A stretch of DNA of 64,000 nucleotides from Inhella crocodyli (lineage in GTDB: Bacteria; Pseudomonadota; Gammaproteobacteria; Burkholderiales; Burkholderiaceae_C), in the NCBI RefSeq assembly GCF_004004565.1, contig NZ_SACM01000001.1:682001-746000 (forward strand), written 5' to 3'. The position numbers were made by a program, and so were the translations under genes. Positions 1-64,000 of the stretch are shown piece by piece; position 1 is the first letter of the stretch; each line of letters opens with the position of its first letter. Below the pieces are notes generated by a model. That model was not told the DNA's origin. It was given only the letters and a program-made list of their open reading frames with translations, and ran no database searches.

Positions 1-464
1 AACTCCGGCTCGGCCAGCGTGTCTTGCTCCCAGGCCAGGTAGGCGCTGAGGTTCTCGACCAAAATGGGCCGCCCAAGCCGGTCTTGCACCTGCTGAACGT
101 GTTGAGACAGGCGAAGCAGGCTGGCGTCGTCGAAAGGGATGGGCAGCAGGTCAAGCCCATGCAAGCCGGGCACCCCGGCCCGGGCGAAGCACGCGTGGTC
201 GGAGACACGAACCGGCTCCGTGCGCGCCACGAGGCCCGCCAAGCGATCCAGGTGCCAAGGGTCCAACCCAGCGGCCGACCCCAAACCCAAGCCCACACCA
301 TGCAGGCTGATCGGGTAGTGCTCCCGCGCGGCCATCAGCGTGGCCAAGGCCGCACCGCCGTCACCAAAAAAATTCTCGGAGTGCACCTCCAAGAAGGGCA
401 GCACCGGCCGGCGCTCCAGCACCTCGCGGTAATGGGGGTGGCGCCAGCCGATGCCGCAGTGCAT
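1..464 (-). CDS. bufB: MNIO-family (DUF692) bufferin-maturation enzyme BufB, C-terminus outside window
   Basis: The minus-strand reading frame starts at the ATG at 464 and is open to the window edge, giving about 154 residues of a family usually near 280. It begins M-H-C-G-I-G-W-R and carries the DUF692 landmarks EVHSENFF (about residues 25-32), [16 protein letters not shown] and ENLSAYL; the conserved E, N, D and H residues are the metal ligands and active-site residues of this TIM-barrel multinuclear non-heme iron oxygenase family. Family members convert cysteines of a precursor peptide into heterocycles such as oxazolone or thiooxazole. The start overlaps the stop of the upstream precursor gene by one base (TGATG), so the two are translationally coupled. 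A BufC (DUF2063) partner is expected just beyond the left edge but cannot be seen. The family call is firm; the substrate is inferred from the neighbouring gene. Confidence 0.9.
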
Positions 465-745
465 CACTTCTTCTTGATCTTGGCCTTGGCCTCGTCGGCC
501 GACAGGCCCTTCATCGCGGAGCACTGTCCCTTGGGCACGTACTTCCACTCGTCAGGGGCGTTGTCGACCGTCGACTGACCGGCGCAGGAGTGCGTGCCCG
601 ACAGGTTGGCGCAGTCGTTTTGACCGGCTTTGGCGATGCCGTAGCACTTCTCTTTGGCCTTGTCTTGGGCCAAAGCCGGAGAGACCGAGAGGCCGAGGGC
701 CAGGGCGGCCGAGACGGCGGCCAGAACGCGACGTTGCTGATCCAT
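464..745 (-). CDS. bufA1: Bufferin-type RiPP precursor (DUF2282), exported cysteine-containing peptide
   Basis: This 93-residue protein has a clear signal peptide (basic MDQQRR, hydrophobic residues 9-24, likely cut after A-L-A at 24-26). The mature part is small, lysine-rich and has exactly four cysteines at 34, 45, 54 and 75, set in [21 protein letters not shown] and KGQC contexts typical of DUF2282. Characterised relatives (bufferins) are periplasmic copper-binding RiPPs whose cysteines are modified by the DUF692 enzyme encoded next door. The ribosome-binding site GAAGGAG lies 5 nt before the ATG. The gene is divergent from an ECF sigma factor gene and has a SigF-like promoter motif upstream, so induction by metal or redox stress is the likely regulation. 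The metal specificity here is inferred, not shown. Confidence 0.88.
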
Positions 746-783
746 GAAAACTCCTTCGAGGTTGGTGAATGGGACGCCTGCCT

Positions 784-809
784 GTCGGCCACGGAAGGCC
801 GATCCTTAC
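784..809 (-). promoter_or_regulatory. Putative SigF-type ECF promoter of the bufferin operon
   Basis: On the minus strand GTAAGG (809-804), a 16-base spacer and CGAC (787-784) lie 38 nt upstream of the bufA1 ATG. This closely follows the GTAACC-N16-CGAA pattern I recall for Caulobacter SigF targets, whose regulon includes bufferin genes. The cognate sigma factor would be the divergent gene at 840-1400. No similar motif is present facing that sigma gene. The match is by eye. Confidence 0.55.
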
Positions 810-839
810 ACTGCCGCGCAATTCTTTTGCGTCCGCCCC

Positions 840-1400
840 ATGACCGACCTGGCCCCGGAACTCGAACGGCTGCGCCCGCAGTTGCTGAAGTTTGCCTTGC
901 TGCAGCTGCGCAATCCCACGTGGGCCGAAGACGCCGTCAGCGAGACCCTGTTGGCGGCCTTGGAAAAGCCCCAGTCGTTCGGCGGCCGCAGCCAGCTCAA
1001 GAGCTGGCTGATCGGCATCTTGAAGCACAAATTGGTGGACCAGATCCGCCGGCAGACCAAGGAGATGTCGACCAGCTCGCCCGAAGACGAGGACGAAGGC
1101 TTGGAAGACCAGCTGTTTGGCCAGGACGGCCACTGGCGTAACGCCCCCCAAGACTGGGGCAACCCGGAGCAAAGCCTGCACCAGGTTGAGTTCTTTCGGG
1201 TGCTGGAAGCCTGCGTGGAGAACCTCCCGGGTCAACAGGGACGCCTCTTCATGATGCGCGAGTGGTTGGAATTGGAGACCGACGAAATCTGTAAGCAATT
1301 GACCATCACGCCGACCAACCTGTGGGTCATGCTGCACCGCGCCCGGCTCAAGCTGCGCGAGTGCCTGGAGGTTCGATGGTTCAGCGGGAGAAGCGCATGA
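840..1400 (+). CDS. ECF-type RNA polymerase sigma factor
   Basis: A 186-residue sigma-70 family protein. Region 2 covers about residues 13-70 (LLKFALLQLRNPTWAEDAVSE, then LKSWLIGILKHKLVDQIRR, the -10 recognition part). An acidic linker (PEDEDEGLED, about 81-90) follows, then region 4 at about 117-175 ending in the helix-turn-helix ITPTNLWVMLHRARLKL. The start MTDLAPELER is preferred over an in-frame ATG at 744, which would lie at the divergent bufA1 start and add a non-homologous tail. The gene overlaps the next by 4 bases (ATGA) and that gene encodes a small HxxxCxxC protein, a standard sigma/anti-sigma pair. Its position divergent to the bufferin genes suggests it directs their transcription. 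It is not regulated by an identical upstream motif as far as I can see. Confidence 0.9.
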   Translation: MTDLAPELERLRPQLLKFALLQLRNPTWAEDAVSETLLAALEKPQSFGGRSQLKSWLIGILKHKLVDQIRRQTKEMSTSSPEDEDEGLEDQLFGQDGHWRNAPQDWGNPEQSLHQVEFFRVLEACVENLPGQQGRLFMMREWLELETDEICKQLTITPTNLWVMLHRARLKLRECLEVRWFSGRSA

Positions 1401-1609
1401 AACGCGCCTGGGGCATGCGCAGCTGCCGACAAGCATCGGCCTTGATGGTGCGCCTGCAGGCCGAGCCCTTGGGCTGGCTCGATCGCTGGGCTTTGGCTTG
1501 GCACTTGCGGCTGTGCGACGGCTGCCGCCGCTTCAATGGGCAGATGCAGTTGATGAGCGCCGCCACGCAGCGATGGCGGCAATACAGCGAGCGCGACCTG
1601 GACGAATGA
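1397..1609 (+). CDS. Small soluble zinc-finger anti-sigma factor (zf-HC2 type)
   Basis: A 70-residue protein translationally coupled to the sigma factor (the ATG overlaps its TGA). It carries one H36-x3-C40-x2-C43 motif (HLRLCDGC), the zinc-binding signature of ZAS-type anti-sigma factors, plus a lone C10. It has no transmembrane segment, unlike the membrane NrsF partner of Caulobacter SigF, so sensing is probably cytoplasmic, by metal or thiol chemistry at the zinc site. It is at the lower size limit for an anti-sigma factor. The role is inferred from motif and coupling. Confidence 0.8.
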   Translation: MKRAWGMRSCRQASALMVRLQAEPLGWLDRWALAWHLRLCDGCRRFNGQMQLMSAATQRWRQYSERDLDE

Positions 1610-1764
1610 CGCGCCGCACTCGGGAATCCTCTGAGTCGCGCGCGTGCGCTATTGCGCGTTTGACAGGCCAAGTGGCTGCCGCAAACGGCTAGCATGCCGC
1701 CATCGAAGCCGGCCCTGCCGGCATCACCCCAAGCGCTTGCCGCCCTGTCAAGGAGGACCCCGCC

Positions 1765-2076
1765 ATGATTCGACCATTCGTCTTTGCGCTCGCCCTGGGC
1801 CTGTCGCTGAGCGCCTTTGCCAGTCCCAAGGTCATCAAGAAGATCCCGCCCGAGTTCCCGCCGGAAGCCGTTCGCAAAAACATCAGCAGCGGCGAGGTGA
1901 AGGCCAAACTGACCATCGGGGCCGACGGCAAGGTGACCAACGTCGAAATCGTGGACGCCAACCCCAAACGCGTGTTCGACAAGGCCACCATCGCCGCGCT
2001 GATGGAGTGGCGTTTCGACACCGGCGGCAAGGACGAGACCTTCGAAATCAAGCTCGTGTTTCGCAACGACGAGTGA
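1765..2076 (+). CDS. Periplasmic TonB C-terminal-domain protein
   Basis: This 103-residue protein has an N-terminal signal peptide (residues 1-19, ending A-F-A-S) followed directly by a TonB C-terminal fold: PPEFPPEAVRKNISSGEVKAKLTIGADGKVTNVEIVDANP (shown here only as landmarks PPEFP, GEVKAKLTI and GKVTNV) and ALMEWRF. It lacks the membrane anchor and proline-rich spacer of a true energy transducer, so it probably does not couple to ExbBD by itself. The ribosome-binding site is AAGGAGG, 8-9 nt upstream. The last 29 bases overlap the end of the convergent waaA gene. Similar stand-alone domains are common in this group and have no established function. Confidence 0.78.
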   Translation: MIRPFVFALALGLSLSAFASPKVIKKIPPEFPPEAVRKNISSGEVKAKLTIGADGKVTNVEIVDANPKRVFDKATIAALMEWRFDTGGKDETFEIKLVFRNDE

Positions 2077-3343
2077 ACAGCGCCACCAGGACGGCCGCCA
2101 TGCGTTGGGCGGCCCCTCGGTGGTCATTCGCAAAGCCCAAGCCCGCGGCCGCCATGGCGTCGCGGGCTTTGTTGTTTTGAAGCAAGGCCTGGGCCTCTCG
2201 CACGGCAGCCCCCAAATCGCTCACCCGCGTCGCAGCGCCCGCCGCCTCGGCCAACTCGGCGGCTTGGGCAAAGTTGAAGGTGTGCGGCCCCATCAGCAAG
2301 GGACAGCCGCAAGCGGCGGCCTCGATGAGGTTTTGGCCACCCAAAGGCTCGAAGCTGCCCCCTAGCAACGCGAGGTCGGCCAGGCCGTAGTACAGCGGCA
2401 TCTCCCGCAGGCTGTCCCCCAACCACAACTCGGCCGACCGGTCCGGCCCGTCGCGCCAGCTTGAGCGCCGGCTCCAGGGACGGCCCGTGGCGGCCAGCAA
2501 GCGGGCCACCTCGTCGAAGCGCTGCGGGTGGCGGGGCACGACCAGCACGTGCCAGGGCCATGGGCCAGCAGGCAGGCTCAGGGCGTCCAAGGCCGTCAGC
2601 AGGGCCGCTTCTTCGCCCTCGCGACTCACGGCCAGCATCAGCACGGGCCGTTGGCAGGCGGCCTTCCAAGCCCGGCCCTGGGCCAGCACCTCGGGGGCCG
2701 GACTGAGGTCGAACTTCAGGTTGCCCACGGCCTGCGCCTGGGCGACGCCCATCCGACGCAGGCGCTCGGCGTCGCCCTCGGTTTGGGCCAAGGCCACGTG
2801 GATGCGTTGCGCGGCCGGCCGAAGCAGGGGCGCCAAGCGCTGCCCTCGGCGCAAGCTCCGCTCGCTGAGCCGGGCATTGGCCAACACGATGGGCAGCTGC
2901 GCCTCGGCCGCGGCGGCCTGCAAACTCGGCCAGACCTCGGTCTCCATCAGCACGCCCAAGCGCGGCTGCCAATGCCGCAGGAAGCGGCGAACCGCGCCGG
3001 GGGTGTCCAGCGGCAGCCACACCTGGGCATCGCCCTCCTGCAGCAACTCGCGGCCGGCCTCGCGCCCCGTGGCGGTGGTGTGAGTCAGCAGCAGGTGGAG
3101 GTGAGGCGCCTGCGCACGCAAGGCCGCCACCAGCGGCGCCGCGGCCCGGGTCTCGCCCAGGCTCACGGCGTGCAGCCAGAGCCAGCCGGCGCTTGCCGGA
3201 ACGCGATAGCGCCCCAATCGCTCGGGCATCGCATCGCGGTAGCCCGGCTCTTGCCGACCGCGCCACCACCATCGCGCCAGGAGCAGCGGGGTGGCCAGGC
3301 GCATGGCCCAGCCCCACAGCGCCAGCGCCAGGCGCTCGCGCAC
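2048..3343 (-). CDS. waaA: 3-deoxy-D-manno-octulosonic acid (Kdo) transferase
   Basis: A 431-residue glycosyltransferase that adds Kdo to lipid A at the inner face of the cytoplasmic membrane. The N-terminus holds a membrane-anchoring hydrophobic segment (about residues 6-28), then WLHAVSLGETRAAAPL, the acceptor-side motif of the family (catalytic E in SLGE), LLTHTTATGRE and METEVWPSL. The C-terminal GT-B half contains LLGGSFEPLGGQNLIEAAACG and GPHTFNF, the CMP-Kdo-binding region. The start codon is GTG, two bases downstream of the stop of the phosphohexomutase gene, which implies co-transcription. The 3' end runs 29 bases into the convergent TonB-like gene. Confidence 0.95.
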   Translation of the reverse strand: MRERLALALWGWAMRLATPLLLARWWWRGRQEPGYRDAMPERLGRYRVPASAGWLWLHAVSLGETRAAAPLVAALRAQAPHLHLLLTHTTATGREAGRELLQEGDAQVWLPLDTPGAVRRFLRHWQPRLGVLMETEVWPSLQAAAAEAQLPIVLANARLSERSLRRGQRLAPLLRPAAQRIHVALAQTEGDAERLRRMGVAQAQAVGNLKFDLSPAPEVLAQGRAWKAACQRPVLMLAVSREGEEAALLTALDALSLPAGPWPWHVLVVPRHPQRFDEVARLLAATGRPWSRRSSWRDGPDRSAELWLGDSLREMPLYYGLADLALLGGSFEPLGGQNLIEAAACGCPLLMGPHTFNFAQAAELAEAAGAATRVSDLGAAVREAQALLQNNKARDAMAAAGLGFANDHRGAAQRMAAVLVALFTRRCETRA

Positions 3344-3345
3344 GG

Positions 3346-4734
3346 TCAGTGCCCGGCTTGGAAGGTGATGTCGGGCTTGACGCGCTTGAGCTGCGTCAGC
3401 ACTTCGTCTTGGATGCGGTCCAGCGCCTCTTGGGTGTGGCCCTCGAAGCGCAGCACCAGCACCGGCGTGGTGTTGGAGGCGCGAACGAGGCCGAAACCGT
3501 CGGCGTACTCCACGCGCAGGCCGTCGATGGTGACCACTTCCTTGGCGTTCGGGAACTGGGCCAGCTCCAGCAGCTTGGCCACCACGGCGTGGTGCTCGCC
3601 CTCGGCGCAGGGCACGTTCAGCTCGGGCGTGTTCACGCTGTCGGGCAGGCCGTTGAGCAGCTTGCTCGGGTCCTTTTCACGGCTCAGGATCTCCAGCATG
3701 CGGGCCGCCGTGTACATGGCATCGTCGAAGCCGTACCAGCGCTCGTTGAAGAAGATGTGGCCCGACAGTTCGCCCGCAATGGGCGCGCCGGTTTCCTTCA
3801 GCTTGGCCTTGGCCAGCGAGTGACCGGTCTTCCACATCAGCGGGCGGCCGCCGTGCTTTTTGATCCACGGCGCCAGGCGCTGCGTGCACTTGACGTCGTA
3901 AATGATCTGCGCGCCCTTGTTGCGCGACAGGATGTCCTTGACCAGCACCATCAGTTGACGGTCTGGCATGATGACCTTGCCGTCCTTGGTCACGATGCCC
4001 AGCCGATCGCCGTCGCCGTCGAAGGCCAAGCCCAGTTCCGCGTCGGTGGCGTGGACGATCTTCTTCAGGTCTTCGAGGTTTTCCAGCTTGCTGGGGTCCG
4101 GGTGGTGGTTTGGGAAGTCGCCGTCCACCTTGGAGTAGATGTCGATCACCTCGCAGCCCAGCGCGCGCAAGATGGCCGGTGCCGACGCGCCGGGGATGCC
4201 GTTGCCGCTGTCGACCACGACCTTCATCGGGCGGGCCAGCTTGCAGTCGCTGACGATGCGGGCCAGGTACTCGGCCTGGATGTCCATCTTGCCCAGGCGG
4301 CCCTTGCCCTTGGCGTAGTCCTCGGCCTGGATGCGGCGCAGCAGGCCTTGGATCTGTTCGCCGAACACGGCGGCGCCGTTCAGCACCATCTTGAACCCGT
4401 TGTAGTCCTTCGGGTTGTGGCTGCCGGTGACCATGATGCAGTTGTTGGCGCCGTGCTGGCCGCGCGTGGCGGCCACGTAGTAGGTCATGGGCGTGGTGAC
4501 CATGCCGATGTCGACCACGTCGATGCCCGTGGCGCGCAGGCCCTTGGTGAGGGCCGCCACCATGGCCGGACCGCTCAGGCGCCCGTCGCGGCCCACGATC
4601 ACCGCCTTCTGACCCAAGGCCTTGGCCTCGGTACCAAAGGCGCGGCCGATGTGCTCGGCCACGGATTCGTTCAGCGTCTTGCCGACGATGCCGCGGATGT
4701 CGTAGGCCTTGAAGATGGAGGCGTCAACTTGCAT
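3346..4734 (-). CDS. Phosphomannomutase/phosphoglucomutase (AlgC/PMM-PGM type)
   Basis: A 462-residue alpha-D-phosphohexomutase. The N-terminus FKAYDIRGIVG is typical; the catalytic phosphoserine loop VTGSHNP places the serine near residue 105; the metal-binding loop DGDGDR lies mid-protein (about 242-247); the sugar-binding GELSGH loop is near 325; the phosphate-binding RASNTTP loop is close to the C-terminus (about 427). It interconverts hexose 6- and 1-phosphates for LPS and exopolysaccharide precursors, which fits its place directly before waaA. Sequence alone cannot say whether mannose or glucose is the main substrate. Confidence 0.93.
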   Translation of the reverse strand: MQVDASIFKAYDIRGIVGKTLNESVAEHIGRAFGTEAKALGQKAVIVGRDGRLSGPAMVAALTKGLRATGIDVVDIGMVTTPMTYYVAATRGQHGANNCIMVTGSHNPKDYNGFKMVLNGAAVFGEQIQGLLRRIQAEDYAKGKGRLGKMDIQAEYLARIVSDCKLARPMKVVVDSGNGIPGASAPAILRALGCEVIDIYSKVDGDFPNHHPDPSKLENLEDLKKIVHATDAELGLAFDGDGDRLGIVTKDGKVIMPDRQLMVLVKDILSRNKGAQIIYDVKCTQRLAPWIKKHGGRPLMWKTGHSLAKAKLKETGAPIAGELSGHIFFNERWYGFDDAMYTAARMLEILSREKDPSKLLNGLPDSVNTPELNVPCAEGEHHAVVAKLLELAQFPNAKEVVTIDGLRVEYADGFGLVRASNTTPVLVLRFEGHTQEALDRIQDEVLTQLKRVKPDITFQAGH

Positions 4735-4864
4735 GGTGGTGAAGGAATGGGATCGGAAGGGGCGGGATTGTAGGAAGGGGGGGTTTCTTGGCGTTTCAGC
4801 GCCCCGGCTGTCGATTCGTCGAGGTTGGTCCCGAGGGGCCCTGTCCGCTGCCTAGACTGCCAGC

Positions 4865-5983
4865 ATGACGGAATTCATTGCCACCCTGCGGCGAGCCCGC
4901 AAGGACTTTTTCAAGCTGCGCAAGCACCGTGACGTGCCGGCGTGGTCCATGTGGGTCATGACCTTCCTCGTCGCCATGGCCTGGGGAATCGGCATGCTGA
5001 CGCTGGCCGGCTTTGCGGCGAAGCGCGGCGCCTCCACGGCTTGGTGGTTGGAACAGGCCCCGCCGTTCTTGGGCACCACGCTGGTCATCGGTGCGGTGTT
5101 CCACATCGTGTTCTCCTTGATCGAGCGACTCGCGCCGCAACGCTTCATCGACTGGACAAACGGCGAGCCCGGCGTGGGCGTCAGTGCCTTCTTCGCCGTC
5201 ACGTCGATGGCCTGCGTGGCCGCGGGCCTGAGCTTGGCCTACGTCCTTCTGGGGGGCCTGCCGGGGATGGAGCGACTGGACTGGACTCCCGAGCGCAGTT
5301 GGTGGTCCGTGGTGACGGGGTCGGTGTTCTTCAGCGTGATCTGGGGGCTCTGGGCCTGGCAGGAATGGCACGAAGAGCAGCTCAAGCGCCAAACCAAGGA
5401 AGCCGAACTGCGCCTGCTGCAGGCCCAGATCGAACCGCACTTCCTGTTCAACACCCTGGCCAACGTGCGCAGCCTGATCGACTGCGACCCCAAGGAGGCC
5501 GGCGAGCTGCTGGACGCCTTCACCGACCACTTGCGCGCCAGCCTGACCACCATGCGTGCCGAATCGGTGACGCTCGACCAAGAGTTGGCCCTCGTGGGCC
5601 ACTACCTCAAGCTGATGCAACTGCGCATGTGCGAGCGCCTCAGCTTCGGCATCGACGCCGACGAGGCGGCGCGCGCCGTGAGCCTGCCACCGCTGCTGCT
5701 GCAACCGCTGGTGGAAAACGCCATCCACCATGGGCTGGAATGCCAGGTAGAGCCCGGTCACGTTGAGGTCCATGCCCGCGTGCAAGATGGCGTGCTGCGC
5801 ATCACCGTGACCGACGACGGCCTGGGCCTGGACGCGCCGAGAAACCGCAAGGGCAACGGCGTGGCCACGCAGAACATCCGCGAGCGCCTGAGCCGTCGTT
5901 ATGGCTCTCGCGCCCGACTTCACCTCGAACCCGCGCAGCCCAAGGGCACGCGCGCCCTCCTTGAACTGCCCTTGACGCCATGA
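4865..5983 (+). CDS. LytS/YehU-type sensor histidine kinase
   Basis: A 372-residue membrane kinase. About four hydrophobic segments occupy residues 25-170, with no large periplasmic domain. A coiled stretch (HEEQLKRQTKEAELRLLQAQ) leads into the His_kinase family motif QIEPHFLFNTLANV, whose histidine is the phosphorylation site (about residue 197). The ATP-binding part has LLLQPLVENAIHHGLE (N box) and DDGLGLD (G box). Its ATGA overlap with the following LytTR response regulator shows that the two form a two-component pair. The signal is unknown. Confidence 0.92.
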   Translation: MTEFIATLRRARKDFFKLRKHRDVPAWSMWVMTFLVAMAWGIGMLTLAGFAAKRGASTAWWLEQAPPFLGTTLVIGAVFHIVFSLIERLAPQRFIDWTNGEPGVGVSAFFAVTSMACVAAGLSLAYVLLGGLPGMERLDWTPERSWWSVVTGSVFFSVIWGLWAWQEWHEEQLKRQTKEAELRLLQAQIEPHFLFNTLANVRSLIDCDPKEAGELLDAFTDHLRASLTTMRAESVTLDQELALVGHYLKLMQLRMCERLSFGIDADEAARAVSLPPLLLQPLVENAIHHGLECQVEPGHVEVHARVQDGVLRITVTDDGLGLDAPRNRKGNGVATQNIRERLSRRYGSRARLHLEPAQPKGTRALLELPLTP

Positions 5984-6726
5984 CCCTGCGCGCCCTGATC
6001 GCCGACGACGAGCCCCATCTCGTTCGCCACCTGCAAACCCTGCTCGGCCAAGCCTGGCCCGAACTGACGCTGCTGCCTCCGGCACGCAACGGGCTCGAAG
6101 CGGCGGAACGCATCGCCACCGAACAGCCCGAGTTCGCCTTCCTCGACATCCAAATGCCCGGCCTCACCGGGCTTGAGGTGGCGCAAGGCATCGAAGGCCC
6201 GACGCGCGTGGTCTTCGTCACCGCGTACGACGAGTACGCCCTGCCTGCCTTCGAAGCGGCGGCGGTCGATTACCTGCTCAAGCCCTTGAAGCTGGAGCGA
6301 TTGCAAAAGACCGTGGAGCGGCTCAAAGCGCAACTCGGCAGCGAAACCGACGCTTTGCCCCAAGCCGTGGCGGCGCTCGCGCCGGCGCGCCCGGCCCAAG
6401 CCCTGCGCTTCATCCGCGCCAGCAGCGGCGACCTCATGCACCAAGTGGACGTGCAGCAGGTCGTGTACTTCCACGCCGACGAGAAGTACACCGTGGTGCA
6501 AATGGCCGACGGCACCGAACACTTGATTCGCACGCCCATCGCCGAACTCGTGGCCCAACTCGACCCCGACCAGTTTTGGCAGGTGCACCGCGCCACCATC
6601 GTCAACCTGGCGCACCTTGCCGGCACAAGGCGCGACGAGGCGTCGCGCCTGTTCGTGCGCTTCAAAGGGATGGGCCGCGAATTGCCAGTCAGCCGGGCCT
6701 ACGTGGCGCGCTTCAAGGCCATGTGA
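5980..6726 (+). CDS. LytTR-family response regulator (AlgR/LytR type)
   Basis: A 248-residue two-domain regulator. The receiver (about 1-118) has the acidic pocket IADDEP, the phospho-acceptor aspartate in FLDIQMPG (about residue 51), and the conserved VTAYDEYA and LLKPL (lysine). A short linker is followed by a LytTR DNA-binding domain (about 140-245) with VVYFHADEKYT, FWQVHRATIVNL and LPVSRAYVARFK. Such domains bind tandem imperfect direct repeats. It is coupled to the histidine kinase gene and abuts the convergent TerB-like gene with no spacer. Targets are unknown. Confidence 0.93.
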   Translation: MTLRALIADDEPHLVRHLQTLLGQAWPELTLLPPARNGLEAAERIATEQPEFAFLDIQMPGLTGLEVAQGIEGPTRVVFVTAYDEYALPAFEAAAVDYLLKPLKLERLQKTVERLKAQLGSETDALPQAVAALAPARPAQALRFIRASSGDLMHQVDVQQVVYFHADEKYTVVQMADGTEHLIRTPIAELVAQLDPDQFWQVHRATIVNLAHLAGTRRDEASRLFVRFKGMGRELPVSRAYVARFKAM

Positions 6727-7155
6727 TCACGCGGCCCTCGCCAAGGGGGTCCCCGGCATCAGCACCACCGGGTGCACCCCCCAACGCTGCGCAGCCCGCG
6801 CCAGCAGGCGGGATTCGCTGTCGCTGAGGTGTCCGTCGGCCTCCGCCACCTCGATGGCCGCCTGAAGCACCCGCTCGCGCAGGAGAGGGTCGTCCACCTC
6901 GTCCAGCACGCTGTCGAGCGTGCTGTCGTCCAGGTGGCAGGCGCGGCCCCACTGGCGGTTCTCGCTCGCCAACAGGTCCTCGCACAGCTGCTGCAGCAGC
7001 GCCTGCGCTCGGTCGGTGGGCAGGCCCAAGGCCCGGGCCATGCGGGTGGATTGCCAGGCCTCGACCTCGCGTGCATGGGCCACGCCATCGGCGATCAGGG
7101 TCAAGGCCACGAGCCGGGCGGCGGCTTCGGGGCTGTTCTTGGGGTAGGTACGCAC
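6727..7155 (-). CDS. TerB-like (tellurite resistance/DjlA N-domain) protein
   Basis: A 142-residue, all-helical cytoplasmic protein. The N-terminal half has RLVALTLIADGVAHAREVE and the C-terminal half AIEVAEADGHLSDSESRLL, the duplicated acidic ADG...E pattern of the TerB/DjlA fold, which binds metal in some members. Its start is GTG, three bases after the stop of the Bax1-I gene, so it ends an operon hpf-like/Bax1-I/TerB. TerB folds occur in stress and membrane-associated systems; the exact role here is unknown. Nothing else of a ter operon is present, so tellurite resistance should not be assumed. Confidence 0.75.
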   Translation of the reverse strand: MRTYPKNSPEAAARLVALTLIADGVAHAREVEAWQSTRMARALGLPTDRAQALLQQLCEDLLASENRQWGRACHLDDSTLDSVLDEVDDPLLRERVLQAAIEVAEADGHLSDSESRLLARAAQRWGVHPVVLMPGTPLARAA

Positions 7156-7158
7156 CGA

Positions 7159-7845
7159 TCACTCCCCAGCGCTGCTGAAGCCGAACAGGCTCAGGAGGCT
7201 CACGAACAGGTTGTAGACCGACAGAAAAAGGCCCACCGTGGCCATCACGTAGTTGGTCTCGCCACCCTGCACGATGCGGCTCGTTTCGAACAGGATCAAG
7301 CCAGCGGACAGCAAGGCCACCGCCGCCGACACCGCCAGGCTCAGCGCCGGGATCTCCAAAAAGAGCGCCGCCAGACCCGCCACGAGCGCGACGATCATGC
7401 CGATCATCAAGAAGCCGCCCATGAAGCTGAAGTCTTTGCGCGTCACCAGCACGAAGGCCGACAGGCCCAGGAAGGTCACGCCCGTGGTGCCCAAGGCCAT
7501 GGCGATGCTCGCCGCCCCCCCTGGCAAACCAGCGACCGCGTTCAGCACCGGCCCCAATGTGTAGCCCATGAAGCCGGTGAGCGCGAACACCGCCGGCAAG
7601 GCCCAGCCGCTGTTTCGCAGTTTGTGCACGACAAAGAACAGGCAGAGCGTACCAAGCAGGCTCACGATGGGGCCCGGGTGGCGCCAGTCAAAGGCCACAC
7701 CGGCCGTGGCCACGGCGGCGGCCCAGCCGAGGGTCATGGCCAGAAGCGCATAGGTGTTGCGCAGCACCCGATGCGTGGCGATGTGCGCTGCGGAGGAGCG
7801 GCGCGCCGGGGCATTCCAATTCGGGGCCAAAGTGCGATCGTTCAT
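7159..7845 (-). CDS. Bax inhibitor-1/YccA family membrane protein
   Basis: A 228-residue integral membrane protein with seven hydrophobic segments. An N-terminal cytoplasmic tail (to about residue 30) is followed by NTYALLAMTLGWAA, and the family pattern FALTGFMGYTLGPVL and GLILFETSRIVQGGE is present. The start is set at the ATG at 7845, which has AAGGAG at a good distance; a TTG further upstream has no such signal. In other bacteria members act as calcium/proton leak channels or as FtsH-linked quality-control modulators (YccA). It lies between an HPF-like and a TerB-like gene in a tight operon. Confidence 0.9.
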   Translation of the reverse strand: MNDRTLAPNWNAPARRSSAAHIATHRVLRNTYALLAMTLGWAAAVATAGVAFDWRHPGPIVSLLGTLCLFFVVHKLRNSGWALPAVFALTGFMGYTLGPVLNAVAGLPGGAASIAMALGTTGVTFLGLSAFVLVTRKDFSFMGGFLMIGMIVALVAGLAALFLEIPALSLAVSAAVALLSAGLILFETSRIVQGGETNYVMATVGLFLSVYNLFVSLLSLFGFSSAGE

Positions 7846-7888
7846 GACGGACTCCTTCGAGTTCAAGGGTTCAAGGGGCGGCTTTGGA

Positions 7889-8266
7889 TCAGTGCGCGTC
7901 GATCACAGCGCTGCGAGAGGGCAAGGCGAGCAGGTCGCCGCGTCGCATGCGGGGCAGCCGTGGCGAATCGGTGAGTCGCTCGTGCAGGCTGCTCACGTTG
8001 CGCACCAGGCGGGCCAGGGCCCGCTCGAAGGCGATGCGCCAGTCTTCGGCCACCTCGGTCAACACCAAGGCGTGGCCTTGTCGCGTGCGCAGCATCAGCC
8101 GGCAGCGCTTGTCCCGGCCGTTGCGCGGGCCGTTGTCATCGTCAAGGTTGACCTCGATGCGCTGGACCCAGAAGGCCAGGCGTCTCAGCGCGAAGCGCAG
8201 TCGCTCCCGGGTCAGGGGAAGCAAGGGCGAGGCGGCCGCGGTTCGGGTCTTGACGTCAATCTGCAT
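7889..8266 (-). CDS. HPF/RaiA-family ribosome-associated protein
   Basis: A 125-residue protein resembling the ribosome-hibernation factor fold: MQIDVKTRT, then a beta-strand IEVNLDDDNGPRNGRDKRCRLM and a C-terminal helix WRIAFERALARLVRNV. It lacks the ribosome-dimerising C-terminal domain of long HPF. The chosen ATG has GGAG upstream; a longer frame starting at 8371 would begin in the divergent regulator gene and add a low-complexity FFFL tail. It is the first gene of a three-gene operon with Bax1-I and TerB-like genes. A role in stress-related ribosome protection is family-based inference; it is more divergent than the housekeeping HPF. Confidence 0.75.
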   Translation of the reverse strand: MQIDVKTRTAAASPLLPLTRERLRFALRRLAFWVQRIEVNLDDDNGPRNGRDKRCRLMLRTRQGHALVLTEVAEDWRIAFERALARLVRNVSSLHERLTDSPRLPRMRRGDLLALPSRSAVIDAH

Positions 8267-8369
8267 GGTCCATCTCCAGAAGGAACGGGAAAACGCTGCG
8301 ATCGTGCGCGCAGCAACCTTCAGAAAGAAGAAGATGCAGACTGATTGATGTTCAGTTTTAATCTGAGCC

Positions 8370-9257
8370 ATGAACTACCACCACCTGCACTACTTCTGGG
8401 TCGTCGCCACCGAAGGCGGCATGGCACGGGCGGCAGAGCGCCTTGGCGTGGCGGTGCAAACCGTCTCGGCCCAGGTTCACCAGTTGGAACGCGCCTTGGG
8501 CGTGTCGCTCTTCAAGCCTGAAGGACGGGGCCTGACCCTGACCGAGGCGGGCCAGGTGGCCTTGGCACAGGCCCAGCAGATCTTTCAGTTGGGTGCCCAG
8601 CTGCCCGAGGCGGTGCGCGCGGCGGCGCAAGCGCCCACCCTGCGACTGGCCGTGGGACTGGCCGATGGCCTGCCCAAGCTGTTGGTGCACCAAGTGTTGT
8701 CGCCCGTCCTGGGCGTTAGCAACCTGCGTCTGCAGTGCTTCGAGGACAACCCCGACGATTTGCTGGCCGCCCTGGCCCTGCACCGATTGGACCTCGTGCT
8801 GGCCGACCGCCCTCCCGCGGCCAATCCCAACCTGCGCCTGTACACCCACCGCCTGGGAGGCTCCGGCATGGGTTGGTACGCGGCACCCGAGTTGCATGCC
8901 AAGGCCGCCTCCGATTTCCCCCGCTCAATGGCCGGCGTGCCGGTGCTGCTGCCCACGGCCCACGCCGCCGTGCGCACGCCCCTGGACCGCTGGTTCCAAC
9001 GCCTGGACCTCCGCCCGCAGGTGGTGGGCGAGTTCCAAGACAGCGCCTTGCTCAAAACCTTCGGCGCCTCGGGCCTGGGGGTGTTCCCCGCCGTGGACGC
9101 GGTCCACGAGCACGTGGTCCAACGGTATGGCGTGTTGCGCGTGGGCGCCATCGAAGGGGTCGAGGAGCAGGTGTGGGCGATCGGGACCGAGAAACGCGTC
9201 CAGCACCCTTTGGTGGCCAAGCTCTTGGCAGGGACAGGTCCGAAAACCGCGTCTTGA
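8370..9257 (+). CDS. LysR-family regulator, NhaR type
   Basis: A 295-residue LysR protein. The N-terminus MNYHHLHYFWVVATEGGMARAAERL (landmark HHLHYFW) and the helix-turn-helix GVAVQTVSAQVHQLE are characteristic of NhaR, the sodium/pH-responsive activator of nhaA, rather than of generic LysR proteins. The C-terminal effector domain (about 90-290) includes GLADGLPKLL and VGEFQDSALLKTFGASGLGVF, also NhaR-like. It is divergent from the HPF-like operon with about 100 bases between the starts, so it may control that operon. No antiporter gene is in view. Confidence 0.88.
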   Translation: MNYHHLHYFWVVATEGGMARAAERLGVAVQTVSAQVHQLERALGVSLFKPEGRGLTLTEAGQVALAQAQQIFQLGAQLPEAVRAAAQAPTLRLAVGLADGLPKLLVHQVLSPVLGVSNLRLQCFEDNPDDLLAALALHRLDLVLADRPPAANPNLRLYTHRLGGSGMGWYAAPELHAKAASDFPRSMAGVPVLLPTAHAAVRTPLDRWFQRLDLRPQVVGEFQDSALLKTFGASGLGVFPAVDAVHEHVVQRYGVLRVGAIEGVEEQVWAIGTEKRVQHPLVAKLLAGTGPKTAS

Positions 9258-9285
9258 GTGGCCGCGGGCCCAACACAATCGGCCC

Positions 9286-10737
9286 ATGCCCTCAACGCCC
9301 CGCCCTTTGGACCCCGCCGCCTGCTACGCCGCCTTGCAAGCACGCGACGCCCGCTTCGACGGCCATTGGTTCACGGGCGTGACCAGCACCGGGGTGTACT
9401 GCCGGCCCATCTGCCGCGTTCGCACCCCAAAGGCCGAGAACTGCCGCTTCTTCCCCCACGCCGCCGCCGCCGAATCGGCCGGTTTCCGACCTTGTTTGAA
9501 GTGCCGGCCCGAACTGGCGCCGCGGTCGTTCTCGGTCATGGAGGCGTCCCGCTCCTTGGCCCATGCCGCCCGCGAGCGGCTCGATGCGGCCGCCCGGCAC
9601 GGTGAGGGGCCCTCGCTGGAGGCGCTGGCGAAGGGTCTCGGGGTCACCGCCCGGCACCTGCGCCGCATCTTTGCCGACGCCTTCGGCGTTTCTCCCCTGG
9701 CCTACTTGCAGACGCAGCGCTTGCTGACCGCCAAGCAGTTGCTGACCGACACCCAACTGCCCCTGGCCAGCGTGGCCGCCCAGGCGGGCTTTGGCAGCAC
9801 GCGCGCCTTCCAAGACGCCTGGTCCCAACAGTACCGCCTGGCCCCGCTGCAACTGCGCAAGCAGGCCGCGCAAACGGCGGCGCCGCCCCTCACGCTGAGC
9901 TATCGGCCCCCGTATGCCGTGCCCGAGCTGCTGTCCTTTCTGGCCGTTCGGGCCATCCCCGGCGTGGAAGACGTGGACCAGGCGCGGCGTCGGGTGCGCC
10001 GCACCGTGCGTGCCGGTACCACCGTGGGTCAGTTGGCCGTGGAGTTCGATGCCGACCTGCCGAGGGTGCGCCTCCACCTGTCCGACACCCTGTGGCCCCA
10101 TGCCGCCGAGATTCAAGGCCGGGTGCGGCAGTGGCTGGACCTGGACGCCGACCCCGACGCCATCGCCCAGCGCCTGGCCGCCCTGCGGCCGACGCCAGGG
10201 CTGCGCCTGGCGGGCGGCGTCGACCGCTTCGAGCTGGCGGTGCGCGCGGTGCTGGGTCAGCAGGTGACCGTGGCCGCAGCGCGCACCGTGAGCCAACGCG
10301 TGGTGCAGGCCTGGGGCCAAGCCTTGCCCGATGCGCAAGGCCTGGGCGAGGGCCAGGCGTGGCTGTTCCCCACGCCCCAAGCCCTGGCCCATGCCAGCGT
10401 CGAGGCCGTGGCGGCGTGTGGCATGCCCCTGCGGCGGGCGCAATGCTTGGTGGGCCTGGCCCAAGCCTGGCCCGCGCTGCGGATGGCGCAGCCCACGCCG
10501 CACGACCCCGATGCGGCCGAGGCCGAATTGCAGCAACTGGCCGGCATCGGCCCCTGGACGGCGGCCTACATCCGCATGCGCGCCTGGCCCTGGCCCGACC
10601 GCTTCTTGCCCGGCGATGGGGTGCTGCGCCAGCAACTGGCCCTGGACCCTCACGACCCCACCGTCTTCGCCCCCTACCGCAGCTACGCCGTGCTGCAACT
10701 GTGGCAACGCGCCACGCTTGCGAAAGCCCCCTCATGA
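9286..10737 (+). CDS. alkA: Ada-AlkA fusion: methyl-phosphotriester sensor plus 3-methyladenine DNA glycosylase II
   Basis: A 483-residue multidomain repair protein. Residues 1-80 form the Ada zinc domain with C39, C43, C70 and C73 (GVYCRPIC ... FRPCLKC); C39 is the expected methyl acceptor. An AraC-type helix-turn-helix spans about 95-190 (SLEALAKGLGVTARHLRRIF, then TQLPLASVAAQAGFGSTRAFQDAW). The rest (about 195-483) is AlkA, with the helix-hairpin-helix LQQLAGIGPWTAAYI and the catalytic aspartate in the GDGVL stretch. The fusion links methyl-phosphotriester sensing, transcription activation and base excision. The start is the ATG at 9286; a much longer upstream frame overlaps the LysR gene and is spurious. 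It overlaps ogt by 4 bases. Confidence 0.93.
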   Translation: MPSTPRPLDPAACYAALQARDARFDGHWFTGVTSTGVYCRPICRVRTPKAENCRFFPHAAAAESAGFRPCLKCRPELAPRSFSVMEASRSLAHAARERLDAAARHGEGPSLEALAKGLGVTARHLRRIFADAFGVSPLAYLQTQRLLTAKQLLTDTQLPLASVAAQAGFGSTRAFQDAWSQQYRLAPLQLRKQAAQTAAPPLTLSYRPPYAVPELLSFLAVRAIPGVEDVDQARRRVRRTVRAGTTVGQLAVEFDADLPRVRLHLSDTLWPHAAEIQGRVRQWLDLDADPDAIAQRLAALRPTPGLRLAGGVDRFELAVRAVLGQQVTVAAARTVSQRVVQAWGQALPDAQGLGEGQAWLFPTPQALAHASVEAVAACGMPLRRAQCLVGLAQAWPALRMAQPTPHDPDAAEAELQQLAGIGPWTAAYIRMRAWPWPDRFLPGDGVLRQQLALDPHDPTVFAPYRSYAVLQLWQRATLAKAPS

Positions 10738-11225
10738 GCACCGCCCCCTTGTTGGCGCAGTTCCGCACCGAAACCCCCTATGGCCCCGTCCTCCTGGCCC
10801 GCACGGCCAAGGGCCTGGCGGGCCTGTGGAACGCCGGTCAGGCCCACCACCCACCGCCCTTGAGCGCGCCCGTAGCCAATCACCCCTGGTTTGACGCCGC
10901 ACGACGTGCGCTGGACGCCTGGGCCACCTTGAAGGACGACCCCGTGCTGCCGCCTCTGGACCCGCAGGGCACCGCGTTCCAGCAGGCGGTCTGGGTGCGC
11001 CTGCTCGCCATCCCCCGCGGTGGGTTGACCAGCTATGGGGCCATCGCCCACGCCTTGGGCAAGCCGCAAGCCAGTCGGGCCGTGGGCGCCGCGGTGGGGC
11101 GCAATCCCATTGGCATCCTGGTGCCCTGCCATCGCGTGGTGGGCGCCCGTGGAGAGCTCACCGGCTACGCTGGGGGCCTGCCCCTCAAAACCCTGCTGCT
11201 GCAGCAAGAAGGCGTCTTGATCTGA
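10734..11225 (+). CDS. ogt: Methylated-DNA-[protein]-cysteine S-methyltransferase
   Basis: A 163-residue O6-alkylguanine-DNA alkyltransferase. The acceptor site is VPCHRVVG with C132; the arginine finger and helix-turn-helix are in SYGAIAHALGKPQASRAVGAAVGRNP. The N-terminal half is short and lacks the Ada sensing domain, which is supplied by the neighbouring fusion. The start overlaps the alkA stop (ATGA) and the stop overlaps the start of the EamA transporter (TGATG), so all three genes are coupled. Probably induced together with alkA by methylation damage through the Ada-type sensor. Confidence 0.95.
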   Translation: MSTAPLLAQFRTETPYGPVLLARTAKGLAGLWNAGQAHHPPPLSAPVANHPWFDAARRALDAWATLKDDPVLPPLDPQGTAFQQAVWVRLLAIPRGGLTSYGAIAHALGKPQASRAVGAAVGRNPIGILVPCHRVVGARGELTGYAGGLPLKTLLLQQEGVLI

Positions 11226-12109
11226 TGAAACCCGCCGACCTGGCTGAATTGCTGGCCTTGGCCGCCATTTGGGGCGCCTCCTTTTTGTTCATGCGCTGGG
11301 GGGCCCCAGAGTTCGGTGCGCTGTCCCTCGCCTGGCTGCGGGTGCTGCTGGCCTCGCTGGCGCTGCTGCCCTTGTTGGCGTGGCGGCAAGGCGGCGGCAG
11401 CCTGGCCTTGATGCGCCAGCACTGGCGGCCCCTGCTGCTGATGAGCTTTGCCAACTCCGCCCTGCCCTTCGCGTTGTTTGCCTACGCGGCCCTGCACCTG
11501 CCCGCGGGCCTGTCCAGCATCCTCAACGCGACCGTGCCCATGTGGGGCGCCTTGGTCGCCTGGGTCTGGTTGGGGCAGGCCCCCACCGCATGGCGCCTGC
11601 TGGGCCTGGCCGTGGGCTTCGGTGGGGTCGTGCTGCTGGTGTGGGCGAAAACGGGGCTGAGCGGCGATGCACGGTTTTGGGCGGTGCTGGCCTGCCTGCT
11701 GGCGACGCTGAACTACGCCGTCGCCGCCATGGCCACCAAGCGTTGGTTGGGCGATTTGCCCCCGTTGGCCGTGGCCACCGGCAGCCAACTGGGCGCGGCA
11801 GCGTGGTTGCTGGTGCCCGGTTGGTGGGCCTGGCCCGCCGTGATGCCCGGGCCGAGCGCCTGGGGCAGCTTGTTGGCGCTGGCCCTGCTGTGCACCGGGG
11901 TGGCGTACATCCTGTACTTCCGCCTCATGACCCGGGTGGGGCCCACGAATGCCATCACGGTCACCTTCTTGATCCCGGTGTTCGCCGTGATCTGGGGCGC
12001 GCTCTTCTTGGGCGAGCCCTTGACCTTGCCGATGCTGGGCGGCGGCCTGCTGGTGCTGGCGGGCACGGCCATGGCCTTGGGGCTGTGGCCGCGCCGCTCA
12101 CCGACCTGA
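11225..12109 (+). CDS. EamA/DMT-superfamily inner-membrane transporter
   Basis: A 294-residue protein with ten hydrophobic segments in two repeated EamA halves (about 5-140 and 150-290). Landmarks are AAIWGASFLFMRWG at the start, LNATVPMWGALVAWVWLG, and FLIPVFAVIWGALFLGEPLT in the second half. This family exports metabolites and drugs; the substrate cannot be told from sequence. It is translationally coupled to ogt (TGATG), placing an exporter in an alkylation-repair cassette, although chance operon membership is possible. Confidence 0.88.
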   Translation: MKPADLAELLALAAIWGASFLFMRWGAPEFGALSLAWLRVLLASLALLPLLAWRQGGGSLALMRQHWRPLLLMSFANSALPFALFAYAALHLPAGLSSILNATVPMWGALVAWVWLGQAPTAWRLLGLAVGFGGVVLLVWAKTGLSGDARFWAVLACLLATLNYAVAAMATKRWLGDLPPLAVATGSQLGAAAWLLVPGWWAWPAVMPGPSAWGSLLALALLCTGVAYILYFRLMTRVGPTNAITVTFLIPVFAVIWGALFLGEPLTLPMLGGGLLVLAGTAMALGLWPRRSPT

Positions 12110-12149
12110 GGCGGGCGCCAGGGCCCGCACGCGGCCCCGGGCGGAAGAC

Positions 12150-18861
<6,712 letters not shown>

Positions 18862-18878
18862 GGCTGCCGGTCGAAACA

Positions 18879-18939
18879 AAGCCCGTTCTCTCTATGAAAA
18901 CGGGCTTGAAATGGGGCGCGGATGATAGCATCGCGCCCC
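18879..18939. promoter_or_regulatory. Two inverted repeats in the smc-queF divergent intergenic region
   Basis: The 99-base space between smc and queF contains AAGCCCGTT (18879-18887) facing AACGGGCTT (18899-18907), a perfect 9-bp arm with an 11-nt loop. Next to it is GGGGCGCGGATG (18913-18924) facing CATCGCGCCCC (18929-18939), 11 bp with one bulged G. The first would form a hairpin in the smc leader; the second overlaps where divergent promoters are expected. They may be operators or leader structures; function is unknown. Confidence 0.5.
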
Positions 18940-18960
18940 CTCCCGAACGCCCCCGCCGCC

Positions 18961-19443
18961 ATGGCCACCACCAAGAAGAAGACCCCCCCGGCCAGCCAGC
19001 GCCAGAAGCCCACCAACCCGCCCAGCAAGCCGAGCAAAGAGCTGCAGGTGTTCCCGAACCCGGCGCCTCAACGCGATTACCTGCTGCAGTTCCAGGTGCC
19101 CGAGTTCACCTGCCACTGCCCGCTGACCGGCCAGCCGGACTTCGCCCACTTCACCATCGAGATGGTGGCCGACGAGTGGTGCGTCGAGCTCAAGAGCTTG
19201 AAGATGTACATGTGGAGCTACCGCGACGAGGGCGCGTTCCACGAGGCCGTGACGAACAAGATCCTGGACGACATCGTCAAGGTGACCAACCCGCGCTTCG
19301 CCCGCATCAAGGCCCGCTGGTACGTGCGCGGCGGCATCTACACGAACATCGTGGCCGAGCACCGCAAAAAGGGCTGGAAGCCGGCCACGCCGGTCGAGTT
19401 CCCCGCCTTCCCGATGGAATCGGGCTTGCTGGCCGGCGGATGA
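18961..19443 (+). CDS. queF: NADPH-dependent 7-cyano-7-deazaguanine reductase
   Basis: A 160-residue protein of the short QueF class, which reduces preQ0 to preQ1 in queuosine synthesis. The nucleophile is in [13 protein letters not shown] (probably C53, with the family aspartate at about D60), and the QueF signature [13 protein letters not shown] follows. The ATG at 18961 gives a lysine-rich N-terminus; a longer in-frame start at 18922 falls in the inverted-repeat region. It overlaps dapC by 4 bases (ATGA). No preQ1 riboswitch is visible upstream. Confidence 0.95.
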
Positions 19444-20645
19444 ACCCCCGCCTCGCCCTCCTCCAGCCCTACCCCTTCGAGCGCCTGAAGGCCGAGCTGG
19501 CGGGCATCCAGCCGCCGGCGGGCCTGCGCGCCATCAGCCTGGGCATGGGCGAACCGCGCCACGACGCACCGCCCGAAGTGCTGGCGGCGCTGCGCAACAA
19601 CCTGGGCGGCTTGTCGAACTACCCGGCCACCGCCGGCGGTGAGCCGCTGCGGCAGGCCATTGCGGCCTGGGTGCACCGGCGCTACGGGGTGGCCTTGAAC
19701 GCGGCCACACAGCTGCTGCCCGTGAACGGCTCGCGCGAGGCGCTGTTCGCCATCGCGCAAACGGTGATGGACGCCAGCCAAGCCGGCGCCACCGTCGTGT
19801 GCCCCAACCCGTTCTACCAAATCTACGAGGGTGCGGCCCTGCTGGCCGGGGCGCAGGTCGCCTTCGCCAACAGCGACCCGGCACGCAACTTCGCGGTCGA
19901 CTGGACGTCCATCGACGACGCCACCTGGGCGCGCACGCAGCTGCTGTACGTGTGCACGCCGGGCAACCCCAGCGGCGCGGTGATGCCCCTGGCCGAATGG
20001 GAGCGCTTGTTCGCCTTGAGCGACCGGCACGGCTTTGTCATCGCCGCCGATGAGTGCTACTCCGAGATCTACCTCGAGGACGAGCCCCCATTGGGCAGCC
20101 TGCAAGCGGCCCAGGCCCTGGGCCGAAGCGACTTCAAGAACCTGATCAGCTTCACCAGCCTGTCCAAGCGCAGCAGCGTGCCGGGCCTGCGCTCGGGTTT
20201 CGTCGCGGGCGACGCGGCGCTGATCAAGGCCTTCCTGCTCTACCGGACGTACCACGGCAGCGCCATGGGGCCGGCGGTGCAAGCCGCCAGCGTCGCCGCC
20301 TGGAACGACGAAGCCCACGTGGCCGCCAATCGGGCGCTGTACCAAGCCAAGTTCCAGGCCGTGCTGCCCTTGCTGCACGACGTGCTGGACGTGCAAGCCC
20401 CGGATGCGGGCTTCTACCTGTGGGCTGGCGTGCCTTCCCACGTGGAGGGGGGCTGCGACCTCGCCTTCGCGAAGGCCCTGCTCGCACAATGCAACGTTCA
20501 CGTCTTGCCCGGCAGCCTGCTGGCCCGGGAAGCCCAAGGCGTGAACCCAGGACGCGGCCGCGTGCGGCTGGCCCTGGTGGCCGAACTGGCCGACTGCGTG
20601 GAAGCCGCGCAGCGCATCCGCAACCAATTGTTGAGTCCCGCATGA
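19440..20645 (+). CDS. dapC: Succinyldiaminopimelate transaminase
   Basis: A 401-residue class-I PLP aminotransferase. [37 protein letters not shown] and the PLP-lysine region [17 protein letters not shown] (lysine at about 246) are present. It is placed directly before dapD with an ATGA overlap, so it makes N-succinyl-L,L-diaminopimelate in the succinylase branch of lysine and peptidoglycan synthesis. The specific assignment leans on that context, since close homologues have other substrates. Confidence 0.93.
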
Positions 20646-21466
20646 CCGTCGAACTGCAATCCCTCCTCGAAGCCGCCTGGGAACGGCGCACCGAGTTCAG
20701 CCCGAAGAGCGCCCCGGCCGACGTGCGCGACGCCGTGAACCACGTGTTGGGCGAACTCGACGCCGGCCGCCTGCGCGTGGCCAGCCGCGAGGGCGTGGGC
20801 CAGTGGACGGTTCACCAGTGGATCAAGAAGGCCGTGTTGCTCAGCTTCCGCTTGAACGACAACGTGCCCCAGGGCAGCGGCCCGATGAGCTTCTACGACA
20901 AGGTGCCCACCAAGTTCGAAGGCTGGAGCGCCGAGCAGTTCGCCGCCAGTGGCGTGCGCGTGGTACCGCCGGCCGTCGCCCGCCGTGGCAGCTTCGTGGC
21001 CAAGAACGTGGTGCTGATGCCCTCGTACGTGAACATCGGCGCCTTTGTCGACGAAGGCGCCATGGTCGACACCTGGGCCACCGTGGGCAGCTGCGCGCAA
21101 ATCGGCAAGAACGTGCACCTGAGCGGCGGCGTGGGCATCGGCGGGGTGCTGGAGCCCCTGCAGGCCAACCCCACCATCATCGAAGACCACTGCTTCATCG
21201 GGGCCCGCTCTGAAGTCGTGGAGGGCGTGATCGTCGAAGAACACTCCGTCATCTCGATGGGCGTGTACATCGGCCAAAGCACGCCGATCTTCGACCGGGA
21301 AACCGGCGAGATCACCTACGGCCGCGTGCCCGCCGGCTCGGTGGTCATCAGCGGCAGCCTGCCGCGCGATGGCGGTCGCTACAACCTGTACGCTGCGATC
21401 ATCGTCAAGAAGGTCGACGCCCAAACCCGCGCCAAGACCTCGATCAACGAGTTGCTGCGCGCTTGA
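20642..21466 (+). CDS. dapD: 2,3,4,5-tetrahydropyridine-2,6-dicarboxylate N-succinyltransferase
   Basis: A 274-residue left-handed beta-helix succinyltransferase. The N-terminal helical domain has [18 protein letters not shown]; hexapeptide repeats run from about residue 105 to 230 ([51 protein letters not shown]). It uses succinyl-CoA to commit the diaminopimelate pathway. Coupled upstream to dapC; 10 bases separate it from the pilU-like gene. Confidence 0.97.
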
Positions 21467-21476
21467 AGGAGGAACG

Positions 21477-22634
21477 ATGAGCACTGGGAACATGGACCGC
21501 ATCCTTCGGCTGATGGCCGAAAAGGGTGCCTCGGACTGCTACCTGTCGGCCAACAGCCCCGTGCTCATCAAGCTCAACGGCCAGGTCGTTCAGCTGTCCG
21601 ACCAAGCCCTCAGCCCCACGCAGCCCCGGCAATTGGTGGCCGAGGTGCTGTCGCCGAAAGAGCTGGCCGAGTTGGACGAACACGGCGAGTTGAACCTCGC
21701 CATCAGCATCCCGAAGGTCGGCAGCTTTCGCCTGAGCGGCTTTCGCCAGCGCGGTTCGATCGCGGCGGTGTTTCGCCACATCGCGCACATCATTCCCGAG
21801 CTCAGCGACCTCAAGCTCCCGAGCATCTTGGGCGACCTGGTGCTGGAAAAGCGCGGCCTGGTGCTGATGGTGGGCGCCACCGGCACCGGCAAAAGCACGA
21901 CCCTGGCGGCCATGCTGGAGAAGCGCAACAAGACCATGTCGGGCCACATCCTCACCATCGAGGACCCGATCGAGTACCTGTTCCAGAACAAGAAGTCGGT
22001 GGTCAACCAGCGCGAGGTCGGCCGCGACACCGCCACCTTGCAAGTCGCCCTCAAGAACGCCTTGCGGCAGGCGCCAGACGCCATCCTCATCGGGGAGATT
22101 CGCGACAAGGAGACCATGACGGCCGCGATCTCGTACGCGCTCTCGGGTCACTTGGTGCTGGCCACCTTGCACGGCAACAACAGCACGCATGCGCTGAACC
22201 GCATCTTGTCGTTCTACCCGCCGGAAGCGCGCCCTGCCCTGCTGGGCGACTTGTCGGCAGGTTTGAAGGCCATCATCAGCCAGCGCTTGGTTCGGGCCCA
22301 AACCGGCGGTCGCGTGCCGGTGGTGGAAGTTCTGCTGAACAGCAAGCTCATCAGCGAGTTGATCGAGCAAGGCGATTTCAACGGCGTCAAAGAGGCCATG
22401 GAGAAGTCCATGGCCGAAGGCTCGCAGACCTTCGAGGAGCACTTTGCCCAGTTGATCGAGTCGGGCGTCATCACCCGCGAAGAAGGCTTGGCGTTCGCCG
22501 ACTCGCCCACCAACCTGCTGTGGCGCCTGCAGAACACCAATGCGCCCATCGATCGCGCCCCGGTGCAAACCGAAGACGCCCCCCCCGACCAGGCCACGTT
22601 CACCGAAATCACCCTGGAAATGACGCCGGAATGA
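21477..22634 (+). CDS. pilU: Type IV pilus retraction ATPase, PilU-like
   Basis: A 385-residue PilT/PilU-family motor ATPase. It has the N-terminal PAS-like domain (ILRLMAEKGASDCYLSANSPV), Walker A GATGTGKST (about 135-143), Asp box ILTIEDPIEYLF, Walker B ILIGEIRD and His box HLVLATLHGNNS. The extended C-terminus (FTEITLEMTPE) and ILSFYPPEARPALL favour PilU over PilT. A strong GAAGGAGG precedes the ATG. Its site after dapCD and away from other pil genes suggests a secondary paralogue. It would work with PilT in pilus retraction at the inner membrane. Confidence 0.87.
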   Translation: MSTGNMDRILRLMAEKGASDCYLSANSPVLIKLNGQVVQLSDQALSPTQPRQLVAEVLSPKELAELDEHGELNLAISIPKVGSFRLSGFRQRGSIAAVFRHIAHIIPELSDLKLPSILGDLVLEKRGLVLMVGATGTGKSTTLAAMLEKRNKTMSGHILTIEDPIEYLFQNKKSVVNQREVGRDTATLQVALKNALRQAPDAILIGEIRDKETMTAAISYALSGHLVLATLHGNNSTHALNRILSFYPPEARPALLGDLSAGLKAIISQRLVRAQTGGRVPVVEVLLNSKLISELIEQGDFNGVKEAMEKSMAEGSQTFEEHFAQLIESGVITREEGLAFADSPTNLLWRLQNTNAPIDRAPVQTEDAPPDQATFTEITLEMTPE

Positions 22635-22647
22635 GCGGCGTGCCCCG

Positions 22648-23517
22648 ATGGCTCTGACCCTGATGCAAGCGGTGGATGCCGCTGCCACCCGCTTGGACGC
22701 CGCCGGCGTCGCCTTTGGACAAGGCACCACCAACGCGTTCGACGAAGCCGCCTGGCTGGTGCTGTGGCGCTTGCAACTGCCGGTGGACGCGCTGGACGAC
22801 GAGGCCGATCGGCCCGTGACCCCCGACGAGCAGGCTGCGGTGGACGCCTTGATCGACACCCGGATTCGCACCCGGCAACCGGCGGCCTACCTGACGGGCG
22901 AAGCCTGGCTGCAAGGCGTGCCCTTTCACATCGACGCGCGCAGCATCGTGCCGCGCAGCTTCATCGCCGAACTGATTGCCGACGCCAGCATCGACCCGTG
23001 GCTGGGCGAGCACACCCAGCGCGTGCTCGACTTGTGCACGGGCAACGGTTCCCTGGCCGTGCTGGCGGCCATGGCCTGGCCCGAGTTGCGGGTGGTGGGC
23101 ACCGACCTGAGTGAGGATGCGCTGGCCGTGGCTCGCCGCAACGTGGAGCGCCACGGCCTGAACGAACGCATCCAGCTGCTGCAGGGCGACGGCTTGGCGG
23201 CCAGCGACGGCGGTTTCGACTTGATCCTCTGCAATCCCCCCTACGTCAACGCCTCGTCCATGGCCAGCTTGCCGCCCGAGTTCCGCGCCGAGCCCGCGCT
23301 GGCCCTGGCCGGCGGCACCGACGGCATGGACTTCGTCCGCCGCTTGCTGGCCGAGGCCCCCCGTCGCCTGAACGACCGCGGCGTGCTGGTGCTGGAAATC
23401 GGCCACGAACGCGCGCATTTCGAGGCTGCCTTCCCCCACTTGGAGGCGGTGTGGTTGGAAACCAGCGCAGGCGCCGACCAGGTGCTGCTGCTGACGCGCG
23501 AGGCCTTGCTCGCATGA
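22648..23517 (+). CDS. prmB: Ribosomal protein L3 N5-glutamine methyltransferase
   Basis: A 289-residue SAM-dependent methyltransferase of the HemK/PrmB class. The N-terminal helical substrate domain precedes the Rossmann core with VLDLCTGNGSLAVLAA (SAM loop), VVGTDLSEDAL and the catalytic NPPYVN. FIAELIADASIDPWL supports PrmB rather than PrmC. It methylates a glutamine of ribosomal protein L3. It overlaps the following ABC-F gene by 4 bases (ATGA). Confidence 0.93.
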   Translation: MALTLMQAVDAAATRLDAAGVAFGQGTTNAFDEAAWLVLWRLQLPVDALDDEADRPVTPDEQAAVDALIDTRIRTRQPAAYLTGEAWLQGVPFHIDARSIVPRSFIAELIADASIDPWLGEHTQRVLDLCTGNGSLAVLAAMAWPELRVVGTDLSEDALAVARRNVERHGLNERIQLLQGDGLAASDGGFDLILCNPPYVNASSMASLPPEFRAEPALALAGGTDGMDFVRRLLAEAPRRLNDRGVLVLEIGHERAHFEAAFPHLEAVWLETSAGADQVLLLTREALLA

Positions 23518-25463
23518 TCCGTTTGGTGGGGGTGACGCTGCGCCGCGGCGTCAAAGAGGTGCTGGTCGACGCCAATGTCACGCTGCAGCCGGGCGAGCGC
23601 ATTGGCCTGGTGGGCGCCAACGGAGCGGGCAAGTCCAGTTTGTTCTCGCTGCTGGCCGGAAGGCTGCAGGCCGACAAGGGCGAGGTGGAGATGCCGCCCA
23701 CCTGGCGCTTGTCCGAGGTCGCTCAAAACCTGCCAGAGACCGAGCAAGGCGCCACCGAGTTCGTCTTGGAGGGCGACCTGACCTTGCTTCGCGCCCGCCA
23801 CGCGCTTGCCGAAGCCGAAGCCAGCCACGATGGGCTGCGCATGGCCGAGGCCCACGCGATGCTGCAAGACGCTGGGGCTTTTGACGCCCGGGCGCGCGCC
23901 CAATCGCTCTTGCTGGGTTTGGGCTTTCAGAGCACCCAGTTGGACGCCCCGGTGAACAGCTTCTCCGGCGGTTGGCGCATGCGCTTGCAGTTGGCCCGCA
24001 CGCTGATCAACCCGGCCGAGCTGATGCTGCTGGACGAACCCACCAACCACCTGGACCTGGATGCCTTGGTGTGGCTGGAAGGGTGGCTGGCCCGCTACCC
24101 AGGCACCCTCCTCGTGATCAGCCACGATCGCGAGTTCCTGGATGCCATCACCCGTGTGACCTTGCACTTGGATCGCGCGCAGCTCACCCGCTACGGGGGC
24201 AACTACACCGCCTTCGAGTCGATGCGCGCCGAGCGCCTGGAACAACAACAGGCGGCGTACGAGAAGCAACAGGACCGAATCGCCCACCTGCAGCACTTCA
24301 TCGACCGATTCAAGGCCAAGGCCACCAAGGCCAAGCAGGCCCAGAGTCGCGTGAAAGCGCTCGAACGCATGGAGAAACTGGCGCCCATCTTGGCCGCGTC
24401 GGACTTCTCCTTCGAATTCCGCGAGCCCACCAACCTGCCCAACCCGATGCTGGCGTTTGACGAAATGGCGTGTGGCTACGGCAGCACCACGATCGTGCGC
24501 GGCGTGAACCGCACGGTGTTGGCCGGCCAACGGATCGGCATCCTCGGCGCCAACGGACAAGGCAAGTCGACGCTCGTCAAAACCATCGCCCGAGAGTTGC
24601 CCGTTCTGGACGGGCGGATGACCGAGGGCAAGGGACTGACCATCGGCTATTTCGCGCAACAGGAACTGGACGTGCTGCGCCCCGACGAGGGGCCGCTGGC
24701 GCACATGGTTCGTTTGGCCAAGGCCGTCAGCCCACAGGCGCGCGAGCAAGAACTGCGAGATTTCCTGGGGCAGTTCCGCTTCACGGGCGACATGGTGAAC
24801 CAGTCGGTGGGCAGCCTCTCCGGGGGCGAAAAGGCCCGCTTGGTGCTGGCCATGCTCGTTTGGCAGCGGCCGAACCTGCTGCTCTTGGACGAACCGACCA
24901 ACCACCTGGACCTGCAAACCCGTGAGGCCCTGTCCCTGGCCCTCAACGAGTTCGAAGGCACGGTACTGCTCGTCAGCCACGACCGCGCGCTTTTGCGCGA
25001 GGTGTGCGACGAGTTCTGGCTGGTGAGCCAAGGCGGCGTTGCGCCCTTCGACGGCGACCTGGACGACTACCAGCGCTGGCTGGCGGACAGCGCCAAGGAG
25101 GCGGCCCGGGCCTTGAAGGCCGCCGCGGCCGCGCCATCCAGCGCCCCGATGGCGCCGCCAGCGGCGGCGCCGACCATGGCTCGCGAAGACCGCAAGGCCG
25201 CGTCGCAGGCACGGGCTCGCTTGGCCGAACAGACCAAGCCTTTGCGGCGCGAGATCGACGGCATCGACCGAAAGCTGGGCGAGTTGGGGGCGGAGCGCGC
25301 CCGATTGGAAGCGGCCTTGGCCACCGGCACCCAAGCGGCGACGGCCATCGCCGACAGTGGCCGTCGGCTCAAGGCGATTGCCGACGAAGTGGACGCGCTG
25401 GAGATGCGCTGGCTGGAGGCCAGCGAGCAAATCGAAGCCATGACGGCGGCCGCGGGCCTTTGA
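23514..25463 (+). CDS. ABC-F family ATPase (YheS/Uup-like translation factor)
   Basis: A 649-residue soluble protein with two ABC domains. Domain one has Walker A GANGAGKSS, signature NSFSGGWRMRL and Walker B LMLLDEPTNHLDLD. The arm/linker is rich in E, Q and K (about 225-285). Domain two has GANGQGKST, GSLSGGEKARL and LLLLDEPTNHLDLQ. The C-terminal tail is an alanine-rich stretch followed by a coiled coil, as in YheS and Uup. No transmembrane segments are present, so this is a ribosome-associated factor, not a transporter. It ends the queF-to-ABC-F gene string. Confidence 0.92.
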   Translation: MIRLVGVTLRRGVKEVLVDANVTLQPGERIGLVGANGAGKSSLFSLLAGRLQADKGEVEMPPTWRLSEVAQNLPETEQGATEFVLEGDLTLLRARHALAEAEASHDGLRMAEAHAMLQDAGAFDARARAQSLLLGLGFQSTQLDAPVNSFSGGWRMRLQLARTLINPAELMLLDEPTNHLDLDALVWLEGWLARYPGTLLVISHDREFLDAITRVTLHLDRAQLTRYGGNYTAFESMRAERLEQQQAAYEKQQDRIAHLQHFIDRFKAKATKAKQAQSRVKALERMEKLAPILAASDFSFEFREPTNLPNPMLAFDEMACGYGSTTIVRGVNRTVLAGQRIGILGANGQGKSTLVKTIARELPVLDGRMTEGKGLTIGYFAQQELDVLRPDEGPLAHMVRLAKAVSPQAREQELRDFLGQFRFTGDMVNQSVGSLSGGEKARLVLAMLVWQRPNLLLLDEPTNHLDLQTREALSLALNEFEGTVLLVSHDRALLREVCDEFWLVSQGGVAPFDGDLDDYQRWLADSAKEAARALKAAAAAPSSAPMAPPAAAPTMAREDRKAASQARARLAEQTKPLRREIDGIDRKLGELGAERARLEAALATGTQAATAIADSGRRLKAIADEVDALEMRWLEASEQIEAMTAAAGL

Positions 25464-25542
25464 GCCCACGCCGGGCGCCGCTCGGCGCGCCCAGCGATTG
25501 CCCCCAATCCCATCGGGGTGATTGCAGCATTTCAATTGCTCG

Positions 25543-25553
25543 CAATTTAATTG
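25543..25553. promoter_or_regulatory. Putative OhrR operator
   Basis: The AT-rich palindrome CAATTTAATTG sits 19 bases before the ohrR ATG, with a related half site (TTCAATTG) about 10 bases upstream. It matches the CAATT/AATTG dyad bound by OhrR repressors. It would control both ohrR and the downstream ohr gene and stands out sharply from the GC-rich surroundings. Confidence 0.65.
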
Positions 25554-25571
25554 ACATCTAGACTTCTGCCC

Positions 25572-26075
25572 ATGACCCAACACCGCAGCGTCAAGGCCCC
25601 CGATCACGGCCAAGCCGAGTGGTTGCACTTGGACCGGCAACTGTGCTTCGCGCTGTACGCCAGTTCCTTGGCCATGACCAAGCTGTACAAGCCCCTGCTC
25701 AGCCCGCTTGGCCTGACCTACCCCCAATACTTGGTGTTGCTGGTGCTATGGGCGCAAGACGCGCAAAGCGTGAGCGCCGTCGGCGAGCAACTGGCCCTGG
25801 ACTCGGGGACGCTCACGCCCCTGCTCAAGCGCATGGAACAAGCCGGGTGGATCACCCGCGATCGCGACCGGTCGGACGAACGCCGTGTCATCGTGCGCCT
25901 CACCGACCGCGGTCAAGGCCTTCGTGCCGACGCCGCCCACATTCCCAGGACCCTGGCCTGCGCCACCGCATGCTCTTTGGAAGAACTGCAGTCCCTCACC
26001 CAGCGCTTGCACCAGTTGCGCCAGCAATTGACCCAAGCGCCCCTCCCCGCCGTCGTCTCCGCCGGCAACCACTGA
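25572..26075 (+). CDS. ohrR: Organic-peroxide-sensing MarR-family repressor OhrR
   Basis: A 167-residue MarR protein. The peroxide-sensing cysteine is C25 in HLDRQLCFALYA; the winged helix is at about 60-110 (GTLTPLLKRMEQAGWITRDRDRSDERRV). Two further cysteines at about 137 and 141 could act as resolving thiols. It represses the adjacent ohr gene until an organic hydroperoxide oxidises C25. The start is the ATG at 25572; a TTG at 25551 lies inside the operator and is rejected. Confidence 0.93.
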   Translation: MTQHRSVKAPDHGQAEWLHLDRQLCFALYASSLAMTKLYKPLLSPLGLTYPQYLVLLVLWAQDAQSVSAVGEQLALDSGTLTPLLKRMEQAGWITRDRDRSDERRVIVRLTDRGQGLRADAAHIPRTLACATACSLEELQSLTQRLHQLRQQLTQAPLPAVVSAGNH

Positions 26076-26085
26076 AAGGAAACCC

Positions 26086-26511
26086 ATGGCCCTCGACAAA
26101 GTCCTCTACACCGCCCACGGCAAAGCCACTGGAGGCCGCGAAGGCACCGGCAGCAGCAGCGACGGCGCCTTGAACGTCAAACTCAGCACGCCCAAAGAAC
26201 TCGGTGGCGCTGGCGGCGACGGCACGAACCCCGAGCAGTTGTTCGCCGTGGGCTACGCCGCTTGCTTCATCGGCGCCATGAAGGCCGTCGGCGGCAAGAT
26301 GAAGATCGCCGTGCCTGCCGACGTGTCGATCGACAGCACCGTGGGCATCGGCCCCATCCCGGCTGGCTTCGGCATCCAAGTGGCCATGACGATCCACCTG
26401 CCGGGCATGGACCGCGCCGTGGCCGAGCAGTTGGTGGCAGCGGCGCACCAGGTGTGCCCCTACTCGAACGCCACGCGCGGCAACATCGACGTCACTTTGA
26501 CGATCGCCTGA
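26086..26511 (+). CDS. ohr: Organic hydroperoxide reductase Ohr
   Basis: A 141-residue OsmC-fold peroxidase. Both catalytic cysteines are present, C60 (GYAACFIG) and C124 (HQVCPYSNATRGN), together with the conserved arginine at about R19. It reduces organic hydroperoxides using lipoylated partner proteins. It follows ohrR by 10 bases with GAAAGGA as ribosome-binding site and is closed by a strong terminator. Confidence 0.96.
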   Translation: MALDKVLYTAHGKATGGREGTGSSSDGALNVKLSTPKELGGAGGDGTNPEQLFAVGYAACFIGAMKAVGGKMKIAVPADVSIDSTVGIGPIPAGFGIQVAMTIHLPGMDRAVAEQLVAAAHQVCPYSNATRGNIDVTLTIA

Positions 26512-26533
26512 GGGCAGCAAGCTCAAGCATCAA

Positions 26534-26561
26534 GGCGGCCCCCCACGGGGCCGCCCTTTTT
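26534..26561 (+). terminator. Rho-independent terminator after ohr
   Basis: GGCGGCCCC (26534-26542) pairs with GGGGCCGCC (26547-26555) over a 4-nt loop and is followed by CTTTTT. It ends the ohrR-ohr transcript. It lies just beyond the 3' end of the convergent mechanosensitive-channel gene. Confidence 0.9.
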
Positions 26562-26566
26562 GGGAA

Positions 26567-28066
26567 TCAATGGCCCTCGGCGCCGGCCAACCAAGCCCGC
26601 AGCCGCGCCGTGAGTTGGCGCACGACCCCTGGGGCGGCAGGCGCAGCCGTGTCGTCCGACAGCGCCTGCATCAAGGTCCGCTGATCACGGGCTTGGTACT
26701 GCGCCACCGCCTCGCTGAGTTCGTCCACCATGCTGGCCCGCTGGGCCATCAGGGGCAGCAACAACTGCCGATCGATCTCGTAGAGCACCGCAGGACACAA
26801 AGTTCGCACGGTGGCGCTGCGAGGATCCCCAGTGAACAAGCCCATTTCCCCGAACACCGAGCCCGGGCCCAACACATTGACCCGGGGGGCATCGGCGTCG
26901 CCCCCCAAGCGCACATCCAGGGTGCCCTCCGCGACCACGAACATCGACTCACCCGGTTCTCCCGCTCGAACCGCGATCGCGTCACCCGCCAAATTGCGAA
27001 CGACGAGGCCGTCGGCCAAGCGCTCTCGCTCGGACGCGGACAAGGAACGCAGCAAAGGCACCTCACCCAAGACGAGCGCACGATGGTCGGCACGCTCGTG
27101 TTCTCGCAGGTTGGAGCCGGAGCCCGCTGCGGCCATCCCAGGAACCGCTGGCGGCACCGCCGGCCTCAGGCCCACCACGCGCAAGTGCCGGTGCATGCAC
27201 GCCAACAGGGTGTGTCGGGCGGCCCCCTTGCCCCGCAAGCGCGGATCCAGCAAGTAAACCACCCGCCATGCCACCCCTTGGCCGTCCATGCGCCACATGC
27301 GCAGCTTGGGCGGCTTTTCGCCCGCCGTGGCGCCCAAGGCCCAAGCTTCGGTGGCTGCCGCCGTCAACACCCGTTCGGCTCGGCCCAAGGGGACGTCCCA
27401 ATCCAGGGTGATGTCTTGCTCCTGCTCGCTGACCGGCGAAGGGTAGGACAGGTTCTCCACGATGGAGCCGGCGACCACGCTGTTGGGCACGCTGACCAAG
27501 TTGTCTTCAGGGGTCAGCAGTCGCGTGCTGCGCCAATTGATCTCGCGCACCGTGCCGGCAAAGGGATCGCGCTGACTCCGCACCCGCAACAAGATGAAGT
27601 CACCGAGGTCGAACGGCTTCTCGATGTTGAGCGCGATCCCTGAAAAGAAGTCGGCCAGGATGTTGCGCAGGGCCAACCCGAGCACGATGCCCAAGACACC
27701 GGTCGTGGCCAGCACCGCCGACACCGCCAAACCCCAAGTGCGACTGAGCACCACGGCCAGGGTCAGCACGAAGAGCAAGACCGCAACGAACTGGCGCAGC
27801 AGCCCGGGCGTGCGGACGCCGAGCCATTGGGGCACCCAGCGGTCCCACACCACCACATCCATCAGCCGGATGCTCAGCCAAACGCCGGCGAGCCAAGCGC
27901 CGGTCTCGGCCAGGCGCTGCCACAGTTCGGCGAGGGATCCCGCCGCAGGAGGGTGCCGCTGGAGGAGCGTGATCGCTGCCGCGAACGCGAGGACCCAACA
28001 GGCAGGCCACAGCAGGTGGGCGATGCGCAAAGGCCGCGGCGCGGCCAGGGAGTGTGTGTCTTTCAA
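26567..28066 (-). CDS. MscS-type channel fused to a cyclic-nucleotide-binding domain
   Basis: A 499-residue membrane protein with four hydrophobic segments in the first 135 residues. The last forms an MscS-like pore helix (TTGVLGIVLGLALRNILADF), followed by the MscS beta domain (FDLGDFILL ... NSVVAGSIVENLSYPSP). A cyclic-nucleotide-binding domain occupies about 335-450, with the phosphate-binding cassette GEMGLFTGDPRSATVRT. This architecture is the bacterial cyclic-nucleotide-gated (bCNG) branch of the MscS superfamily. No ATG fits the N-terminus; the best start is TTG at 28066, since an in-frame stop lies a few codons upstream. It follows the asparaginase gene by 44 bases. Confidence 0.88.
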   Translation of the reverse strand: MKDTHSLAAPRPLRIAHLLWPACWVLAFAAAITLLQRHPPAAGSLAELWQRLAETGAWLAGVWLSIRLMDVVVWDRWVPQWLGVRTPGLLRQFVAVLLFVLTLAVVLSRTWGLAVSAVLATTGVLGIVLGLALRNILADFFSGIALNIEKPFDLGDFILLRVRSQRDPFAGTVREINWRSTRLLTPEDNLVSVPNSVVAGSIVENLSYPSPVSEQEQDITLDWDVPLGRAERVLTAAATEAWALGATAGEKPPKLRMWRMDGQGVAWRVVYLLDPRLRGKGAARHTLLACMHRHLRVVGLRPAVPPAVPGMAAAGSGSNLREHERADHRALVLGEVPLLRSLSASERERLADGLVVRNLAGDAIAVRAGEPGESMFVVAEGTLDVRLGGDADAPRVNVLGPGSVFGEMGLFTGDPRSATVRTLCPAVLYEIDRQLLLPLMAQRASMVDELSEAVAQYQARDQRTLMQALSDDTAAPAAPGVVRQLTARLRAWLAGAEGH

Positions 28067-28110
28067 AGTGGCGCGGATGGTAGGTCAGCCGCCGTCTTGC
28101 ACCCGCGTCG

Positions 28111-29052
28111 TCAAGCCAACAACTGCAACAACAAGGCGACGCGCGCTTGGGGCCAGCTCATGGCCCCAGCGTTGGGCAATCCCCCCCCGCCCACCACCGG
28201 CCCGGCCGCGCACCGCGTGGCCCGCAGCACCGCGACCCCTCGCGCCTGTGCCTCCAGCAAGGCCAGTTCCAAGGCGCGACTCAGGGTGCCATTGCCCGTC
28301 CCAGCGGCCACCAGGCCGAGAGGTCGACCTTCCTGGCGGGCCAAGGCCTCCCACAAGGCCACCGCCGCCCCGTCTTCCCCGGCTGCGTTGCAAACCACGG
28401 CCACACGCGGCCAAGCCTCCGGGAACGCCGGCAATCGATGGACTCCCCAGCCCAGCGGCAAGGGCCAAGCTTGCAAGGCCCGCACAACGCCGTCCTCGAG
28501 CACTGCCACCACGCCATCGGGCGACTCGAAGGCATCGACCTGGTAACTGTGGACCTTGCGAACCCGGTCGCCCCGGTGCACGCGGCCCGCGAAGCACACG
28601 AGCACGCCCGACACCCCCGGCGTGTGGGCGAGGGTCACTGCATCCATCAAATTCTGGGGGCCGTCAGGACTCAAGCTGCTGGCAGGTCGCATGGCCGCCG
28701 TCAGGACCACCGGCTTGTTGCCCTGGAGGACGTGGTGCAGCAGGCAAGCGGTCTCTTCGAGCGTGTCGGTGCCATGCGTGATCACCACGCCAGCGATGCC
28801 CGGGTCGTCCATCGCGGCCTGCACCCGCAGCGCCAACCGCTGCCAGGTGCCGAAGTCCATGTCTTTGCTGTCGAGTTGAGCCAATTGCTCAAAGGCCAGA
28901 GGCAAAGCCCGCAATGGCGGCACGCCGTCGAGCAACTCTCCAATGCCCACGCTGCCGGCGGTGTAGCCCACATGGTCGGTGCTGCTGTCCGCGCGCCCAG
29001 CGATGGTGCCCCCGGTCCCAACGATCAAAACCTTTGTCACCGTGCTTGGCAT
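28111..29052 (-). CDS. L-asparaginase
   Basis: A 313-residue type-I/II asparaginase. The first nucleophile loop VGTGGTIAGR places the catalytic threonine at T16, with Y30 as partner. The second site VITHGTDTLEETA supplies the T-D pair, and TAAMRPASSLSPDGPQNL carries the conserved substrate-loop residues. It has no signal peptide, so it is probably cytoplasmic. The start is the ATG at 29052; the longer frame to 29355 is antisense to lexA. A LexA box lies 11 bases upstream. Confidence 0.93.
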   Translation of the reverse strand: MPSTVTKVLIVGTGGTIAGRADSSTDHVGYTAGSVGIGELLDGVPPLRALPLAFEQLAQLDSKDMDFGTWQRLALRVQAAMDDPGIAGVVITHGTDTLEETACLLHHVLQGNKPVVLTAAMRPASSLSPDGPQNLMDAVTLAHTPGVSGVLVCFAGRVHRGDRVRKVHSYQVDAFESPDGVVAVLEDGVVRALQAWPLPLGWGVHRLPAFPEAWPRVAVVCNAAGEDGAAVALWEALARQEGRPLGLVAAGTGNGTLSRALELALLEAQARGVAVLRATRCAAGPVVGGGGLPNAGAMSWPQARVALLLQLLA

Positions 29053-29062
29053 GTGCTTTATC

Positions 29063-29078
29063 CTGTATAAAAATGCAG
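29063..29078. promoter_or_regulatory. LexA (SOS) box between ansA-type gene and lexA
   Basis: CTGTATAAAAATGCAG is a CTGT-N8-(A/G)CAG type SOS box differing from the E. coli consensus at one outer-arm base. It is 39 bases upstream of the lexA start and 11 bases upstream of the divergent asparaginase start. Autoregulation of lexA is expected; repression of the asparaginase gene is possible. Confidence 0.85.
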
Positions 29079-29116
29079 TATCTGGATGTCCATCCAGTTC
29101 GTCAGGAGCGTAACGC

Positions 29117-29788
29117 GTGAACCCCAGCTTGACCCCCCGCCAGCAGCAGATTTTCGACTTGGTTCGCCGCTCGATCGAACGCACCGGAACGCCACCCACG
29201 CGCGCCGAAATTGCGCAAACCCTGGGCTTCAAGTCCCCCAACGCAGCCGAGGAGCACCTGCAGGCCCTGGCCCGCAAAGGCGTCATCGAACTGGTGAGCG
29301 GCACATCGCGAGGCATCCGCCTCAAGGCAGACACCCTGCGTGCGATGCGCCGCAAGCCTGCTCACGCCGACCAACTGGACCTGCCGATACCCAGTTTGGC
29401 CCAACTGACCCTGCCCCTCATCGGCCGCGTCGCAGCTGGTTCGCCCATCTTGGCGCAGGAGCATGTCGAGCAGCAGTACGCCGTGAGTCCCAGCCTGTTC
29501 AGCGCCCAACCGGACTACCTGCTTCGCGTGCGAGGCCTGTCCATGCGGGACGCGGGCATCCTGGACGGCGATTTGCTGGCCGTGAAGCGCACGAGCGAGG
29601 CCCGCAATGGGCAAATCGTGGTGGCTCGCCTCGGCGACGAGGTGACGGTGAAACGATGGCAACGCCAGGGCGATGAGGCCTGGCTCCTGCCCGAGAACCC
29701 CGACTTTCAACCGATTCGGGTGCCGCACGAGGGTTTCAGCCTAGAAGGCCTCGCGGTTGGTTTGGTGCGCGGCGCCTTGAACGGCTGA
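29117..29788 (+). CDS. lexA: SOS-response repressor LexA
   Basis: A 223-residue LexA. The winged-helix N-domain ([38 protein letters not shown]) is followed by the self-cleavage site A107-G108 (GRVAAGSP) and the Ser-Lys dyad S142 ([13 protein letters not shown]) and K179 (DEVTVKRW). The start is a GTG with CAGGAG upstream; no ATG fits. It represses SOS genes until RecA-stimulated cleavage and has a LexA box of its own. Confidence 0.97.
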
Positions 29789-29853
29789 TTGGCACAACTC
29801 GGCGTCACGGGTTGGCGTCGAGATTCCTTGACGGCCGAGTGGCTTCGGCGGAA

Positions 29854-29889
29854 CAAAGAAAAAGGGCCTGCTCGTTGAGCAGGCCCTTT
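29854..29889 (-). terminator. Terminator of the gltX-tRNA transcript
   Basis: A 13-bp perfect stem, AAAGGGCCTGCTC (29861-29873) with GAGCAGGCCCTTT (29877-29889) and a 3-nt loop, is followed on the minus strand by TTTTTCTTTG. It lies 7 bases after tRNA-Asp. It may also weakly terminate lexA on the plus strand. Confidence 0.9.
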
Positions 29890-29896
29890 CAAACTT

Positions 29897-29973
29897 TGGC
29901 GGAGTGGACGGGACTCGAACCCGCGACCCCCGGCGTGACAGGCCGGTATTCTAACCGACTGAACTACCACTCC
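29897..29973 (-). tRNA. tRNA-Asp(GTC)
   Basis: A 77-nt cloverleaf on the minus strand with encoded CCA. The acceptor GGAGTGG pairs with CCACTCC, the anticodon arm is CCGGC-CTGTCAC-GCCGG (anticodon GTC) and the T arm contains GGTTCGAGTCC. It is last in a three-tRNA cluster behind gltX. Confidence 0.97.
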
Positions 29974-30030
29974 GCGTCGGGGCTGCGTTCGCAACTTGCG
30001 TTGCCGGTGCTGCCAGACCAATCTAATTTT

Positions 30031-30106
30031 TGGCGTCCCCTAGGGGATTCGAACCCCTGTTACAACCGTGAAAGGGTCGTGTCCTAGGCCTCTAGACGAA
30101 GGGGAC
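30031..30106 (-). tRNA. tRNA-Glu(TTC)
   Basis: A 76-nt cloverleaf on the minus strand with encoded CCA. The acceptor GTCCCCT pairs with AGGGGAC, the anticodon loop is CTTTCAC (anticodon TTC) and the T arm contains GGTTCGAATCC. It is the substrate of the glutamyl-tRNA synthetase encoded about 200 bases upstream on the same strand. Confidence 0.97.
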
Positions 30107-30143
30107 AAATCCTTCAACCTTGAACTGCGCGCCACCAGAAAAT

Positions 30144-30219
<76 letters not shown>

Positions 30220-30309
30220 TTGGTGAACCGCATCATCAACTGTCGTTGCTGCTGCGTTTCGCTTTAGGCGTCGCGCTGTTCAAGCGAGAAAGAGACTATA
30301 GCGCGAATC

Positions 30310-31695
30310 TCAAACAGATTGCAAGCGTTCCATCAAAATTTTTTGATTGAACAGTGCCAAGCATTGGTCGATCGCGGGCGTCTGGGACCTCCCGAAAGCC
30401 GCCACTCGCACGGGAATGGCCAACTGCGGCATCTTCAGCCCATGGGCGGCAAGCACCGATTTGAACGCCGCCGAGACGCCGGCGGGCGTCCATTCAGCCT
30501 CTTTCAACGCTGCGGCCAAGGCATGCACCGCAGGGCGCACCGCCTCCGTCAGGTGCTGGGCACGCTCGGCCTCGGGCACCTGCACGTCACCGTAGTAAGC
30601 CGCCAACCAATCGGCCAGTTGCTCCAGCGTGCTGCAGCGCTCCTTGAACAGGTCGCATTGCGCCGCCACAGGCGCCTCGCTGGGCACTTCCAAGCCCCGC
30701 GCGGCGAGGCGAGGCAACACCAGGGCCGCCAAGCGCTCGCCGGTGGCGGCCTTGAGGTACTGCGCGTTGACCCACTCCAGCTTCGCCGGGTCCCACTGGG
30801 CCGGGCTCTTGCTCAAGTGGGTGCCATCGAACCAAGCCACCAATTGGTCCCGACCGAAGATCTCGTCGTTCCCATGGCTCCAACCCAAGCGGGCCAGGTA
30901 GTTCAGCATGGCCTCGGGCAAGTACCCCGCCTCTTCGTAGGCCGTCACGCTGACCGCCCCCCGGCGCTTGGACAGCTTTTGCCCGTCGTCGCCCAGGATC
31001 ACTGGCATGTGGCCGAACTGCGGCAGCGGCGCGCCCAGGGCATTGAACAGGTTGATTTGCCAGGGCGTGTTGTTGATGTGCTCGTCGCCGCGGAACACAT
31101 GGCTGATCTTCATGTCCCAGTCGTCCACCACCACGGCGAAGTTGTAGGTGGGCACGCCGTCGGGTCGCACCAAGATCAAGTCGTCGATCTCGCGGTTCCC
31201 AATCCGGATCTCGCCCTTCACCAGGTCCTGCCAAACGACCTCCCCGTCCAGGGGGTTCTTGAAACGCACCACCGGCGACACGCCAGCAGGCGGCGAGGGC
31301 AGCACCTTGCCAGGCTCCGGGCGCCAGCGGCCGTCGTACCGCCGCTTCTCTCCGCGCGCCTCTTGCCCGGCCTTCATGGCCTCCAGTTCTTCCGGCGTTG
31401 CGTAGCAGCGGTAGGCCTTGCCCTCCGCGATCAACTGCTCCGCCACCGCCTGGTAGCGCTCGAGGCGCTGCATTTGGTAGACCGGCCCCTCGTCGTAGTC
31501 CAGGCCCAACCAATGCATCGAAGCGAGGATCTGATCGACCGAGTCCTGCGTCGAGCGGGCCACATCGGTGTCCTCGATGCGCAGCACGAACTGGCCACCG
31601 TGGTGACGCGCGTAGGCCCAAGAGTAAAGCGCGGTGCGCGCCGTGCCCAAGTGAAGGAATCCCGTCGGCGACGGGGCAATGCGGGTGCGAATCAT
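30310..31695 (-). CDS. gltX: Glutamyl-tRNA synthetase
   Basis: A 461-residue class-I synthetase. The HIGH-type motif is SPTGFLHLGTARTAL; the KMSKS-type loop is GQKLSKRRG (about 245-250). RIEDTDVARS and GRWRPEPGKV are present, and the C-terminal helical anticodon domain is complete. The 4-base ATGA overlap shows that it follows metZ in one transcript, and three tRNA genes including tRNA-Glu follow at 90 bases. It charges tRNA-Glu and, in organisms without GlnRS, also tRNA-Gln. Confidence 0.97.
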   Translation of the reverse strand: MIRTRIAPSPTGFLHLGTARTALYSWAYARHHGGQFVLRIEDTDVARSTQDSVDQILASMHWLGLDYDEGPVYQMQRLERYQAVAEQLIAEGKAYRCYATPEELEAMKAGQEARGEKRRYDGRWRPEPGKVLPSPPAGVSPVVRFKNPLDGEVVWQDLVKGEIRIGNREIDDLILVRPDGVPTYNFAVVVDDWDMKISHVFRGDEHINNTPWQINLFNALGAPLPQFGHMPVILGDDGQKLSKRRGAVSVTAYEEAGYLPEAMLNYLARLGWSHGNDEIFGRDQLVAWFDGTHLSKSPAQWDPAKLEWVNAQYLKAATGERLAALVLPRLAARGLEVPSEAPVAAQCDLFKERCSTLEQLADWLAAYYGDVQVPEAERAQHLTEAVRPAVHALAAALKEAEWTPAGVSAAFKSVLAAHGLKMPQLAIPVRVAAFGRSQTPAIDQCLALFNQKILMERLQSV

Positions 31696-32903
31696 GGGGT
31701 GAGCATCTGGGCCAGTTCGGCCTTGAGGTCGTCGATGTGTTCGAGGCCCACGGCCAGGCGGATCAGCCCCTGGCCAATCCCAGCCGCCTGTCGCTGCGGC
31801 TCGGTCAGGCGCCCGTGGGACGTGCTGGACGGGTGGGTGACGGTGGTCTTGGTATCGCCCAAGTTGGCGGTGATCGACAAGTACCGAGTCCGGTCGATGA
31901 CCGCGAACGCGCGTGCGCGGTCGGCATCGGGGTCAAGACCAGCCCCCACGTCGAAGGACACCACGGCACCGCCCAAGCCCGACTGCTGCACCATGGCCAA
32001 CGCGTGTTGGGGATGGTTGCCGAGCCCGGGGTAATGCACCCGGCGGACCGCAGGTTGCTCCAACAGCCACTGGGCGACTGCCAGGGCGTTGGCGCATTGC
32101 GCCTTCATGCGAATGTCCAAGGTCTCCAGCCCTTTCAACACGACCCAAGCGTTGAAGGGCGACAACGACATGCCTGCGCTGCGAAGCACCGGGGTCAAGG
32201 TCTTGTCAATCAAGGCTTGGGAAGCGCACAAGGCGCCGGCGATCACGCGCCCCTGCCCATCGAGGTACTTGGTGCCGGAGTGGATCACCACATCGGCACC
32301 CATGCTCAATGGGCGTTGTAACGCCGGCGTGGCGAAGCAGTTGTCCACCGCGAGCAAGGCCCCTGCGCCGTGGGCCAGGTCGGCCAAGGCCCGGATGTCG
32401 CAGACTTCGGTCAAGGGGTTGGTCGGCGATTCGGCCATCAGCAAGCGCGTGGTGGGCCGCAAGGCCGCTCGCCACTCGGCCACATCGGTCTGCGAAACGA
32501 AGGTCGACTCCACGCCGAACTTGCCCATCTCGCTCTGCAAGAGCTTGATGGTCGATCCGAACACGCTGCGCGAGCACACGACGTGATCGCCCGCCTTCAA
32601 GACCCCCATGCAAAGCAGCAAGATGGCGGCCATGCCGGAACTGGTGGCGATGCACGCTTCGGCGCCTTCCAGCGCCGCCAAGCGACGCTCCATCATCGTG
32701 ACCGTGGGGTTGGAGAAGCGGCTGTAGACGTAGCCCTCCTCTTCCCCCGCGAACCGAGCCGCTGCGGTCGCGGCGTTGGGGTGGCAGAAGCTGCTGGTCA
32801 GCAGCAGGGCTTCACTGTTTTCGCCCCAAGGACTCGCGGGCAGGCCCTCGCGCACCGCCAGGGTGTCGCGGTGCAGGCCTTCGGGCAGATGACGCTGGCT
32901 CAT
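31692..32903 (-). CDS. metZ: O-succinylhomoserine sulfhydrylase
   Basis: A 403-residue Cys/Met-metabolism PLP enzyme. SRFSNPTVTMMERRLAALEG, the conserved SSGMAAILL stretch and AESPTNPLTEVCDI are present; the PLP lysine is in VIHSGTKYLDGQGRVIAG. The HRDTLAVREGL N-terminus and CHPNAATAAARFAGEEEGYVYSR context match MetZ rather than MetB or MetC. It condenses O-succinylhomoserine and sulfide into homocysteine. It overlaps both neighbours by 4 bases (purF upstream, gltX downstream). Confidence 0.93.
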   Translation of the reverse strand: MSQRHLPEGLHRDTLAVREGLPASPWGENSEALLLTSSFCHPNAATAAARFAGEEEGYVYSRFSNPTVTMMERRLAALEGAEACIATSSGMAAILLLCMGVLKAGDHVVCSRSVFGSTIKLLQSEMGKFGVESTFVSQTDVAEWRAALRPTTRLLMAESPTNPLTEVCDIRALADLAHGAGALLAVDNCFATPALQRPLSMGADVVIHSGTKYLDGQGRVIAGALCASQALIDKTLTPVLRSAGMSLSPFNAWVVLKGLETLDIRMKAQCANALAVAQWLLEQPAVRRVHYPGLGNHPQHALAMVQQSGLGGAVVSFDVGAGLDPDADRARAFAVIDRTRYLSITANLGDTKTTVTHPSSTSHGRLTEPQRQAAGIGQGLIRLAVGLEHIDDLKAELAQMLTP

Positions 32904-34405
32904 TCCTTTTGCGACTGCAGCGCCAAACGGCCGCTGTCGGTCCCTTCATCGTCTTGGCTCTTGGGACGTTGCGCTTGCAGCGCGGCAATCTCGCCGTCGC
33001 CGATGTCCCCCGTGATGTAGCAGCCATCGAAGCAAGACGCTTCGAACCCATTGAGCGCAGGCTGCAAGGCAGCCACAACGCGCTTCATGGCGTCAACGTC
33101 TTGGTAGATCAGGGCGTCGGCGCCGATGTAGGCCCGGATCTCCTCGTTCGTCCGGCCGTGCGCGATCAACTCCTCCGAGGTGGGCATGTCGATGCCGTAC
33201 ACGTTCGGGAAGCGAACGGGCGGGGCGGCCGAGGCCATGTAGACCTTCACAGCGCCAGCCTCGCGCGCCATGGCCACGATCTCTTTCGAGGTGGTGCCGC
33301 GCACGATCGAGTCGTCCACCAGCAGCACGCGGCGGCCCTTGAACTCTTGCGCGATGGCGTTGAGCTTTTGGCGCACCGACTTCTTGCGCACGCCCTGCCC
33401 CGGCATGATGAAGGTGCGACCCACGTAGCGGTTCTTGACGAAGCCCTCGCGGTAGGGACGCCCGATGCGGTGCGCCAGTTGCATGGCCGACGGGCGGCTG
33501 CTCTCCGGGATGGGGATGACGACGTCGATTTCCTGCGGCGGGATGGTCGACAGCACGCGCTGTGCCAAGGTCTCGCCCATGTTCAGGCGTGCTTGGTAGA
33601 CCGACACGCCGTCCATCACCGAATCGGGCCGGGCCAGGTACACGAACTCGAACATGCAAGGGTTTAGGGTCGGGGCTTCGGCGCACTGGCGGGTGTGCAG
33701 TTGCCCTTGGGTGTCGATGAACAGGGCCTCGCCCGGCGCCACGTCGCGCTCCAGTTTGAATCCCGTTCCTTCGAGCGTGACACTCTCGCTGGCCACCATC
33801 CACTCGCCGTCCTGCCCGCGCCCGAAGCACAAGGGCCGAATGCCATAGGGGTCGCGGAAGGCCAGCAAGCCGTGGCCGGCGATGAGGGCGATCACGGCGT
33901 AGGAGCCGCGCAGGCGTCGGTGCACCGCGCGCACCGCCTCGAAGATGGCGTCGTGCGTGAGCGGCAGGTCGCGGGCCACGGATTCCAACTCGTGGGCAAC
34001 GACGTTGATCAGGACCTCGGTGTCGCTCTCGGTGTTGATGTGACGCCGGTCCAGCGCGAACAACTCCTCTCGCAGGCTGCTCGGGTTCGTCAGGTTGCCG
34101 TTGTGCACCAAGACCAGGCCGAAGGGCGCGTTGACGTAGAAGGGCTGGGCCTCTTCTTCACTGTGCGCGTTGCCTGCCGTGGGGTAGCGGACCTGTCCCA
34201 GGCCGATCTTGCCGGGCAGGCCGCGCATGTTCCGGGTGCGAAACACGTCGCGAACCATGCCTTTGGCCTTGTGCATGAAGCACTTGGTGCCGTCCATGGT
34301 CACGATGCCGGCCGCATCTTGACCACGGTGCTGCAGCAGCAGCAGCGCGTCGTACAACAGTTGATTGACGGGTTGGTGGGACAGCGCCCCCACGATGCCA
34401 CACAT
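32900..34405 (-). CDS. purF: Amidophosphoribosyltransferase
   Basis: A 501-residue glutamine PRPP amidotransferase. The N-terminal nucleophile C2 is in MCGIVGALSHQP; the Ntn glutaminase domain runs to about 235 (GLGQVRYPTAG, LVHNGNLTN). The phosphoribosyltransferase domain has the PRPP loop VLLVDDSIVRGTTSKE. It makes 5-phosphoribosylamine, the first step of purine synthesis. The start is the ATG at 34405; a longer frame to 34834 is a shadow of cvpA. cvpA-purF order is conserved in proteobacteria. Confidence 0.97.
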   Translation of the reverse strand: MCGIVGALSHQPVNQLLYDALLLLQHRGQDAAGIVTMDGTKCFMHKAKGMVRDVFRTRNMRGLPGKIGLGQVRYPTAGNAHSEEEAQPFYVNAPFGLVLVHNGNLTNPSSLREELFALDRRHINTESDTEVLINVVAHELESVARDLPLTHDAIFEAVRAVHRRLRGSYAVIALIAGHGLLAFRDPYGIRPLCFGRGQDGEWMVASESVTLEGTGFKLERDVAPGEALFIDTQGQLHTRQCAEAPTLNPCMFEFVYLARPDSVMDGVSVYQARLNMGETLAQRVLSTIPPQEIDVVIPIPESSRPSAMQLAHRIGRPYREGFVKNRYVGRTFIMPGQGVRKKSVRQKLNAIAQEFKGRRVLLVDDSIVRGTTSKEIVAMAREAGAVKVYMASAAPPVRFPNVYGIDMPTSEELIAHGRTNEEIRAYIGADALIYQDVDAMKRVVAALQPALNGFEASCFDGCYITGDIGDGEIAALQAQRPKSQDDEGTDSGRLALQSQKE

Positions 34406-34416
34406 GGCGTGTCTCC

Positions 34417-34956
34417 TCAGGTCGTTGGCGACTCGGCGGGCGCGGTTGGCGCCACCAAGCGGTGCAAATCGTTCGGTAGCAGCGGTGCCAGCCCTTGAAG
34501 GGTGGCGGCCAGCCAGGGGCGCAGAAGGGAGTCCTTCCACACCGAATGTTCTTTGAAGGGCGTCAATCCGACCAGCACCGCGGCGAGCAGGCAAAGCAGC
34601 CCCCCACGGAGCAAGCCGAAGCCGGCCCCCAGCAGGCGGTCGAACCCCTGCAGGGGCGTGGCATGCAACAGGACGCGAACCAGTCGGGCCACCAAGCCGC
34701 ACAGCACCAGCACCAACAAGAAGGCCAAGACGATCGCCGCCAGGGATTGCCATCCGGCTTCGGCGCTGCGCTCGGGCAGCCACCCGGCCACGACCGGGGC
34801 CAACCAAGGCGCCGCGATGTAAGCGACCACCCAAGCGGCCAGCGACAAGGCCTCGAACACCAAGCCACGCCAGGCCCCAACCCCCACCGACACCAACACC
34901 ACGGCCAGCAGCGCGAGGTCCGCCCAGGTCAGCAGGATGTCCTGCCCAGGGCTCAT
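34417..34956 (-). CDS. cvpA: CvpA family membrane protein
   Basis: A 179-residue protein with four hydrophobic segments in the first 135 residues (TWADLALLAVVLVSVGVGAWRG at the start, GFDRLLGAGFGLLRGGLLCL in the middle) and the typical LPND stretch near the end. It precedes purF, the classic arrangement that gave the family its link to colicin V production; relatives act in envelope homeostasis. It overlaps dedD by 4 bases. Confidence 0.92.
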   Translation of the reverse strand: MSPGQDILLTWADLALLAVVLVSVGVGAWRGLVFEALSLAAWVVAYIAAPWLAPVVAGWLPERSAEAGWQSLAAIVLAFLLVLVLCGLVARLVRVLLHATPLQGFDRLLGAGFGLLRGGLLCLLAAVLVGLTPFKEHSVWKDSLLRPWLAATLQGLAPLLPNDLHRLVAPTAPAESPTT

Positions 34957-35642
34957 AGCGTCAAGACCTTGCCCGCCAAACCCACCGACTGGGCCGCTGC
35001 CGCGGCCTTGTCGGCCTCGGCCTTGGTCGCGAATGGGCCGAGCCGCACGCGAATGCGATCGCCTTCCTTGGTTTGGGCGACCTGTGCGTAGGTCTTCAGG
35101 CCTTTGCGTTCCAGGCGTTGACGGGCCTCTTGGGCCGACTTCTTGTCGGCGAAGGCGCCCACTTGCACGACGAAGCGGGCCTCGGCTGCGGCCTTGGCCG
35201 TCGCAGCCGAGGCACGGGAGGCGGGCGCAGCGGCGGCGGCTTCGGGTTCTGTAGAAGGCCCCTTCGTGACCTCCTCGGCAGCCGTCGCTGGTTCCACAAC
35301 CGGCTCGGCCACCTGCGCTTGGGCCGCTTCCGGCAAGCTGGCTGGCAGGGCCGGCGCCGCGCTGGTCCGGGGGGCAGGCGCCGCGTCCTGGCTGGGGATC
35401 ACGATGGGCAAGTCCATCGGAACGGGGCGAGGCTGGGTTTCGAACACCAGCGGGAAGGCGACGATGCCGATGCCCACCAAAACCGCCGCACCGATCAGGC
35501 GATGCCGCGCACGCTGCCGCAGCAGCTGGACCTGCTCGGCGTGGTCGGCTTGCGCCGCCTTGGCGCCCCGCTTTCGCGGGCTGGGAGAGTCACCGGGCGC
35601 CGACGACGCCGGCTCGCGCCGAAAAAAGGACAACAGGCCCAT
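34953..35642 (-). CDS. dedD: SPOR-domain cell-division protein (DedD-like)
   Basis: A 229-residue bitopic protein. A cytoplasmic basic N-terminus (to about 48) is followed by a transmembrane helix (LIGAAVLVGIGIVAFPLVF, about 50-68), an alanine/proline-rich periplasmic linker and a C-terminal SPOR domain (about 150-229) with FVVQVGAFADKKSAQEARQRL and RIRVRLGPFATKAEADKAAA. SPOR domains bind denuded glycan at the septum. The folC-dedD-cvpA-purF order is standard. Confidence 0.92.
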   Translation of the reverse strand: MGLLSFFRREPASSAPGDSPSPRKRGAKAAQADHAEQVQLLRQRARHRLIGAAVLVGIGIVAFPLVFETQPRPVPMDLPIVIPSQDAAPAPRTSAAPALPASLPEAAQAQVAEPVVEPATAAEEVTKGPSTEPEAAAAAPASRASAATAKAAAEARFVVQVGAFADKKSAQEARQRLERKGLKTYAQVAQTKEGDRIRVRLGPFATKAEADKAAAAAQSVGLAGKVLTL

Positions 35643-35684
35643 CGGGAACAGTCTGAAAGAGGGATTCGAGGGCGGGGCGTGGAA

Positions 35685-36989
35685 TCACACCGCGCTGGTC
35701 GCGGCCCCTCCGGCGGCGCCGCGCAACCCGGCCATGACGCCCCCCACCGTGAAGAACGAACCGAAGACCACGATTCTATCGGCGGGCTCGCTCAGGGCCT
35801 TGGCAGCACACAGGGCCAGCCAGGGGTCGGCATGCTGACTGACCTGAACCTGCTGGGTCAGTTGGAGCGAGGGCCGCAAGGCCTCGAAACGGGCGGACAA
35901 GTCGGCCGCCGATGCCGCGCGCGGCGTGGGCAGGTTGCAGAAGTGCCAGTGGTCGACCCAGGGCGCGATCTTGGCGATGACCTCGTCCAGGGCTTTGTCG
36001 CCCATGGCCCCAAACACGGCATGCGTTCGGGGCGAGAAACCCATCTGGTCCAAGTTTTGCGCCAGGGTGGCCACCGCGTGCGGGTTGTGGGCCACGTCCA
36101 GCACCACGGCCGGCTGCCCCGGCAGCACCTGAAAGCGGCCGGGCAGCTCGACCATGGCCAGCCCGGATCGAACGGCTTGGGCGCTGACTGGCAAGCGGTC
36201 GCTCAGGGCCTCCAGCGCAGCCAAGACCCCTGCCGCGTTGAGCAATTGGTTGGCGCCCCGCAGTGCCGGGTAGGCCAAGCCAGCGAAGCGCTTGGTGCGA
36301 CCTTGCCAGCGCCACTGCTGCCGGTCGCCGTCGAACGCGAAATCCCGGCCCGACAGCCGCAGGTCGGCCCCCACCCGGGCGGCTTCGGTCGCGATGCTGG
36401 CCGGCGGCAGGGGGTCGGAACAGACCGCTGGCTTGCCCGGCCGCAAGATGCCGGCCTTTTCCCGTCCGATGCTTTCCCGGTCCGGACCGAGGTACTCCAT
36501 GTGGTCCAGGTCGATGCTGGTGATCACCGACACGTCGGGGTCGAAGGCATTGACCGCGTCCAGCCGCCCGCCCAAGCCCACCTCGAGAATGACCAGGTCC
36601 AAGGGCTCGTGCGCCAAGCGCCGCAAGATCGCCAAGGTGGTGAACTCGAAGTAGGTCAAGGCCAGGTCGCCCCGTGCCGCCTCCACCGCCTCGAAGTGCG
36701 GCAACAGCGACTCGGCGCTCACCGACTGGCCCCCGACGCGGCAGCGCTCTTCAAAGTCCATGAAATGCGGCTTGATGTACAGGCCGACGCGGTAGCCCGC
36801 CTGCAGGGCGATGCTCTCCAGCATGGCGCAAGTGCTGCCCTTGCCATTGGTACCAGCCACGGTGATCACGGGGGCCGAGAAACGAAGGCCCAAGGCATCG
36901 CGCAGGCGCTCGACCCGAGACAGGCCCATGTCGATGGTTTTGGGGTGCAGGCGCTCGCAGTGGGCGAGCCAATCGGACAAAGTTTTCAT
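35685..36989 (-). CDS. folC: Bifunctional dihydrofolate/folylpolyglutamate synthase
   Basis: A 434-residue Mur-ligase-like enzyme that adds glutamate to dihydropteroate and folates. ITVAGTNGKGSTCAMLE is the P-loop, LVILEVGLGGRLDAVNAFD follows, and SIDLDHMEYLGPDRESIGREKAGI gives the metal and Omega-loop residues. GRFQVLPGQPAVVLDVAHNP marks the C-domain. The ATG lies only 5 bases after the T-tract of the accD terminator hairpin, which makes its expression unusual to explain. Confidence 0.96.
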   Translation of the reverse strand: MKTLSDWLAHCERLHPKTIDMGLSRVERLRDALGLRFSAPVITVAGTNGKGSTCAMLESIALQAGYRVGLYIKPHFMDFEERCRVGGQSVSAESLLPHFEAVEAARGDLALTYFEFTTLAILRRLAHEPLDLVILEVGLGGRLDAVNAFDPDVSVITSIDLDHMEYLGPDRESIGREKAGILRPGKPAVCSDPLPPASIATEAARVGADLRLSGRDFAFDGDRQQWRWQGRTKRFAGLAYPALRGANQLLNAAGVLAALEALSDRLPVSAQAVRSGLAMVELPGRFQVLPGQPAVVLDVAHNPHAVATLAQNLDQMGFSPRTHAVFGAMGDKALDEVIAKIAPWVDHWHFCNLPTPRAASAADLSARFEALRPSLQLTQQVQVSQHADPWLALCAAKALSEPADRIVVFGSFFTVGGVMAGLRGAAGGAATSAV

Positions 36990-36994
36990 GGCGC

Positions 36995-37019
36995 AAAAAA
37001 GGCCAGGGGAACCCTGGCC
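36995..37019 (-). terminator. Terminator or attenuator between accD and folC
   Basis: On the minus strand GGCCAGGG (37019-37012), loop TTC, CCCTGGCC (37008-37001) and TTTTTT (37000-36995) form a perfect intrinsic terminator 25 bases after accD. The folC start codon follows 5 bases later, so either most transcription stops here or the hairpin works as an attenuator. Confidence 0.88.
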
Positions 37020-37043
37020 TTGGTGGGTTGGGGGCGCAGGCGC

Positions 37044-37916
37044 TCAGGCCACCGCGTCGGCGCTTTGGCGCTGCAGCATGGCCAAGCTGCTGGCGATGGT
37101 GGCGCGCAGTTCGCGGCGGTCGACGATCAGGTCCACCGCGCCCTTTTCCATCAGGAACTCGGCGCGCTGGAAGCCCGGGGGCAGCTTCTCGCGGACGGTG
37201 TTCTCGATCACGCGGGGACCGGCGAAGCCAATCAGGGCCTTGGGCTCGGCGATGACGATGTCACCCACGAACGCGAAACTGGCCGACACGCCGCCCATGG
37301 TGGGGTCGGTCAGCACGCTCACGTAGGGCAACTTGGCGCGCGCCAACGCGCCCAGGGCGGCGTTGCACTTGGCCATTTGCATCAGGCTCAGCAGGCCTTC
37401 TTGCATCCGGGCGCCGCCGGTGGCGGTGAAGCAGATGAAGGGCGTCTTCTGCTCGACGGCGGTTTGCACGCCGCGGGCGAAACGCTCACCGACCACCGAG
37501 CCCATGGAACCGCCCATGAACTCGAACTCGAAGCAAGCCGCCACCACGGGCACGCTCATCACGGCGCCGCCCATCACCACGAGGGCGTCGGTTTCGCCGG
37601 TAGCTTCCAGCGCTTCTTGCAGGCGCTGCGGGTACTTCTTGCTGTCCTTGAATTTCAGGGCATCGACGGGCAGCACCTCTTGGCCGACCTCGTAGCGGCC
37701 TTCCCCGTCCAAGAACGCATTGAGGCGCGCACGGGCCCCGATGCGGTGGTGGTGGCTGCACTTGGGGCACACGTTTTGGTTCTGCTCCAAGTCCGCCTTG
37801 TAGAGCACGGTTTCGCAGCTGGGGCACTTGGTCCACAAGCCTTCCGGCACTTGGCGGCGATCGGCGGGATCGCTGTGCTGAATCTTGGGGGGCAGCAGTT
37901 TGTCGAGCCAACTCAT
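37044..37916 (-). CDS. accD: Acetyl-CoA carboxylase carboxyltransferase beta subunit
   Basis: A 290-residue AccD. The N-terminal zinc ribbon has C31, C34, C50 and C53 (KCPSC ... VCPKC). The crotonase-fold carboxyltransferase core includes [23 protein letters not shown] and [15 protein letters not shown]. With AccA it transfers CO2 from carboxybiotin to acetyl-CoA, the first step of fatty-acid synthesis. It follows trpA by 3 bases, a layout common in beta- and gammaproteobacteria. Confidence 0.97.
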
Positions 37917-37919
37917 CGT

Positions 37920-38722
37920 TCAGGTCTCCTGGCCATCAAGGGCCTTGCGGATGCCGGCGAGGAACTCGCGCAGCTCAAGCGCCGCATTATCCGGCCCGGC
38001 GCGCTCCACCAACTGAACCAGGGCGGAACCGATGACCACGGCGTCGGCCACTTGCGCCACGGCCTGGGCGCTGGCCGCATCGCGGATGCCGAAGCCCACG
38101 CCGATCGGAAGGCTCAGGTGCGCCCGCAGGCGCGGGAACACCTCGGCCACCGCGGCCACGTCCAGGTGGCCGGCGCCCGTCACGCCGCGCAGGCTGACGT
38201 AATAGACATAGCCGCTGGCCAACTGCGCCACCTGACGGATGCGCTCGTCGGACGAGGTGGGCGCCAACAAAAAGATGGGGTCCAAGCCTTCGGCCTTCAT
38301 GGCCTGCGAGAACGGCGCGGCTTCCTCTGGCGGGTAATCCACCACCAGCACCCCGTCAACGCCCGCGGCCTTGGCTTGGCGCGCAAAGCTCGGCAGGCCC
38401 AGTCGCTCGATCGGGTTCGCGTAGCCCATCAGCACGACCGGCGTGCGGGTGTTGGTGGCGCGGAAGGCCTGAACCAGGGCCAGCACATCGACCATGCGGA
38501 CCTTGTGCACCAAGGCGCGCTCGGCGGCGCGCTGGATCACCGGGCCGTCGGCCATGGGGTCGCTGAAGGGCACGCCCAGTTCGATCACGTCGGCCCCGCC
38601 CGCCACCAGGGCGTGCATCAGGTCCACGGTCAGGGTCGGGTGCGGATCGCCCGCGGTGATGTAGGGGATCAGCGCCTTGCGGCCTTGCGCCTTGAGCGCG
38701 CTCAAGGTGGTGGCGATGCGGC

Positions 38723-38726
<4 letters not shown>
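37920..38726 (-). CDS. trpA: Tryptophan synthase alpha subunit
   Basis: A 268-residue TIM-barrel protein. The catalytic glutamate is in [22 protein letters not shown] and the catalytic aspartate in [26 protein letters not shown] is the phosphate-binding loop. It cleaves indole-3-glycerol phosphate to indole. The ATG at 38726 overlaps the trpB stop (ATGA); the longer frame to 38954 is a shadow. Confidence 0.97.
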
Positions 38727-40003
<1,277 letters not shown>

Positions 40004-40015
40004 GGAAAGGTCCCT

Positions 40016-40648
40016 TCAGAGGGCGGCGTCGGCGGCGCGAACGGCGGCGCAAAACGCGTGGATCAGGTCAGGGTCTTTGACCCCACGGGAGGATTCGACG
40101 CCCGAGGAGACGTCAACGGCCCAAGGCCGCACCTGCCGGATGCCATCGCCGACGTTGGCTGCATTCAACCCACCAGACAAAACGACCGGACGGGTTGCGT
40201 TTGGTGCGAGCAGTGACCAATCGAATACCTTTCCACCGCCCCCGTAGCCGTCCACCGGCGCGTCCAACAGCAGCGCCTGGGCCCGAGGGAACCGAGCGGC
40301 GCAGTCTACCAACTGGGTGTCGGGACCGACGGCCACGGCCCGCAGGTAGGGCCGCTGCCACCGCTCGCACGCCTCGGGCGACTCGTCGCCATGGAACTGG
40401 AGCAGCAGGCCGGGGATGGCCTCCAGTGCAGCCGCGATGTCGGCCTCGGCCGCATTGACGAACAAGCCCACGGGCGTGACGAAGGGCGGCAAGCGTTCGG
40501 CCAAGGCCACAGCCTGCGCCAAGGTCACGGCACGCACGCTGGGCGCGTAAAACACAAACCCAATCGCATCGGCACCGGCTTGCACCACCGCATCCACGGT
40601 GTCGGGCGTTCTCAGGCCGCAGATCTTGATGCGGGTTCGGGCGTTCAT
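40016..40648 (-). CDS. trpF: Phosphoribosylanthranilate isomerase
   Basis: A 210-residue TIM barrel. The catalytic cysteine is in IKICGLRTPDTV, DAIGFVFYAPSVR is the next motif, and the catalytic aspartate is in LLLDAPVDGYGGGGKVFDW. VVLSGGLNAANV and VDVSSGVESSRGVKD form the phosphate site. It converts phosphoribosylanthranilate to CdRP. It overlaps truA by 4 bases. Confidence 0.96.
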   Translation of the reverse strand: MNARTRIKICGLRTPDTVDAVVQAGADAIGFVFYAPSVRAVTLAQAVALAERLPPFVTPVGLFVNAAEADIAAALEAIPGLLLQFHGDESPEACERWQRPYLRAVAVGPDTQLVDCAARFPRAQALLLDAPVDGYGGGGKVFDWSLLAPNATRPVVLSGGLNAANVGDGIRQVRPWAVDVSSGVESSRGVKDPDLIHAFCAAVRAADAAL

Positions 40649-41430
40649 GGCAACCAGTCCATCGCGGGGGTGTGGGTGGGCAGTTGGCGCTCGGCGTCGT
40701 ACTGCGGGCCCAGAAAGTAGAGCCCATCCGGCGCGAAGGTCGGCGCGGCCGCCGTGCGGTCGCGGCTGGCCAGAACCTCGCCCATCCAAACCGGGGGACG
40801 GCTGCCCTGCCCCACGGCAATCAGTCCGCCCATCAGGTTGCGGATCATGTGGTGGAGAAAGGCATTGGCCTCGAAGTCGAAGCGCCAGTAGGCGCCACGG
40901 CGGCGGATGTCGATGGCGGACAAGGTCTTGATCGGCGACAGGGCCTGGCAGCCGGCGGCGCGAAAGGCACTGAAGTCGTGTTCGCCAATCAACAGCGCTG
41001 CCGCATCTTGCATGGCCTGCAGTGCCAGCGGGCGGAACACCCAGCCCACGGCCTGAGCCTCCATGGCAGGTCGCACGGGCGACTCGAGCAGGACGTAGGC
41101 GTAGCGGCGGCGCCGGGCGTGGTTGCGGGCGTGGAAGTCGTCCCCCGGGAAGGCCGACCACTGCACGGCAATGTCCGGCGGCAAGTACCGGTTCACGCCA
41201 CGGACCCATCCAAAAGCGTCGCGCTCCCGCGAGGTGTCGAAATGCACCACCTGGTTGAGGCCATGCACCCCGGCATCGGTGCGGCCAGCGCACAGCGTCT
41301 TGATGGGCTCGTCGGCAAACTGCGACAGCGCCCGTTCCACGTGGTCCTGAACGGTCTGGCCGTTGGGTTGGGACTGCCATCCCCAATAGGCCGTGCCACG
41401 GTAGGCGATGCCCAGGGCAATGCGGGTCAT
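40645..41430 (-). CDS. truA: tRNA pseudouridine(38-40) synthase
   Basis: A 261-residue TruA. The catalytic aspartate is in CAGRTDAGVHGLNQVVHF (the GRTD loop), with IAYRGTAYWGWQSQPNG at the N-terminus and FLHHMIRNLMGGLIAVG near the C-terminus. It modifies uridines 38-40 of many tRNAs. The fimV-truA-trpF order is characteristic of this bacterial group. Confidence 0.96.
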   Translation of the reverse strand: MTRIALGIAYRGTAYWGWQSQPNGQTVQDHVERALSQFADEPIKTLCAGRTDAGVHGLNQVVHFDTSRERDAFGWVRGVNRYLPPDIAVQWSAFPGDDFHARNHARRRRYAYVLLESPVRPAMEAQAVGWVFRPLALQAMQDAAALLIGEHDFSAFRAAGCQALSPIKTLSAIDIRRRGAYWRFDFEANAFLHHMIRNLMGGLIAVGQGSRPPVWMGEVLASRDRTAAAPTFAPDGLYFLGPQYDAERQLPTHTPAMDWLP

Positions 41431-41491
41431 GCGTCGGTCGCCGAATGAAAAAGGGCGCCGCGAACGGCGCCCTGGTGGCGGTCCAGCGCCA

Positions 41492-43861
41492 TCAGCGCAA
41501 GCTGTCGAGCAAGGCCTTGGCCTTCTCGTACAAGGGACCGCTGTCCACTTGGTTGATCAGCTCCTGCAACACGTCGCGAGCCCCTTCCACGTCGCCGATC
41601 TGGCGGAACTCCTCGGCCAGTTCCAGCTGGCGCGTGAGCGGATCGCCGTCGTCATTGGCCAGGTCCTGCACCGCGTCGATCAGGCTGTCGCCGCCCACCT
41701 TGGCACGCTGCTCGGCATTGTCCAGGGGCTGACCCATCGTGCTCGGCGACTCGGTGCTCGCCTCGAAGTCGAGGTCGTCGAGCTTGAAGTCGAGGGCATT
41801 GCCCTGGCTGGCGGCCGGCGCTGGCGCATCCAACTCCATCGGCATGGTCAGATCGGGGCCCTTGGCCGGCGCAGGAGCGGGCTCGGGCGCGCCGAGATCG
41901 AGGTCGAGGTCCAGGCTGCTGTCGGCCGCCAGCTCGGGCTGGTTGGCAAAGGTCTCGGTCGTGGCGCCAGCCAGCGCGGTCACGGCCGCCGGCAGGGTGC
42001 TGGCGTCCATGGGCTCGGGGCGCGGCGCTTCGTCGTCGAACATGGAGCGCGGGCCGCCGCCCGGCTGGTACAGCGGGTTCTCGGCGTCGATGCCGCGGCC
42101 CATCTCCTGGGCCTTCAGCCAGTCCTCGCCCTGCCCCTTGCTTTCGGCGTACAGCTGCAAGGCGAGTTGCTCGTAGCCCCGGACGTCGCGGCGCTTGGCA
42201 TAGACCTCCAACAGCTTCAGTCGGATCGCCGTGCGCTCCGGCTGGCTGCGCAGCGCCTCTTTCAAGATCTCTTCGGCTTGCAGGTCGCGGCCGTAGGCCA
42301 AGTACACATCGGCCTCGGCCACGGGGTCGACGTCACCGTGCGCATCCAACTGGCTCAAGGAGTAGGACATCGACGAGACGCCGCTGGCGCCGTCGCGCGT
42401 GTCGACCCGCTGACCGCCCGTCACTCCGAAGAAGGAATCGGGTTGCAAACGGCTCTCGCCGAACATGGTCTCGCGGCCCTGGTCGAGCTTGGGCTTGCGC
42501 GTGGCACGCCAGCCTGCGAAGCCCAAGGCCCCCAGCAGACCGATGCCCAAAGCGGCGCCCACCGGCGTCTTGAGCCAGCCCATGACGCCATCGTCGGCTT
42601 CGGCCGCCGGGGCCGGGGCCGCCGGAATCGGCTTGGGCTTGCTCGCAGCCAACGGTGCCGATGCGACGGCACTGGCGGCTTTGGGCAGCGACGCCGGCAA
42701 GGCGATGGCCGATGCGGCCGCGGGCAGGGACGCCGCCGGGGCCCCGGGCTTGGCGGCCTCCGACAGCTTTTGCAGGTCTTGGACGTTGCGGGTCAGCGCG
42801 GCCACGCTGTCGGCCGGCTTCGACGCGGGAGCGGCCGGCGCTGGCGCCGGCGCGGACGCCACGGGCGCCGGCTTGCTCAGGGTCAAGCGGTCGCCCGTGG
42901 GGGCCGCGGGTTTGCTTTCTTGCACCTGGGCTTGCACGGCCCCTTTGGTGCTGCGCTCCGGCTCGGCGGGCAACTTGGGCGCCGCGCTCGCGAGGCCCTG
43001 GCGGGCGTTGTCGAAGTCGGCGCTGTGCGCCTTGACGACCTGGCGTGCCTCGGCCGCCGCGATGGACGCGGCCTCCGCGCCGGGCACCTTGAGACGGGCC
43101 CCCGCGCGCAGCAGGTTCATGTTGTTGTTCAGGAAGGCGTCTGGGTTGCCGCGGTACAGCGCCACGAGCATTTGGTCGAGCGAAACGCCGGGTTGCAGGT
43201 GGCGCGACGCGATGCGCGACAGGGACTCGCCCCCACGAACCACCACCGTGCCATCGGCCGGGGCTGCCGGGCGCGGCGCCGGTGCCGGTGCCGACGCGGG
43301 CGGTGAGGCTGCACGTTCAGCCTGCACAGGCGCAGAACGCGCCGCAGGTGCGGCCACCGGCGCCGCTGGCGCCGGTGGTGCCGAGACCACGGGGGCCACG
43401 GGCGCCGACTCGGGCGCGCGGGCCATGCGGTTGGGCGGGTCGAACAGCAGGGTGTATTCGCGCGTCAGGCGACCGCTGGACCAACTGATGTCCAAGACCA
43501 CGTCGACGAAGGGCTCTTGCACCGCCCGATCGCTGGCCAAGCGCAGCACGCTGCGACCGTCGTTGCGCTTGATCAGTTGCACCTGGGTGCCCGACAGCAC
43601 GGCGTTGTAGTCCAGGCCGTTGCTGCGATAGACATCCGGCGAGGCCACGCGCACCCGCAGGCTGGCGGCTTCCTCGGGGCTGAGGCTGGTGAGCTCGATC
43701 TCCGCCCGGAGGGTCTCCCCCAGGGCCGATTGCACGTTCAGTCGCCCCAGGCCCAGGGCATGGCTGGCGCCAGCCGACAGGGTCAGACTGGCCGCCAAAG
43801 CCAATTGCGACAACGAGAAGCGCGCGCGGCGCGAGAGATCTTGGTTCAAAGCGTCCCCCAT
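41492..43861 (-). CDS. fimV: FimV-like polar/pilus-assembly protein with LysM domain
   Basis: A 789-residue envelope protein. A signal-like N-terminus (basic SRRARFSLSQ, hydrophobic to about residue 35) precedes the FimV N-domain (GLGRLNVQSALGETLRAEIEL, landmark QSALGETLRA), an alanine/proline-rich stretch, and a LysM peptidoglycan-binding motif (about 215-275, GGESLSRIASRHLQPGVSLD). A long low-complexity linker and a transmembrane helix near residue 480 (GAALGIGLLGALGFAGW) follow. The acidic cytoplasmic part ends in a TPR-like FimV C-domain (EFRQIGDVEGARDVLQELI). The start is uncertain: an upstream ATG at 43909 would add 16 residues. It is a polar landmark for type IV pili. Confidence 0.87.
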   Translation of the reverse strand: MGDALNQDLSRRARFSLSQLALAASLTLSAGASHALGLGRLNVQSALGETLRAEIELTSLSPEEAASLRVRVASPDVYRSNGLDYNAVLSGTQVQLIKRNDGRSVLRLASDRAVQEPFVDVVLDISWSSGRLTREYTLLFDPPNRMARAPESAPVAPVVSAPPAPAAPVAAPAARSAPVQAERAASPPASAPAPAPRPAAPADGTVVVRGGESLSRIASRHLQPGVSLDQMLVALYRGNPDAFLNNNMNLLRAGARLKVPGAEAASIAAAEARQVVKAHSADFDNARQGLASAAPKLPAEPERSTKGAVQAQVQESKPAAPTGDRLTLSKPAPVASAPAPAPAAPASKPADSVAALTRNVQDLQKLSEAAKPGAPAASLPAAASAIALPASLPKAASAVASAPLAASKPKPIPAAPAPAAEADDGVMGWLKTPVGAALGIGLLGALGFAGWRATRKPKLDQGRETMFGESRLQPDSFFGVTGGQRVDTRDGASGVSSMSYSLSQLDAHGDVDPVAEADVYLAYGRDLQAEEILKEALRSQPERTAIRLKLLEVYAKRRDVRGYEQLALQLYAESKGQGEDWLKAQEMGRGIDAENPLYQPGGGPRSMFDDEAPRPEPMDASTLPAAVTALAGATTETFANQPELAADSSLDLDLDLGAPEPAPAPAKGPDLTMPMELDAPAPAASQGNALDFKLDDLDFEASTESPSTMGQPLDNAEQRAKVGGDSLIDAVQDLANDDGDPLTRQLELAEEFRQIGDVEGARDVLQELINQVDSGPLYEKAKALLDSLR

Positions 43862-43934
43862 CGCCCATGCCGGGAAACGACCCGGCTTCAGGCGAAATTG
43901 CAATGGCATCAAGCATATCCGCTGTACACCTGAG

Positions 43935-43965
43935 AAAACGCCTGCAAAGCTGGGCTTGCAGGCGT
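43935..43965 (-). terminator. Terminator after asd
   Basis: On the minus strand a 10-bp perfect stem, ACGCCTGCAA (43965-43956) with TTGCAGGCGT (43947-43938) and an 8-nt loop, leads into TTTTCTC. It separates leuCDB-asd from fimV, so fimV probably has its own promoter in the remaining ~75 bases. Confidence 0.8.
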
Positions 43966-44004
43966 TCACCGACGGGGGTTTGCCCCAGGGTCCAGCGGGA
44001 GGGA

Positions 44005-45123
44005 TCAGCGCTCGATCAGGATGCGCAGCATGCGGCGCAACGGCTCGGCCGCGCCCCACAGCAATTGGTCACCAATCGTGAACGCGCCCAGGTACTCGGG
44101 GCCCATGGCCAGCTTGCGCAGGCGGCCGACCGGGATGGTGAGCGTGCCGGTGATCGCCACGGGGGTCAGGTCGCGGATCGTGGCCTCGCGGGTGTTGGGC
44201 ACCACCTTCACCCAGGCGTTGTCGGCGGCGATCATGGCCTCGATCTCGTCCAGCGGCACGTCCTTCTTGAGCTTGAAGGTCAGCGCTTGGCTGTGGCAGC
44301 GCATGGCCCCAATGCGGACGCAAAAGCCATCGACCGGGATCGCGTTGGCGCTTGACCCGAGGATCTTGTTGGTCTCGGCCATGCCCTTCCACTCTTCCTT
44401 GGACATGCCGTTGCCGAGGTCCTTGTCGATCCAAGGAATGAGCGAGCCGCCCAGCGGCACGCCAAAGTTGGCGGTTTCGGCCGCCGTCAGCGAGCGCTGC
44501 TTGTCAACGATGCGGCGGTCGATCTCGAGGATGGCGCTCTTGGGGTCGTCCAGCAGGGCCTTGACCTCGGCGTTCAGCGTGCCGTACTGCGTGAGCAGTT
44601 CGCGCATGTGCTGGGCGCCGCCACCGCTGGCCGCTTGGTAGGTTTGGGTGCTCATCCACTCGACCAAACCGGCCTTGTAGAGCGCGCCCACGCCCATGAG
44701 CATGCAACTGACCGTGCAGTTGCCGCCGATCCAGTTGTTGCCGCCCTGGGCCAGGGCTTGGTCGATCACCGGGCGGTTGACCGGGTCGAGCACGATGACA
44801 GCGTCGTCGGCCATGCGCAGGCTGCTGGCGGCGTCGATCCAGTGCCCCGTCCAACCGGCAGCGCGAAGCTTGGGGTACACCTCGTTGGTGTAGTCGCCGC
44901 CTTGGCAGGTGATGACGACGTCGCAGCGCTTGAGCTGCTCGATGTCGTGCGCATCCTGCAAGGTGGTTTCGTTCTTGGCTTGCGCCGGGGCTTTGCCGCC
45001 GGCGTTGCTGGTGCTGAAGAACAGGGGTTCGATCAGGTCGAAGTCTTTTTCGGCGGTCATCCGGTCCATCAGCACCGAACCCACCATCCCACGCCAGCCC
45101 ACCAGGCCCACCAAGGTCGTCAT
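44005..45123 (-). CDS. asd: Aspartate-semialdehyde dehydrogenase
   Basis: A 372-residue dehydrogenase. [19 protein letters not shown] is the NADP-binding loop, the catalytic cysteine is C136 in [12 protein letters not shown], and the active-site histidine is in [16 protein letters not shown]. It makes aspartate semialdehyde for lysine, methionine and threonine synthesis. A GTG codon immediately precedes the chosen ATG. It follows leuB by 36 bases and ends at a terminator. Confidence 0.97.
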
Positions 45124-45159
45124 CACCGCTCCAAAAACAAGAAAAACACGCCTAACGCA

Positions 45160-46242
45160 TCAACCCAGCGCTTGGAGGACAGCGTCCCCCATCGCCTGGG
45201 TGCCCACCCGCTCACAGCCTTCGCTCCAGATGTCGCCGGTGCGCAGGCCTTGGGCCAGCACGGCCTGCACGGCCGCTTCGATGCGGTCGGCGGCCTCGCC
45301 CCAGCCCAGGGTGTAGCGGCACATCATCGCCGCACTCAAGATCGTGGCCAGCGGGTTGGCGATGCCCTTGCCCGCGATGTCGGGGGCGCTGCCGTGGCTG
45401 GGCTCGTACAGGCCCTTGTTGGCCTTGTCGAGCGAGGCCGAGGGCAGCATGCCGATGGAGCCGGTGAGCATGGCGGCCTCGTCGGACAGGATGTCGCCGA
45501 ACAGGTTGCCGGTGACGATCACGTCGAAAGCCTTGGGCGCCTTCACGAGTTGCATGGCGGCGTTGTCCACGTACATGTGGTCCAGGGCCACGTCGGGGTA
45601 CTGCTGGTGCACGTCGATCACCACGTCGCGCCAGAACTGCGAGGTTTCCAGCACATTGGCCTTGTCCACGCTGGTGACCTTGCCGCGGCGCTTGCGCGCC
45701 GCCTGGAAGGCCACGTGGGCGATGCGCTCGACTTCCGGACGGCTGTAGCGCATGGTGTCAAAAGCCTCGTCGGCCCCGGGGAAGTGCCCGTCCACGGCCG
45801 TGCGGCGGCCGCGCGGGGTGCCGAAGTAGATGTCGCCGGTCAACTCGCGCAGGATGAGGATGTCCAGCCCCGCCACCAGCTCGGGCTTGAGGCTGCTGGC
45901 GTGCGTCAGCTGCGGGTAGCACAGGGCCGGGCGCAGGTTGGCGAACAGGCCCAGGTGCTTGCGCAGGCCCAAGATCGCCTGCTCCGGACGCAGCGGGCGG
46001 TCGAGCTTGTCGTACTTCCAATCGCCCACGGCGCCGAAGAGCACGGCGTCGGCGCGCTGCGCCAGGGCCAGGGTGCTTTCGGGCAGCGGATGGCCGGCCG
46101 CCTCGTAGGCGGCACCGCCCACGGGGGCGGTTTCCAGGGCGATCGGCAGCTTCAGGGCCTTCAGGATCTTGACGGCCTCGGCCATGATTTCGGGGCCGAT
46201 GCCGTCGCCGGGCAGCACGGCGATGAGTTTGGTGGCGCTCAT
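45160..46242 (-). CDS. leuB: 3-isopropylmalate dehydrogenase
   Basis: A 360-residue decarboxylating dehydrogenase. [20 protein letters not shown] is the N-terminus, [24 protein letters not shown] the substrate loop, and [18 protein letters not shown] plus [10 protein letters not shown] carry catalytic K and D residues. [19 protein letters not shown] is the cofactor/metal site. It produces 2-oxoisocaproate for leucine. It overlaps leuD by 4 bases. Confidence 0.97.
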
Positions 46243-46889
46243 GCGGTCAGTTCTCGCTTCAACCAGGGTTTGGCGGCCAGGCGCTTCGCTTGGAAGGCCT
46301 CGATGTCGGCCGCGTGCTGCAGGGTCAGGCCGATTTCGTCCAGGCCGTTGAGCAGGCAGTGCTTGCGGAAGGGCTCGACGTCAAAGGCGTGCTCAACGCC
46401 TTCGGGCGTCACCACCACCTGGCGCGCCAAGTCGATGGCCAGTTGGTAGCCCGGCGTGGCGTGCACAGCTTGGAACAAGGCGTCGACCACAGCCTCGGGC
46501 AAGACGATGGGCAGCAAGCCGTTCTTGAAGCAGTTGTTGAAGAAGATGTCGGCAAAGCTGGGCGCGATGACGGCGCGGATGCCGTACTGCTGAATGGCCC
46601 AGGGCGCGTGCTCGCGGCTGGAGCCACAGCCGAAGTTGGCGCGGGCGAGCATCACGCTGGCACCGGCGTAGCGCGGCTGGTTGAGCACGAACGCGGGGTT
46701 CGGCTTGCGGCTGGCCGGGTCTTGGCCGGGCTCGCCCTTGTCGAGGTAGCGCCACTCGTCGAACAGGTTGGGACCGAAGCCCGTGCGCTGGATCGACTTG
46801 AGGAACTGCTTGGGGATGATGGCGTCGGTGTCGACGTTCGCGCGGTCGATGGGAACGACCAGGCCCTGGTGCTGGGTGAAGGCTTGCAT
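46239..46889 (-). CDS. leuD: 3-isopropylmalate dehydratase small subunit
   Basis: A 216-residue Leu[38 protein letters not shown] and [17 protein letters not shown] are the family motifs. It completes the aconitase-type active site with LeuC. The ATG at 46889 is used; a GTG one codon upstream is in frame. An entericidin gene lies between leuC and leuD. Confidence 0.97.
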
Positions 46890-46924
46890 CACTTCTCCAT
46901 GCCCAGGGCTCGGCCCTGGGCGGT

Positions 46925-47056
46925 TTACTTCTTGGCGGCTTCTTCGAGCTTCTCGCCGGCCTTCTTCACGTCCTTGCCAATGCCTTGCATGGTGTTGCAG
47001 GCGCTCAGGCTGACGAGGGCGAAGGCGGCGATGGCGGTGAGGATCAGGCGTTGCAT
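46925..47056 (-). CDS. Entericidin A/B-family small lipoprotein
   Basis: A 43-residue protein with a lipoprotein signal peptide: MQRL, a hydrophobic core and the lipobox L-S-A-C with the lipidated cysteine at C20. The mature part [17 protein letters not shown] is the entericidin signature, ending in a lysine-rich amphipathic helix. It would be anchored in the envelope after lipidation. Relatives are linked to stationary-phase bacteriolysis (toxin/antidote pair EcnAB in E. coli), but only one copy is here. It sits inside the leucine operon between leuC and leuD, an arrangement seen in other Burkholderiales. It is below most gene-finder size limits. Confidence 0.88.
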
Positions 47057-47098
47057 GGTGGCGTCCGGTTCAAGGGAACAAGGAAGCCGCCATTGTCG

Positions 47099-48511
47099 TT
47101 AGGCGAGCTGGCGAACGTCGACGAAACGGCCTTTCATGGCCGCCGCCGCGGCCATGGCCGGGCTGACGAGGTGGGTGCGACCGCCAGCGCCCTGGCGCCC
47201 TTCGAAATTGCGGTTGCTGGTGCTGGCGCAACGCTCGCCCGGCTCCAAGCGGTCGGCATTCATGGCCAGGCACATCGAGCACCCGGGTTCGCGCCACTCA
47301 AAGCCGGCGGCCTTGAACACGCGGTCCAGGCCTTCGGCCTCGGCCTGCGCCTTCACCAGGCCCGAACCGGGCACCACGAGCGCCAGCTTGATGCCCTTGG
47401 CCACGCTGCCCCCGATGCGCTGCACCACGGCCGCGGCCTCGCGCAGGTCTTCGATGCGGCTGTTGGTGCAGGAGCCGATGAACACCTTGTCCGGCGCGAT
47501 GGAGCCGATGCGCTGGTGCGGCTGCAGGCCCATGTAGCTGAGCGCGCGCTGTGTGGCGTCGCGCTTCACGGCGTCGGCCTCGCGCAAGGGGTCGGGGGTG
47601 AAGGCGTCGATGGGCAGGACCATCTCGGGACTGGTGCCCCAGCTGACTTGGGGCGCCACGGCGCTCGCGTCGATTTCGACGACCGCGTCGAAGTGCGCAC
47701 CGTCGTCGCTGACCAGGGTGCGCCAATAGGCCTCGGCCTGGGCCCACTCGTCACCCTGCGGCGACAGGGGACGGTCCTTCAGGTAAGCGATCGTGGTGTC
47801 GTCCACGCCCACCAAGCCGGCACGGGCGCCGGCTTCGATGGCCATGTTGCACACGGTCATGCGGCCTTCCATGCTCAGGGCCTGGATGCCCTCGCCAGCG
47901 AACTCGATGGTGTAGCCCGTGCCGCCGGCCGTGCCGATCTTGCCGATGATGGCCAGCACCAGGTCCTTGGCCGTCACCCCCGGTTGCAAGCGGCCGTTGA
48001 CCTGCACGCGCATGTTCTTGGCTTTTTTGGCCACCAGGCACTGCGTGGCCAGCACGTGCTCCACCTCGCTGGTGCCGATGCCATGGGCCAGGGCGGCAAA
48101 GGCGCCGTGCGTGGAGGTGTGGCTGTCGCCGCAAACCACGGTCATGCCCGGCAGCGTGGCGCCCTGCTCGGGGCCGATGACGTGCACGATGCCTTGGCGG
48201 CGGTCGTTCATCTTGAACTGACGGATGCCGTGCTTGTCGCAGTTGGCGTCCAGGGTGTCGACCTGCAGCTTGCTGATGGGGTCGGCGATGCCCGCGGCAC
48301 GGTCGGTCGTGGGCACGTTGTGGTCGCTGACCGCCAAGTTGGCGGCCAAGCGCCAGACCTTGCGCCCGGCCAGGGCCAGGCCTTCGAACGCCTGCGGGCT
48401 GGTGACTTCGTGCACCAGGTGGCGGTCGATGTAGATCAGGGCGGTGCCGTCCGGCTCGGTTCGGACAACGTGCTCGTCCCAGAGCTTGTCGTACAGGGTC
48501 TTGGCGGTCAT
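47099..48511 (-). CDS. leuC: 3-isopropylmalate dehydratase large subunit
   Basis: A 470-residue aconitase-family subunit. The 4Fe-4S cysteines are in [13 protein letters not shown] and [32 protein letters not shown] and [29 protein letters not shown] are present. With LeuD it isomerises 2- to 3-isopropylmalate. The ATG at 48511 is the start; the open frame continues upstream across the LysR gene but that part is a shadow. It follows the LysR gene by 17 bases. Confidence 0.97.
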
Positions 48512-48528
48512 GCAGAAACGAAGGTGAA

Positions 48529-49542
48529 TCAGGTCGAAGACGGGGCGCGGCGTTTGGACTTGGCCGCGGCCGGGACAGGGGCCGGCACGGGTTCGGGCTC
48601 GGCGGGAAGCAGCTTGGCCTGGGCTTGGGCCAACGCGGCCGCGGCCGCGGCCGCGGCCTGGGGCGGGCACAGCGCGTCCACAAAGCGCTGCACCACGGCC
48701 GACAGGCTTTGCTGGCGCGGCACGGCGACACGGTACTCGCGCGCGGCCCACGGTTCCTGCAGGCTGAGTTGTTGCACCGCGAAGACTTGCGCGAAGCGCT
48801 CGGCCGGGCCCTGCGGCAGCACGGCAACGCCCAAGCCGGCTTCCACCAACTGGGCGATGGCGTCGAAGCCGCGCACTTGCAGGCGGGCCTTGAGCGTCTT
48901 GCCCACCAGCGCCGCCTGTTCGCGCATCACCTCTTGGGCCGCGGCCCCGGCGTGCAGGCCGACGAGGTCGTACTCCAACAGGTCTGAGAAGCGAACGCTG
49001 CCGCGGTCGGCCAGCGGGTGCCCGCGGGGCACCAGCACCGACAAGCGGGCGAAGCGGTAGCTGCGGGTGTCCAGGCGGTTGTCCAGCACCGGCGGCGTGA
49101 AGATGCCCACGTCGGCCCGGCCCTCGGCCACCGCGGCTTGCACCTCGGCGCTGGTGAGGTCTTCGAGGCTGATGCGAATCTGCGGGTGGCGGTTGCTGAA
49201 GCTGGCCAAGTCGGCCGGCAGGCACTCGGCGATGGCACCCCCGTTGGCCACGATGCGCAAGTGGCCCTTGATGCCACGCGCGAACTCCACGACCTCGGAC
49301 TCCATCGCGTGCAGGCTGGCCTGCAAGGTCCGGATGTGGCGCACCAAGGCCCGGCCGGCCTCGGTGGGCTCGACGCCCCGGGCGCGCCGCTCAAAAAGCT
49401 TGACGCCGAGGCGCAGTTCCAGGTCGGCCAATCGCTTGCTCGCGGCCGCCAGGGCCAGGTGTTCGGCCTTGGCGCCGGCCGTGATCGAGCGCGTGCGCTC
49501 GATGGCCAGCACGAGGTGGAGGGTGGTGAGGTCGAGGCGCAT
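48529..49542 (-). CDS. LysR-family transcriptional regulator upstream of leuC
   Basis: A 337-residue LysR protein. The helix-turn-helix is at about 18-60 ([25 protein letters not shown], landmark [13 protein letters not shown]); the effector domain spans about 88-295 with [18 protein letters not shown] and [13 protein letters not shown]. An unusual C-terminal tail is almost pure alanine, then proline-rich, then basic (KSKRRAP). Gene order makes it the likely regulator of leuC-entericidin-leuDB, but it is co-directional rather than divergent. The start is the ATG at 49542; the longer frame has no supporting signal. Confidence 0.87.
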
Positions 49543-49557
49543 GACGTTCACTTTAAA

Positions 49558-49617
49558 CCTTCGTGAGTTAGGTAGGCTTCGGCAGATTACCGCTGAATAC
49601 TGCAAAAAACACGAAGG
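49558..49617. promoter_or_regulatory. Inverted repeat upstream of the LysR and cupredoxin genes
   Basis: CCTTCGTG (49558-49565) faces CACGAAGG (49610-49617), a perfect 8-bp dyad 44 bases apart. Both arms are flanked by TTTA/TAAA. It lies just upstream of the LysR start in an AT-rich island of the 195-base divergent gap. It could be two half-sites for the LysR protein itself. The rest of the gap to 49737 shows only the GGAG ribosome-binding site of the cupredoxin gene. Confidence 0.45.
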
Positions 49618-49737
49618 CTAAACCCTAAAAACTTGGGCCGCACTGCATCCAAATGGTGCGACGCTGCGGACACCCCTGCCAATGTCCCCTGCCGCCGTGC
49701 CGGGTCCCCAACCTCCCATTCTTTTGTTGGAGCTTTC

Positions 49738-50436
49738 ATGTTGAAGACCGCGATGCGCGCCCTGCCCCTCTCTGGGCTGGCTTTGGTGACGGCGCTGCTG
49801 CCCGGGTGGGTGGCGGCCGCCAACCTCTCGGTTCAGGTGCTGGACCGCGAGGGCAAGCCGCTGCGCGATGCCGTGGTCATCGCCGAATCCAGCCAGTCGG
49901 GCCCACGGCCAACGCCGCCCGCCGAGGTGACCGTGACGCAGGAGAAGATGAAGTTCATTCCCGCGGTCAGCGTGGTGCACCTGAGCACCAAGGTGCGCTT
50001 CACCAACCAAGACACTTGGGACCACCACGTCAAAGGCGGTGTCATCCAGACGGGCAACCGCTACGCCAAGCCCGACGAGGGCTATGCCTTTCGACTGGCG
50101 GGTCGCAAAAGCGACCGGGCACCGAGCAGTGCCACGCAGAGCTACACGGAAGTCGGCCCGCAACTGCTGGGCTGCCACCTGCACGGCAGCATGCAAGGGC
50201 ACCTGTACGTGACCGATTCGCCCTGGTCGGGCGTGACCGACGCCGAGGGTCGCGTGGAGCTGAGCAACGTGCCTTACGGGCCGGCGCGGGTTCGCGTATG
50301 GCACCCCGACGAGCTGGTGCCCACGCCCGTTCAGGCCGTGGTGATGACCGACGCGCTGGGCCCGGTCAAGGTCGCGACCCAAATCCAAGCCCGCCGCAAG
50401 CGCAGCACCGAGCCCATGCCCCTGCCCGGCTACTGA
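49738..50436 (+). CDS. Secreted cupredoxin-like (methylamine-utilisation/plastocyanin-type) protein
   Basis: A 232-residue periplasmic protein. The signal peptide spans 1-28 (core LPLSGLALVTALLPG, end VAA). The cupredoxin part has a first histidine ligand in DTWDHHVKGG (H96/H97) and a compact ligand loop GCHLHGSM with C146, H149 and M152, a C-x2-H-x2-M spacing as in amicyanin, so a type-1 copper site is likely. A second carboxypeptidase-regulatory-like beta-sandwich is suggested by VTDAEGRVELSNVPYGPARVRVWHP. The partner is unknown. It converges on the phospholipase-like gene with a 7-base overlap. Confidence 0.83.
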   Translation: MLKTAMRALPLSGLALVTALLPGWVAAANLSVQVLDREGKPLRDAVVIAESSQSGPRPTPPAEVTVTQEKMKFIPAVSVVHLSTKVRFTNQDTWDHHVKGGVIQTGNRYAKPDEGYAFRLAGRKSDRAPSSATQSYTEVGPQLLGCHLHGSMQGHLYVTDSPWSGVTDAEGRVELSNVPYGPARVRVWHPDELVPTPVQAVVMTDALGPVKVATQIQARRKRSTEPMPLPGY

Positions 50437-51800
50437 GCCCTCGGCGCGCTGTCGGCCAGGGCCCGCACGCCGCGCACGGTGTTGCGGGTGTGGGCCCCCA
50501 AGTGGGCGAGCAATCGGGCCACGGCCTCTTGCATGGCCTCGCGCTGGGCTTGCAATTGGCGGCGCATGTCGGCGTCCAGATCGATCTGCCCCTCTTGGGC
50601 GCCGAAGTCGAAGGCCGGGTCCAGCACGTAGCGCGCTGGCGCGCCCACCACGATGGCCGCGTCGGTCGCCGGCCCGGCCGCATGGGCCTCCGCCGCCACG
50701 ACCTCGCGCAGGTACTGATCGTGCCAAGCGGGGTAGCTGCCGTCGCGCGTCACGTCGCGCAAGGCACGCTCGTTGGCCGTGTCCTCGCCGGCTTGGGCGG
50801 CCGCCAGCAGGCGACGGGTTTGGAAGTTCTCCAGCACGAAGTGGCGGTTGCTCTGCAACACGACCAAGCCGGCCTTGCGGTCGGGCCAGCCGAGCTTGTC
50901 CAGCACGTTGGCCCACAGCATGCCCGGCAAGCGCTCACCGGGGGCCGCGCTGGCGTGGTACGGCTGGGTCAGGTCTTGCACGTAGTGCAGGGCCAAGCCG
51001 GTGAACCGCCAGCCCCAGTACGCATGGCCGGTGCGAAAGGCCAAGGCCGCCAGCGTCGTGTACTGGTGCACGCGCAACTGGGCGAAGCTGCGCGCAAAGG
51101 CGGGGGCCAGGGTGTTGAACACGGCCCCTTGGTGGAAAAAGCCCATGTGGAACGGCGCTTGGCTGCTGATCCGAATGGCCGGGTTGCCAAAGGGCTGCAC
51201 CCCGAAGCCCAAGCCACCGCCGCCGGCGTTGTCGTCGAACAGGTCGATGTCGTAGCCGTAGTCGGGCTCGTCGCTGGCCGAGGCCAGCACCGCCAGCACC
51301 GGCACGGGCTGACCCGGTGCGACGGCGACGAAGCGCTGCGTGGCCCCCTTGCTCGGGGCCACGCTGGCCACGGCCTCGGGGGCCAGTGGGGGCCCATCGG
51401 CGGTGCGCTCGGGGTGGCGCGGATCGACCTGCACGAACAGCGCGAAGGCGGCTTGGGGCGACAGGCGCAGGGCGCGGGCGAAGGCGCTGCGGCGCTCGGC
51501 CTCGTCGGCTTCGGGCCGCCAAGCCCAACGCAGGCCCTCGGGCCGCGGGGTGTAGGCGCGGATGTGCGCCCGGGCCCAGGCCTCCTGCGCGTCGGTCAAG
51601 GCGGCGATGGCCGGGCCTTGGGCGCGCAAGAAGGCGTCCAGGGGCTCGGCCGGCACCGCCGGCGCCGAAGCAACCTCCGGCCAGGCCTCCAAGGCCCGGT
51701 AGCTCAACAGCGCGTGGTTGCCCCAGGCGTGCGCAAATGAGGCCAAGCCGGCCGCGCCACTCAAGAGGACGCCCATCAGGGCACGCTGCCAAGCCCGCAT
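50430..51800 (-). CDS. Secreted zinc-dependent phospholipase C/S1-P1-nuclease-like protein
   Basis: A 456-residue exported protein. The signal peptide ends AHA and the mature protein begins WGNHALLSYRAL, so the N-terminal tryptophan and nearby histidine can be zinc ligands, as in bacterial zinc phospholipase C and S1/P1 nucleases. The core motif LALHYVQDLTQPYHASAAPG supplies the H-x3-D and later H ligands. FRTGHAYWGWRFTG fits the helical fold. Whether it cleaves phospholipid or nucleic acid cannot be told. Its gene follows a small conserved gene by 16 bases. Confidence 0.72.
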   Translation of the reverse strand: MRAWQRALMGVLLSGAAGLASFAHAWGNHALLSYRALEAWPEVASAPAVPAEPLDAFLRAQGPAIAALTDAQEAWARAHIRAYTPRPEGLRWAWRPEADEAERRSAFARALRLSPQAAFALFVQVDPRHPERTADGPPLAPEAVASVAPSKGATQRFVAVAPGQPVPVLAVLASASDEPDYGYDIDLFDDNAGGGGLGFGVQPFGNPAIRISSQAPFHMGFFHQGAVFNTLAPAFARSFAQLRVHQYTTLAALAFRTGHAYWGWRFTGLALHYVQDLTQPYHASAAPGERLPGMLWANVLDKLGWPDRKAGLVVLQSNRHFVLENFQTRRLLAAAQAGEDTANERALRDVTRDGSYPAWHDQYLREVVAAEAHAAGPATDAAIVVGAPARYVLDPAFDFGAQEGQIDLDADMRRQLQAQREAMQEAVARLLAHLGAHTRNTVRGVRALADSAPRAQ

Positions 51801-51816
51801 GCGTTGAGCGCTCCGT

Positions 51817-51987
51817 TCAGACGGGGGCCGGTGGCAGCCGGTCTTCGGCGGGCGTGTCCACCGGCTGGACTTCGGGCTCGCTCCCGGCCGCCGCCTGGTG
51901 GGCCTTGCGCTGCGCCTTGTCGGCTTTCTTCTGTTTCTTTTGCAGCTCGCGCTGGCGCTTTTCGAACGAGTAATTTGGTTTGGCCAC
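51817..51987 (-). CDS. Small conserved basic protein of unknown function
   Basis: A 56-residue protein starting with GTG behind a perfect AGGAGG. The N-terminus reads AKPNYSFEKRQRELQKK; about half is lysine/arginine-rich and probably one helix, followed by an acidic/proline tail. Very similar small proteins are widespread in proteobacteria and are annotated only as hypothetical. The charged helix suggests RNA or nucleoid contact, which is speculation. It lies between the VOC gene (78 bases upstream) and the phospholipase-like gene. Confidence 0.8.
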   Translation of the reverse strand: MAKPNYSFEKRQRELQKKQKKADKAQRKAHQAAAGSEPEVQPVDTPAEDRLPPAPV

Positions 51988-52065
51988 GGGGCCTCCTGTC
52001 TTGGGGTTCAGGGGCCACCATACCCCTTGGGGTGGCGCGGCGGCGCCACAGCGTGTGTGCTGGGG

Positions 52066-52530
52066 TCAGCGCAGCGCGTCGCGAACCTCGGCGGGGGCTT
52101 GGACCAATTCGATCAGCACGCCCTCGCCGCCGATTGGGAACTGCTCGTTGCCTTTGGGGTGCACGAAGCAAATGTCATGGCCGGCCGCGCCGCGGCGGAT
52201 CCCACCCGGCGCGAAGCGCAGGCCTTGGGCTTCGAGCCATTGCACGGCAGCGGGCAGGTCGTCCACCCACAGGCCCACGTGGTTCAGCGGCGTGGTGTGC
52301 ACGGCCGGCTTCTTGTCGGGGTCCAGCGGCTGCATCAGGTCCACCTCGACCGCGTGCGCGCCCCGACCCAGCGTCAGGATGTCCTCGTCGACGTTTTCGC
52401 GCTCGCTCTGGAAGGTGCCGGTCACCGGCACGCCCAGCAAGTCGACCCACAAGGTCTTGAGGCGCTGCTTGTCCAAGCCGCCGATGGCGATTTGCTGCAG
52501 GCCGAGGATGCGAAAGGGACGGTCGCTCAT
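52066..52530 (-). CDS. VOC (glyoxalase) superfamily protein, candidate methylmalonyl-CoA epimerase
   Basis: A 154-residue protein with two beta-alpha-beta-beta-beta modules. The second module has the family ligand pattern [10 protein letters not shown] (histidine) and [10 protein letters not shown] (glutamate), as in methylmalonyl-CoA epimerase. In the first module the usual histidine is replaced by glutamine ([10 protein letters not shown]), so the metal site is atypical. It is last in the propionyl-CoA operon and overlaps the FAD monooxygenase gene (ATGA). No other epimerase candidate is in the operon, which supports the assignment by context; a lactoylglutathione-lyase-like role is the alternative. 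Confidence 0.72.
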
Positions 52531-53764
52531 GGCGGGCTCCAAGGGTTGTTCGAGAGGTCGAGGCGGCCCCAGAGCCACCCGGTTTTCATGCCGCTCAGGG
52601 TGGCCACGTTTTGGCCGTGGAACCAAGGCAGTTGCCCCACCGGTCCCATGAGGGCATCGCGCAGGGCGGGCAGCAGGCGCTGGTGGGACTGGAACATCGG
52701 CGTCAGCCAGCGGCTGGCCTGCCCGTAGTAGCGCAGGTGGGCGCGGCGGGCCTGGGCAAAGCGGGCCAGCAGCTCGGGCCAGGGCGCCTGCGGATGCGCG
52801 CGGCGGGTTTGCGCCAGCACCTGCGCATCGATCAAGGCCATGTTGGCCCCCTGCCCCAGCTGCGGGCTCATGCCATGCGCGGCGTCGCCGATGGCCAGCA
52901 CCGCGCCACGGTGCGTCGGGTGCAAGCGCACGTCGGCGTAGCGCGCTGGCCGCAGTTGGTGGGCGTCGGTCAAGCCATCGAGCAAGGGCGACACCCAGGG
53001 GAGCAGCTCGACCAACGGGCGCTTCCAAGCCGCCAAGTCCAGCCGGTCCAGGTCGGGCATCTCGGCCAGGGGCAGGCTCCAGAACAGGTTGATGCCGGGC
53101 GCACTGCCGGCGTCGCTGCCCCAGGCGCGCCCCACGGGCATCAGGCCCAGCATCTGCCGCGCGCCGCGAAAACGCTGGCGCAGTTCGATGGCGGGAAAGC
53201 CAGTGGGTGCCGGCAGCACCGTCCACAAGGCCCCCCAAGGGAAGGGATCGGCCCGCACGCGGCCGTGCCCGGCCACCAGCTGAGACCGCAGGCGAGAAAA
53301 GCTGCCATCGGCCAAGAGCACGGCCTCGAAGCGGCCCAGGTCGGCCCCACCCTCGCCGTGAAGGCGCACGCCTTCGGGGGTGTCCGTCCAGCCCGTGACC
53401 GTGGCGCCGCAATGCCAGGGCACGCCCAGGGCCCGCAGGCGCTGCCACAGCAGGCCCATCAGCACACCGCGCTGCAAGCCCAGTCCGTAGGCCTCGGGGG
53501 CGAAGCGGCTGTAGCGAAGGTGGAGCACGGTGCGCCCGCTGGCGGTGTCCCCGTGCAGGCGGTCGAGCCGAGCGCCATGCGCCAAGGCCCCGTCCAACAG
53601 CCCCAGGTGCGCCAGCACCTGCTGCCCCGTGGGCTGCAGCAGCAAACCGGCCCCGATGGGCTGGGGGTCGGCCACCGTCTCGAAGACGGTGACCGGCACG
53701 CCCAACTGCGCCAGCCCGATGGCCGCCGCCGTGCCGGCGACGCCCGCGCCAACGACCGCGACGC

Positions 53765-53768
<4 letters not shown>
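52527..53768 (-). CDS. FAD-dependent aromatic-type monooxygenase
   Basis: A 413-residue flavoprotein of the PHBH/UbiH class. [21 protein letters not shown] is the ADP-binding fold; the second motif is [15 protein letters not shown] (DG type) and [24 protein letters not shown] is the ribityl-binding GD motif. The best start is TTG at 53768, which overlaps the pccA stop (TTGA). The substrate is unknown. Its coupling to propionyl-CoA carboxylase and the VOC gene is odd, since the pathway needs no monooxygenase; it may act on a side product or simply be a passenger. Confidence 0.83.
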
Positions 53769-55789
<2,021 letters not shown>

Positions 55790-55816
<27 letters not shown>

Positions 55817-55940
55817 GCTGGCCTCCCGGGGTGAACTCGCCTGCACCGCCGGCTTCGCCGTCGGTCATGCCATTTGTTGCTGGCGCAACCGCGCCTCCGG
55901 CGCGAACGCCACCGTTGGCGATGAGGATCTTTTTGAACAT
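55790..55940 (-). repeat. 27-bp direct duplication of the pccA 5' end
   Basis: The bases 55914-55940 and 55790-55816 are 24/27 identical and both encode FKKILIAN after a start codon (ATG upstream, GTG at pccA). All three differences are transitions, and outside the start codon they are synonymous. A 97-base spacer (55817-55913), rich in short GC hairpins such as GGCGCGGTTGCGCC, separates them. Confidence 0.85.
55809..55940 (-). CDS. Putative 43-residue leader ORF coupled to pccA
   Basis: An ATG with GGAGAGG upstream, 10 bases after the pccB stop, opens a 43-codon frame starting MFKKILIAN, a copy of the PccA N-terminus, then a glycine/alanine-rich tail. Its TAA overlaps codons 2-3 of pccA, so ribosomes ending here could restart at the pccA GTG. 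It is probably a relic of the duplication that now works as a translational leader. The peptide itself is unlikely to have a function, and whether it is translated is unknown. Confidence 0.4.
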
Positions 55941-55950
55941 GGTCCTCTCC

Positions 55951-57475
<1,525 letters not shown>

Positions 57476-57483
<8 letters not shown>

Positions 57484-58447
57484 GGGGGGTGTTCCTCAAA
57501 AACAGGGTCAACAGGTCGCGGGCGGCGGTGCTGGCGGCCAGTGTGCCGGCGCGCACCGCTTGCTCCAGCCCGGGTAAACGCGCCGCCACGGCGGCGTGGT
57601 CGTGGAAGGCCTGCTGCAGGCCAGCCTGGATGCGCTCGTGCAGCCAGGCGATGTCTTGTCGGTGCCGCCGCGCGTCGCGGTCCTGCGCCGCTTGCTGGCG
57701 CTGCACGGCCTGCCACACCTCGGCCACGCCCTGGCCGGTGAGGCTGCTGGCCTGCAGCACTTCCACCGGTGCCGACGCGCCATGCGCTTGGCCGTGCAGT
57801 CGCAAGCTGGACACGATGTGCACCTGCGCCCGCATGGCCGCGGCGGCATCGAGGTCGGCCTTGTGGATGACCACCAGGTCGGCCAACTCCATCACCCCGC
57901 GCTTGATGGCTTGGAGTTCGTCACCGGCATTGGGCAACTGCAGCAAGCAGAAGCAATCGGTCATGCCGGCCACCGCCACCTCGCTCTGGCCCACGCCCAC
58001 GGTTTCGACGATCACCACGTCGTAGCCGGCGGCCTCGACGATGCGAATGAGTTCCCGCGTGTGGCTGGCCACGCCACCCAAGACGCCGCGGCTGGGGCTG
58101 GGGCGGATGAAGGCGGCCTCTTGCACCGACAGGCGCTCCATGCGCGTCTTGTCGCCCAAGATGGAGCCGCCCGACAGGCTGCTGCTGGGGTCCACGGCGA
58201 GCACGGCCACGCGGTGGCCTTGCTGGATCAGGTGCAGACCCAGGGCTTCGATGAAACTGCTCTTGCCGACCCCGGGCACGCCGCTCAGGCCCAAACGCAC
58301 CGCGCCGCCGCTGTGCGGCAGGCAGGCGGTGAGCAGGGCATCGGCCTGGGCACGGTGGGCCGGCAGGCTGCTTTCCAGCAGGGTGATGGCCTTGGCCAGG
58401 GCGCGGCGGCCTGCCGGGCCGCCTTGGCGCAGGGCGTCCACGCTCAT
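57476..58447 (-). CDS. meaB: Methylmalonyl-CoA mutase-associated GTPase (MeaB/ArgK)
   Basis: A 323-residue G3E-family GTPase. The P-loop is GVPGVGKSS (56-64), followed by [46 protein letters not shown] (switch III region) and VIHKADLD for guanine recognition. It guards cofactor loading and repairs B12-inactivated mutase. It lies one gene after mcm, joined to the GNAT gene by ATGA. Confidence 0.95.
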
Positions 58448-58884
58448 CGTGCGGGCTCCCAGCGGTAGCGGGTGTCGATGTCTTGCACGGCCAAAACCCT
58501 GAAACCGTGGCGTTGGTAAAAGCGGTTGGCGTCGCTGCCTTGCAAGGCTTCCAGTTCGACGGCCACGCCAGCGGCCGCGGCTTCGCTCTGCACGCTGTCC
58601 AGCGCCCACCGGCCCAGGCCTTGGCCCTGGTGCCCGGGGGCGATGTAGAGGTGCTGCACGTGCCAGGGGTCGCGCTCGCGGTGCACGGTCAGCAGGCCGA
58701 CCCGTTCCCCAGCGACTTCGATCCACCGCATGGCGGCCGGATGGAACTGCCCGGCGAAGCGCTCGCGCGCCCGCGTCAAGTCGAATCGGCCCAGCGCCTC
58801 CAGCGAGGGTCGCATGGCGGCCACTCGCAAGGCCAGCAGGGCCTCGAAGTCCTCCGCCTGCACGGCGGCGAACGCCAAGCTCAT
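58444..58884 (-). CDS. GNAT-family N-acetyltransferase
   Basis: A 146-residue acyltransferase. The acetyl-CoA loop is [20 protein letters not shown] (Q-x-x-G-x-G/A pattern), and the C-terminal [21 protein letters not shown] is typical of small GNAT proteins. It overlaps mcm upstream and meaB downstream (both ATGA), so it is made in step with the mutase. The substrate is unknown; acylation of a pathway enzyme using an acyl-CoA of the pathway is a possible role but only inference. Confidence 0.83.
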
Positions 58885-61046
58885 GCGGCGCCCACGGCCT
58901 CGCGGATGTGCTTCAGCACGTCCCGCGCGCTGTCGGGGATGGGGGTGCCAGGGCCGTAAATGCCCTTCACGCCCTGGGCGTAGAGGAAGTCGTAGTCCTG
59001 CTGCGGGATCACGCCGCCCACGAACACGATGATGTCGTCGGCGCCCTGCTTCTTGAGCTCGGCAATGATGGCCGGCACCAGGGTCTTGTGGCCCGCGGCC
59101 AGGGTGGACACGCCCACGGCGTGCACGTCGTTTTCGATGGCCTGGCGGGCGCACTCCTCGGGCGTTTGGAACAGGGTGCCGATGTCCACGTCGAAGCCCA
59201 GGTCGGCAAAGGCCGTGGCCACCACCTTGGCGCCGCGGTCGTGCCCGTCTTGGCCCAGCTTGGCGATCATCACGCGCGGTCGGCGGCCGTGCTGGCCCTC
59301 AAAGCCGGCCACCTCGGCCTGCAAGGCCTGCCACTCGTCGGGCGCCGTGTAGGCGCCGGCGTACACGCCGCTCACCTTGTGGATGTCCGCGCGGTGGCGG
59401 CCGTAAACCGTTTCGAGTGCATCGCTCACCTCCCCCACCGTGCAGCGCACGCGCATGGCTTGAATCGACAGCGCCAGCAGGTTGCCCTCGCCCGAGCGGG
59501 CGGCCTCGGTCAGCGCGGCCAATGCGGCTTGCACCGCGGCGGCGTCGCGCGTAGCCTTGATCTGGGCCAGGCGCGCCACCTGCTGCTCGCGCACCTTGAC
59601 GTTGTCGACCTCCAGCACGTCGACGGGGTCTTCCTTGGCCAGCTTGTACTTGTTGACGCCGACGATCACGTCGGCCCCGCTGTCGATGCGGGCCTGCTTC
59701 TGCGCCGCGCTGGCCTCGATCTGCAGCTTGGCCCAACCGCTGGCCACGGCCTGGGTCATGCCGCCTTGGCCTTCCACCTCTTCGATGATCGACCACGCCT
59801 TGTCGGCCAGCTCCTGCGTCAGCTTTTCCATCATGTAGCTGCCGGCCCAGGGGTCGACGACGCTGGTGATGTGCGTTTCCTCTTGCAGGATGAGCTGGGT
59901 GTTGCGGGCGATGCGGCTGGAAAACTCGGTCGGCAGCGCGATGGCCTCGTCGAAGCTGTTGGTGTGCAGGCTTTGCGTGCCGCCGAACACCGCCGCCATA
60001 GCTTCCACGGTCGTGCGAACGATGTTGTTGTACGGGTCTTGCGCCGTCAGGCTCCAGCCGCTGGTTTGGCAGTGGGTGCGCAGCATCAGGCTCTTCGGGT
60101 CCTTCGCCCCGAAGTCGCCCATGATCCGGCTCCACAGCAGGCGGGCCGCCCGCAGCTTGGCCACTTCCAAGTAGAAGTTCATGCCGATGGCGAAGAAGAA
60201 GCTCAGGCGGGGTGCAAACGCGTCCACCGCCAAGCCGCGCTTCATGGCCGTGCGCACGTACTCCATGCCGTCGGCCAGGGTGAAGGCAAGCTCCAGCGCC
60301 TGGTTGGCGCCGGCTTCTTGCATGTGATAGCCGCTGATCGAGATGCTGTTGAACTTCGGCATCTCGGCGGCGGTGTGGGCCATGATGTCCGCCACGATCC
60401 GCATGCTGGGCGCCGGCGGGTAGATGTAGGTGTTGCGGACCATGAACTCCTTGAGGATGTCGTTCTGGATGGTCCCGCTCAGCTTGGCGCTGGGCACGCC
60501 CTGCTCCTCCCCGGCCACCACGTAGGCCGCCAGCACCGGCAGCACGGCGCCGTTCATGGTCATGCTGACCGAGACCTGGTCCAGCGGGATGCCGTCGAAC
60601 AAGATCTTCATGTCTTCGACCGAATCGATGGCCACGCCGGCCTTGCCGACATCGCCCACCACGCGCGGGTGGTCGCTGTCGTAGCCGCGGTGCGTGGCCA
60701 GGTCGAAGGCCACGCTCACGCCTTGGCCGCCGGCGGCCAGGGCCTGGCGGTAGAAGGCATTGCTCTCCTCGGCGGTGGAAAAGCCGGCGTACTGGCGGAT
60801 GGTCCAGGGCCGCACGGCGTACATCGTGGCCTGGGGCCCGCGCAGAAACGGCGCGAAGCCAGGCAAGGTGTCGGCGTGGGGAAGCCCGGCCAGATCGGCC
60901 GCCGTGTACAGCGGCTTGACCCGCAAGCCCTCCGGGGTCACCCAAGTCAACGCGCCCACGTCCCCACCCGGGGCCGATTTGGCGGCCGCCTTCTCCCATT
61001 GGCTCAAGGTCGGGGCGGCGGTTTCAGCGGGTTTCTTGTCGGTCAT
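58881..61046 (-). CDS. mcm: Methylmalonyl-CoA mutase (single-chain, B12-dependent)
   Basis: A 721-residue homodimer-type mutase. The TIM-barrel N-domain has [22 protein letters not shown] (landmark [10 protein letters not shown]), [29 protein letters not shown] and [15 protein letters not shown]. The C-terminal B12 domain has [15 protein letters not shown], with the cobalt-ligating histidine in DGHDRG, then [12 protein letters not shown]. It converts methylmalonyl-CoA to succinyl-CoA. The start is the ATG at 61046. It is the first gene of the seven-gene propionate operon, divergent from a GntR gene. Confidence 0.97.
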
Positions 61047-61152
61047 GGTCGGCCTTGGGGCGGTCGGGCAAGGGATCGCGGCGACCCGCGTTCCCTGATG
61101 AGGGGACCCGCGAAGCGCCATTTGTTGTGCGGTGCATCATAGCGTCCGCGTT

Positions 61153-61168
61153 ATTCATAATTATGAAT
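61153..61168. promoter_or_regulatory. Perfect 16-bp palindrome, likely GntR operator
   Basis: ATTCATAATTATGAAT is a perfect dyad in an AT-rich island 107 bases upstream of mcm and 102 bases upstream of the GntR gene. On the minus strand it overlaps a plausible promoter (TAGTCA, 16 bases, TATGAA). It is the best candidate site for the FadR-type regulator encoded to the right. Confidence 0.65.
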
Positions 61169-61269
61169 TCAAAACTGACTACACTCTGACACCATCGGCC
61201 CACGATGCCAGGGCGCAGCGCCCATGCTGCGCCGGCCCTGGCCGCCTGTCCATCCGCCCTGCCCCCACC

Positions 61270-61914
61270 ATGCCCGCCGCCCCACTCGCCCCGCGCGCCC
61301 TCTACCTGGAGGTGGCCGAGCACGTTCGCCAGCGGATCTTTGGGCGGCAGCTGGAGCCAGGCGCCTGGATCGACGAGCAAGCCCTGTGCGCCGAGCTCGG
61401 CATCAGCCGAACGCCCCTGCGCGAAGCCCTCAAGGTGCTGGCCGCCGAAGGCCTGGTGACCATGAAGGTGCGACGCGGCGCCTACGTGACCGAAATGAGC
61501 GAGCGCGACGTGCGCGAGGCCTATCAATTGCTGGCCCTCTTGGAGAGCGACGCCGCCGCCGAGCTGGCCGCGCGCGCCACCGAGGCCGAATTGGCAGAGC
61601 TGCAAGGCCTGCACGAGCAGCTAGAGCGCAGCGTGCACCAGCGCGACGCCTTCTTCGCCGCCAACGAGCGCTTCCACCTGCGCCTGTTGGAGCTGGAAGG
61701 CAACCGCTGGCGGCTGCACATGGTGACCGATTTGCGCCGGCTCATGAAGCTCAACCGGCACCACAGCCTGTTCCAGCAAGGGCGCCTGGCGGAATCCCTG
61801 GAAGAGCACCGCCAATTGATGGCCGCGCTCGCCCAACGCGACCCCGCGCGGGCCGCTCAAGTGGCCCGCCAGCACTTCGACAACGGCATACAGGCCGCGC
61901 GACCGGCGTCCTGA
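61270..61914 (+). CDS. GntR-family (FadR/FCD) transcriptional regulator
   Basis: A 214-residue regulator. The winged helix spans about 8-75 (LYLEVAEHVRQRIFGRQLEPG, CAELGISRTPLREALKVLAAEGLV). The all-helical FCD effector domain follows (about 85-205), with ANERFHLRLLELEGNRW and EEHRQLMAALAQRDPARAAQVARQHF carrying the metal-ligand histidines. It is divergent from mcm with a perfect palindrome between them, so it probably represses the propionyl-CoA operon in response to a pathway acid or CoA ester. The start is the ATG at 61270, since upstream residues lack homology. Confidence 0.92.
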   Translation: MPAAPLAPRALYLEVAEHVRQRIFGRQLEPGAWIDEQALCAELGISRTPLREALKVLAAEGLVTMKVRRGAYVTEMSERDVREAYQLLALLESDAAAELAARATEAELAELQGLHEQLERSVHQRDAFFAANERFHLRLLELEGNRWRLHMVTDLRRLMKLNRHHSLFQQGRLAESLEEHRQLMAALAQRDPARAAQVARQHFDNGIQAARPAS

Positions 61915-62236
61915 ACGGCCCGGCGCAAAAACCCTGGCGCCTCGGCATTACGCCGCATTACGCCGGACTTCACCGCCCTGTTGTGCCGATTGGCCTTCGC
62001 CCCGCGACCTAGCATCCCTGCGAGGGACCTTGGGGGGCCCACGTCCGGGCAAACCCTCATACCGGTTTGACAAGGACGTGCCCGGGTGTGACAAACGCCC
62101 AAGGCCGAGCCTCAAGTTCCAGAAAAAGTAACCGAAAGCCCGAAGACGATGGCCCGTTGAAGGGGTGCGCATTCGCTTGTGCGCCTTCGCAGCAGCCCCG
62201 AAGAACGGCAACCCACACTGAACAAGTGAGCGCACC
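61915..62236. other. 322-base intergenic region, no gene recognised
   Basis: No convincing gene, tRNA or known riboswitch is visible. It holds a tandem 10-bp repeat GCATTACGCC (61945-61964) and two TTTGACA/TGTGACA-like stretches (about 62066 and 62088). It is less GC-biased around 62100-62140 (AGAAAAAGTAACC). A promoter for the repeat-protein gene must lie here, but no clear -35/-10 pair can be named. The ribosome-binding site before 62237 is weak. Confidence 0.5.
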
Positions 62237-64000
62237 ATGGCTTCTCTGATCTCCAGCCTGACCTCCGACCAAATCGCCGCCCTGTCAACGGTGACCTTGG
62301 CCCGGCTGACCAGCGACGACTGGGCGGCGTTCAACACGAATCAGATCCAGGCGCTGACCACCGACCAGGTGCGCAGCCTCAGCAGCCAGGCCTTCGGTTT
62401 CCTCAGCACCGAGCAGTTCGCGGCCTTCGAGACGCGGGACCTGCAGGTCATCAGCACGGCGGCCCTGTCGACGCTGAAGACCGACATGCTCAACGCCCTG
62501 AGCACCGACCAGATGGGCGCGCTGACCTCGGCGCAGGTCAAGGGCCTGACCACCGGGCAAATCGCCTCGCTGGTCTCCGACAACGTCAACGCCCTGACCA
62601 CGGCGCAGTTCGCCAACCTCAGCACCACCCAGCTGGGCGCGCTGACCACCGACCAGGTGTCGGTGCTGGAGTCGGCCGACCTGGTGGCCATCGGCAGCAC
62701 CGGCATCCGCGCCTTCAGCAGCGCGGCCGTGGGCGCCTTGTCCACCGACAACATCGCCGCGCTCAGCTCCACCCAGGCGGCCGTGCTCACCAGCACCCAG
62801 GCCAAGGGCCTGACCACCGACCAGATCGACGCCCTGGGCAGCGCCAACGTCGGCGTGCTGTCCACCGACCTGCTGCGCAGCCTGACCACGGCCCAGATCG
62901 CCGCCATGGACTCGGCGCAGTTCTCGGCCCTGAAGAGCTCGCAGGTGCAGGCCTTCAGCACCGCCCAGATCTCGGCCCTGCCCACCGACACCCTGAACGC
63001 CCTGGGCACGGCCCAGTTCAACGCCCTGTCCACCACCCAGGTGTCGGCCCTGACGACCGACCAACTGGCCAGTCTGGAAACCGACGACCTGCGCGCCTTG
63101 AGCACCAACGCGCTGCGCTCGCTGTCCAGCGCCCAGGTGGGCGCCCTGAGCACCGACGGCGTGGTGGCCTTGACCACCGCGCAAGCCGCGTCGATCACGT
63201 CCAACCAGGCCAAGGGCTTGAGCACCGACCAGCTCGGTGCGCTGCAAACCGACGACCTGCGCGCCCTCAGCACCGACACCCTGCGCTCGCTCAGCTCCAA
63301 CCAGGTTGGCGCCCTCAGCACCGACAACATCGTGGCCTTGACCACGGGGCAGGCCGCGGCCCTGGCCTCGAACCAAGTGCAAGGCCTGAGCACCGACCAG
63401 ACCGGCGCCCTGCAAACGGACGACCTGCGCGCCTTGGGCACCGCCACGCTGCGGGCCCTGAGCACCGACCAGCTGGGCGCCTTGGGCTCTGACCAGCTCG
63501 GCGCGCTGACCACGGTGCAGGTGCAAAACCTCACCACCCAGCAAGTCGCCGGCCTCGACACCGACGACCTCAACGCCTTCGGCACCGCCCAGTTCGCGGC
63601 CATGACCACCGGCCAGCTGACCGGCCTGACCACCGACCAGGTGGCCAGCCTGCAGACGGCCGACCTGGTGGCCATCGGCTCGGCGGGCCTGCGTGCCCTG
63701 AACTCGGCCCAAGTGGGGGCCCTGAGCACCGATGGCGTCGTGGCCCTCACAACAACGCAGGCGGCCAGCCTGACCACCGGGCAAGCGGCCGGCCTGACCA
63801 CGGACCAAATGGCCGCCATGGCCACCGACGACCTGCGTGCCCTGTCGTCCGCGACCCTGCGCGCCCTCGACTCCGACCAACTGGGCGCCCTGACCAGCAC
63901 GCAATTGGGGCAACTGACCACCGCCCAGATCCAGGCCTTGACCACCGGCCAGCTGGCAGGCTTGGCCACCGACGACCTGAATGCCCTGACCACCGGCCAG
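62237..64000 (+). CDS. Giant octapeptide-repeat protein (N-terminal 588 residues; continues beyond window)
   Basis: The frame opens at MASLISSLTSDQIAAL and stays open to the window end. From residue 5 on, all 584 visible residues fall into 73 contiguous eight-residue units with no insertion or deletion; consensus is hydrophobic-x-A-L-[ST]-[ST]-x-[QD], for example VGALSTDG, LRALSTDT, IQALTTGQ. There is no signal peptide, no cysteine, very little lysine and much D, Q, S, T and A. T-T-D-Q would cap a short helix, so a helical or mixed solenoid is conceivable; a beta-solenoid is also possible. Similar L-T-T-x-Q repeats occur in large putative surface proteins of Burkholderiales, which would be exported by type I secretion, but no such export gene is in view. 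Function unknown. Confidence 0.82.
   Translation, partial: MASLISSLTSDQIAALSTVTLARLTSDDWAAFNTNQIQALTTDQVRSLSSQAFGFLSTEQFAAFETRDLQVISTAALSTLKTDMLNALSTDQMGALTSAQVKGLTTGQIASLVSDNVNALTTAQFANLSTTQLGALTTDQVSVLESADLVAIGSTGIRAFSSAAVGALSTDNIAALSSTQAAVLTSTQAKGLTTDQIDALGSANVGVLSTDLLRSLTTAQIAAMDSAQFSALKSSQVQAFSTAQISALPTDTLNALGTAQFNALSTTQVSALTTDQLASLETDDLRALSTNALRSLSSAQVGALSTDGVVALTTAQAASITSNQAKGLSTDQLGALQTDDLRALSTDTLRSLSSNQVGALSTDNIVALTTGQAAALASNQVQGLSTDQTGALQTDDLRALGTATLRALSTDQLGALGSDQLGALTTVQVQNLTTQQVAGLDTDDLNAFGTAQFAAMTTGQLTGLTTDQVASLQTADLVAIGSAGLRALNSAQVGALSTDGVVALTTTQAASLTTGQAAGLTTDQMAAMATDDLRALSSATLRALDSDQLGALTSTQLGQLTTAQIQALTTGQLAGLATDDLNALTTGQ
62249..64000 (+). repeat. Tandem 24-bp coding repeats, 73 copies
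   Basis: This is the DNA underlying the octapeptide array. Units are diverged (roughly GCCCTGAGCACCGACCAG phased every 24 bases) but in perfect register. A larger module of about five units (LRxLxSxQ, VGALSTDx, xVALTTxQ, AAxLxxxQ, AKGLTTDQ) recurs at visible units 20, 37, 44 and 61, i.e. spacings of 17, 7 and 17 units, which indicates block duplications. The lack of stops creates long false frames on the opposite strand. Confidence 0.88.

Follow-up and report, generated by a model that had tools for sequence, protein, structure and literature searches.

A giant ALTTAQ-repeat protein of Inhella crocodyli, predicted to coil as an alpha-solenoid and linked to an OGT-like GT41 enzyme and a type I exporter

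Soluble glycosyltransferases that modify bacterial surface proteins are among the closest described parallels to the locus reported here. The HMW1 adhesin is glycosylated by HMW1C, itself a GT41 enzyme (PMC3012730), and the flagellins of Caulobacter are O-glycosylated in the cytoplasm, prior to export, by FlmG, a protein combining TPRs with a glycosyltransferase (PMC7591256). Both resemble our system in that a soluble glycosyltransferase acts on a surface protein, however HMW1C forms an Asn linkage and HMW1 leaves the cell by two-partner secretion, and flagellin uses the flagellar exporter, whereas here an OGT-like GT41 is paired with a type I secretion system (T1SS). A further relative is Neisseria FrpC, whose self-processing domain works outside the cell and is described as cleaving an Asp-Pro bond in a Ca-dependent manner, through an anhydride mechanism that uses that Asp (PMC7078468).

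The repeat of our protein is itself already known by name, judging by its match to Pfam family PF20080 (ALTTAQ_rpt) and its similarity to HeliScrew4 (PDB 9zem, 120 residues). The PF20080 profile matches the full product at E = 0 with 2,255.7 bits (curated cut-off 26.4) in 104 stretches. The original prediction had called the protein uncharacterised; given the Pfam match the repeat is not new, and in the open-access literature we found neither a functional paper on PF20080 or one naming the ALTTAQ repeat, nor a paper on HeliScrew4. That literature likewise yielded no description of the architecture as a whole, of the 3.4-octad code, of the GT41-T1SS bundle or of the missing Asp at the FrpC cleavage site, and the tie of the octads to a sugar enzyme and the measured coil appear to be new.

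The window, that is the whole stretch analysed (64,000 nucleotides; positions 682001-746000 of contig C9 of the I. crocodyli genome, G000), holds the 5′ part of the gene, 588 of its 3,140 codons, at 62237-64000 on the plus strand. A start codon and the four-residue N-terminus MASL (62237-62248) are followed by 73 octads in phase (62249-64000; residues 5-588) without indel, and the frame stays open up to the end of the window. No frameshift or stop comes just after it: the gene runs on to a TAA stop at position 753659 of the contig, giving a product of 3,140 aa with 363 octads in one phase (residues 5-2908), the last of which forms the junction to the C-terminal domain. A loose pattern, hydrophobic-x-x-[LIVMF]-x-[ST]-x-x, fits all 73 octads of the window and 352 of 363 in the whole array, against a mean of 13.9 and a maximum of 23 of 363 in 200 residue shuffles of the whole array. 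The stricter hydrophobic-x-A-L-[ST]-[ST]-x-[QD] that had been proposed fits just 16 of 73 (77 of 363) and therefore stands as a consensus, not as a rule. Ser/Thr occupies octad position 5 in 225 and position 6 in 355 of the 363 octads. The lack of cysteine noted earlier extends to all 3,140 residues, and no signal peptide was recognised by eye at the N-terminus, where octads begin at residue 5. RTX, VCBS and DUF4214 domains, looked for as possible signs of a secreted adhesin, gave no Pfam match in the protein up to E = 1, nor is there an RTX nonapeptide (0 GGxGxD in 3,140 aa; a single lone GxGxD).

We favour, with somewhat better than even confidence, a reading in which this protein is a type-I-secreted surface rod that is O-glycosylated in the cytoplasm; export is very likely and glycosylation probable, both being argued from gene linkage. 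The protein, which has no recognisable signal peptide, would be synthesised in the cytoplasm, where a dedicated OGT-like GT41 would O-glycosylate the Ser/Thr-rich octads, as suggested by linkage and, by analogy, by the HMW1C and FlmG precedents. It would then exit in one step through an LssB-type ABC/HlyD/TolC type I system. Outside, Ca2+ would fold the FrpC-like C-terminal domain and the octads would coil to an alpha-solenoid in which each turn takes up about 3.4 octads (27 residues). The array would make some 107 turns, which at 10 Angstrom per turn predicts a rod of about 100 nm; an acidic stripe poor in Ser/Thr would run along it, opposite a stripe of Arg. We infer this order of events (glycosylation, export, folding), and the role at the surface would most likely be that of a spacer, adhesin or matrix protein. 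The octad array, the predicted fold, the periodicity, the gene linkage and the missing self-cleavage Asp were computed here.

We give an even chance to a wider proposal: that OGT-like GT41s and type I exporters constitute a widespread, unrecognised pathway building O-glycosylated alpha-solenoid rods with 3.4 octads per turn, the array being a quasi-periodic code (7, 10, 17 and 27 octads) that aligns acidic, basic and glycosylated stripes along a rod of at least 100 nm. We know of no natural substrate for most bacterial OGT-like enzymes. If the proposal is true, many bacterial OGT homologues would gain a native one, and the recurring bundle of OGT-like enzyme, type I exporter and Ser/Thr-rich rod makes the substrate question directly testable.

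The candidate exporter lies 3′ of the octad gene on the opposite strand. A gene without assignment, a GT2-like gene and a methyltransferase come first, then (contig positions) a TolC-like gene (757643-759097; OEP over the Pfam cut-off, TIGR01844 at 54.7 and below cut-off), HlyD (759137-760327; TIGR01843, 324 bits, over cut-off), an LssB-type ABC transporter (760324-762687; TIGR03375, 770 bits, over cut-off) and a TPR-GT41 (762698-764782; PF13844, 251 bits, plus TPR models), with a plus-strand solute-binding-like gene (below the Pfam cut-off) between the methyltransferase and the TolC-like gene. In order of transcription the genes are GT41, ABC, HlyD and TolC; 10 bp separate the first two, HlyD overlaps ABC by 4 bp and another 39 bp precede TolC, and the four form a predicted operon. 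It lies 4 kb from the octad gene (9 kb to the GT41), on the other strand and with other genes between, an arrangement that counts against the favoured reading and leaves the octad protein a putative substrate of that exporter. The finding of ABC, HlyD and TolC-like genes 4-9 kb past the gene, together with the FrpC-like Ca-binding end, lends support to the type I secretion that had been suggested. The methyltransferase perhaps methylates the glycan. Methyltransferases 50-52% like that of the own cluster also lie near octad genes in loci L080 (3992-4615), L081 (1050-1664), L079 (6277-6900) and L090 (3884-4501).

As to the linkage that this GT41 would form, its structure search returned Xanthomonas OGT, human OGT and another O-glycosyltransferase (5a01), which we take to be that of Drosophila, and none of the 24 sequences listed was an HMW1C-type N-glycosyltransferase. 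One of its lysines aligns with a lysine in both XcOGT and human OGT, presumably the catalytic Lys842. A role of Lys842 in OGT is described in PMC4683255. N-x-S/T sequons are not enriched in the octad protein (8 against 9.1 expected), thus O-linkage fits better.

The distribution of octads was surveyed in 300 order genomes, 398 phylum-sample genomes and 14 control genomes, I. crocodyli and G234 being in both the order and the phylum set. PF20080 was found in 14 of the 300 (13 above cut-off; G234 and G251 match only at E ~1e-4), in 28 of the 398 and, among the controls, in Caulobacter vibrioides only. GT41 (PF13844) occurs in 163 of the 300 order genomes and in 11 of the 14 octad-positive ones (p = 0.053, or 0.079 without the own genome), as well as in all 20 octad genomes picked via 20 of 40 named loci; its presence by itself is not specific to octad genomes. 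Linkage, defined as a GT41 on the contig of the octad gene within 25 kb, was found in 8 of the 14 order genomes (G000, G058, G129, G131, G180, G187, G278 and G281, all within 13 kb), where 0.23 would be expected (P 2e-12; a rough window, with random places assumed). It was also found in 14 of the 20 named genomes and in seven (G644, G401, G412, G343, G371, G339 and G625) of 12 phylum genomes, which were chosen from the 28 octad-positive ones with none from the order sample. The same gene order recurs at the octad loci of Pelomonas, two Ideonella, G058 and Paucibacter (TolC lying 10.7 kb further on in the last). Unrelated genomes also carry T1SS genes next to their octad genes. In Duganella, Rugamonas and Pseudomonas the linked ABC transporter is just 27-30% like our own, which weighs against the favoured reading.

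The rod might also be secreted by the type I system without being the substrate of the GT41, which would then modify another exported protein or the exporter, all sharing a common surface locus; we regard this as unlikely, while keeping it in serious consideration. In its favour stand the GT2-like and methyltransferase genes that intervene in the own locus, and the 17 of 46 genomes in the three samples where no GT41 was found near the octad gene (six of 14 order, six of 20 named, five of 12 phylum). In the order sample these are G096, G166 and G193, with GT41 on other contigs (that of G166 lies with a T1SS at a contig end), and G234, G245 and G251, with no GT41 match; in the phylum sample, G363, G382 and G386, with no common contig among the matches listed, and G664 and G487, with octads and no GT41 match. 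The named ones are Mitsuaria, R. terrae, a Rubrivivax bin, R. depolymerans, R. chitinivorans and D. guangzhouensis. The first five hold the GT41-ABC-HlyD-TolC operon elsewhere in the genome (Mitsuaria, three Roseateles and the Rubrivivax bin; GT41 65-66% and ABC 63-64% like our own), and D. guangzhouensis has a second octad-FrpC-like C-terminus 0.5 kb from a GT41.

Two points speak against such a shared locus: in 11 of the 46 genomes no more than 1.5 kb separate GT41 and octad gene, and the linked GT41s fall into two clades, whose members neighbour octad genes in Burkholderiales, in Pseudomonas and in a bin of Riflebacteria. When 54 GT41 proteins from the fetched loci were placed in a tree, a 25-row and a 6-row clade, each with 100/100 support, held 30 of 31 linked rows and one of 23 unlinked rows (L157, a second copy in D. 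guangzhouensis), although the position of some long branches is uncertain and the clustering is inflated by near-copies. Outside both lie the linked GT41 of G131 and 22 of 23 unlinked rows, including the second GT41 of I. crocodyli. The label "linked" here means linked to an octad gene or to a T1SS operon, G166 being so labelled for its T1SS and contig end. An earlier, less well trimmed tree of 48 rows, in which L157 was labelled as linked, agreed with this, having 29 of 30 linked rows in two clades and 18 of 18 others outside. When the own GT41 was searched against the 300 order genomes, the next best matches were G058, G129 and G166 (723, 560 and 546 bits, followed by 373), all of them octad-positive (13 such among the other 299; chance 6.5e-5).

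A few further observations were made on GT41 genes. In the Riflebacteria bin (L104), which belongs to another phylum, octad genes at 1760-12916 and 15583-20781 are flanked by two GT41 genes. Open frames of about 2,400-3,800 aa in which several pairs of GT41 domains follow one another in tandem (family f87 of the phylum sample) were seen in G401 (C92, 27095-35212), G363 (C29), G382 (C141), G386 (C30) and G412 (C1), and share a contig with octad genes in G401 and G412. G339 holds 58 GT41 matches.

Turning to the array, amino-acid identity between octads is 0.351 at lag 1, 0.405 at lag 7 and 0.524 at lag 17, hence the 7- and 17-octad spacings noticed earlier are real. The identity peaks, in descending order, are 17 (0.52 against about 0.35), 34, 41, 24 and 7 octads. 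In many relatives the main unit is 17 or 27 octads with strong side peaks at 7, 10, 24, 34, 37, 41 or 44, in some the unit carries additional residues (139, 141 or 217 aa), and others have no clear unit. In L104 the main lag is 139 aa (17 octads and 3 residues) rather than 136. Lags 7, 10, 17, 24, 27, 34, 37, 41 and 44 are all near whole multiples of 3.4, and weaker lags among the top five of relatives also fall off this series (1-6, 9, 13, 14, 21, 30, 38 and 47). Recurrence at 17 or 27 octads, and also at 7 and 10, is expected if there are about 3.4 octads per turn. When the residue classes of our array were subjected to Fourier analysis, the peak stood at 0.294 per octad (3.40 octads per turn) and was 4.6 times as high as in the best of 100 octad shuffles. 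Among 45 arrays, of which nine are not above their own shuffles and several are close relatives or from the same genome, the peak is at 0.2935-0.297 in 27, at 0.4075-0.4185 in 11 (roughly where twice the 0.294 frequency would alias) and elsewhere in seven (one at 0.289). This twist, obtained from sequence alone, offers a rule for reading octad solenoids.

Drift and unequal crossing-over might explain the differences among octads, the 17-octad period then merely recording how the array grew, which we consider improbable. Block duplication does occur, as seen in the 17- or 27-octad units and in a block at lag 85 (5 x 17; octads ~160-175 against 245-260 of L009, outside the window) with up to 83% DNA identity, which looks like a recent duplication and is the clearest one met; some relatives also lack a clear unit. 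Fourfold-degenerate third bases, however, are 0.598 identical at lag 17, at the background level (mean 0.595, SD 0.023, lags 1-119), while the amino acids are conserved, and thus the octad register is kept by selection at the protein level. At lag 7 these sites are slightly raised (0.641, two SD up), a point in favour of duplication. Within the window the values of 0.604 (lag 17) and 0.640 (lag 7) lie in the range of the other lags shown (0.577-0.723), so the recent segmental duplication originally read from the two spacings is not borne out. Growth by duplication also sits poorly with relatives of differing units (17 and 27) agreeing on 3.37-3.41 octads per turn, and with the residue classes of our protein, which cluster by phase round the circle when ordered by the 3.4 twist: Asp at position 7 near 330 degrees, Asp at position 8 and Glu at position 5 near 20, Arg at position 2 near 208. 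At position 5 the Ser/Thr share drops to 0.05-0.14 at 21-42 degrees; the highest values, 0.76-1.00, are reached at 212-296, with 0.76-0.77 likewise at 85-106. The octad differences are not noise.

An AlphaFold2 model of 34 octads, two 17-octad lengths (63065-63880; residues 277-548; mean pLDDT 95.9), makes each octad a short helix and a turn and the whole an alpha-solenoid, in which Ser/Thr of positions 5 and 6 occupy the turn and the beginning of the helix. Together with the third bases, the twist and the phase clustering, the model upholds the expectation of a regular solenoid under selection, and being helical it speaks against an ice-binding protein. Mesothelin (8cx3, 7ued) and ARM-repeat solenoids are among the closest known systems by fold comparison; HeliScrew4 was not among the 50 fold matches listed and is likened by sequence only (109 residues aligned gap-free, E 5.7e-18). 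In several VIA-align rows the 34 octads cover importin-alpha residues 81-495, a span of about ten ARM layers of ~42 residues each. These rows agree roughly with 3.4 octads per layer, and others (beta-catenin) are nearer 3.7. The remark that eight residues are too short for TPR or HEAT repeats thus holds for one octad, and by the twist and the fold matches about 3.4 octads together may form one ARM-like turn. Alpha-solenoids are mostly intracellular. For ARM repeats this is also stated in PMC2628672. Together with the missing signal peptide it would fit a cytoplasmic filament or scaffold whose nearby exporter is there by chance, yet we hold this very improbable, as octad genes have T1SS genes for neighbours even in genomes that are unrelated, and the FrpC domain is described as acting extracellularly (PMC7078468). 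The intracellular fibre of the original prediction is accordingly unlikely given the T1SS linkage. An N-terminus with no recognisable signal peptide also suits the type-I-secreted rod, as substrates of T1SSs are likewise made without one.

At the C-terminus, residues 2909-3077 (169 residues) match the structures of the FrpC self-processing module (6sjw and 6sjx; E ~1e-35) and hold two EF-hand-like loops by pattern search. Our protein shares this match and the loops with Neisseria FrpC, but differs in having Thr-Pro for Asp-Pro and in being without RTX nonapeptides. Although the module match and the loops could suggest self-cleavage followed by a covalent bond between the rod and a neighbour, in the manner of Neisseria FrpC, we give this the least credence of all: the junction could be recognised in 24 distinct octad proteins, all of which have Thr (17) or Ser (7) before the cleavage-site Pro, and the anhydride mechanism uses the Asp (PMC7078468). 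To judge from these residues, the domain is probably kept as a Ca-folding part with cleavage absent.

Two minor observations concern the surroundings of the gene. Upstream, 55951-61914 encodes, by eye, an acyl-CoA carboxylase subunit, a MeaB-like GTPase and a methylmalonyl-CoA mutase, followed by a GntR/FCD regulator (Pfam), apparently a propionate-type pathway with no relation to the octad gene. On the antisense strand a frame stays open through almost all of the octad gene (62285-64000, minus strand; 8286-17591 of L009, minus strand, 3,101 aa); rather than being a gene, it most likely results from high G+C and the repetition of codons.
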